Positions 1 through 31,678 of a DNA stretch of 31,678 nt are shown one piece after another (position 1 is the stretch's first letter; each line of letters starts with the position of its first letter). The stretch is from a virus, in IMG/VR virus record IMGVR_UViG_3300032401_002335, positions 1-31,678 of that record; one strand, written 5' to 3'. Made by a program: the position numbers and the translations under genes. The notes below the pieces were generated by a model that searched no databases, was not told the DNA's origin, and worked only from the letters and a program-made list of their open reading frames with translations.

Positions 1-1
1 T

Positions 2-868
2 ATACAGGTGTTCGAAGAACCAACAATTGTTTTTAGCAAACAGAATCCCTGTATGATGAAGGCGGATAGAAGGCACCACGCCCTCCATATGTTGCCGTGG
101 ATCACAAAATCACACTGGCAAAGTTTGCATCCGGAAGCCTCTACCGAGGAAGGCGACAAAACTGTAAGCCAAATGGTGCTTGCATATCTAAGGAATCAAG
201 TGATGCTTGGTGAGGGTGAGGTAAATATCCTCATCGGCCACGCCCTTGTAGCGGGTGCGCGTGCTCAGAACCATCAACCACTTATGGGAGAAGGTGTTAC
301 ATTCGGCATCCACGACCTTCCTGATGCCGGATTCTACGCGGCCCTGTTGGGTCATATTCATTTAAAACAGGAATTTTCTCCGAGGTTCCTATACAATGGA
401 TCGCCCTCCGCACTAAATTATGGAGAGGATTCCGAAAAATGGTATTCAGTACTTGATACCGAATCTGGTGAAATTGAATGGGTTCACCTGGATACTATCG
501 ACCGCTTCACTTTCGATGCCCAATGGTTACAAAATATGTTTTCCTGGGCACCATGTCCCGGGTTTGACGAGAACAGGATCAAGGGCGCTCGTGTTAGAGT
601 AAACCTAAGGCTAAACGAAGGCGACGATATTGAATTAGCCAAATCCACAACTGAGTCCAAGATAATTGGGCTTGGAGCCCTTGAGTGCAAGGTAAACGCG
701 CAAACCACACCAAGAGTGGAGGTTAGATCGTCTGAGGTACACCAAGCCAAAACCATGTCGGAAAAGCTGATTAAGTATTGGGAGGCAACTGGTGTCCCAA
801 TTCCTGAGGTTAGTAAGGATATGTTATCCAAGCTAATTGATTTGGAAGAATCGGTTAATTTAATATGA
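2..868 (+). CDS. sbcD: SbcD/Mre11-like exonuclease subunit, C-terminal part (5' end outside window)
   Basis: The reading frame is open from the first bases, so the first in-frame GTG (position 8) is probably internal and the N-terminal metal-binding motifs lie upstream of the window. Visible are the late calcineurin-like phosphoesterase motifs: ILIGHALVAGA (about residue 75) and ALLGHIHLKQEF followed by YNGSPSALNYGE (about residues 112-138), which match the GHxH and 'GSP...FGE' region of SbcD/Mre11. The remaining 150 residues correspond to the capping and SbcC-contact region. In the known family, SbcD is the Mn-dependent nuclease of the SbcCD complex, which processes DNA ends and hairpins; phages use it in recombination-dependent replication. 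The SbcC partner lies just downstream, separated only by an inserted endonuclease gene, and the stop overlaps that gene's ATG. The family call is firm; the metal-binding residues cannot be checked here. Confidence 0.82.
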   Translation: MQVFEEPTIVFSKQNPCMMKADRRHHALHMLPWITKSHWQSLHPEASTEEGDKTVSQMVLAYLRNQVMLGEGEVNILIGHALVAGARAQNHQPLMGEGVTFGIHDLPDAGFYAALLGHIHLKQEFSPRFLYNGSPSALNYGEDSEKWYSVLDTESGEIEWVHLDTIDRFTFDAQWLQNMFSWAPCPGFDENRIKGARVRVNLRLNEGDDIELAKSTTESKIIGLGALECKVNAQTTPRVEVRSSEVHQAKTMSEKLIKYWEATGVPIPEVSKDMLSKLIDLEESVNLI

Positions 869-1608
869 AATGTGCATATATTTATGGACTTTACGACCCT
901 CGCGGGGATCTGAGAAATGGTCTGTTTGATCCCGAGATTGGCATACGCTATATTGGGAAAACAAAGCATAAGCCAAAGATAAGGCTTATGGCACATATTA
1001 GTACCGCTAGGCGCGGAGTTAGGACACATATCTCAAACTTGATAATATCCTTTCTTTCAGAGGATATTTTTCCTGCGATAAAAATCTTGGAGATTTGCGA
1101 GTCCGACCTGGATTCTGAGAGAGAGATAGCATACATTGCCTTTTTCAGGAAAAACGGGGCCAACCTGACCAACCTTACCGATGGCGGAGAGGGCCTACTT
1201 AACCCATCCAATGAAACACGGGCAAAAATGTCAGCTTCGTGGATAACCCGCGAGGTATCAGATGATACAAGAGAAAGAATGTCTATTTCTCACATGGGTA
1301 ACAATAGCAATCTTGGGAGAAAGCTTTCTGATAAACACAGAGAAAACATTTCTAATTCTCTAAAGGGAAACAAGCGCAGGCTTGGAAGTAAGACATCTGA
1401 CGAAACTAGGAAAAAATTATCTGATGCACTACTGGGAAACACACGTTCATTAGGATACCATCACCCTAAAGAATTCGGAGAAAAAATGAGAGCTATAAGA
1501 ACGGGGAGAAAACATTCTGACAAAACCAAGAAAAAAATGAGCGACTCCATGAAAAAATATTGGGCAGAAAGAAAGGCTCGTGAAAAAAATGATACCTATT
1601 CATCTTAA
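865..1608 (+). CDS. GIY-YIG homing endonuclease with NUMOD3 repeats
   Basis: The N-terminus carries a GIY-YIG nuclease motif (YIYGLYDP ... IRYIGKT, residues about 5-33), followed by an Arg-containing helix and a conserved NLTDGGEG segment near residue 105. The C-terminal half consists of repeated NUMOD3 DNA-binding modules of the form S-D-x-x-R/K-x-x-x-S-x-x-x-x-G (about residues 130-235). This architecture is typical of free-standing phage homing endonucleases such as the Seg family. The gene sits exactly between sbcD and sbcC, overlapping the former by 4 bp and the latter by 29 bp, which implies insertion of a mobile endonuclease into the operon. The coding sequence is more A-rich than its neighbours and carries no copy of the AACAGGA motif. 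A paralogue lies at 15582-16413 and a remnant at about 25670-25851. Confidence 0.9.
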   Translation: MKCAYIYGLYDPRGDLRNGLFDPEIGIRYIGKTKHKPKIRLMAHISTARRGVRTHISNLIISFLSEDIFPAIKILEICESDLDSEREIAYIAFFRKNGANLTNLTDGGEGLLNPSNETRAKMSASWITREVSDDTRERMSISHMGNNSNLGRKLSDKHRENISNSLKGNKRRLGSKTSDETRKKLSDALLGNTRSLGYHHPKEFGEKMRAIRTGRKHSDKTKKKMSDSMKKYWAERKAREKNDTYSS

Positions 1609-3760
1609 ACTTAGGTTTATAGGCCCCTTCAAGGAAGTAGAAGTTGACTTCCGGAAACTGCCGGATTCCATAATTGCTGTAGTAGGAGAAAATGGGGCTG
1701 GTAAGAGCTTCTTTATTGAGTCCGTGTTCGCTGCCCTGTATCGAACGTTCCCTTCGCGTCCATCTGGTTTATATAAGTTCTGCCAAGGTACCAACGCCCA
1801 GATCGATTACGAATTCTCGCATAACGGCACTAATTATCATAGTATCCTCAATATCAACGCAGTAAAACTTCAGATGGAAGCGTTTCTCTACCGCAACGGC
1901 GAACCTCTGAACGACGGGAAAAACAGTACATTCGACGCAGCCGCAGAGAAAGAATTCGGCTCCAGCAAACAGATTCTTGCCAGCGTGTTCGCCTGCCAGA
2001 AAAAGAAAGGAAGTTTTATTAGTTTGCCCAAGTCGGAAAGGAAAGCGCTTTTTATCAGCATGCGAGGCCTGCAGAAACTTGATGAGATATCCAAGTTGGC
2101 TGGCGAGAAAGCCGCTAAGGCCAAAGCTGAGGTGGATACCCTGAACGGTGGAATAAGCGTGGTTGCCGATACCGCCAATAAGCCAATACCAGACCTTGAG
2201 GCGTTGCGCGATAAGATCCTGTTTCGAGAACAGGAGACCGTCCGACTGTCAGGAGTGGTCCTGGAGAAGAAAACCCGGTTGGCAGAACTGAAGGGATTAA
2301 TGTCCAACGTTGGACATATCAAAGATACCGCCAGGGAACTAGCCAAGCGCAGGGTTGCCCTGATTTCAGATCGAAACAAGATTTCTGAAAGTATCAAAAA
2401 GTCTGAATCTATAATACAGGGTATAGATGCCCTGAAGTCCAAAGCGGAGTCCTTTAAGAAATCAGACGAGTCCCTGCTTGCATTTCGCGCAGACCTGGGC
2501 AGGGCCCAGTCCGAGATGGCCGAGCACATGAAGTCGTGTGCCGCCCTGAGAGACGAAAAGTCCAAGGTAGAGCGTGAGATATCCGACCTCAACTCCAAGA
2601 TATCTGCGGCAGAAATCAAGCTGAAGCACGCCGAGGCGGACGCCGCCACCATTGCAACGGTTCCTTGTGGTGCCGAGGGTGACTACGCCAAGTGCCAGTT
2701 CCTTACCCGCGCGGTTAAGGCGAAGTCTGAGATAGATCCTGTTACGGGAGAAATAGACACCCAAAAGTGCAACCGGTTGCACTTAACTCAACAAGTAAAG
2801 CCGTTGCCGGACCCCATGATCCTGAAGGAATTTGAAAACAGGATCCGCGATATCCAGGGTCGCATTAAGACTATTGAGACCGATAATCTGCAACAGGAAT
2901 CAACCCGTCGCAAGCTTGCCGAGGCCGAAGCTGAAACGGGTAGGCTTACCCTGTTGGGGGACCGGCTGGATGGAATTGACGAGGATATTAAGACGATCGA
3001 CTCTGACATAGCGACCAACAAAGAGAACTTGAAGAATACCGATGAGTTTGAAAAGGAATATTCCACCATCGAGGCAGGTATGTCGGTAGAAGAGGACGCC
3101 CTGAGCGAATCCAGGATAGAGTGTGATTACACAAAGAACCGGCTGGTCGAAGGTGAGTCCATGATAGCCAAAATCAACGATGCTAAGACCAAACTGGAAA
3201 GTCTTACCTCGCAGCGCGCGGTGATAGACAGGGACCGCATCAGCTATGACTTGCTGTCTAAGGCCTTTGGCAAGACCGGGATCCAGTCGCTTGAGATAGA
3301 CGCCGCGGGTCCAGAGATCAGCGCTATTGCGAACGATTTACTTTTCTCTTGCTTTGGTCCACGATTTTCGATAAAATTCGTCACACAAAGGCCTAAATCT
3401 GGCGCAGAGGGATTTGTGGACGACTTTGACATTTATGTCTTTGACTCAGACCGGAACAGGGAAGGTTCGATAGACGACTTATCTGGAGGCGAAGAGGTTA
3501 TAGTGAACGAGGCCGTCAGTCTTGCAATAGCACTATTCAACCGCAAGGGATCGGACACCGGCTGGCAGACCCTATTCCGGGATGAGGTAAGCGGGGCACT
3601 TGATGATAACAGGGCTCCCCAGTACATATCCATGCTGCGCAGGGCCAGGGAGGTTGGGCACTTCAAGTCCCTGTTCTTTATAGCGCACCAGCCCAAGATT
3701 GTGGATCTGGCGGATGTTCAACTGAAGGTACACGATGGAACTGTTGAGCTGGTGGGATGA
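1580..3760 (+). CDS. sbcC: SbcC/Rad50-like ATPase subunit of recombination nuclease
   Basis: This 726-residue protein has the split ABC ATPase layout of SbcC/Rad50: Walker A GENGAGKS at residues 36-43, a long central coiled coil (about 170-560) with a hook-like PCGAEGDYAKC segment at residues 362-372, the ABC signature LSGGEE near 634, Walker B/D-loop LFRDEVSGALDD near 664, and a switch histidine in FFIAHQP near the end. It is shorter than bacterial SbcC (about 1000 residues), which is usual for phage versions such as T4 gp46. Cysteines in the hook are spaced C-x8-C rather than the usual C-x2-C, which is worth noting. The start is taken as GTG 1580 behind an AGAAAGG site; ATG 1589 is an alternative. 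The last bases overlap the next gene. One copy of the 16-bp palindrome lies in the coiled-coil coding region at 2301-2316. Confidence 0.92.
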   Translation: MKKMIPIHLKLRFIGPFKEVEVDFRKLPDSIIAVVGENGAGKSFFIESVFAALYRTFPSRPSGLYKFCQGTNAQIDYEFSHNGTNYHSILNINAVKLQMEAFLYRNGEPLNDGKNSTFDAAAEKEFGSSKQILASVFACQKKKGSFISLPKSERKALFISMRGLQKLDEISKLAGEKAAKAKAEVDTLNGGISVVADTANKPIPDLEALRDKILFREQETVRLSGVVLEKKTRLAELKGLMSNVGHIKDTARELAKRRVALISDRNKISESIKKSESIIQGIDALKSKAESFKKSDESLLAFRADLGRAQSEMAEHMKSCAALRDEKSKVEREISDLNSKISAAEIKLKHAEADAATIATVPCGAEGDYAKCQFLTRAVKAKSEIDPVTGEIDTQKCNRLHLTQQVKPLPDPMILKEFENRIRDIQGRIKTIETDNLQQESTRRKLAEAEAETGRLTLLGDRLDGIDEDIKTIDSDIATNKENLKNTDEFEKEYSTIEAGMSVEEDALSESRIECDYTKNRLVEGESMIAKINDAKTKLESLTSQRAVIDRDRISYDLLSKAFGKTGIQSLEIDAAGPEISAIANDLLFSCFGPRFSIKFVTQRPKSGAEGFVDDFDIYVFDSDRNREGSIDDLSGGEEVIVNEAVSLAIALFNRKGSDTGWQTLFRDEVSGALDDNRAPQYISMLRRAREVGHFKSLFFIAHQPKIVDLADVQLKVHDGTVELVG
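2301..2316. repeat. Palindrome TGTCCAACGTTGGACA, copy 1
   Basis: Perfect 16-bp palindrome inside sbcC, read there as SNVGH within the coiled coil. One of eight copies in the window. Confidence 0.95.
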
Positions 3761-3969
3761 ATAAAAACAGGACTCGGCGCTGCAAAGGATGTGGTGGCAA
3801 CCTATTCAATCCGGACGAGGTCTGGTGTGACCAGTGTAAGGTAAACCAGCCTGACGAACACAGGAGCCTCTACGAGATAGAGGGCGACTGCGAGGGTTGT
3901 GGTGAAAGTCTTAAATTGAACAGTGATGGTTATTGTCGAAGGTGCTCACAACTTTACAGAACAGGATAA
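3757..3969 (+). CDS. Small double zinc-ribbon protein
   Basis: This 70-residue protein has four CxxC pairs (CKGC, CDQC, CEGC, CRRC), which suggests two treble-clef or zinc-ribbon units of the double zinc ribbon type. It overlaps the sbcC stop by 4 bp (ATGA), so it is probably translationally coupled. No enzymatic motif is visible; small proteins like this in phages are usually nucleic-acid or protein binding, but the partner is unknown. Confidence 0.75.
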   Translation: MNKNRTRRCKGCGGNLFNPDEVWCDQCKVNQPDEHRSLYEIEGDCEGCGESLKLNSDGYCRRCSQLYRTG

Positions 3970-3971
3970 AT

Positions 3972-4637
3972 ATGCAAGTAACCGTGCTACACGAAAACGC
4001 CCGGGGTTGCGGATACCGCCACTCCGGTAAAGATGGATACGGGTTGTACCTGATTGGCGACGGGATCCTGTTACCGTGTGAAAGGCTTCCATTTCCATTG
4101 GGCCACTGTCCTACGTGCGGGGAAGGGATTAAGTTCTCGCGCGGATTTACATGGATACTGCCAAGTAAGTTGCTTGCAGAAGATATATCACCAATATGCT
4201 TCTTTTCTGACTCTATCGGAGCTGTTTATCCCCATGACCACAAAACATGTTTAATGTGCCATCCATCTGAGGAAAAACAGGGGCTTATGTTCGTAGGAGA
4301 TCGTCATTACTCTCCAGACTCCTTCATGCGTGAGTCAAAGCACATGGGGGTATCCAAACGGATATCCTGTATTCCACGGGGATTTGAGGTAGGAACCCAC
4401 GTTGTTTATTTGGCCCACAATAAGGCCGTAACTCACGAGGATGAGCCCCATACTTCCATGGGCATCTTCATGGCCTTCAAGCCAAAATTCCTGGATATCG
4501 TAGTGGACACCGAGGATGTTGAAAAGCTGCCCCCGCGCGCGGTGCAGCTCGCCAATAAGTTTGGCGACGTGGCGCGAATAGTCAAGATTCAGAAAATTGA
4601 ACAGACAACATTTTTAGAGGATAACGAAGATGACTAG
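3972..4637 (+). CDS. Conserved phage protein of unknown function with two CxxC motifs
   Basis: This 221-residue protein starts at ATG 3972, six bases after an AGGA that is part of an AACAGGA motif; an upstream in-frame ATG at 3933 would overlap the preceding gene and adds no recognisable sequence. Two cysteine pairs, CPTC (about residue 45) and CLMC (about residue 95), probably bind zinc. The middle contains MGVSKRISCIPRGFEVGTHVVYLAH, a segment I associate from memory with a family of uncharacterised phage proteins found in replication modules; I cannot name its function. It lies between sbcC and ssb and overlaps ssb by 8 bp. Confidence 0.75.
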   Translation: MQVTVLHENARGCGYRHSGKDGYGLYLIGDGILLPCERLPFPLGHCPTCGEGIKFSRGFTWILPSKLLAEDISPICFFSDSIGAVYPHDHKTCLMCHPSEEKQGLMFVGDRHYSPDSFMRESKHMGVSKRISCIPRGFEVGTHVVYLAHNKAVTHEDEPHTSMGIFMAFKPKFLDIVVDTEDVEKLPPRAVQLANKFGDVARIVKIQKIEQTTFLEDNEDD

Positions 4638-5034
4638 AGGAATGCAAAGAATTGAGTTCATTGGAAACGTTGGTCGTAATCCGGAGAGCAGATTTACCCA
4701 ATCAGGAAAACAGGTTGTAAACTTTTCGGTTGCCGTCAACGAAAAGTACAAGGAAACCGAAACTACCGAATGGTTCCGCTGTACCGCGTGGGAGAAACTT
4801 GCTGAGATTTGCCACAAGTATCTCCGCAAGGGATCCACGGTATATATTGCCGGTAAGATCAAAACAGGAAAATACACCGACAAAGATGGCACCGAGCGAC
4901 AGACCTGGGATGTAGTAGTGCGGGAGATAAATCTCCTTGGACCTAAGGTTGACGAAAGTCCTGTTTCGGATTCGGGCACACAGGGGCCACCGGTTGACGA
5001 CTCGTTTGGGGATGACGACCAAATTCCGTTCTGA
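4630..5034 (+). CDS. ssb: Single-stranded DNA-binding protein
   Basis: This 134-residue protein has the bacterial SSB OB-fold: N-terminal RIEFIGNVGRNPESR, central TTEWFRCTAWEKLAE and GSTVYIAGKIKTGKY, within residues 1-105. The short flexible tail ends in the acidic tip DDDQIPF, the conserved peptide by which SSB recruits replication and repair partners. It would protect single strands made by the SbcCD and helicase systems encoded nearby. An alternative start is ATG 4642. The gene overlaps the upstream one by 8 bp. Family assignment is essentially certain. Confidence 0.96.
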   Translation: MTRGMQRIEFIGNVGRNPESRFTQSGKQVVNFSVAVNEKYKETETTEWFRCTAWEKLAEICHKYLRKGSTVYIAGKIKTGKYTDKDGTERQTWDVVVREINLLGPKVDESPVSDSGTQGPPVDDSFGDDDQIPF

Positions 5035-5042
5035 GGCGTGAG

Positions 5043-5303
5043 ATGAAACTGAAATACTTCATACTAGACCAAGGAGAGACCCTAGACGACGCTCGTGTTT
5101 TTGATTTGGCATCGTTTGATAAGTCTTGGGAAGAGCTGGCGGTTGAGCAACTTGCTGATCATTATCACTTTTGCCACGATGGTTGGGAAGCTTCATGGCC
5201 GATAACCTTCGAGGTTTACCGTGAAGATGATAGCAAGATTGGATCGTTCATCGTTGAACGTGAGGCTGTTCCTGAATTTTCAGCGAGAAGAGTTGATGGA
5301 TAA
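5043..5303 (+). CDS. Small hypothetical protein
   Basis: This 86-residue protein begins 8 bp after the ssb stop and overlaps the next gene by 8 bp. It is acidic and rich in aromatic residues (LADHYHFCHDGWEASWP), with the look of a small single-domain alpha/beta protein. No known family is recognised. Its reality is supported by the operon spacing and by codon usage resembling its neighbours. Confidence 0.65.
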   Translation: MKLKYFILDQGETLDDARVFDLASFDKSWEELAVEQLADHYHFCHDGWEASWPITFEVYREDDSKIGSFIVEREAVPEFSARRVDG

Positions 5304-5637
5304 GAAAGTTGACATCAAAGGCCTACGTTTAGCGATCCAGGTCCTGCGCAGAGCCGAGGAAGACTATCTCGGCTCTGCCAAAACAGGAGAAGAGGCAGAC
5401 TGGGCCAAGGAAGCCCTGTTCGGAATGAATATGTCTGCGTTACCCCATGCGTGCGAGGCTCTTGGCATGGATCCTGTGGCGGCTCGATTGAAGTTGATCG
5501 AGTGGAAGGCTGAGGGACTCAAGGGCGACGTGTTTGACTGGCTGGAGGATCCGGCCTCAATGGCCAAGTTCCTGGCTGGTAAAGAACAGGACTTTCCTAG
5601 ATTAAAGAGAATGAAAGGTGGGAGTGATGAGTGCTAA
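5296..5637 (+). CDS. Hypothetical protein, helical
   Basis: The start is taken as ATG 5296 (MDKKVDIKGLRL), preceded by a GCGAGAAGAG Shine-Dalgarno-like stretch; a longer frame from 5221 would overlap the previous gene by 83 bp. The 113-residue product is predicted helical with many charged residues and no Cys pairs. No family is recognised. It overlaps both neighbours slightly, as is usual in this operon. Confidence 0.65.
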   Translation: MDKKVDIKGLRLAIQVLRRAEEDYLGSAKTGEEADWAKEALFGMNMSALPHACEALGMDPVAARLKLIEWKAEGLKGDVFDWLEDPASMAKFLAGKEQDFPRLKRMKGGSDEC

Positions 5638-5782
5638 CGAAAACTGTGAGTACTGTGATGCTTGCGGAGATTGCATAGTTTGTGAGCCTGATCACTATTG
5701 TGAGGTTTGCGGTGACTGCAGGTGGCATTGTCCTGGCCATGATGATGAGGTAACAGACGCTGAGAAAGAGAGGGAGAAATGA
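5627..5782 (+). CDS. 51-residue Cys-rich microprotein
   Basis: A short frame begins at ATG 5627 inside the end of the previous gene and ends at TGA 5782, overlapping the next gene's ATG as ATGA. The 51-residue product has nine cysteines in pairs (CEYC, CGDC, CEVC, CGDC and a final HCPGH), giving a likely metal-binding protein, followed by an acidic, charged tail. The overlaps at both ends and the dense CxxC pattern support a real gene although it is below usual length limits. Function is unknown; zinc binding is inferred from the pattern. Confidence 0.7.
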   Translation: MSANENCEYCDACGDCIVCEPDHYCEVCGDCRWHCPGHDDEVTDAEKEREK

Positions 5783-6549
5783 CCGATTCATGTCCAACGT
5801 TGGACATTAAAAAAGCGGCAAAGGTTCTTGGGGAGATAGATAAGCTTGTAACCGCACAGCACGAAACGCTTGCACAGCTGGAGTCCAGCTTTGTCCGGCT
5901 TTCCCTGTTACTGTATGAGGCTAAGCGTGGTGCCTATTGGACCCTACGGGATTTCAATAGCGAGGAAGAGTATATAAAATCAAAGTTTCCGAATAGCCGG
6001 AGCCAGTACTACGCCCTGATCGGGATCGCGGAACACCTGGGTAAATATGAGTCCAAGAAACTTGAGTCCGCTGGTCGCTCCAAGTGCGAGGATCTTGTTC
6101 GCATTAAGAAGACCGAGGGCGATGTTCCTGTTCTGTGGTGGGCCCATGCAGAACAGGACGATAAGGAGACCTTCCGCAGAAGGGTGAGGGATTACATGGA
6201 AAAGAAAACAGGAAAGAAGGGCAAGTCCGCCAATCCGCACGAGGAAGACAGCCTGATGACGTTTCGTCTTTTTGGCGACTCCATCACAGTTGTTAAAAAG
6301 GCATTCGACATCCTGAAACTTATGACCGGATCTGATAAGAATGCCGGTGACCTGCTCACATTGATGTGTGCTGAGTTCTTGTCTCAGTTTGACGAAGAGC
6401 GAGGGCGTGTGACGGGACAAAATGCCTTCTTGCTGTCTTCGATACAGGGTCTGGTCCGACAGATTAACTTTGCTGAGGACAAGGCCGCGGATAGGCTGAT
6501 TGGAATTATAGCTGCTGCGGTCGAAGGAAACACAGGAACCAAGGAGTAG
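5779..6549 (+). CDS. Hypothetical phage protein, helical
   Basis: This 256-residue protein begins at ATG 5779, coupled to the upstream microprotein. It appears all-helical, with a basic central region (EKKTGKKGKSAN around residues 140-155). The segment SRSQYYALIGIAEHLGKY (about residues 72-90) could be a helix-turn-helix-like element, but this is weak. The fifth to ninth residues (CPTLD) are encoded by a copy of the 16-bp palindrome, so the palindrome lies only a few bases after the start codon. No family is recognised. Confidence 0.7.
   Translation: MTDSCPTLDIKKAAKVLGEIDKLVTAQHETLAQLESSFVRLSLLLYEAKRGAYWTLRDFNSEEEYIKSKFPNSRSQYYALIGIAEHLGKYESKKLESAGRSKCEDLVRIKKTEGDVPVLWWAHAEQDDKETFRRRVRDYMEKKTGKKGKSANPHEEDSLMTFRLFGDSITVVKKAFDILKLMTGSDKNAGDLLTLMCAEFLSQFDEERGRVTGQNAFLLSSIQGLVRQINFAEDKAADRLIGIIAAAVEGNTGTKE
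5791..5806. repeat. Palindrome TGTCCAACGTTGGACA, copy 2
   Basis: Perfect copy, 12 bp downstream of the start codon of the gene at 5779, read as CPTLD. A position this close to a start could affect translation initiation through a hairpin. Confidence 0.95.
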
Positions 6550-6550
6550 T

Positions 6551-6769
6551 ATGATTCCCGTAAAACCTTTTGAATGCAGTAAATGCCATGCCATGGTCTT
6601 CACATTGGCTCACATCCACGCCATGCTGTGCAATGAATATGTGTCCAACCCAGCGCTTGTTGCCAACACTCACCTATTCTATGCTCAGAACAGGAGTTTC
6701 CTTGCTACCCAATTGGAAGGTAAAGCGCATAAAACTACCAAAGGACGAGTACGAAAGTATAAGACTTGA
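6551..6769 (+). CDS. Small protein with N-terminal zinc-finger-like motif
   Basis: An AAGGAG Shine-Dalgarno site five bases upstream supports the start at ATG 6551. The 72-residue product has a Cys/His pattern near the N-terminus (ECSKC ... HIHAMLC) and a basic C-terminus (KAHKTTKGRVRKYKT). Its 3' part overlaps the HNH endonuclease frame by up to 89 bp, so one of the two starts may be misplaced. Function unknown. Confidence 0.5.
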   Translation: MIPVKPFECSKCHAMVFTLAHIHAMLCNEYVSNPALVANTHLFYAQNRSFLATQLEGKAHKTTKGRVRKYKT

Positions 6770-6965
6770 GGTATATGAATCTCAAGGATGGAGATGTGCC
6801 CACTGTGCTGAGATGAAGCCCTTGACGCTCGACCATATCATCAAACGTAGCCAGGGTGGTGGGGATGAGCGGTCAAATTTAAGAGGGCTGTGTTTGGAAT
6901 GTCATGATTACATGGACAATCAGGGCGGTAAATCCAAAGAGAAAAATGATGCGGAGGTAGTTTAA
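6681..6965 (+). CDS. HNH endonuclease
   Basis: The core of an HNH nuclease is clear: GWRCAHC, then LTLDHIIKRSQGG with the catalytic D-H pair, then NLRGLCLECHDY containing the conserved Asn, Cys pair and final His. The start is uncertain; ATG 6681 gives 94 residues, while a longer frame from 6570 has an implausible N-terminus that shadows the zinc-finger gene. Free-standing HNH proteins in phages act as homing endonucleases or packaging nickases; the position beside a tRNA-like element and two Mom-like genes favours a mobile endonuclease. Its last 15 bases lie within the acceptor and D-stem of the first tRNA-like element. Confidence 0.8.
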   Translation: MLRTGVSLLPNWKVKRIKLPKDEYESIRLEVYESQGWRCAHCAEMKPLTLDHIIKRSQGGGDERSNLRGLCLECHDYMDNQGGKSKEKNDAEVV

Positions 6966-7023
6966 TGGTAGAACAAGCGACCCAATCGCAAGGTGGCGGT
7001 TCAAATCCGACCTCTCCGCTCCA
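6951..7023 (+). ncRNA. tRNA-like element 1, overlapping start of Mom-like gene 1
   Basis: Bases 6951-7023 fold as a 73-nt tRNA-like cloverleaf ending in CCA. The acceptor GCGGAGG (6951-6957) pairs with TCTCCGC (7013-7019) followed by T and CCA; D stem GTTT/GAAC closes a loop AATGGTA containing GG; anticodon arm GCGA/TCGC closes CCCAA; the T arm is GGCGG, loop TTCAAAT, CCGAC. Departures from a normal tRNA are the short anticodon stem, no U33, a G-A mismatch in the T stem and one extra C between T stem and acceptor. The ATG of the Mom-like gene (6965) lies in the D loop. It resembles tRNA-Gly in the body, but the loop reads CCA. It could be a decayed tRNA or a regulatory tRNA mimic. Confidence 0.7.
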
Positions 7024-7585
7024 AAAAACACCGTGGGTAAGGCAACTCACATCTTTAGAGGCTAATGCCATGCTTGAAAAATGGCATTATTTAGGACGGT
7101 GTCCTGCTATTATTTTTGCAGTAGGCCATGAAGATGGGTGCTGTGTCTTTTCTACTCCCAGATCACGAGTTATGCAAGAAAAATACAAACCACTAAAATT
7201 GATTGAACTTGTTCGTATGGTAGGTTCTCCTGGTCATAAATTTGCCATGTCTTCTCTAATGGCTGTTGCCGCTAGAGAAGCCAAGAAGCGCGGATACGAT
7301 GTTATTGTAACGTATTCCGATCCCTATGCTGGACATACGGGACAGGTTTATAGGGCGGCTGGATATGAAGATGACGGCCCCATTGGAAAAGATGGTCATC
7401 CTTTAATTTTTTTGGATGGAAAACTTGTAGCTCCTAAAACTTTTTACGGACGACACGGAACGCAATCTATCCCTAAACTTAAAGAAATTTACGGAAGTCG
7501 CCTGGAAACAAAGTCCAAACCGCTTAAAAATCGTTTTATGAAATGGCTTGTTCAAAAACAAAAACAGGACAAAAGGCGGATATAG
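6965..7585 (+). CDS. Mom-like DNA-modification protein 1 (GNAT fold)
   Basis: The body matches the Mom family of phage DNA-modification proteins, GNAT-fold enzymes that in phage Mu convert adenine to N6-carbamoylmethyl-adenine and protect DNA from restriction. Seen are KWHY at residues 39-42, a beta-strand region IIFAVGHEDGC, and TYSDPYAGHTGQVYRAAGY from residue 116, the hallmark DPxxGHxGxxYxAAG segment. The C-terminus is highly basic. The frame opens at ATG 6965 in the D loop of the tRNA-like element, and the first 20 residues (with GGGSNPTSPLQ) are its translation; a start at ATG 7070 is possible but would begin only three residues before KWHY. A second Mom-like gene follows after 3 bp. The substrate and exact modification are inferred. 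Confidence 0.75.
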   Translation: MVEQATQSQGGGSNPTSPLQKTPWVRQLTSLEANAMLEKWHYLGRCPAIIFAVGHEDGCCVFSTPRSRVMQEKYKPLKLIELVRMVGSPGHKFAMSSLMAVAAREAKKRGYDVIVTYSDPYAGHTGQVYRAAGYEDDGPIGKDGHPLIFLDGKLVAPKTFYGRHGTQSIPKLKEIYGSRLETKSKPLKNRFMKWLVQKQKQDKRRI

Positions 7586-7647
7586 CTTATGGAAAGCGTC
7601 AGAATCCAATCTGAAGATGGCGGATCGAAACCGACCTATCCGCTCCA
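7576..7647 (+). ncRNA. tRNA-like element 2, overlapping start of Mom-like gene 2
   Basis: Bases 7576-7647 repeat the architecture of element 1 with a different sequence. Acceptor GCGGATA pairs perfectly with TATCCGC (7637-7643), followed by T and CCA; D stem GCTT/AAGC closes ATGGA; anticodon arm TCAGA/TCTGA closes ATCCAA; the T arm is GGCGG, loop ATCGAAA, CCGAC, then the same extra C. Compared with element 1 the acceptor, D and anticodon stems show paired changes, which indicates that the fold is conserved. The T-stem G-A mismatch and the extra C are shared. The ATG of Mom-like gene 2 (7589) lies in the D loop, as in element 1. T54 is replaced by A, so it is unlikely to be an ordinary elongator tRNA. 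Confidence 0.72.
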
Positions 7648-8200
7648 TTCCCTTTATGTGGTAAAATGTGGGCTGGACGTTGTTAAATCTTTTGTGGAAA
7701 AGTGGCACTATTCCCATTCGGTATTTGGAGTTACAACAACGGTTTGCTTTGCTGTAATACATGAAGACGTTGTGGTTGGGGCTGCAATCTTTGGCCTACC
7801 AGCTGGAACCGGTGTCTATGAGAAGTACAGCGATCATGGTAAGCATAAGTTGCCTGAACTGAGACGGTTCTGCCTGATTGATGATCTTCCTAAAAACGCA
7901 GAGACCAGAACTCTTGGCGTGATGCTACGACAACTAAGATACGATGGGTATGAAAGGATTCTGAGTTATGCAGATCCGGCCTATGGCCACCAGGGAACTA
8001 TATACAAGGCGGCTGGGTTTACGCTTCTTGGAAAGACAAATTCAAGAAAGCATTGGACCTGGAAGGGTAAGAAATATCCAGACAGAAATATTCACCAGAT
8101 TCACTTCAAATATCATATTCAGTTGAGATCCGCTATTGCATTCGGAGAAGCTACACCGGTTAAAATTCCCGGTAAATTAATTTATCTCAGAAATTTATAA
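7589..8200 (+). CDS. Mom-like DNA-modification protein 2 (GNAT fold)
   Basis: This 203-residue protein is a clearer Mom-family member: KWHYSHSVFG (from residue 38), a strand EDVVVGAAIFGLPAGTG, LRRFCLIDDLPKNAETR, and SYADPAYGHQGTIYKAAGF from residue 126, followed by the KHW/WKGKKYPDR basic C-terminal part. In the known family these residues form the acetyl-CoA-type fold that modifies adenine in DNA. The N-terminus (IQSEDGGSKPTYPLH) is the translation of the second tRNA-like element, matching the corresponding peptide of the first gene. The two proteins are distant paralogues in tandem. No Com-like translational activator is seen nearby, although several small zinc-binding proteins are. Neither gene body contains AACAGGA except at its extreme 3' end. 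Confidence 0.8.
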   Translation: MESVRIQSEDGGSKPTYPLHSLYVVKCGLDVVKSFVEKWHYSHSVFGVTTTVCFAVIHEDVVVGAAIFGLPAGTGVYEKYSDHGKHKLPELRRFCLIDDLPKNAETRTLGVMLRQLRYDGYERILSYADPAYGHQGTIYKAAGFTLLGKTNSRKHWTWKGKKYPDRNIHQIHFKYHIQLRSAIAFGEATPVKIPGKLIYLRNL

Positions 8201-8210
8201 CAGGACTAAG

Positions 8211-10640
8211 ATGCCCTCCTATGACGAGATTATAGACAAGTGGCGTGAACTCAGCGGTTGTATTGAACCCGTTGAATCGCTCACTAAGTCGGTGATCTAT
8301 ACCTATGCACCGCGTATGATCGAAACCCACCGATTCGAGGGGTTTGGGCGTAGCGGTAAGGACCTGCGACGGGGTCTCGATGAACTATGGGAAGTTCGTC
8401 AGGATCCAGCTGCCACAGCGTATGCCTTTGGTGCCGCCTTTCTGGCTGGAAACAGGACTCTGGCGTATATCAAGGGGTGCCTCCGGAACGCGCCCGATCG
8501 TCCTGTTATGTCCAACGTTGGACTAGTTGTTGCAGAAAATGAAACACCTGACGAAATTGCCCCACTTGACGAAACTGTCAAGTTAGGGGTAGAAAGTACC
8601 CCATTGGGTGATTTACCAGCAAGTTCTGGACAAGATGTTGTCGTTAATGGTCCGGATCCAAAGCCCTCAAAGGAAAACAGGATACCGAAGCCGACTCACC
8701 CGCCTAAGCCCAAGCATGTACCGGTAGAGAACAAGGTAACCTGGAAAGCTGACGCTAGTAGGTTTAAGTTCGCACCTGAAATTCGCCCCCATCATCTTCC
8801 TGAGCTGTCTAAACGCTGCATATCACCCGAATTTGCGCTGGCTTCTGGGGTACGATCTGCTGCAGACAATGAGCTTAGGGATATTGGATTCGATACCAGC
8901 TTAACTGTTGATCAGCGTAAGAAGGGGTTGCAGGGTATTTGTTTTGCTTACTGTGATCCTAAGACGCGAGCTGAAGTTGGGTATAGGATAAAGCCAGATC
9001 AAAGGTTTAATATTAGGGAAAGGGTTGCTAAATATCTTAGTAGAAAGGGAGATTCAATGCGGGCCTACTTCCCGCACACGGATACACCAGAAATGTTGGC
9101 TGATTGTAAAGTGCCAGTTATCATAACGGAAGGAGAATTAAAATCATTAAGTATTGCTGAAAATATGACCAAGACAACCCCCTCTCCCTATGTGGTTATT
9201 GGTCTGTCCGGTGTCAACGGAGGATGGTTCCGTGAGCGCCACATGGTGTATAAATCCGATGGTTCTAAAGAAGAAAAGGGTCACGGTAATCCTAAACTCA
9301 TTGATGATTTTGATTTACTGGATTGGAAAAACAGACGAGTCTTTATTGTCTTTGATAGTGATGTTGGAAGACCGGTTCACGCTAAACTATTTAAGCAGAG
9401 CAAATATAGTGGTGCTATAGGAGCTGAATTCACTTTAGCACAACTATTGAGATCTAGGGGATCTGAAGTAAGGATTGTCCAAATTCCAGATCAGCACGAA
9501 GAGAAAACCGGTGCCGACGATTACATTTCTGAGAACGGACCAACCGCGTTCATCCGCCTGCTTTCAAATAATTGGACTTCGGCTCGTAATATTGAATCTA
9601 TATTGTATGAGAAACCAAAGTGTGATATAATAATCAAGACAGCTGAAGAATTAGTTGAAGCGGCTCCGCAAGCACCAAAGTTTATAGTTGACAAATTGCT
9701 TCCAGCTGGCGGCACGGCGATTTTAGCTGGGGCACCTAAGGTTGGTAAGAGTTACTTGTTACTTGGATTGGCCATGGCAGTTGTAAAGGGTGAACGTTTC
9801 CTTGATTACTTTGATTGCGCAAAAGGCAACGTTCTGTATCTTCAGTCTGAGATACCCGACTGGGCCATGGCTCAACGCATCAAGGAGTTAGGACAAATAC
9901 CAAAAGGTCTTTTCATTTGCACGCCCGGGCAGCTGCATTTGAATATGTATGAGGAAGATGGGTTCAGGAAGACACCAACAGAAAACGGAGAAGTTGTTGG
10001 AATGTTGGTTTCAAAAATGAAGGAACTATCTATTTCTCTATTGCTTATCGACCCCATTGCACATTTTTCCAGCCTAGATGAGAATAAACGGAAAGATATG
10101 ACTCATCTGTATTCTGTGATTAGAATGATTAATCGATCGGCTGGAACTGCAACCTTAGTAGCACACCATCACAGAAAAACTGGTGGCCGTCAGGGCCCTG
10201 TATATCAGGGTGGCGATGATATGTTGGGGTCGATCAGCAACAGTGCGGAAACTGATTCAATTATAAGTATTTACAAGGAGGTTTGTAAGCGAGATAACAC
10301 ATTCCGACTCAAAATGCTTTTCTCTACCAGACACGCTGAGGAAATAAATCCCAGAGAGGTATGGCGTGAGGGTGGAGGTTTTGATTCGGTAAAGTGGAGA
10401 TCTGACGAGTGGAAAGATGGTGGTGGAGTAACTCCTGAACATGATAGAAAGATCCTCGATGAACTCAAAAACGGACCTGGAAAGGCTAAAGAATTGATCA
10501 CGAGGACTCGAATGGAACGGAGAACCTTCTTCCGATGTATTGGAGATCTTGTTGATTCCAATAGGGTTGAAAAGAAGGGCACCGAATACCGTCTTGTGAA
10601 TGGTGGCCGGGAGGAAGATGATGACTTGCCTTTCGACTAA
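8211..10640 (+). CDS. Primase-helicase-like replication protein (DUF3854/TOPRIM-like plus RepA-like ATPase)
   Basis: This 809-residue protein has a variable N-terminus, a Pro/Lys-rich linker (about 120-180), a DUF3854-type TOPRIM-like domain (CISPEFALASGV near 202, VIITEGELKS near 304), and a RecA/RepA-like ATPase domain with Walker A GAPKVGKS at residues 507-514 and Walker B LLLIDPIAH near 615. The C-terminus (from about 745) looks like a winged helix with LITRTRMERRTFFRCIGDL. This arrangement is known from plasmid and phage replication proteins that combine priming and DnaB-like unwinding. A copy of the palindrome lies in the linker coding region. From about 8.7 kb to the end the gene is visibly more AT-rich and lacks the AACAGGA motif. 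It directly precedes a palindrome-rich non-coding region that may be its origin. Confidence 0.85.
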   Translation: MPSYDEIIDKWRELSGCIEPVESLTKSVIYTYAPRMIETHRFEGFGRSGKDLRRGLDELWEVRQDPAATAYAFGAAFLAGNRTLAYIKGCLRNAPDRPVMSNVGLVVAENETPDEIAPLDETVKLGVESTPLGDLPASSGQDVVVNGPDPKPSKENRIPKPTHPPKPKHVPVENKVTWKADASRFKFAPEIRPHHLPELSKRCISPEFALASGVRSAADNELRDIGFDTSLTVDQRKKGLQGICFAYCDPKTRAEVGYRIKPDQRFNIRERVAKYLSRKGDSMRAYFPHTDTPEMLADCKVPVIITEGELKSLSIAENMTKTTPSPYVVIGLSGVNGGWFRERHMVYKSDGSKEEKGHGNPKLIDDFDLLDWKNRRVFIVFDSDVGRPVHAKLFKQSKYSGAIGAEFTLAQLLRSRGSEVRIVQIPDQHEEKTGADDYISENGPTAFIRLLSNNWTSARNIESILYEKPKCDIIIKTAEELVEAAPQAPKFIVDKLLPAGGTAILAGAPKVGKSYLLLGLAMAVVKGERFLDYFDCAKGNVLYLQSEIPDWAMAQRIKELGQIPKGLFICTPGQLHLNMYEEDGFRKTPTENGEVVGMLVSKMKELSISLLLIDPIAHFSSLDENKRKDMTHLYSVIRMINRSAGTATLVAHHHRKTGGRQGPVYQGGDDMLGSISNSAETDSIISIYKEVCKRDNTFRLKMLFSTRHAEEINPREVWREGGGFDSVKWRSDEWKDGGGVTPEHDRKILDELKNGPGKAKELITRTRMERRTFFRCIGDLVDSNRVEKKGTEYRLVNGGREEDDDLPFD
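8509..8524. repeat. Palindrome TGTCCAACGTTGGACT, copy 3
   Basis: Fifteen of sixteen bases match the consensus; read as SNVG in the linker of the primase-helicase. It directly follows a TCCTGTT motif (8501-8507). Confidence 0.9.
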
Positions 10641-10663
10641 AAATCGTGACACTGTCACGATTT
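10641..10663. repeat. Perfect inverted repeat around CGTGACA-C-TGTCACG
   Basis: Perfect 11-bp arms (AAATCGTGACA and its complement) flank a single C. The right arm core TGTCACGATTT recurs as a direct repeat at 10668-10678. It begins one base after the primase-helicase stop. Confidence 0.9.
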
Positions 10664-10722
10664 GCTTGTCACGATTTAAAAAAACAGTGACAAACTCCAG
10701 TCACAATCCTTGGCACAATTTA

Positions 10723-10754
10723 TTTAAAACACACACTAAGTGTGATGTTTTAAA
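10723..10754. repeat. Long AT/GT-rich inverted repeat
   Basis: Arms TTTAAAACA plus CACACT pair with AGTGTG plus TGTTTTAAA, with a single-base loop and one bulged A. This could be a hairpin, a protein-binding site or an unwinding element. Confidence 0.85.
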
Positions 10755-10768
10755 CGATTTACAAGATC

Positions 10769-10782
10769 GTGACACATGTCAC
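10769..10782. repeat. Inverted repeat GTGACA-CA-TGTCAC
   Basis: Perfect 6-bp arms around CA, preceded by ATC. It repeats the GTGAC/GTCAC unit of the first palindrome (10641-10663); other single copies occur at about 10686, 10700 and 10863. Confidence 0.85.
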
Positions 10783-10813
10783 TTTTTATTTGGCACGAAA
10801 TCCGGATTTCCAG

Positions 10814-10847
10814 CCCCACCCCCCGGCCTTTAGGCCGGGGGGTGGGG
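10814..10847. repeat. 15-bp GC-rich perfect hairpin
   Basis: CCCCACCCCCCGGCC and its exact complement flank the loop TTTA. The stem is almost wholly G/C and is bordered on both sides by TCCGGA (10801-10806, 10851-10856). It is not followed by a T-run on either strand, so it is not a typical intrinsic terminator. It lies 35 bp upstream of the next start codon. A strong terminator, an origin hairpin or a single-strand initiation site are possible. Confidence 0.9.
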
Positions 10848-10881
10848 TGGTCCGGAAGGGTTGTCACTTTTGGAGAATTTA

Positions 10882-11190
10882 ATGACCGAACCAAAAGACT
10901 CAAAATATTACGCAGCCAAATGTCTTGAATCCATCGACCAGCTTTGGAAAGACATGGGACATGACAACTTTGACCTTGCGTACAATTGGATTCAATCCCA
11001 ACCCAACCACGTAGAAGCCATCAGGAAAGCAGAACAGGACTTCAATGCCTCCTGTGCAGCCGGAGAGCCACCCAACAGGATCCGCCAGTGGGCCCTGGCA
11101 TGGTTCAGGTCTTGGAAGATTGCCGTAGGGTACGCGACACGGCACCTTATGCAAATGAAAGAGGACAAAGATGGTACGAACTGTGGCTAG
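10882..11190 (+). CDS. Hypothetical protein
   Basis: The start ATG 10882 has a GGAGA Shine-Dalgarno five bases upstream; a TTG at 10861 is less likely. The 102-residue product is helical, with aromatic and charged residues (LAYNWIQSQPNHVEAIRKAEQD; WALAWFRSWKIAVGYATRHL) and no known motif. It overlaps the following nuclease gene by 20 bp. It carries two AACAGGA copies. Confidence 0.65.
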   Translation: MTEPKDSKYYAAKCLESIDQLWKDMGHDNFDLAYNWIQSQPNHVEAIRKAEQDFNASCAAGEPPNRIRQWALAWFRSWKIAVGYATRHLMQMKEDKDGTNCG

Positions 11191-11461
11191 GGTTGATTCT
11201 AACCAAAAATCCATAGTTGACGCCTTGCGTAAGTCAGGATGTTCGGTTCAACACCTACATCAGATAGGTCACGGTTGTCCCGATTTACTTGTATGTCGGG
11301 GAAACACCCTTTATCTTATGGAACTAAAGGACGGATCTAAGCCAAAGTCGTCCCAGAAACTAACCGCTGACGAGATAGAGTGGCATAGAAAATGGACCGG
11401 AACCGTACATATCGTTCATTCGGCAAAAGAAGCTCTGTCGGTTGTAGGGGTACTGCCTTAA
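11171..11461 (+). CDS. VRR-NUC-like PD-(D/E)XK nuclease
   Basis: This 96-residue protein matches small phage VRR-NUC/Holliday-junction-resolvase-like nucleases: a helix (SIVDALRKSGCSV), then GHGCPDLLVCRGNTLYLMELKDG carrying the catalytic P-D ... E-x-K residues, then TADEIEWHRKWTGTVHIV. The family cuts branched or flap DNA in metal-dependent fashion and fits the recombination functions upstream. The start ATG 11171 overlaps the previous gene. Confidence 0.78.
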   Translation: MVRTVARVDSNQKSIVDALRKSGCSVQHLHQIGHGCPDLLVCRGNTLYLMELKDGSKPKSSQKLTADEIEWHRKWTGTVHIVHSAKEALSVVGVLP

Positions 11462-11517
11462 AATAGGCCATAACTCACCGTAAATGGCCCGCCAGGGCAC
11501 GAAAGAGGTAACAAGCT

Positions 11518-12717
11518 ATGATTCCCTTGATGATCAACGCTTTTTATAACGAACAGGATACCCGCCGCGCGCTCGCTTGCTTCATTCTGGATGCCAAGAA
11601 CCGGTTATCCATGGGCCCACAGTGCCTAGAGTTCGAGCGCCAGTTTGCTCTGTTCCAGGGACGCCACTATGCTGTATTATTCAACAGTGGCAGTAGCGCC
11701 AATCTTGCCTTGTTACAGGCCATGAAGATACTTGGCTACCTGCGTGATGGAGACACCGTTGGCTTCAGTGCTTTAACCTGGGCAACGAATGTGATGCCTA
11801 TCATTCAGATGAATCTCATTCCTGTTCCAGTGGATATCGAGACTAACACACTGAACGTTAGCTCGCGTACCCTTGGCAATACCCTTGACGATAGTTACCT
11901 CCGTGTCCTGTTTTTAACCAACGCCCTGGGTTTTGCCGGTGACCTGGACAGAATAGCCAGCATGTGTCGGGACGACGACTGTGTGTTAATAGAGGACAAC
12001 TGCGAATCACTTGGATCCGAATTGCGTTTAAACAGCAATATTCCCGCTTCCACTAAAACAGGAAACTTCGGACTAGCCTCCACATTTTCCTTCTATGCTG
12101 CCCATCACATTTCTACCATAGAAGGAGGGATGGTCTGTACCGACAACCAGGACCTGGATGAAAACCTTCGGATGGTTCGCGCGCACGGATGGGACAGAGA
12201 TCTGAGGTACGAGCGCAAACAGAAGATCCGTGACAAGTATGACATTAACAATGAGTTATACGCCCGCTACACCTTCTATGACCTTGCGTTTAACATCCGT
12301 CCCACGGAGGTAACAGGATTCCTGGGCATCAAACAACTCGCCTACCTTCCGGAGATCATAGCCAAGCGGCAGGCGAATTTTCTGCGTGTAGACGAGGCTA
12401 TCCGACAGAACGAGGACCTTATTCCTGTTTTGCACGACAATCTTGTAGTTAAGTCCATTTTTACGCTGCCGATTATCGCGCGGAGTCCTGTTCTGAAAAG
12501 CAAATATATCGAGCGGTTTTCGACCCGAGGCATTGAAGTTCGACCTGTGATCGCTGGAAATATACAAAGCCAACCCTTCTACAAGAAGTACGTACGCCGT
12601 AAATTCCGGCTCCCGGGAGCTGAAACTGTGGATGCACAGGGCTTTTATAGCGGTAACTGTCCTGAATATGACGAAAAACAAATTGACACGATCATAGGGG
12701 CCATAAATGGGCCATAA
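11518..12717 (+). CDS. DegT/DnrJ-family PLP enzyme, ColD/RfbH-like sugar 3-dehydratase
   Basis: This 399-residue protein has the DegT/DnrJ/EryC1/StrS aminotransferase fold: NSGSSANLALLQAM (PLP phosphate binding), LIEDNCESLGSE (Asp for the PLP ring) and FSFYAAHHISTIEGGMV. In ordinary sugar aminotransferases the last motif has a Lys that binds PLP; here the aligned residue is His 196. That replacement is the mark of the 3-dehydratases ColD (GDP-4-keto-6-deoxy-mannose) and RfbH/E1 (CDP-sugar). I therefore infer removal of the 3-hydroxyl from a 4-keto sugar nucleotide. The neighbouring GDP-fucose-synthase-like gene fits a colitose-type (GDP) pathway, but no GDP-mannose 4,6-dehydratase is in the window. 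A GAGGTAAC ribosome site precedes the ATG. Confidence 0.82.
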   Translation: MIPLMINAFYNEQDTRRALACFILDAKNRLSMGPQCLEFERQFALFQGRHYAVLFNSGSSANLALLQAMKILGYLRDGDTVGFSALTWATNVMPIIQMNLIPVPVDIETNTLNVSSRTLGNTLDDSYLRVLFLTNALGFAGDLDRIASMCRDDDCVLIEDNCESLGSELRLNSNIPASTKTGNFGLASTFSFYAAHHISTIEGGMVCTDNQDLDENLRMVRAHGWDRDLRYERKQKIRDKYDINNELYARYTFYDLAFNIRPTEVTGFLGIKQLAYLPEIIAKRQANFLRVDEAIRQNEDLIPVLHDNLVVKSIFTLPIIARSPVLKSKYIERFSTRGIEVRPVIAGNIQSQPFYKKYVRRKFRLPGAETVDAQGFYSGNCPEYDEKQIDTIIGAINGP

Positions 12718-12733
12718 TGTCCAACGTTGGACA
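12718..12733. repeat. Palindrome TGTCCAACGTTGGACA, copy 4
   Basis: Perfect copy at the junction between the PLP-enzyme stop and the next small gene. An AACAGGA motif follows at 12737-12743. Confidence 0.95.
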
Positions 12734-12746
12734 TAGAACAGGACAA

Positions 12747-12923
12747 ATGGTCACAGCCCTAGTAGTTAAATGCCGACTCTGCAAGCGCAAGGAAACGTTC
12801 ACTGTTAGAGACAAGACCAACATGCGCCATCTAGCGGCCAAAGCTGGGTGGCTGGAGAAACATAACGGGTGGGAATGCAGCTGCAGGAAGGTGGATCTTT
12901 CTATTGGAGAACAGGATGAATAA
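12747..12923 (+). CDS. Small zinc-binding protein
   Basis: The start is taken as ATG 12747 (MVTALVVKCRLCKRKETF), preceded by ACAGGAC; an upstream ATG at 12717 would add ten residues encoded by the palindrome. The 58-residue product has CRLC and CSCRK cysteine groups and an acidic C-terminus. It resembles small phage zinc-ribbon proteins of unknown role. It lies between two sugar-pathway genes and overlaps the next by 8 bp. Confidence 0.6.
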   Translation: MVTALVVKCRLCKRKETFTVRDKTNMRHLAAKAGWLEKHNGWECSCRKVDLSIGEQDE

Positions 12924-13845
12924 GGAATCTACGATCTACGTGGCTGGACATACGGGACTCCTAGGATCGGCCATAGTCCGCAGATTGAAGCAGGATGGAT
13001 ACGATAACCTGATCCTAAGAACCCACCGGCAGATGGATCTGACTGACCAGTTCGAGGTCAATCGGTTTTTTAGGCGCGAGCATCCGGAGTATGTGTTCCT
13101 GTGTGCCGCCCTGGTGGGTGGAATCCATGCCAATGCGTGTGGGCAGGCTGACTTCCTGTATCAGAATCTTCAAATCCAGAATAATATTATCTGGAGTGCA
13201 TTCAAGAATGACGCGGAGCGGTTGCTTTTCATAGGAAGCTCCTGTATTTACCCGCAGAAGTGCGAGCAACCCATGAAAGAGGAATATCTGATGCAGGGGC
13301 CTCCTGAGCCATTGAATGAGGGGTATGCCATGGCCAAAATTTCTGGACTTTTGTTGTGCAAGTATATTTATAGACAATATGGAAGCGGATTTATATCCTG
13401 TATGTTGCCAAACATCTACGGACCCAACGATAACTTTGATCAAAAGTACGCTCATGTTATCTCGGGTCTCATTGTTCGTATGCACGAAGCCAAGGAGAAG
13501 AAGGAACGCTCGTTTGTTGTGTGGGGAACCGGAAACGTGAAACGCGAATTCATCTACTCTGATGATGCGGCTGCCGCTGCCATTTGGATGATGAAAAATT
13601 ACTTCAATCACCGGTTTATGAACGTGGGAACGGGAAAAGAGTACACTATTAAACAGGTAGTGGAGATTGTGGCCAGAAATGTTGGATACAATGGGGCCAT
13701 TGTTTACGATCATAATAAACCGGACGGTGCCGTAAGGAAACTTCTGGATGGTAGCATGATGGTGTCTACCGGATGGTTGCCCAAGGTAGATCTGGAACAG
13801 GGCATTGCGCTAACATATTCATGGTATCAAAAACATGTTTTATAG
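12916..13845 (+). CDS. GDP-L-fucose-synthase-like (WcaG/ColC-type) epimerase/reductase
   Basis: This 309-residue extended short-chain dehydrogenase starts at ATG 12916 behind GGAG. Motifs in order: the NAD(P)-binding VAGHTGLLGSAIV, LCAALVGGIHAN, the catalytic GSSCIYP with EGYAMAK (Ser and Y-x-x-x-K), PNIYGPNDNFD, and REFIYSDDAA. These match GDP-L-fucose synthase (WcaG) and ColC, which epimerise C3/C5 and reduce the 4-keto group of GDP-4-keto-6-deoxy sugars. Together with the ColD-like enzyme upstream it may finish a GDP-dideoxyhexose, or act on a GDP-heptose-derived sugar; the substrate cannot be decided from sequence. It overlaps the next gene by 11 bp. Confidence 0.85.
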   Translation: MNKESTIYVAGHTGLLGSAIVRRLKQDGYDNLILRTHRQMDLTDQFEVNRFFRREHPEYVFLCAALVGGIHANACGQADFLYQNLQIQNNIIWSAFKNDAERLLFIGSSCIYPQKCEQPMKEEYLMQGPPEPLNEGYAMAKISGLLLCKYIYRQYGSGFISCMLPNIYGPNDNFDQKYAHVISGLIVRMHEAKEKKERSFVVWGTGNVKREFIYSDDAAAAAIWMMKNYFNHRFMNVGTGKEYTIKQVVEIVARNVGYNGAIVYDHNKPDGAVRKLLDGSMMVSTGWLPKVDLEQGIALTYSWYQKHVL

Positions 13846-14644
13846 GGATCTTGAAGATAAAGCGAACTGGGTACGGCGAGAAACACTTCTTATTCACAAG
13901 CGCGCGCAGGGGACCAGGATATCGTCGTCCCTCTCGTGTGTAGAGATCCTTACCGTCCTGTTCTATGGTGGAATTTTGGCTTATAAGGATTCTGAGCCTC
14001 TATGGGAAGGTCGAGACCGTCTTATTGTGAGCAAGGGCCATGGGAGTATAGCTATGTACCCCATCCTCTCAGATATTGGATTCTTTCCGCAAATAGAACT
14101 GGAACGAGTGTGCCAGGATGGTGCCATGCTTGGATCTATACCCGATCCAACCATCCCTGGGTACGAGTGCCTTGGAGGTTCACTTGGACACGGTCTTGGT
14201 GTAGCATGTGGAGTTGCCCTAGCTCTTAAGCGCCAGAACAGGACTCAGCGTGTTTACTGCCTGATGGGAGACGGAGAGTTAAATGAGGGGTCCGTATGGG
14301 AAGCCTTGATGTTTGCAAGGCACCACCAGATTGGAAATCTGATAATAATAATAGACGCCAATGGATCGTCTATGATGGGTAGGTGCCAGGATGTATTAAG
14401 GCTTGGGGCAACGGAGCCGTTCAGTTGTTTTAATTGTGAGATAAGACAAACAGATGGGCATTCTGTAGAACAGATTTATAATCAATTGTTTGGGCTTAAG
14501 CTCTCGTCTCTTCTTAGACCGGGCGTCCTAATTGCCAACACTATAAAGGGCAAAGGTGTTCCCGAGCTAGAGAGCGACCCATTAAGCCACATCAGGAATA
14601 TCTCACCAGACAGGGTAGACGAACTGTTAAAGGAGCTGCCATGA
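13835..14644 (+). CDS. Transketolase, N-terminal (TPP-binding) subunit
   Basis: This 269-residue protein matches the N-terminal half of transketolase: VSKGHGSIAMYPIL, GSLGHGLGVACGVALA and the TPP/metal motif GDGELNEGSVWEA with the downstream NLIIIIDAN. Split transketolases are known from archaea and from bacterial sugar-biosynthesis clusters. With the C-terminal subunit next door it would move two-carbon units between sugar phosphates, and could supply sedoheptulose-7-phosphate for the heptose genes at 25.9-29.5 kb. It overlaps the partner by 4 bp (ATGA). Confidence 0.9.
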   Translation: MFYRDLEDKANWVRRETLLIHKRAQGTRISSSLSCVEILTVLFYGGILAYKDSEPLWEGRDRLIVSKGHGSIAMYPILSDIGFFPQIELERVCQDGAMLGSIPDPTIPGYECLGGSLGHGLGVACGVALALKRQNRTQRVYCLMGDGELNEGSVWEALMFARHHQIGNLIIIIDANGSSMMGRCQDVLRLGATEPFSCFNCEIRQTDGHSVEQIYNQLFGLKLSSLLRPGVLIANTIKGKGVPELESDPLSHIRNISPDRVDELLKELP

Positions 14645-15585
14645 AACGAGCAATGCGTGACGCATTCATAGAAGAGTTGGCTCTGCGCATGCGTGATGAC
14701 GACTCGATTTTTTTCCTGACAGCGGATCTTGGAGCCCCAGCGCTTGACCAGTTGAAGGCTGATTTTCCAGACAGATTCATAAATCTTGGAATCGCAGAGC
14801 AAAATTTGATAAACGTTGCAACCGGACTGGCGCTGGAAAACAGGAAAGTCTACGCCTACGCCATAGCCCCATTCGTTACCATGAGGGCGTTTGAGCAAAT
14901 TCGCAACCTAGCCCTGTTATCGCAGATCCGTCCTATAAACGTCAACATCATCGGAATTGGTGCAGGAATGAGTTATGTTACGTCGGGTCCGCAGCACCAT
15001 GCGCTGGAAGACATTTCGATCATCCGGACGCTGCCTAATATTGTCCTGTTTTCTCCGTCTGACCTTGGTTTGACTAGAGAGTTTGTTGACTACTCGCTGA
15101 ATAATAAGTGTCCAAAGTACATACGCTTAGACGGGGAACCCGTTGGCTACCTAAACGATGAGGCTATAATATCTGAGGGCCTTAGGGAAATCATAACAGG
15201 AAAAGACTCGTGCATTGTGGCAACGGGACACATGGTTCACACGGCCATAGAGGCCTCTAAGAAATTGTCCAACGTTGGATATGAGGTTGGTGTAATTGAT
15301 CTGTTTATGTTGAAGATGACTCCGACGCTTAAGAGAGACCTTACCGAATTCCTTAGGGGATACATGCAGGTATTTACTCTTGAGGAGGGATTTCTTGGCG
15401 CTGGAGGTGTTGACTCAGTGGTAATGGGTCTGTCAAATGATGATAACGAGGGTCCGCTCCAAGTGATATCAATGGGGCTGAGGGATCGATATGCCTTTGA
15501 GGTTGGTAACAGGACTTTCCTGCACAACAGGGCCGGGATCGATGTGGATGGGGTGGTGGAGACGGTGCTTATGAACTTAGCTTAG
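14641..15585 (+). CDS. Transketolase, C-terminal (pyrimidine-binding) subunit
   Basis: This 314-residue protein covers the Pyr and C-terminal domains of transketolase/DXS type: the start of the Pyr domain with FFLTADLG, NLGIAEQNLINVATGLAL containing the conserved Glu that activates TPP, and the C-terminal domain with IVATGHMVHTAIEA and TLEEGFLGAGGVDSVV. It works with the upstream N-terminal subunit. One palindrome copy (15266-15281) falls in the C-terminal domain. Its stop codon meets the predicted original end of the inverted GIY-YIG gene. Confidence 0.9.
   Translation: MKRAMRDAFIEELALRMRDDDSIFFLTADLGAPALDQLKADFPDRFINLGIAEQNLINVATGLALENRKVYAYAIAPFVTMRAFEQIRNLALLSQIRPINVNIIGIGAGMSYVTSGPQHHALEDISIIRTLPNIVLFSPSDLGLTREFVDYSLNNKCPKYIRLDGEPVGYLNDEAIISEGLREIITGKDSCIVATGHMVHTAIEASKKLSNVGYEVGVIDLFMLKMTPTLKRDLTEFLRGYMQVFTLEEGFLGAGGVDSVVMGLSNDDNEGPLQVISMGLRDRYAFEVGNRTFLHNRAGIDVDGVVETVLMNLA
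15266..15281. repeat. Palindrome TGTCCAACGTTGGATA, copy 5
   Basis: The central 12-mer TCCAACGTTGGA is intact and the final C of the consensus is T. Read as SNVGY in transketolase. Confidence 0.85.
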
Positions 15586-15711
15586 ATTGGTTTTATTAGG
15601 GAGATTTGACGTAGGATTTTAATTAGAGATTTTCTGGCTCTTCTTCTTGCGTGACCGTTTTTGATACTCTTTTTATGTTTAACAGAAAGTTTTCTACCAG
15701 TTAAAGTCTTG
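15582..15711 (-). pseudogene. Out-of-frame 3' end of the GIY-YIG gene
   Basis: Read on the minus strand with one A fewer in the A7 run, this stretch continues the NUMOD3 protein for about 43 residues (TGRKLSVKHKKSI, NGHARRRARKS) up to TAA at 15582. It explains an otherwise empty gap. Slippage, a real mutation or a sequencing error are all possible. Confidence 0.75.
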
Positions 15712-16413
15712 CTAGTTTTTTTCTCTAGCTTCTTTAGAGATTATTCTACCAGTATTTGCATCGCTAATCAATCTTCTGGTTGTTTCTGAAACTTCATGTC
15801 CAAGATGCCCATCTCCAATTCTTTTTCTATGTTCTTCAGACAGTTTTACTCCAGTATGAGATTTGCTCATCCTTTTTCTGGATTCATCTGACACTTTGTG
15901 TCCCTTGTTGGCCTTACTTATATTTGCTTTGGTTTCTTCGGAACGGTGAGTGCCTCTATGTGCGTTCCCTATTTTTTCTCTGGTTTCTTTGGGTAACGAC
16001 TTGCCTCTATGAAAATCTCCCATCCTTTTTCTGGATTCATCTGACACTTTGTGTCCTAGAGCGTTTTTATTACCCATACTTCCATTACTTATTTTTTTCC
16101 TTGTCTCTTCTGATGGATTTGGAGAGCCTTCACCGCCATCGGTTGAGTTGACCAAGTCTGCTCCGATTTGTCTGAAGAATTTTATCCACCCAATTTCATC
16201 CTCTGATCTTAAGGAATTATCAACGTCTGCTAGAAGTTCTATTGTTGGTCTTACTCCATCATTAAGAAGTGATTTTATCCAACAGCTTTTGTGTGTTTTT
16301 TCTTTTTCTGAAATATGATTTGATAACCTTCTCCAAAGTGGTTCCCGTGTTACTCCAACATATCTTACCTTGTCATTACGTGGATCTTTAAGGGCATATA
16401 CGTGAGTGGTCAT
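15712..16413 (-). CDS. GIY-YIG homing endonuclease with NUMOD3 repeats, C-terminus frameshifted
   Basis: The protein begins at ATG 16413 (MTTHVYALKDPRN) with the GIY-YIG motif HVYALKDP ... VRYVGVT, followed by the shared DLVNSTDGGEG segment and five or more NUMOD3 repeats (S-D-E-S-R-K-R-M type). It is related to the endonuclease at 865-1608. The frame ends at a TAG after EAREKN, directly behind a run of seven A (plus-strand T 15716-15722). Deleting one A reopens a frame encoding another NUMOD3 unit (TGRKLSVKHKKSI) and a basic tail to a stop at 15582, where it meets the transketolase stop. The nuclease domain is complete, so the product may still be active. The gene is AT-rich and has no AACAGGA. 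Confidence 0.87.
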   Translation of the reverse strand: MTTHVYALKDPRNDKVRYVGVTREPLWRRLSNHISEKEKTHKSCWIKSLLNDGVRPTIELLADVDNSLRSEDEIGWIKFFRQIGADLVNSTDGGEGSPNPSEETRKKISNGSMGNKNALGHKVSDESRKRMGDFHRGKSLPKETREKIGNAHRGTHRSEETKANISKANKGHKVSDESRKRMSKSHTGVKLSEEHRKRIGDGHLGHEVSETTRRLISDANTGRIISKEAREKN

Positions 16414-16419
16414 ACAAAC

Positions 16420-16425
16420 ATTATA
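16420..16425 (-). promoter_or_regulatory. Possible -10 box for the GIY-YIG gene
   Basis: TATAAT on the minus strand ends six bases before the ATG at 16413, which would place transcription start at or very near the start codon. No good -35 box is found at 16-18 bp (TAAGAA at 17 bp). A TTGACA lies only 9 bp upstream, too close to pair with it. Confidence 0.4.
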
Positions 16426-17119
16426 CAACACGCTTGTCAAATTTCTTATCTAACCTAGCATAGCTAACACTCCAGCTGCGTCCACGACCAGATTGCAAAT
16501 CCGCGCTTCCATCTCCATGCTTAACAACAAGGGCGCTTGTCACAGCCGTTCGCCACATTCTGTTACGGTCAAATGGAGCCATGCGTGTGCGGATACAGAA
16601 CTCCTCATCTTCTCCGCCATACGAAGTGAACGCTTCTGAAAGTAGTCCAATCTGATCAATTAGTTGTCGTTTTATGTAGACACATGGGAAACACACATTT
16701 TCCAAATGGACGATCTTAAACTCCTCATCTACTTTCCATGAACGATACCGGTTGTGCCAACGTTGTGCCACGCTTCCAACGCACCCACGGATTAAAGGAG
16801 ATAGAACCCCAACGTTTTCATACTTGTATGCTAAATCATGGAGTTTTTTGAAGAAGCCCTGTTCCAATATAACCGTATCGTCATTTAGTAAAACGACATC
16901 TTTATCCTCAAGCGCATTGATTCCTAGATTAATCGCACGAGAAAAAACGAACCTTCCCTTGGGATAATCTATTCTTTCCCCAAGACCGTAATCTGTTTGA
17001 TGGCCGTTGGCTATGACGATGATTCTTGGCCATGGCTTTGGAATGAATTCGTGAAACGATTTAACTAGGGGTTGAATTATATCTTGGTAGCGATTCGGGA
17101 TTATGATTCCGTAGTTCAC
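16421..17119 (-). CDS. Glycosyltransferase family 2-like protein
   Basis: This 232-residue protein begins with a GTG start that overlaps the upstream stop. It has a GT-A fold pattern: an N-terminal IIIPNRYQD strand, an acidic nucleotide-sugar site LLNDDTVIL (about residues 75-83) and a later GGEDEEFCIR motif that would hold the catalytic base region of GT2 enzymes. There is no membrane segment. Family known: transfer of sugars from nucleotide donors to glycans or proteins; donor and acceptor are not predictable. It is the last gene of the minus-strand glycan operon. Confidence 0.82.
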   Translation of the reverse strand: MNYGIIIPNRYQDIIQPLVKSFHEFIPKPWPRIIVIANGHQTDYGLGERIDYPKGRFVFSRAINLGINALEDKDVVLLNDDTVILEQGFFKKLHDLAYKYENVGVLSPLIRGCVGSVAQRWHNRYRSWKVDEEFKIVHLENVCFPCVYIKRQLIDQIGLLSEAFTSYGGEDEEFCIRTRMAPFDRNRMWRTAVTSALVVKHGDGSADLQSGRGRSWSVSYARLDKKFDKRVV

Positions 17120-17289
17120 CTTTTTATTACCTCTCCACGCGAAGTTGTTCTATGCTGTTCTGTGCTATGTGGGCACGTCCACCACCAAAACTCTCCATCA
17201 TACTCTACCCTATGTCTGCAGTAGCACGAGGCACATTTTTTGCAAGTGTAGCTGGGATCATTCCCTTTCTGGTGTATGCACTTTTTCAT
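17116..17289 (-). CDS. 57-residue Cys/His-rich microprotein
   Basis: A frame from ATG 17289 to TGA 17116 fills the gap between two glycosyltransferase genes and overlaps both (ATGA upstream, GTGA downstream), as elsewhere in this operon. The product has cysteines at 4, 16, 19, 22, 24 and 39 with nearby histidines, and a GEFWWWTCPH segment, so it is probably a zinc-binding protein. No family is recognised. Perfect stop-start overlaps make it very likely a true gene. Confidence 0.75.
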   Translation of the reverse strand: MKKCIHQKGNDPSYTCKKCASCYCRHRVEYDGEFWWWTCPHSTEQHRTTSRGEVIKR

Positions 17290-18116
17290 AGCGTTCCCTT
17301 ATACGGAGCAGGATCTAATACTACAGCGTCGTTTCGTAACAGGACTTCAGGCGTTGGAAAATACATCCATTCGCGCCAGAGACTGCGAATCCCCTCTTCG
17401 CCATGGTCATCAAGGAAGATGTTGTAGTGACGCCAATGTGTGTGGTAGAATTCCGGACATCCCCGCGCGTCAGCCGCTGCGATCGACGCGCGATTGCGAG
17501 CAAGCTTTTTAAGGAAGATGTCCTCAGACCGGTAGGGAAAGTGCCGCATTTCTATACACTCCTCACCTCCCGGGCTAACACCACCACCACTTGCCATATG
17601 GGCACCATGATTGCCCTCGTCAATGATTATATCTGGATCGGCGCGCACGATTACCTTGTTTAATCCAAGCGGGTTTTCCAGTCTCCACGGCATCCTCTTG
17701 TAGGGATTTTCGTTTATAGGGTCACGTCCGGTGCAGTAGTGATTGAATATCTTGACCATAATAACCCTGTTCTGGCTATCTCGGATGACCTGAGACAGTG
17801 ACCGATTGGGATCAGTGGACACGAATAATTCGTCTGCATCGTTCGGGAGCACGAAACTAGCACCACGTTCATAGGCGATGTTCATCATGTTGGTTTCTTT
17901 GGGCCCATTGAATGCTGCGATATCGTCGTCACGTATCAGGATCAGGCGAGGGTTGTCATGCGCCATGGTCTCAAGGATTTCAAGGGTGCCATCGTCAGCC
18001 TGTATGTGGGATACGATAATTCCATCTATGCCTTCGGCAAACAAGTGACTGATAGTGTATCCAATAATGTCTACCTCGGCCCCACATATGATTGTTGCCC
18101 AAACTTCTTTTTTCAT
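17286..18116 (-). CDS. Glycosyltransferase family 2-like protein (DUF/GT92-like)
   Basis: This 276-residue protein fits the 'glycosyl transferase family 2_4' type: an N-terminal strand, VSHIQADDGTLEIL, the acidic site VLPNDADELFV (about residues 90-100), the VMVKIFNHY-like segment and a late HTHWRHYN. Such enzymes act in capsule or lipopolysaccharide synthesis. Start and stop overlap both neighbours. There is no signal peptide and no membrane helix. Confidence 0.8.
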   Translation of the reverse strand: MKKEVWATIICGAEVDIIGYTISHLFAEGIDGIIVSHIQADDGTLEILETMAHDNPRLILIRDDDIAAFNGPKETNMMNIAYERGASFVLPNDADELFVSTDPNRSLSQVIRDSQNRVIMVKIFNHYCTGRDPINENPYKRMPWRLENPLGLNKVIVRADPDIIIDEGNHGAHMASGGGVSPGGEECIEMRHFPYRSEDIFLKKLARNRASIAAADARGCPEFYHTHWRHYNIFLDDHGEEGIRSLWREWMYFPTPEVLLRNDAVVLDPAPYKGTL

Positions 18117-18955
18117 TTTTTCTCCTGGTATACGAATTCGAATTCACTGGCTACATATATTCCATCTGAAGCGGTTATCCTGTAACCAGACCTCGTGTCC
18201 GTATTTTTGTCCGGATGACCCGCCCAAATGATAACAGAGCTTTTGTCTCTCTCAATAAACGCCCCGGGATATGGACGAGTTACAGCACGTACAAGTCGGT
18301 CAATCTCAGTAACTGTCATTGTTGGGTTTATGCGGCCATCCTCGGGTTTACGTTGTGGCCACACTGTAGCCCGCGATTCATCCTGTTTTATATACACAGC
18401 ACCCCACGATTTAAGACAAGGGTATGAGTATCGGATAGCTTCTCGATGGGCCGCGCAAACCTTGGCATACAGTGATCCGGCATCCTCACGATCCTCAATG
18501 GGTATCTTTACCTGATGGAGAATTACCCCCGTATCCACACCTTCATCCATTCGAAACAGGGTTACGCCGGTCACAGTCAGTCCCTTGAGTATCGCCCAAG
18601 GAATAGCCGCTCGCCCCCTTCCTTCAGGTAGCAGGGATGGGTGCATGCCAAGAACGCCTAGATTCGGTGCATCGAGGACGGCTCGGCCCGCTATCTGAGA
18701 CCAGCCTACTATAAACAGACGGTCTATGTCTGCGGTACGGATGGCTTTGATTATATGATCTTCATTTACATTCTTTGTTTTGATTAGTGGAATAGAGTGT
18801 TCTGCGCAAAAATGATCGAGGTATATCCTACCGGACTTTTTAGGTGCTAGATCGTTATGTAATGTTACAGCCAGGGATACCTCGGCTCCGCATTTGCAAA
18901 GCTCATCAAGACAGTCCAGACCAAGTTGTACGCAGGTGACAAAACCAAATTTCAT
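18113..18955 (-). CDS. Formyltransferase-like protein (Fmt/ArnA-N type)
   Basis: This 280-residue protein matches N10-formyl-tetrahydrofolate-dependent formyltransferases: MHPSLLPEGRGRAAIPWAI (about residues 104-122) and the DEGVDTGVIL motif with the catalytic Asp. In sugar clusters this family formylates 4-amino- or 3-amino-dideoxy sugars. In Fmt and ArnA the SLLP motif is preceded by N-x-H; here it is G-M-H, so the usual catalytic Asn is absent. The C-terminal domain is divergent. The neighbouring deacetylase and 4,6-dehydratase support an amino-sugar role, but no sugar aminotransferase with a Lys is in the window. Confidence 0.82.
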   Translation of the reverse strand: MKFGFVTCVQLGLDCLDELCKCGAEVSLAVTLHNDLAPKKSGRIYLDHFCAEHSIPLIKTKNVNEDHIIKAIRTADIDRLFIVGWSQIAGRAVLDAPNLGVLGMHPSLLPEGRGRAAIPWAILKGLTVTGVTLFRMDEGVDTGVILHQVKIPIEDREDAGSLYAKVCAAHREAIRYSYPCLKSWGAVYIKQDESRATVWPQRKPEDGRINPTMTVTEIDRLVRAVTRPYPGAFIERDKSSVIIWAGHPDKNTDTRSGYRITASDGIYVASEFEFVYQEKK

Positions 18956-19662
18956 GGGCTCCTCCGTATGCCAACAAACACGGATTGGAAGGCTTCCGCG
19001 AACCGCATCCCAGCCTGTGCCCCTCGTGTCGTGGCTAAGGCGCGAAATACTTCTGGGCTTCTAGGATGCGGATAGGTGCGCATGACGCCTTTGTATGAGT
19101 TGACTGCTTCAATCTTCTTTTCAAGTGCGTCTGAGCCGATCTCAATAAAAAGATTGGGCCTGAATCCGCTTACGCCAGCCTCGAATCCCCAATCGGTTGA
19201 GGAGGGGACCTCCATGAGCCACAGCCCAAGCAATGGTGTAAGATCAGGAAGGCGCTGGAATATCCTACTTGCAGCCTGACAGGCTAACGATACTTGTAAG
19301 TGATCGTTGTTTAGATCTGATGGGTGATGTGTAATTATAATGTTCGCTGACGTTTGTTTGATTGCATCTTCGATAAACTGAACAAGTTCCAGGTGGGGTA
19401 CGGTGTTGAATTTGATATCACGAAATCCACCCAGAATTTTATTCTCTGCTTTGATCAAAACATGTGCGCGGGCGATGTCTTCATGTAGCCTTGGAAGAGT
19501 TGGTCTGTTGACCCGAGTTTCTACCGCTCCAGATAAGATACACGTCGATACCTTAGCCCCACTTTCCGTCATAACAATGCTTGACGCACCGCATCCTATA
19601 GATTCATCGTCTGGGTGTGCTGCTACAATTAGAATTTTAAGACTTGCGAAATCTTGTATCAT
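18952..19662 (-). CDS. PIG-L/LmbE-family deacetylase
   Basis: This 236-residue protein carries the PIG-L motifs: VAAHPDDESIGCG near the N-terminus (zinc-binding H-x-x-D-D) and ITHHPSDLNNDHLQV near residue 115. Known members remove N-acetyl groups from GlcNAc-type sugars in a zinc-dependent reaction. It would expose an amino group that the adjacent formyltransferase could modify. It overlaps that gene by 4 bp. Confidence 0.88.
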   Translation of the reverse strand: MIQDFASLKILIVAAHPDDESIGCGASSIVMTESGAKVSTCILSGAVETRVNRPTLPRLHEDIARAHVLIKAENKILGGFRDIKFNTVPHLELVQFIEDAIKQTSANIIITHHPSDLNNDHLQVSLACQAASRIFQRLPDLTPLLGLWLMEVPSSTDWGFEAGVSGFRPNLFIEIGSDALEKKIEAVNSYKGVMRTYPHPRSPEVFRALATTRGAQAGMRFAEAFQSVFVGIRRSP

Positions 19663-19675
19663 TCAACCCTTATTT

Positions 19676-20362
19676 CTAGTATCCCCAACCAGCCCGATGA
19701 AAACCAATGTTTGTAATTAGAGGAACGTCCCTCTGTTTACCCAGATAAGAACATAGTACATTCGGATATTTTTCTCTAAGTCTAAACATGAAATTTCCTT
19801 CCGAATACTCACAATCTGGCCAGCCGACCTCAACCACCCACCCTGGATACAAGCATGGATTGCAGGAAAAGTAACGATTGTGTTCGCACCAGTTAATACT
19901 TTCGTATGATTTGTCTGTAAAATCTTCGGGGTGTTGCAATAGCATATCACCTACCGCAAACTCATTACTGTTTACCGGATCTCGTTTTAAGACAACTTGA
20001 GCCATGTTCTTGTTTTGATCTAGGATCCATATCATGTCTTTGATCATAACAGGACGCTCAAGAACCCAATCGTCCTCTAAGTGGAACACAAAGTCTATGT
20101 CTTTAGGAATTAGGTCCCAGGTGCGGATCATGGACTTAGTGTATCCTATACGATCTTTGTGTTTGTCAATTACCGCAAATCTTCCGTACAGAGAGCGCTG
20201 GACGCCAGCTTGCCCGCTATCGTCTGATAGAATCGTATGATCAAAATAAAAACTTTCACCATCGTCTGTTACCAGATTGCGTTTAAACGATTCCAATGTT
20301 TTGGATAGAACGTCCGGGCGACCGTCAGTAAAGCATATCAGGCAAATCTTTGGTAAGCTCAT
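19676..20362 (-). CDS. Glycosyltransferase-like protein
   Basis: The start is ATG 20362, which overlaps the upstream stop as ATGA; an earlier ATG at 20374 is less likely. The 228-residue product has an N-terminal KICLICFTDGRPDVLSKTLE strand-helix, FVFHLEDDWVLERP as the acidic D-x-D-like site (about residues 93-106) and ends in GFHRAGWGY. It resembles GT2-type enzymes acting with a GT-A fold. Donor and acceptor are unknown. Confidence 0.75.
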   Translation of the reverse strand: MSLPKICLICFTDGRPDVLSKTLESFKRNLVTDDGESFYFDHTILSDDSGQAGVQRSLYGRFAVIDKHKDRIGYTKSMIRTWDLIPKDIDFVFHLEDDWVLERPVMIKDMIWILDQNKNMAQVVLKRDPVNSNEFAVGDMLLQHPEDFTDKSYESINWCEHNRYFSCNPCLYPGWVVEVGWPDCEYSEGNFMFRLREKYPNVLCSYLGKQRDVPLITNIGFHRAGWGY

Positions 20363-21039
20363 TTCCAGCCACAATCCTTGCTGTATCTGTCCGGATTCCA
20401 GATGTGCCCGTGACTCGCGGGATACCGTTGGTAGTAGAAGTTATCCACACTGGTTGAATATATTGGAAGCTTGTGGGCCAGGGCCCATTCTCCTAGCTCT
20501 GTGTCGGCCATAATTCCAGACCGGTTACAACGCCAATGATCGTTTTCGTTATATGTCTTAATGTTCAGGGCCATAGTGTCGCCCTGTACCCAGGTGGTTG
20601 TTCCGTCTGGCTGGATTATACCATGGCATTCGTCGTACTCCTGGCGATTCATTCCAATGAAGCGAACGTGGAATTTTGTCTTTCCCATTATAGCAGCTTC
20701 CGGATGTAACAAGAACATGTCGCGCGTCTCTTCGATGAACTTTGGTTCGTACCAGCAGTCATCGGACATAAGCATCATGAAGCCATCGTTGACTATTCTT
20801 CCTACGGTGTCGAACGCCTCTCGGTAGATTCCGGACAACTCGGTTTTGGGCGGTTCCCTTAAAACTAATGTGTGGATTCCCGCCTTGTCCAGCCATTCGG
20901 ATAGGTGTTCTGAATTAGCAAATTGAAATTCTGGAACAGAAAACACAGCCAGATCGGGTTTTACGGTCTGATGAGATAGGAACTCGATTATCTTGTCGTA
21001 GAAATTAGGACGTTTGGTTGGTAAAACGGTAATAATCAT
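20359..21039 (-). CDS. Glycosyltransferase-like protein, paralogue A
   Basis: The start at ATG 21039 (MIITVLPTKRPNFYD) overlaps the upstream stop as ATGA. The 226-residue product has an acidic site MLMSDDCWYEP (about residue 88), a MGKTKFHVRF segment and the ending FYYQRYPASHGHIW. Each of these has a counterpart in the next gene upstream (21036-21701), so the two are tandem paralogues. They belong to the GT-A group of glycosyltransferases by pattern, although the family number is not certain. Confidence 0.75.
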   Translation of the reverse strand: MIITVLPTKRPNFYDKIIEFLSHQTVKPDLAVFSVPEFQFANSEHLSEWLDKAGIHTLVLREPPKTELSGIYREAFDTVGRIVNDGFMMLMSDDCWYEPKFIEETRDMFLLHPEAAIMGKTKFHVRFIGMNRQEYDECHGIIQPDGTTTWVQGDTMALNIKTYNENDHWRCNRSGIMADTELGEWALAHKLPIYSTSVDNFYYQRYPASHGHIWNPDRYSKDCGWK

Positions 21040-21701
21040 GCAAACATATCTCCACATTTCCAAAGGTGACCATGCTCTTTGCCCCACCTTTGGTACCAAA
21101 AGTTTTCCTCTGATGTATAGCGCACCTTTAGACCTTCAGCAAAAAACGCCTTCATAATTGATACGTCGCCATACGGATCGTTTTCGTCAAATCTGATGGA
21201 CGGATACTTTCTATATCCCTCCACATTCATTGATATTGTGCCACCGCCCAGTCCAAGACCTGGATTTTCAGGATCTCCCACTTCGGGATACTTGGGTGGT
21301 CTGCTACCGTCCATCCATCGTGTGCGAACGTGCAGCTTGCCAATTATTACAGCGTCAGGATGCACAACCAGGGCACCAGCAGCCTCAGCTAAATAGTTTT
21401 CTCCGTACAAATTGTCATCTTCCAATAGGCAGATCATCCCAGTTTTTATAAGCCTCTCCGCAGCTGCGAAACATATGTTAAGTAGGTGTCCGGATACCAC
21501 ATTGTCATCGGGATTGCGAATTATAACAGGACAAACGTTCCAATATCTCAGGTATGTCTCAAAGTCCAACGTTGGACATTGCTCTTCTCGATCTATAAGA
21601 AGTATGGAGTAATCCGGCTTACGCTTCTGCAGCACTATGTTTTCTGCTAAGTATTGCCAGAATTCTGGTCGCTTGCTTGGGGTAACCGTTACTATTTGCA
21701 C
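21036..21701 (-). CDS. Glycosyltransferase-like protein, paralogue B
   Basis: This 221-residue protein opens with MQIVTVTPSKRPEFW, has CLLEDDNLYGENYL (about residue 93) as the likely metal and nucleotide-sugar site, IGKLHVRTRW, a GLGGGTISMN stretch and ends with FWYQRWGKEHGHLW. The parallel motifs in the gene downstream show tandem duplication. A palindrome copy encodes CPTLD near residue 42, at a place where paralogue A has no counterpart. It overlaps the 4,6-dehydratase by 10 bp. Confidence 0.75.
   Translation of the reverse strand: MQIVTVTPSKRPEFWQYLAENIVLQKRKPDYSILLIDREEQCPTLDFETYLRYWNVCPVIIRNPDDNVVSGHLLNICFAAAERLIKTGMICLLEDDNLYGENYLAEAAGALVVHPDAVIIGKLHVRTRWMDGSRPPKYPEVGDPENPGLGLGGGTISMNVEGYRKYPSIRFDENDPYGDVSIMKAFFAEGLKVRYTSEENFWYQRWGKEHGHLWKCGDMFA
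21563..21578. repeat. Palindrome AGTCCAACGTTGGACA, copy 6
   Basis: Fifteen of sixteen bases match; read on the minus strand as CPTLD in a glycosyltransferase. Confidence 0.9.
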
Positions 21702-22663
21702 TCGATCTCCTGTAACAGGGCAAGGATCTCTTGGTGGGATAACTGGCTTGTGTTGGTGGATGTGTATTCTCCTGTTCTGGTGGTGGTAATACTGTGCGGA
21801 GCATACTCTGGATGGACGCAGAAGTATAGAGAATTTTCTGTAGAACGTTTCATCTCGCCTTCGGTTACCAGGGACTCGTGAAGCTTTTCTCCAGGCCGGG
21901 GTCCTGTTATGTCAATTGGATGGTTTTCACCGAATGGGCTGTACTTGACGATCATGGCATACGCCAAGGCTTCCATTGTGCAGGCTGGTGCTTTGTGCGC
22001 AAAAATTTCTCCTCCAGACGTATTCTCCATAGCATACAATGCCAAGTCGCTTACCATCTTTGGTGTCAGATGAAAGCGCGTCATATCTCCCACGGTCAGC
22101 GTCAGGTGTTTCAGCTCACTGATCTGACGCATGAACAAGGGTACGACTGATCCACTGCTGCCTATTACGTTTCCCAGGCGTATGCAGCTGAATCGTGTAT
22201 AGCATGGTACCCTGTTCATATTGCAGACAATTTTCTCCATCATTGCCTTGCTGAGACCCATCGCTGAAACAGGATAAACGGCTTTATCGGTACTCAGGGC
22301 TACTACGGTCTTGACACCACACGCTATGGCGGCATCACAGACATTCTGAGATCCAAGTACATTGGTCTTTACCGCCTCCATCGGATTTACCTCGCAAGAC
22401 GGAACCTGTTTTAGGGCTGCAGCATGGAAAACGTAGTCCACATTGTACATAGCGTCGAAGATCCGCATCTTGTCGCGGGTGTCTCCAATTATATATGTGA
22501 ACTGCGGGAAGCGTGATTTCATTTTCCACTGTTGCTGTTCTCCGCGACTAAAAATTATGACTTTATGTTCCCCAAGTTTAAAAATGTCCTCGGCTACCCT
22601 GCTACCTATGTAGCCAGTTCCGCCTGTTATCAACACGGTTATCTTTGGCATAACCATCCTCAT
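21692..22663 (-). CDS. UDP-GlcNAc 4,6-dehydratase-like (PseB/FlaA1/CapD family)
   Basis: The start is taken as ATG 22663, forming ATGA with the upstream stop; MPKITVL at 22651 is an alternative. The 323-residue extended SDR has TGGTGYIGSRV (NAD(P) binding), AAALKQVPSCEVNPMEAVKT, LSTDKAVYPVSAMGLSKAM with the S/T-D-K catalytic site in place of Y-x-x-x-K, IRLGNVIGSSGSV and TGPRPGEKLHE. These are hallmarks of nucleotide-sugar 4,6-dehydratases of the PseB/FlaA1 type, which make UDP-4-keto-6-deoxy-HexNAc for pseudaminic acid, bacillosamine or capsule sugars. No aminotransferase that would follow it is present here. Confidence 0.88.
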   Translation of the reverse strand: MRMVMPKITVLITGGTGYIGSRVAEDIFKLGEHKVIIFSRGEQQQWKMKSRFPQFTYIIGDTRDKMRIFDAMYNVDYVFHAAALKQVPSCEVNPMEAVKTNVLGSQNVCDAAIACGVKTVVALSTDKAVYPVSAMGLSKAMMEKIVCNMNRVPCYTRFSCIRLGNVIGSSGSVVPLFMRQISELKHLTLTVGDMTRFHLTPKMVSDLALYAMENTSGGEIFAHKAPACTMEALAYAMIVKYSPFGENHPIDITGPRPGEKLHESLVTEGEMKRSTENSLYFCVHPEYAPHSITTTRTGEYTSTNTSQLSHQEILALLQEIECK

Positions 22664-22992
22664 TCTGTGCTCCAATCCGGCTCAACAACCGTTGGCCTTT
22701 TACCATCATTTTTCTTTCTGAATTCTTCGGGGCTGGTGAAACCGGCCACCCTGCCACGCTTGGTCTCAATAATCCAGGCGACCTCCTGCATTGTTCGCAG
22801 GTTGGTCTTGGCTCTGCTGTTGTAGGATGTGCATTCCACTATTTTTGTTTTAATTGGTGCGTCGAATTGCCAACATCTCATGAATTCCTCAGAATCGCCC
22901 TCCCCTTGAGCGAAGATGCAGTTCGAGCAACTCCTGCATAGAAAGGGTTTACCACCACGGGTTCCGTACTTGATGTTAATGGTCATTGCCAT
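22660..22992 (-). CDS. Small Cys-rich hypothetical protein
   Basis: This 110-residue protein has CRSCSNCIFAQGE near residue 19 and further Cys at about 40 and 54 (RCWQF, VECTSY), giving a probable metal site; the C-terminus is charged and hydrophilic. Cys spacing is compatible with either a zinc finger or an iron-sulfur site; neither can be settled here. It overlaps the upstream glycosyltransferase by one base and the downstream dehydratase by 4 bp, so it is clearly part of the glycan operon. Confidence 0.65.
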   Translation of the reverse strand: MAMTINIKYGTRGGKPFLCRSCSNCIFAQGEGDSEEFMRCWQFDAPIKTKIVECTSYNSRAKTNLRTMQEVAWIIETKRGRVAGFTSPEEFRKKNDGKRPTVVEPDWSTE

Positions 22993-23621
22993 TAATGCAC
23001 CTCACTCAGGCTGATACCAGAGGACAGCTCTAAAGGCTTCAGGCTGTCCAGTATGGATTTCATTAGGGCCTGGGGATTCTTTACAGCATTGCATCTTCCC
23101 TGTTTCGTAGAATGCGCTCTATAGATAGCATTTCTGCAGAGGTTGGTTCTTGCGCCGTAGAGCACAAGCTTACAGAAAAGGTGATAATCTTCCCAGGACT
23201 CCCAAGAACTATATCCACCTACCTTTATGAACAAGTCGCGTGGAAAAAGGGTTCCGATGCACATGTAGTTACCCTGAGCGAGGGGTCTCTTTGGAAGCTC
23301 AATGGGGGCGGGGATGACGCAGTCTCCATCTTGTACGTATCTCATCATTGGATACCTAAGATCACCCGTTCCAACTAACATCGCCTCAACGTACCCGGGT
23401 TCCAGCTCGTCATCTGCGTCCAAACATATAACCAGATCAGAGGTGGCTTTTGATATGGCCAGATTGCGAACCTCGTCAATCGGTCCTGTCATGCGATGTA
23501 GTCCGATAAATTCTTTAGGTTGTACGGTTTGCATTTTTACTGATCTTGCAGCGCGCTGATAAAGCGGTTGCCAAACCTGTGGGTCACCATAACTGGATAC
23601 GACAACGGAGACTGACGGCAT
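22992..23621 (-). CDS. Glycosyltransferase family 2 protein
   Basis: This 209-residue protein is a classic GT2: N-terminal SVSVVVSSYGDP, VRNLAISKATSDLVICLDADDELEPGYV carrying the D-A-D-D-E site near residue 75, and SWESWEDYHLFCKLV (E-D catalytic-base region). The start is ATG 23621 behind GGAG. It is the first gene of the minus-strand glycan operon, downstream of an extended -10 promoter and a GGGCCC hairpin. Confidence 0.88.
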   Translation of the reverse strand: MPSVSVVVSSYGDPQVWQPLYQRAARSVKMQTVQPKEFIGLHRMTGPIDEVRNLAISKATSDLVICLDADDELEPGYVEAMLVGTGDLRYPMMRYVQDGDCVIPAPIELPKRPLAQGNYMCIGTLFPRDLFIKVGGYSSWESWEDYHLFCKLVLYGARTNLCRNAIYRAHSTKQGRCNAVKNPQALMKSILDSLKPLELSSGISLSEVH

Positions 23622-23633
23622 CAATTAACTCCA

Positions 23634-23662
23634 GGGCCCAAAGCGGTGAGCGCTTCGGGCCC
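23634..23662 (-). repeat. Hairpin in the 5' leader of the glycosyltransferase operon
   Basis: GGGCCC-A-AAGCG and CGCTT-C-GGGCCC flank a GTGAG loop: 11 pairs with one A-C mismatch. It lies between the promoter at 23698-23726 and the first start codon, about 10 bp before the ribosome site. No T-run follows in either direction. It may be a stabilising leader hairpin or an attenuator, or a weak terminator of the recombinase gene. Confidence 0.65.
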
Positions 23663-23697
23663 CTAAAGAAACGAACTACGCACAGACCATCAAAAGC

Positions 23698-23726
23698 ATT
23701 ATAGCATAACCAAATCAAGCTTTCTA
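23698..23726 (-). promoter_or_regulatory. Sigma70-type extended -10 promoter for the glycan operon
   Basis: On the minus strand, TAGAAA (23726-23721), a 17-bp spacer, then TGC-TATAAT (23703-23698) make a -35 with an extended -10 element. It reads into the leader hairpin and the glycosyltransferase operon, and it sits just before the recombinase stop codon on the other side. Confidence 0.65.
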
Positions 23727-23732
23727 CACCTT

Positions 23733-24317
23733 CTAGCAAAACAACCCCGAAACAACCTCATCAGCCAAAACGCCAGCAGAGTCACCATCCAAATAAGCGG
23801 TGGTTGCCGATAAAGACTTGTGTCCAAGCCACTTGGAAGCAGAAACAATACTTCCAGTTTTTTCACTGATAAGCTGTGCAACCGATCTCCTTGTGGTATG
23901 GCAAGAATTGCCCCGCAGCTCCGCAGACTTGCAAACCATAGCAAGGTATTTCTTGAATACCCTGTGTATCGACGACCTGTTTAGCGATGTCCAACGTTGG
24001 ACACAATTATTTGATTCGCTGCAGAATAGGAATGGATTGACATTGTTCTTCCTGGACGCCAAGTATTCAGCTATGGCTATCTGACAGCTATTGCGCAGCT
24101 TACGTTCAACCACCTTTCCTGTTTTTTGCATCCGCATCTTTAGAACCGGAAGAACCGTGCCATTCTCCGATACATCAGAAATCCTGATTCGTACAAGATC
24201 GCTGACCCTTAATCCCGCCGATACAGCCACTTCGAGTAGTGCATGATCACGCGGATTCGCACGCGACAAGTCGAGTAGCCGATTCAATCTGGCCTCGGTT
24301 AGAAAGAGCTTTGGCAT
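23733..24317 (-). CDS. Tyrosine recombinase, catalytic domain only
   Basis: This 194-residue protein consists of a bare tyrosine-recombinase catalytic domain: AGLRVSDLVRI (first Arg, R37), a Lys in the MQKTGK beta-hairpin, CHTTRRS (H-x-x-R), WLGHKSLSATTAY with the final His and the nucleophilic Tyr. The usual N-terminal SAM-like core-binding domain is missing. Small recombinases of this kind exist, but integrases are normally 300 or more residues. Its start overlaps the upstream zinc-finger gene by 71 bp. It could integrate the element, resolve multimers or invert DNA. One palindrome copy falls in the coding sequence. Confidence 0.85.
   Translation of the reverse strand: MPKLFLTEARLNRLLDLSRANPRDHALLEVAVSAGLRVSDLVRIRISDVSENGTVLPVLKMRMQKTGKVVERKLRNSCQIAIAEYLASRKNNVNPFLFCSESNNCVQRWTSLNRSSIHRVFKKYLAMVCKSAELRGNSCHTTRRSVAQLISEKTGSIVSASKWLGHKSLSATTAYLDGDSAGVLADEVVSGLFC
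23988..24003. repeat. Palindrome TGTCCAACGTTGGACA, copy 7
   Basis: Perfect copy within the recombinase gene, read on the minus strand as VQRW, the third different frame used. Confidence 0.95.
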
Positions 24318-24882
24318 ATGGTTTCACTCCTTTTCGATCCTGTACATTATGATACGATTGCCGCACCCTGTCAAGAACTTCTTTCATAACAGGGCGAACG
24401 GCCCCATCCACTACGCGAATAGAGCTATCGCACCTGGGGCAATAAAATGTCATAAGGTATCCCAATGTTTTCATCTCGTGCGAAACGGGAATAGATATCC
24501 GCATCCTCCGCAGGCCGCACGAGCACTCAGCCAGCTTGTGGCTGACGTTCAGATGATAACGCATGACATCGTCACGTCGCGTCTGATAGTGGCATTTAGG
24601 GCAAGTCTTGATGTTTGACGAATGCGGCGGTCGTTTGGGCTTCTTGTCCAGCTTGTCCCGCCGCGGGTCAGATAACAGGATCTTGAGCCCGCGCTCCTGT
24701 TCTGTGGGGCGGCAGTGCTCGCAGCGAGTGCGTTGATAGGGCTGGGTGCGCCAGAATTCGCGCGCTATGCGGAATACCTTGTGGCCGCAGTCTAGGTCCA
24801 GCTCCCAGTACGGTATCCTGTGTTTGGCCTGGATCAGCTTGGAGTGAAGGACTTTGGATTGTGTGATTCGGATGTTGGACAT
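24247..24882 (-). CDS. Multi-zinc-finger protein of unknown function
   Basis: This 211-residue basic protein has several Cys/His clusters: LDCGHKVF with CEHCRP (about residues 30-58), a C2H2-like CPKCHYQTRRDDVMRYHLNV..H (about 93-115), CSCGLRR and FYCPRCDSS. It probably binds DNA or RNA and may act as a directionality or regulatory factor for the recombinase, with which it shares 71 overlapping bases. The last 24 residues lie in that overlap and could be an accident of frame. A Shine-Dalgarno-like AGGA from an AACAGGA motif precedes the ATG. The family is not recognised. Confidence 0.65.
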   Translation of the reverse strand: MSNIRITQSKVLHSKLIQAKHRIPYWELDLDCGHKVFRIAREFWRTQPYQRTRCEHCRPTEQERGLKILLSDPRRDKLDKKPKRPPHSSNIKTCPKCHYQTRRDDVMRYHLNVSHKLAECSCGLRRMRISIPVSHEMKTLGYLMTFYCPRCDSSIRVVDGAVRPVMKEVLDRVRQSYHNVQDRKGVKPYAKALSNRGQIESATRLVACESA

Positions 24883-24903
24883 AGTATCCTGTTTTCCTAT
24901 TGA

Positions 24904-24980
24904 GTGGTCTGACCGGATTTGATACCGACCGTGGCTGTCCTGGCGCTAAACCGAAGTCGCGTTGACTTCCCGCAGACCAC
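24904..24980. repeat. Distant inverted repeat GTGGTCTG / CAGACCAC in the divergent intergenic region
   Basis: Eight-bp arms at 24904-24911 and 24973-24980 flank 61 bp between the divergently transcribed genes at 24882 and 25071. It may be a regulatory or attachment-related repeat; chance is not excluded. Confidence 0.4.
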
Positions 24981-25007
24981 GGGATAATTTGTACCACAGA
25001 ACAGGAC

Positions 25008-25040
25008 ATCTGTCAACAACTTTAATTTGGGTTGACAGAT
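25008..25040. promoter_or_regulatory. Operator-like inverted repeat overlapping the -35 box
   Basis: ATCTGTCAAC (25008-25017) and GTTGACAGAT (25031-25040) form a perfect 10-bp inverted repeat with a 13-bp spacer. The right arm contains the -35 hexamer, so a protein bound here should block the promoter. No clear repressor gene is nearby, except perhaps the HTH-like protein encoded directly downstream. Confidence 0.75.
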
Positions 25041-25061
25041 AACGGTAAGATGTGGTATAAT
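25032..25061 (+). promoter_or_regulatory. Strong sigma70-type promoter TTGACA-N18-TATAAT
   Basis: Both hexamers are consensus (25032-25037 and 25056-25061), with an 18-bp spacer. Transcription should start at about 25068, two to three bases before the ATG at 25071, and no Shine-Dalgarno site is present, so the mRNA is probably leaderless. Confidence 0.85.
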
Positions 25062-25070
25062 TTTTAACTT

Positions 25071-25664
25071 ATGGCAAAATGTCCTGAATTTGCATTATCT
25101 CGGTTGGGACCTCCGGAGACAAAAATCTCGAAATATGAATTTCACGAAAGGGCCAGCGAAACATATGCTCACTGGCTTGGTGGTAGTACCGAGGAGGAGA
25201 TAGCGGAATTTTTTAAGCTAACTGTAAAGGAAGTTGAAACCGACCTTCAACACATTAGGTCCTGTCTTCCGGTTAGGACCATTTTGGCGCACGGCAACGA
25301 CAGGATAAGGATTTTGTTGCAGCGTGAGCAGAGCGCTGATTTTAGAAGGTTGCTTAAAGAAACCCTTCAGAAGACGGCATCAGAATATCTACAGTCTGGA
25401 CTATCACCAGCTGCAAGTTTACGTGAATATCGAGAGGCGATAGGATTAACGCAGCGTCCCGAACCAATGGTACAGGTAAACACTCAGCATAATATTAATA
25501 TTGGTAGTGGAGATGGGAAGGCAACCTTTTCTTCCGCTGAAGATGTGGTCAGATCTGTTTTACGTGCTCAGAAAGAAGAGGAGAAGCTTCCGGTAATTGA
25601 CGTAGATGTTGAACTAGAATCTGAAGGGAATCCTGGAAATGAGGTTCCCGAAGACAACGAATAG
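25071..25664 (+). CDS. HTH-like DNA-binding protein, possible small terminase subunit or regulator
   Basis: This 197-residue protein has a likely helix-turn-helix in its N-terminal half (GGSTEEEIAEFFKLTVKEVETDL, about residues 37-60), a helical middle and an acidic low-complexity C-terminus (VDVELESEGNPGNE). The layout resembles phage small terminase subunits, which bind packaging sites, but a repressor role is equally possible because its own promoter carries a perfect operator-like repeat. It is read from a consensus promoter without a ribosome site. Codon use is slightly more AT-rich than in the sugar genes, and it has no AACAGGA. Confidence 0.6.
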   Translation: MAKCPEFALSRLGPPETKISKYEFHERASETYAHWLGGSTEEEIAEFFKLTVKEVETDLQHIRSCLPVRTILAHGNDRIRILLQREQSADFRRLLKETLQKTASEYLQSGLSPAASLREYREAIGLTQRPEPMVQVNTQHNINIGSGDGKATFSSAEDVVRSVLRAQKEEEKLPVIDVDVELESEGNPGNEVPEDNE

Positions 25665-25669
25665 ATTTC

Positions 25670-25851
25670 CGATTTTGCCATAGGACGTTTGCTGTTTCTC
25701 TCATTTTATTCTTAGTTTTATCGGAAAGAATGTTTCCAAGGCAATTTTGGTTTCCTTTAAGGGAATTACTTAAGTTTTTCAGATGCTCTTCTGATCTATT
25801 TTTTGCGTGATCGCTCATTATCTTCTTTTGTGTCAAGATTTCTATAGACAT
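25670..25851 (-). pseudogene. Remnant of a homing endonuclease (NUMOD3 fragment)
   Basis: Read on the minus strand, this stretch encodes NUMOD3-like repeats: RSEEHLKNLSNSLKG, NCLGNILSDKTKNKMRE, closely matching repeats in the endonuclease at 865-1608 (SNSLKGNKRRLG, SDKTKKKM). No GIY-YIG or HNH domain is present; upstream lies the promoter of the next gene. It is therefore the C-terminal scar of a third endonuclease, left convergent to the HTH-like gene. A short product from 25818 could be made but has no recognisable nuclease. Confidence 0.75.
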
Positions 25852-25873
25852 CCGCCCTTTTCTGGTGTATAAT
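25845..25873 (+). promoter_or_regulatory. Promoter TAGACA-N17-TATAAT upstream of gmhA
   Basis: TAGACA (25845-25850) and TATAAT (25868-25873) are separated by 17 bp. The downstream AATTGGAGG ribosome site precedes GTG 25897. The block GGTGTATAATTA...AATTGGAGG recurs before the transaldolase gene. Confidence 0.8.
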
Positions 25874-25896
25874 TACATCGATAATTGGAGGAATTT

Positions 25897-26493
25897 GTGA
25901 GTTTTACCGACGACTACCTGGAAGAAACGGCATGGATTATCCATGCCATAAGTCAGTCCGGTATTGACAGCTTAGCCAATCGTCTTGCTGAGATTCGCGG
26001 CGGAGCTGGCAGGGTGTTCTTCCTTGGTGTGGGCGGCAGCGCTGCCACGGCATCTCATGCCGTTAACGACTTCCGTAAGATTTGCGGCATAGAGTGCTAC
26101 GCCCCTACTGACAACGTGGCAGAGCTGACCGCACGCTGCAACGATGATGGGTGGCCTACGGTCTTTATCAGCTGGCTGAAGGGCTGCAAGCTGAATGATC
26201 ACGATGCCATCTTCATATTTTCCGTAGGAGGAGGCAATGCCGAGAAAGCAATCAGTGCCAATCTGGTTGAGGCAATCGACTTCGCGCGTATTCGCGGAGC
26301 CTCTATCCTGGGCGTTGTTGGCCGGGATGGTGGATACACAGCCAAGTATGCTGATGCCTGTGTTGTCATTCCTACAGCGAACCAGGACACCATCACACCG
26401 CACACTGAGGAGATGCATGGTGTAATCCTGCACCTGCTGGCCTCGCATCCTGTTTTAAAAACAGGACAAACAAAATGGGAGTCAACTAAGTGA
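25897..26493 (+). CDS. gmhA: Sedoheptulose-7-phosphate isomerase (GmhA)
   Basis: The start is GTG 25897, five bases after GGAGG; TTG 25885 overlaps the ribosome site and is rejected. The 198-residue SIS-domain protein has FFLGVGGSAATASHAVNDF (phosphosugar loop), FSVGGGNAEKAIS, and TPHTEEMHGVILHLL with the conserved active-site Glu and His. GmhA converts sedoheptulose-7-phosphate to D-glycero-D-manno-heptose-7-phosphate, the first step of heptose nucleotide synthesis. It is coupled to gmhB by a 4-bp overlap. An inverted pair of AACAGGA motifs lies in its last codons. Confidence 0.9.
   Translation: MSFTDDYLEETAWIIHAISQSGIDSLANRLAEIRGGAGRVFFLGVGGSAATASHAVNDFRKICGIECYAPTDNVAELTARCNDDGWPTVFISWLKGCKLNDHDAIFIFSVGGGNAEKAISANLVEAIDFARIRGASILGVVGRDGGYTAKYADACVVIPTANQDTITPHTEEMHGVILHLLASHPVLKTGQTKWESTK
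26448..26466. repeat. Inverted pair TCCTGTTTT-A-AAAACAGGA
   Basis: Two AACAGGA motifs face each other with 9-bp perfect arms and a single central A, 27 bp before the gmhA stop. This is the only tight inverted pair of the motif in the window. Confidence 0.9.
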
Positions 26494-27026
26494 ATCGACG
26501 CGCCGTATTCCTAGATCGAGATGGTGTGATAAACAAGGTCGTTATGCGCGATGGAATACAGGATTCTCCGCGCCATGGCGGCGAGTTGGTAATCATCGAT
26601 GGTGTAGAGGAGGCTATATGCATGCTGAGCAAGCAGGGTTTCCTGGTGATAATTGTTACTAATCAGCCCGGGGTAAAGCGCGGAACCCACAGAAAACAGG
26701 ATGTGGAGGAGATCCACAAGTTTATTGGAAACTACCTGATGATTGACGGAATCTATACATGCTACCATGATAACGAAGACAACTGTGCATGCCGAAAGCC
26801 TAAGGCGGGAATGCTTTATGATGCCGCGGAGAATATCGAAATAGACCTGGGTTCCAGCTACATGATTGGGGATAGGTGGCAGGACATTTGTGCTGGTAAC
26901 AACGCTGGCTGTAAAACAATTTTGGTGGACTACCACTATCCAATGAACAAAGATTCATGTCCTGATCACAGAACAGGATCATTGTTGGAAGCAGCGCAGT
27001 GGATCCTGTTACGGGAGAGAAAATAA
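26490..27026 (+). CDS. gmhB: D-glycero-D-manno-heptose-1,7-bisphosphate 7-phosphatase (GmhB)
   Basis: This 178-residue HAD phosphatase begins at GTG 26490, overlapping the gmhA stop. Motifs: FLDRDGVIN (motif I), VTNQPGVKRG (motif II), the zinc-loop segment CYHDNEDNCACRKPKAGM with motif III Lys, and MIGDRWQDICAGNNAG (motif IV). This set is specific to the GmhB group. It removes the 7-phosphate before nucleotide transfer. The gene contains two AACAGGA copies near its 3' end, and a third in the opposite direction. Confidence 0.9.
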   Translation: MNRRAVFLDRDGVINKVVMRDGIQDSPRHGGELVIIDGVEEAICMLSKQGFLVIIVTNQPGVKRGTHRKQDVEEIHKFIGNYLMIDGIYTCYHDNEDNCACRKPKAGMLYDAAENIEIDLGSSYMIGDRWQDICAGNNAGCKTILVDYHYPMNKDSCPDHRTGSLLEAAQWILLRERK

Positions 27027-27047
27027 TTTTTGTTCTTTAAGAAGGTG

Positions 27048-27053
27048 TATAAT
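27048..27053 (+). promoter_or_regulatory. -10 box of a promoter upstream of transaldolase
   Basis: TATAAT in the context GGTGTATAATTA, as before gmhA, followed by AATTGGAGG and GTG 27076. The -35 region is T-rich without a good hexamer, so the promoter may be weak or need help. Confidence 0.55.
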
Positions 27054-27075
27054 TAAACCTTGAATTGGAGGTAAC

Positions 27076-27792
27076 GTGACTAGGTTAACCGCACTTAAGA
27101 TAAAAATCTTTGCAGATGGTGCCGACAAAGCGGGGATGCTGGAGATGGCTAAGAACCCTCTTATCAAAGGGTTTACAACTAATCCCACGCTCATGCGCAA
27201 GGCGGGAATACAGGACTACAAAGCCTTTGCCCAAGACGTTCTGTTAAACATACCAAACCTTCCCGTATCTTTCGAGGTCTTTTCCGACGAGTTCGTGGAG
27301 ATGGAGCGGCAGGCGCGACTGATTGCAAGCTGGGGGCCTAATGTTTACGTCAAGATTCCTGTTACCAACACACGGGGGGCGTCATCTGGGCTGTTGATTC
27401 AGAAGCTGTCCAGTGAGGGAATCAAACTGAACGTGACAGCTTTAACCCACCTGCGTCAGGTGTCTGCGGTTGCCGCGTACCTAGATGACGTAACACCGGC
27501 ATACATCTCCGTGTTTGCTGGCCGTGTAGCCGATACAGGAGTGGACGCCTTCGCGGTCATGCGGGAGGCTAAGTATCTCGTAAAATTCAAGCCGAACATT
27601 GAGATAATCTGGGCATCTCCACGAGAGCTGTACAATATCTTCCAGGCCGATGCTGCCGGGGTAGACATCATCACGGTATCCAACGATATCTTGAAGAAGC
27701 TGCCGTTGATTGGCAAGGATCTGGACGAGTATAGTTTGGACACGGTGAAAATGTTCTATGAGGATGGAAAGAAAGCGGGGTTCATGTTATGA
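27076..27792 (+). CDS. tal: Transaldolase
   Basis: This 238-residue protein starts at GTG 27076 behind GGAGG. It has the transaldolase/TalC signature: IFADGADKAGM, the KGFTTNPTLM motif near residue 31, and VYVKIPV with the Schiff-base Lys at 93, then AAYLDDVTPAYISVFAGRV and later AAGVDIITV. Transaldolase exchanges three-carbon units among sugar phosphates and, with the split transketolase upstream, can make sedoheptulose-7-phosphate, the GmhA substrate. A fructose-6-phosphate aldolase activity cannot be excluded for this short subfamily. It overlaps the kinase by 4 bp. Confidence 0.87.
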   Translation: MTRLTALKIKIFADGADKAGMLEMAKNPLIKGFTTNPTLMRKAGIQDYKAFAQDVLLNIPNLPVSFEVFSDEFVEMERQARLIASWGPNVYVKIPVTNTRGASSGLLIQKLSSEGIKLNVTALTHLRQVSAVAAYLDDVTPAYISVFAGRVADTGVDAFAVMREAKYLVKFKPNIEIIWASPRELYNIFQADAAGVDIITVSNDILKKLPLIGKDLDEYSLDTVKMFYEDGKKAGFML

Positions 27793-28763
27793 TTATTGTG
27801 CGGAGCCCGTTAAGGATAACACTGGGTGGAGGGGGTACAGATGTGCCTTCGTATTCGGACAAATACGGAGGGTTTTGTATCAGTGCGGCCATTAATAAAC
27901 ATGTGTTCTGTTCTGTTACAAAGCCGTTTAAGCGTGGAATCTACCTCAAGTATTCTGAGTTGGAGGAGGTAGATTCTATTAACAGGGTCAAGCATCCGAT
28001 TATCAGAGAAGCTCTTAGATTGCTTGAAGTTGAGCCCTGTATTGAAATAACCGCTCTTGCAGACGTACCTTCTGGAACAGGACTCGGATCGTCCGGGTCG
28101 TTTACCACAGCTTTATTGAAAGCATTGTATCTGTTTCAAAAAAGGTCTGTATCACAGGATAAGCTGGCAGAGACAGCGTTCCACATAGAAGCTGAAATTT
28201 TGGGTGAGCCAGCAGGCAGACAAGATCAATACGCCTCAGCGTTTGGAGGAATAACATGCTTTGAATTTTGTGATGGTGTTGCTGACGTATTTCCTCTCAA
28301 TGTTTCCCCACGAACCTTGGATGATCTATCAAAAAACCTCCTTCTTTTTTTTACGGGATACAGCCGGTCAGCATACAAGGTTCTTAAAGAACAGGATGAG
28401 GCTACTCGTAGCTATGACAGTGATATGGTTAACCATCTGCACGAAATAAAGCGTCTTGGAATTTTGAGTATGGTCGCTTTGGAAAATGGTAAAACAGGAC
28501 TATGGGGAGACTACCTCCACACCCATTGGCTCAACAAGCGCAAGCGATCGGTGGCCATGTCCAACGATAAGGTGGACGAATGGTACCTCGGGGCAAGAAT
28601 GAATGGGGCCCGTGGCGGCAAGCTGGTTGGAGCTGGTGGTGGCGGGTTCTTCCTGTTCTATTGCGACGACCCTGATAAAGTGCGCGAGTATATGTCCAAC
28701 GTTGGACTCCAGGAATTGAAATATCAGTGGGACTTCGAAGGAACAAAAGTCCTCATATCATGA
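27789..28763 (+). CDS. hddA: GHMP kinase, probably D-glycero-alpha-D-manno-heptose-7-phosphate kinase (HddA-like)
   Basis: This 324-residue GHMP kinase has IIVRSPLRITLGGGGTDVPSY at the N-terminus, the ATP motif VPSGTGLGSSGSFTTALL (about residues 93-110), EPAGRQDQYASAFGG and a C-terminal GGKLVGAGGGGFFLFY. These motifs characterise HddA, which phosphorylates heptose-7-phosphate at C1. The neighbouring GmhA/GmhB and nucleotidyltransferase genes support this over galactose- or fucose-kinase alternatives. A palindrome copy lies near its end. It overlaps the next gene by 4 bp. Confidence 0.87.
   Translation: MIIVRSPLRITLGGGGTDVPSYSDKYGGFCISAAINKHVFCSVTKPFKRGIYLKYSELEEVDSINRVKHPIIREALRLLEVEPCIEITALADVPSGTGLGSSGSFTTALLKALYLFQKRSVSQDKLAETAFHIEAEILGEPAGRQDQYASAFGGITCFEFCDGVADVFPLNVSPRTLDDLSKNLLLFFTGYSRSAYKVLKEQDEATRSYDSDMVNHLHEIKRLGILSMVALENGKTGLWGDYLHTHWLNKRKRSVAMSNDKVDEWYLGARMNGARGGKLVGAGGGGFFLFYCDDPDKVREYMSNVGLQELKYQWDFEGTKVLIS
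28693..28708. repeat. Palindrome TGTCCAACGTTGGACT, copy 8
   Basis: Fifteen of sixteen bases match, with the same final T as copy 3; read as SNVGL near the kinase C-terminus. A half-site (TGTCCAACG) occurs at 28558-28566. Confidence 0.9.
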
Positions 28764-29455
28764 TCCCCTGCGCCATACTCTGCGGTGGCCTCGGCACTCG
28801 CCTTGGCGACCTGACCAGGGACACGCCCAAGTGTCTAGTTGAGGTGGCAGGGGTTCCTTTCCTGTTCTGGCAACTTGATCTGCTGCGATCCAAGGGAATC
28901 ACGCACATAGTTCTATGTCTCGGGCACCAGGGTGATATGATTGAAAAAGCCTTGACGCTCTCGTTTGATAGTAGAGGAATCGACATAAAGTTTTCGTATG
29001 ATGGCGAGGATCTCCTGGGCACCGGGGGAGCAATTTTGAAGGCGCTGCCGATGTTGGGGGATAGGTTCTTTGTGACGTATGGGGACGGGTTATTGGATTG
29101 CGATTATGCTGCTGTGGTGCAGCACCATGAAAAAGAGGGAAGGCTCGGCACCATGGTGGTATTTAGGGAACAGGGCAACGTCCTGTTTCGGAATGGGCTC
29201 GTTAAGGCATATTCAAAGACAATACAGGATAAAGCGCTCCAACACACCGACTGGGGATTGAGCGTGTTTGAGGCTAAGGCGTTTGGATTGTATAAGCAGG
29301 GGTCAAAATTTGACTTGGGGTCTGTTTTTCAGAACTTAGCCCGCCAAAGACTCTTGGCGGGCTATGAGGTTCCGAATAGGTACTATGAGGTGGGATCTCT
29401 ACTTGGGATTTGCCGCACTATAGAATTTCTTCAAAGTCGGGATAGACAACCCTGA
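28760..29455 (+). CDS. hddC: Nucleotidyltransferase, probably heptose-1-phosphate guanylyltransferase (HddC-like)
   Basis: The start is ATG 28760, forming ATGA with the kinase stop. The 231-residue protein has AILCGGLGTRLGDLTRDTPKCLV (nucleotide-binding loop), FLFWQLDLL, and FVTYGDGLLDCDY containing the metal-binding Asp. It belongs to the GT-A-like sugar nucleotidyltransferases (RmlA/HddC/GmhD-type). With the other heptose enzymes next to it, formation of GDP-D-glycero-alpha-D-manno-heptose is the best inference; nucleotide specificity cannot be read directly. Its 3' end converges with and overlaps the SNF2 gene by 38 bp. Confidence 0.85.
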   Translation: MIPCAILCGGLGTRLGDLTRDTPKCLVEVAGVPFLFWQLDLLRSKGITHIVLCLGHQGDMIEKALTLSFDSRGIDIKFSYDGEDLLGTGGAILKALPMLGDRFFVTYGDGLLDCDYAAVVQHHEKEGRLGTMVVFREQGNVLFRNGLVKAYSKTIQDKALQHTDWGLSVFEAKAFGLYKQGSKFDLGSVFQNLARQRLLAGYEVPNRYYEVGSLLGICRTIEFLQSRDRQP

Positions 29456-31436
29456 ACAGGTCGCCGTTGATTTGAGTGTGGTACTTTTTCAACATGCGGC
29501 GAGCGAATCCTGCCTGCTTGTCAGTAAGACAGGGCAGGGCTGCAAGAGCTTTGCCGAACCGACTGTCACAGCCATTAAATCCCATCTCGTCTTTTTTGTG
29601 AGCCCCATCACACACGCCGGATAGCATGCGTAGGAGGCCGGTCATAGCGGCTTTCTCAGAGTCGGTATACTGGTGGATAGCACGAGGTTTCTTGGCCTCG
29701 GGTTCACTGAGTGGGACGGTGAAGTCTAAAAGAGGAGAATCCATTGACTCAGTAATAATTTTCCTCTTTGAGAGGAGCTTGTTGATCTTGATGCAGTCAA
29801 TAGAACCGGACAGGACCACGTATTGAACCAAGATTGAGTCGGACTCCTGGCCTATTCTACAGATACGATCTGAACACTGATCCATGGCACCTGGAACAAA
29901 CGATTCTTCCCCAAAGATAGCCAAAGAAGCTTTGGTGAGCGTTAGCCCCATTCCTGAGGCATTGATGCTACCAATAAATACCATGGCGGTTCCATCTTGG
30001 AACGCTTGGATAGCAGCATCCTTTTCCTTGGGACTCTCTCTGCCCGTCAGTACAGCGGTTTCAATTCCCCGTTCTTTGAGACCGTTGTTGATTAGATCAA
30101 CTGAATCATGATGATGCAGAAACAAAACCAATTTTTGAACCGACTCCAAGGTTTCCAGAACAAACTCAAGAGTCTTGGGAGCCTTGGCTATAGCTACCTT
30201 ATGTGCCAGCTTTGCCATCTCTGAGAACGAAGCCCGATAGGCCAGATTTAAATTTGCACAGGCTTTTTCGAAGCTGTCGAAATCTTCATTGGCATCTGCC
30301 CATTCCTTTTCGGTCTCCAAACGATTGATTTCATTTGACCACCGCTCGTCAGCATCGCGCTCCTCGTTTATGATTTGCGTGAGACCGTTGGATGGTATCT
30401 CAATAACCTGATGCATCTTTTGCGGAAGCTCTGGAAGTACCTCGGTTTTGAGTCGGCGTATCATCACATTTTCCCTGAGGATCTGTTGCATTTCGATGGG
30501 ATTGGATGACCCGCTAAAATCCCAAACCTTCTTCATTACCGCTTTCTTAGTTTTAGGATCTTTTACCCAAATGAAGTCGAATTTTGCGTCACAATATCGA
30601 CGCAAAAACCCCCAGCTTCCTCCGAATTTTTCAATGCATCCAAGCATCTCAAGTTGAGGTAGTAACTCAACGGTACGATTGAGGATAGCTGTTCCGCTGA
30701 GAAGATATCGATTGGGAATAGCCTTTGCCAATTCCTTGCAAGCCTTACACCGAATTGACTTTGGGTTTTTCGCAAACGTCGATTCATCCAAGATAAGGGA
30801 CTTAGCTCCCAGCTTGACAATTTGAGGGCTCCAGTCCCTCAAGATATCATAGTTTACAATGATGAGCTTTGGGGCTGGACCCTGTTCTGATAGCTCTGGA
30901 GAACAGGACTTTGCCCTGCCCTTGAGAATGACAATGGCTCCCTCGCCTCTAAGTTCGGGTATGTCATCCATGGCCTCGTTTTTCCATACTGTTTTTAGGG
31001 TGGCTGGGCAAACCACAACGCATGGATAGTCACCCTTTAAATGAATAGTCGCAAGAGCTTGTAAACTTTTACCCAACCCCATATCGTCACCAAAAAGTAC
31101 TGCTTTTCGTGACATGGCATATGCAATCCCGGCCCTCTGAAACGGGAAAGGTGTTTTGCCCAGGTCTTCAAGCCCCTGGACCTCAGCATCCTTGGCCCGA
31201 CTATCCTGTATTGATTCAGCTCGCTGGGTTGCCAGTGCTTCAAGCATAGGCCTAGCGATTTCGTCAGAACAGGATATCAGTAGCGATGCGTTGTTGGTAT
31301 CCTGGGTGTGCCACGTCTTTGTCTCTTTGTCCCAGCGGAATCTGGCTGATTTTATTTTGTCTTTGTGGTCCTGGTATTCTGCCCAGGTTGTGCGAATCTC
31401 AAATCTTGCACGTTCCTTATTGTAGGTTAAAACCAT
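29418..31436 (-). CDS. SNF2-family DNA helicase/translocase (SMARCAL1-like)
   Basis: This 672-residue protein has an N-terminal region with RFRWDKETKTWH (about 33-44), similar in pattern to the region preceding SMARCAL1-type cores, then SF2 motifs: Q-like FPFQRAGI, motif I GDDMGLGKSLQA (about 116-127), motif Ia VVCPATLKTVW, motif II LILDES (DESx instead of DEAH), motif III LSGTAI, motif IV/V FIGSINASGMGLTL and motif VI DQCSDRICRIGQ. Known SNF2 phage helicases remodel DNA-protein complexes or anneal strands during recombination. A strong AAGGAG site precedes the ATG. It has two AACAGGA copies, both near the 5' end. The C-terminal 120 residues are a lineage-specific extension. Confidence 0.92.
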   Translation of the reverse strand: MVLTYNKERARFEIRTTWAEYQDHKDKIKSARFRWDKETKTWHTQDTNNASLLISCSDEIARPMLEALATQRAESIQDSRAKDAEVQGLEDLGKTPFPFQRAGIAYAMSRKAVLFGDDMGLGKSLQALATIHLKGDYPCVVVCPATLKTVWKNEAMDDIPELRGEGAIVILKGRAKSCSPELSEQGPAPKLIIVNYDILRDWSPQIVKLGAKSLILDESTFAKNPKSIRCKACKELAKAIPNRYLLSGTAILNRTVELLPQLEMLGCIEKFGGSWGFLRRYCDAKFDFIWVKDPKTKKAVMKKVWDFSGSSNPIEMQQILRENVMIRRLKTEVLPELPQKMHQVIEIPSNGLTQIINEERDADERWSNEINRLETEKEWADANEDFDSFEKACANLNLAYRASFSEMAKLAHKVAIAKAPKTLEFVLETLESVQKLVLFLHHHDSVDLINNGLKERGIETAVLTGRESPKEKDAAIQAFQDGTAMVFIGSINASGMGLTLTKASLAIFGEESFVPGAMDQCSDRICRIGQESDSILVQYVVLSGSIDCIKINKLLSKRKIITESMDSPLLDFTVPLSEPEAKKPRAIHQYTDSEKAAMTGLLRMLSGVCDGAHKKDEMGFNGCDSRFGKALAALPCLTDKQAGFARRMLKKYHTQINGDLFRVVYPDFEEIL

Positions 31437-31464
31437 ACGATCTCCTTATTAGGGCTTAACTTGG

Positions 31465-31480
31465 GGCTCATCGCTGAGCC
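31465..31480 (-). terminator. Short hairpin between the partial 3' gene and SNF2
   Basis: GGCTCA and TGAGCC flank TCGC, 13 bp past the stop of the gene at 31493. No T-run follows, so termination is doubtful. Confidence 0.3.
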
Positions 31481-31492
31481 GCGTGTTCAGTG

Positions 31493-31678
31493 CTAAACCT
31501 TAGCGTATACAAACAGTTTTCCGTTGATATCGCAAAGGCACGCATAGCCCTTAGTCCACACCTTCCAGCGGTCTTCGGCGTGCTTGACGTGACGTGGATC
31601 GAGCTTGGTACCGCGGCAAACAATGACGCATCGAGCGTATAATGCCGCATCGTATGCCGCATCGTATGCCGCATTGGG
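31493..31678 (-). CDS. C-terminal part of a phage-type protein with AAYD repeats (5' end outside window)
   Basis: On the minus strand the frame from the window edge runs to TAG at 31495-31493. It encodes AAYDAAYDAALYARC followed by DPRHVKHAEDRWKVWTKGYA and a Cys-containing end (CLCDINGKLFVYAKV), about 61 residues. Another frame across the same stretch gives only a low-complexity shadow. The alanine/tyrosine/aspartate repeat is of a kind common at the N-terminus of some phage proteins. Function is unknown. Confidence 0.65.
   Translation of the reverse strand, partial: PNAAYDAAYDAALYARCVIVCRGTKLDPRHVKHAEDRWKVWTKGYACLCDINGKLFVYAKV
31642..31674. repeat. Tandem 12-bp repeat ATGCCGCATCGT
   Basis: Two full units (31642-31653, 31654-31665) plus a partial third (31666-31674) that continues toward the window edge. 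On the minus strand it encodes AAYD units. Confidence 0.85.

What the first reader, a model, noticed from the sequence alone, without database searches (positions are those of the whole stretch)
6951..7647. Two tRNA-like elements fused in frame to two tandem Mom-like genes
Both Mom-like genes start with an ATG in the D loop of a CCA-ending tRNA-like cloverleaf (6951-7023 and 7576-7647). In both, translation runs through the anticodon and T arms (GGGSNPTSPLQ and GGSKPTYPLH) straight into the Mom domain without a stop. The two elements differ in sequence but keep pairing: acceptor GCGGAGG/TCTCCGC versus GCGGATA/TATCCGC, D stem GTTT/GAAC versus GCTT/AAGC, and anticodon stem GCGA/TCGC versus CAGA/TCTG. 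Both share a T-stem G-A mismatch and an extra C, and both loops read CCA. Compensatory change together with an identical start-codon position argues for a maintained RNA structure rather than a chance tRNA relic. Mom expression is known to be tightly controlled in phage Mu; a tRNA mimic at the start codon (RNase P processing, synthetase or other tRNA-binding protein) would be a new control mode. I cannot exclude that this has been described.
Basis: partly seen in the sequence, partly recalled or inferred. Interest (0 to 1): 0.93.

Follow-up and report, generated by a model that had tools for sequence, protein, structure and literature searches.

The report
Glycine tRNA built into DNA-modification genes
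Many uncultured phages carry a deformed glycine transfer RNA inside or beside the gene for Mom, an enzyme that adds a glycine-derived group to DNA, which suggests that these viruses bring their own tRNA to supply the glycine rather than to make protein.

Summary
Both tRNA-like elements (6951-7023, 7576-7647) are real and are read in frame with two Mom-family genes.

The elements belong to a widespread family marked by one bulged A in the T stem. A pattern for that T arm found 109 IMG/VR stretches; nearly all sites adjoin a Mom gene (98 of 108 distinct sites, the exceptions mostly explained). The same pattern without the A found 120 ordinary tRNA-Gly stretches, none with Mom. The fold shows strong covariation. 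Glycine identity is kept while decoding features (7-nt anticodon loop, U33, wobble base) are not.

Elements occur at either end of Mom, so start-codon control cannot be the general role. In 64 of 65 sites at the 5' end the reading frame through the tRNA is the same, so in-frame dual coding is genuine.

Best explanation: a dedicated, non-translational glycyl-tRNA that donates glycine to Mom. A 2026 meeting report says Mu adenine hypermodification depends on tRNA-Gly (PMC12908700). Charging and transfer for these elements remain untested.

The parts
6951..7023 (+). tRNA-Gly-like element 1: acceptor 6951-6957/7013-7019, D arm 6960-6974, anticodon arm 6977-6989 (loop CCCAA, 5 nt), T arm 6995-7012 with bulged A at 7010, U73 at 7020, encoded CCA 7021-7023
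   Evidence: Rfam RF00005 32.8 bits; element model R1 82.7 bits; direct reading
7576..7647 (+). tRNA-Gly-like element 2: acceptor 7576-7582/7637-7643, D arm 7585-7597, anticodon arm 7599-7614 (loop ATCCAA, 6 nt), T arm 7619-7636 with bulged A at 7634, U73 at 7644, encoded CCA 7645-7647
   Evidence: Rfam RF00005 40.1 bits; R1 69.9 bits; its free-energy minimum is this cloverleaf
6965..7585 (+). Mom 1 (206 aa); ATG in the D loop of element 1, GGAGG in the acceptor strand just upstream; its TAG stop (7583-7585) is positions 8-10 of element 2
   Evidence: PF25680 45 bits; phrog_1384 79.6 bits
7589..8200 (+). Mom 2 (203 aa); ATG in the D loop of element 2; Thr106 where the family has Ser (Mu Ser124)
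   Evidence: PF25680 100.9 bits; AlphaFold pLDDT 91.6, first ~20 tRNA-encoded residues about 50-57; best PDB match Mu Mom 8BV8
6570..6965 (+). HNH endonuclease ORF whose TAA stop (6963-6965) overlaps the Mom 1 ATG (TAATG) inside element 1; may or may not belong to the system
   Evidence: PF01844; ORF list; direct reading

Best explanation
Each element is a phage-encoded, non-translational glycine tRNA dedicated to Mom. Proposed steps: the mom transcript, or part of it, is processed to release the tRNA; host glycyl-tRNA synthetase charges it (identity set conserved); its bulged T stem and misshapen anticodon loop keep it away from EF-Tu and the ribosome; Mom, a GNAT-fold enzyme, takes the glycyl group and installs it on the N6 of adenine in phage DNA, giving the restriction-resistant glycinamide adduct. 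In the common 5' arrangement the tRNA sequence also encodes a short, probably disordered N-terminal tail of Mom, so one transcript may serve either as mRNA or as tRNA precursor. Shown here: tRNA-Gly structure, Mom linkage, frame conservation, loss of decoding features. Inferred: processing, charging, EF-Tu evasion, transfer.
For: Linkage: 118 of 124 bulged-A sites have a Mom ORF on the same strand nearby; 98 of 108 after removing duplicates and adding the genome hits; 0 of 120 stretches found with the same pattern minus the A. Genome collection: all 8 true cloverleaves share their stretch with Mom, 7 of them adjacent; the 5 hits without Mom are not cloverleaves. A reverse search from 80 Mom genes found 9 loci with the element, all with the bulged A, even where a T-stem pair covaries (L274). 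Covariation. Identity: U73 in 88 of 88, GCGG acceptor start in 87 of 88, CC in every anticodon loop, while loop length is 4-9 and U33 and the wobble base vary (control tRNA-Gly 31 of 35 with 7-nt loops). U73 was fixed by the search pattern, but all 9 elements found from Mom also have it. These are the published bacterial glycine identity elements (PMC9976931). Position-independent: 5', 3' and tandem. Mu hypermodification reported to depend on tRNA-Gly for glycyl transfer (PMC12908700). S. aureus keeps tRNA-Gly from EF-Tu through changes at 49-65 and 51-63.
Against: No charging, processing or DNA-modification data exist for these elements. Most Mom genes lack the element (70 of 80 in the Mom-based sample had none), so Mom does not need it in general and may use host tRNA-Gly. 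Some elements have normal 7-nt anticodon loops (15 of 82), so decoding is not excluded for all. Mom 2 of the window has Thr at the position of Mu Ser124, whose Ala mutant is inactive, so its activity is uncertain. The pattern used to collect elements fixed many T-arm and acceptor letters, so their conservation is partly by construction.
Confidence: 0.8

Rival explanations
1. The element is a cis-acting control element (tRNA mimic at the start codon): folding, RNase P cleavage or binding of GlyRS or Mom shuts off Mom translation, perhaps as feedback on charged tRNA-Gly.
For: Start codon and GGAGG lie inside the folded element in the window; the frame through the element is kept in 64 of 65 sites; Mu mom is under translational control by Com (PMC6483171).
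Against: About 30 of 98 sites carry the element at or past the 3' end of Mom, two in tandem in L058; start position varies and 32 of 65 sites have no start in the D loop; glycine identity and CCA need not be kept by a folding switch.
Confidence: 0.1
2. Ordinary phage tRNA-Gly for translation, or a decoy resistant to host anticodon nucleases, next to Mom by linkage only.
For: Phages often carry tRNAs; some elements have normal 7-nt loops.
Against: 0 of 120 ordinary tRNA-Gly loci have Mom; most elements have 4-, 5-, 6- or 8-nt loops and variable U33 and wobble base; bulged T stem in all; linkage recurs across a patchy Mom tree.
Confidence: 0.05
3. Chance fold or decaying tRNA relic, for example from an integration site.
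For: ARAGORN does not call the two window elements.
Against: Covariation over 44 elements, Rfam scores above threshold, whole tRNA kept with CCA, at both 5' and 3' ends of Mom.
Confidence: 0.02

Closest known systems
Phage Mu Mom (PF25680; PDB 8BV8)
   Same: Same protein family and fold; the window Mom model matches 8BV8 best; reported to depend on tRNA-Gly for glycyl transfer (PMC12908700)
   Different: The Mu-type locus (D108, L257) has no tRNA element within the stretch searched and would have to use host tRNA-Gly; Mu uses Com control, not tested in these loci
Non-proteinogenic tRNA-Gly of Staphylococcus aureus (peptidoglycan bridge synthesis)
   Same: Glycine identity kept, T-stem features that would weaken EF-Tu binding, dedicated to a non-ribosomal transferase (PMC4052509, PMC9976931)
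   Different: S. aureus changes T-stem pairs and the D-loop GG; here one A is bulged and D-loop GG is mostly kept; acceptor is DNA, not peptidoglycan; tRNA overlaps the enzyme gene in frame
Ordinary phage-encoded tRNA-Gly
   Same: Cloverleaf, U73, C35 C36, CCA
   Different: Ordinary ones have an unbulged T stem, usually a 7-nt loop with U33, and no Mom neighbour

Membership tests
Bacterial tRNA-Gly | Cloverleaf fold maintained by selection | tested here: met
   97.0% of cells paired, 14 of 21 pairs with double changes; RF00005 above threshold
Bacterial tRNA-Gly | Identity set G1-C72, C2-G71, C35, C36, U73 | tested here: met
   set from PMC9976931
Bacterial tRNA-Gly | 7-nt anticodon loop with U33, normal T stem (decoding tRNA) | tested here: not met
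   15 of 82 with 7-nt loop, U33 57 of 88, bulged T stem in all; so not filed as an ordinary decoding tRNA-Gly
Bacterial tRNA-Gly | Charged with glycine | not testable with these tools
   Needs an aminoacylation assay
Mom (PF25680) | Matches the curated family model | tested here: met
   45 and 100.9 bits against cut-off 27.1; 49 of 49 relatives match
Mom (PF25680) | GNAT fold as in 8BV8 | tested here: met
   Foldseek E 3.3e-13, TM 0.65
Mom (PF25680) | Conserved serine (Mu Ser124) | tested here: inconclusive
   Nearly invariant in the family; Mom 2 has Thr106
Mom (PF25680) | Makes the glycinamide-adenine modification | not testable with these tools
   Needs nucleoside mass spectrometry
Non-proteinogenic tRNA-Gly | Weakened EF-Tu binding through an altered T stem | tested here: inconclusive
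   The T stem is altered (bulged A between the second and third pairs) but EF-Tu binding was not measured
Non-proteinogenic tRNA-Gly | D-loop GG replaced | tested here: not met
   GG retained in most elements, including both window copies

The most novel reading that the evidence does not exclude
A dual-use gene: one stretch of DNA is at once a functional glycine tRNA and the in-frame start (or end) of the enzyme that consumes that tRNA, so each transcript becomes either tRNA substrate or enzyme mRNA, setting their ratio. It would be the first tRNA class dedicated to DNA modification.
Probability: 0.5. Interest if true: 0.95.

Novelty: new variant of a known kind. Interest (0 to 1): 0.87.

Why it matters
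The donor used by Mom was open for decades (own knowledge), and a meeting report now names tRNA-Gly in Mu. A large set of phages that carry their own glycine tRNA fused to Mom gives independent evolutionary evidence for that chemistry, a ready substrate for biochemistry, and a sequence mark (bulged T-stem A) to test for recognition. It also extends dedicated non-ribosomal tRNAs from cell walls to DNA, and gives a clear case of a tRNA gene doubling as protein-coding sequence.

Tried and rejected
A first DNA pattern with one N too many found nothing. DNA-level search of the window region in isolated phages gave no match. Isolated-phage Mom loci (ICP1, D108, Enterococcus, Corynebacterium, Staphylococcus, Geobacillus, RaK2, Salmonella, S-SSM7, Fastidio) have no such element in the stretches searched (S-SSM7 has ordinary tRNAs nearby). 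L258 (human faecal phage record) and L302 carry an ordinary unbulged tRNA-Gly, so they were not counted. Five genome-collection hits were rejected as non-cloverleaves. Integration-site relic and chance were rejected on covariation. Free energy alone is weak evidence (z about -1.2 to -2.0) and is not relied on; the minimum for element 1 is not even the cloverleaf.

Full report
Observation. Both elements are present as described. Rfam tRNA scores 32.8 bits at 6952-7019 and 40.1 bits at 7576-7644, above the 29-bit threshold, although ARAGORN calls neither. The two ORFs, 6965-7585 and 7589-8200, match Mom (PF25680, 45 and 101 bits) and phrog_1384. The T stem is better read as five pairs with one bulged A than as a mismatch plus an extra base. 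The packing is extreme: the upstream HNH ORF ends in TAATG on the Mom 1 start inside element 1, and Mom 1 ends on the TAG that is positions 8-10 of element 2.

What the elements are. Read as tRNAs, both carry the bacterial glycine identity set: G1-C72, C2-G71, U73, and C35 C36 in the anticodon loop (set as reviewed in PMC9976931). This matters because the Mu Mom product is a glycinamide adduct of adenine (established knowledge, from memory), and a 2026 meeting report states that Mu adenine hypermodification depends on tRNA-Gly for transfer of a glycyl group (PMC12908700). The report is one sentence; no paper with the data was found in the library, and no description of a phage-encoded Mom tRNA was found. 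Preprints and most subscription journals are not held.

Breadth and specificity. Related Mom loci found by protein search carried the same element. A pattern for the bulged T arm and acceptor end then found 109 stretches in IMG/VR. Of 124 sites over all loci, 118 have a Mom ORF on the same strand nearby; after removing duplicates and adding the genome hits, 98 of 108. Of the ten without Mom, five are genome-collection hits that are not cloverleaves, four lie within about 300 bases of the end of the stored stretch, and L064 is followed in frame by what looks like a broken Mom N terminus. The Mom assignment was checked with Pfam: 49 of 49 sampled relatives. In GTDB genomes the 8 true cloverleaves share their stretch with Mom, 7 adjacent and one about 3 kb away.

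Unbiased check. Starting from Mom proteins instead, 9 of 80 loci carried the element and all 9 had the bulged A, including L274, where a T-stem pair changed from G-C to A-U around it. One further locus, L302, has an ordinary tRNA-Gly. So the element belongs to a minority of Mom genes. On a Mom tree it is scattered, with at least eight changes forced by well-supported branches, and the D108 (Mu-type) Mom is sister to a group with 3' elements. The tree is a quick one and some branches are long; window Mom 1 was labelled 3' in it only because element 2 follows it.

Structure and what is conserved. On 44 diverse elements, 97.0% of cells pair, 14 of 21 pairs have double changes, and the covariation score is 0.537 against 0.168 in shuffles; slid partners give 42-50%. 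Over 88 elements U73 is universal and every anticodon loop holds CC, but the loop is 4 to 9 nt long and U33 and the wobble base vary. In control phage tRNA-Gly, 31 of 35 loops are 7 nt and 30 of those 31 have U33. The parser favoured loops with CC in both sets and the search pattern fixed U73, so the contrast with the control and the Mom-based sample, not the absolute counts, are the evidence. Glycine identity is kept and decoding is not, as expected of a tRNA charged but withheld from the ribosome. S. aureus achieves this for its cell-wall tRNA-Gly through T-stem changes at 49-65 and 51-63; the bulge here lies in the same region, but EF-Tu binding was not tested.

Overlap with the coding sequence. 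In 65 sites the element lies at the 5' end of Mom; 64 share one frame, although the spacing from the CCA to the conserved His-Tyr motif varies from about 16 to 27 codons. In a second count of 65 in-frame sites, 62 are open through the whole element, all have a start in the D loop or within 30 nt upstream, and 27 have no start between element and motif. The exception, L014, reads in another frame. So translation does pass through the tRNA sequence; the tRNA consensus is closed in the other two frames, which fixes the frame for any upstream start. AlphaFold leaves the tRNA-encoded residues disordered while the Mom domain is confident; the closest solved structure is Mu Mom 8BV8. About 30 sites have the element at the 3' end, often using TAG of positions 8-10 as the Mom stop or read through, and L058 has two in tandem.

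Judgement. A dedicated glycyl-donor tRNA for Mom is the explanation that accounts for glycine identity, loss of decoding features, the T-stem mark, near-exclusive linkage with Mom and freedom of position. A start-codon switch accounts only for the 5' cases. The overlap may still create regulation, since a transcript cut into tRNA loses the Mom start. Charging, processing and transfer are inference. Because Mom and its reported use of tRNA-Gly are known, I rate it a new variant of a known kind, with a dual-use tRNA/mRNA gene as the more novel reading.

Noticed in passing
L014:2452-2894: A permuted tmRNA gene (Rfam tmRNA_permuted 78.4 bits; ARAGORN tmRNA*) lies a few hundred bases downstream of a Mom gene with its tRNA element on a 4.6-kb viral contig.
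   Followed up: no
window 11518-28763: A run of sugar-metabolism-like genes (DegT aminotransferase, nucleotide-sugar epimerase, transketolase half, formyltransferase, polysaccharide epimerase, GHMP kinase) in a phage contig.
   Followed up: partly
window 7589-8200: Mom 2 has Thr at the position of the nearly invariant serine (Mu Ser124); Mom 1 and Mom 2 are only distantly related (28% identity in the alignment), so they were not made by recent duplication.
   Followed up: partly
L302:2808-2881: An ordinary unbulged tRNA-Gly about 1.2 kb downstream of a Mom gene, possibly an independent way to supply glycyl-tRNA.
   Followed up: no
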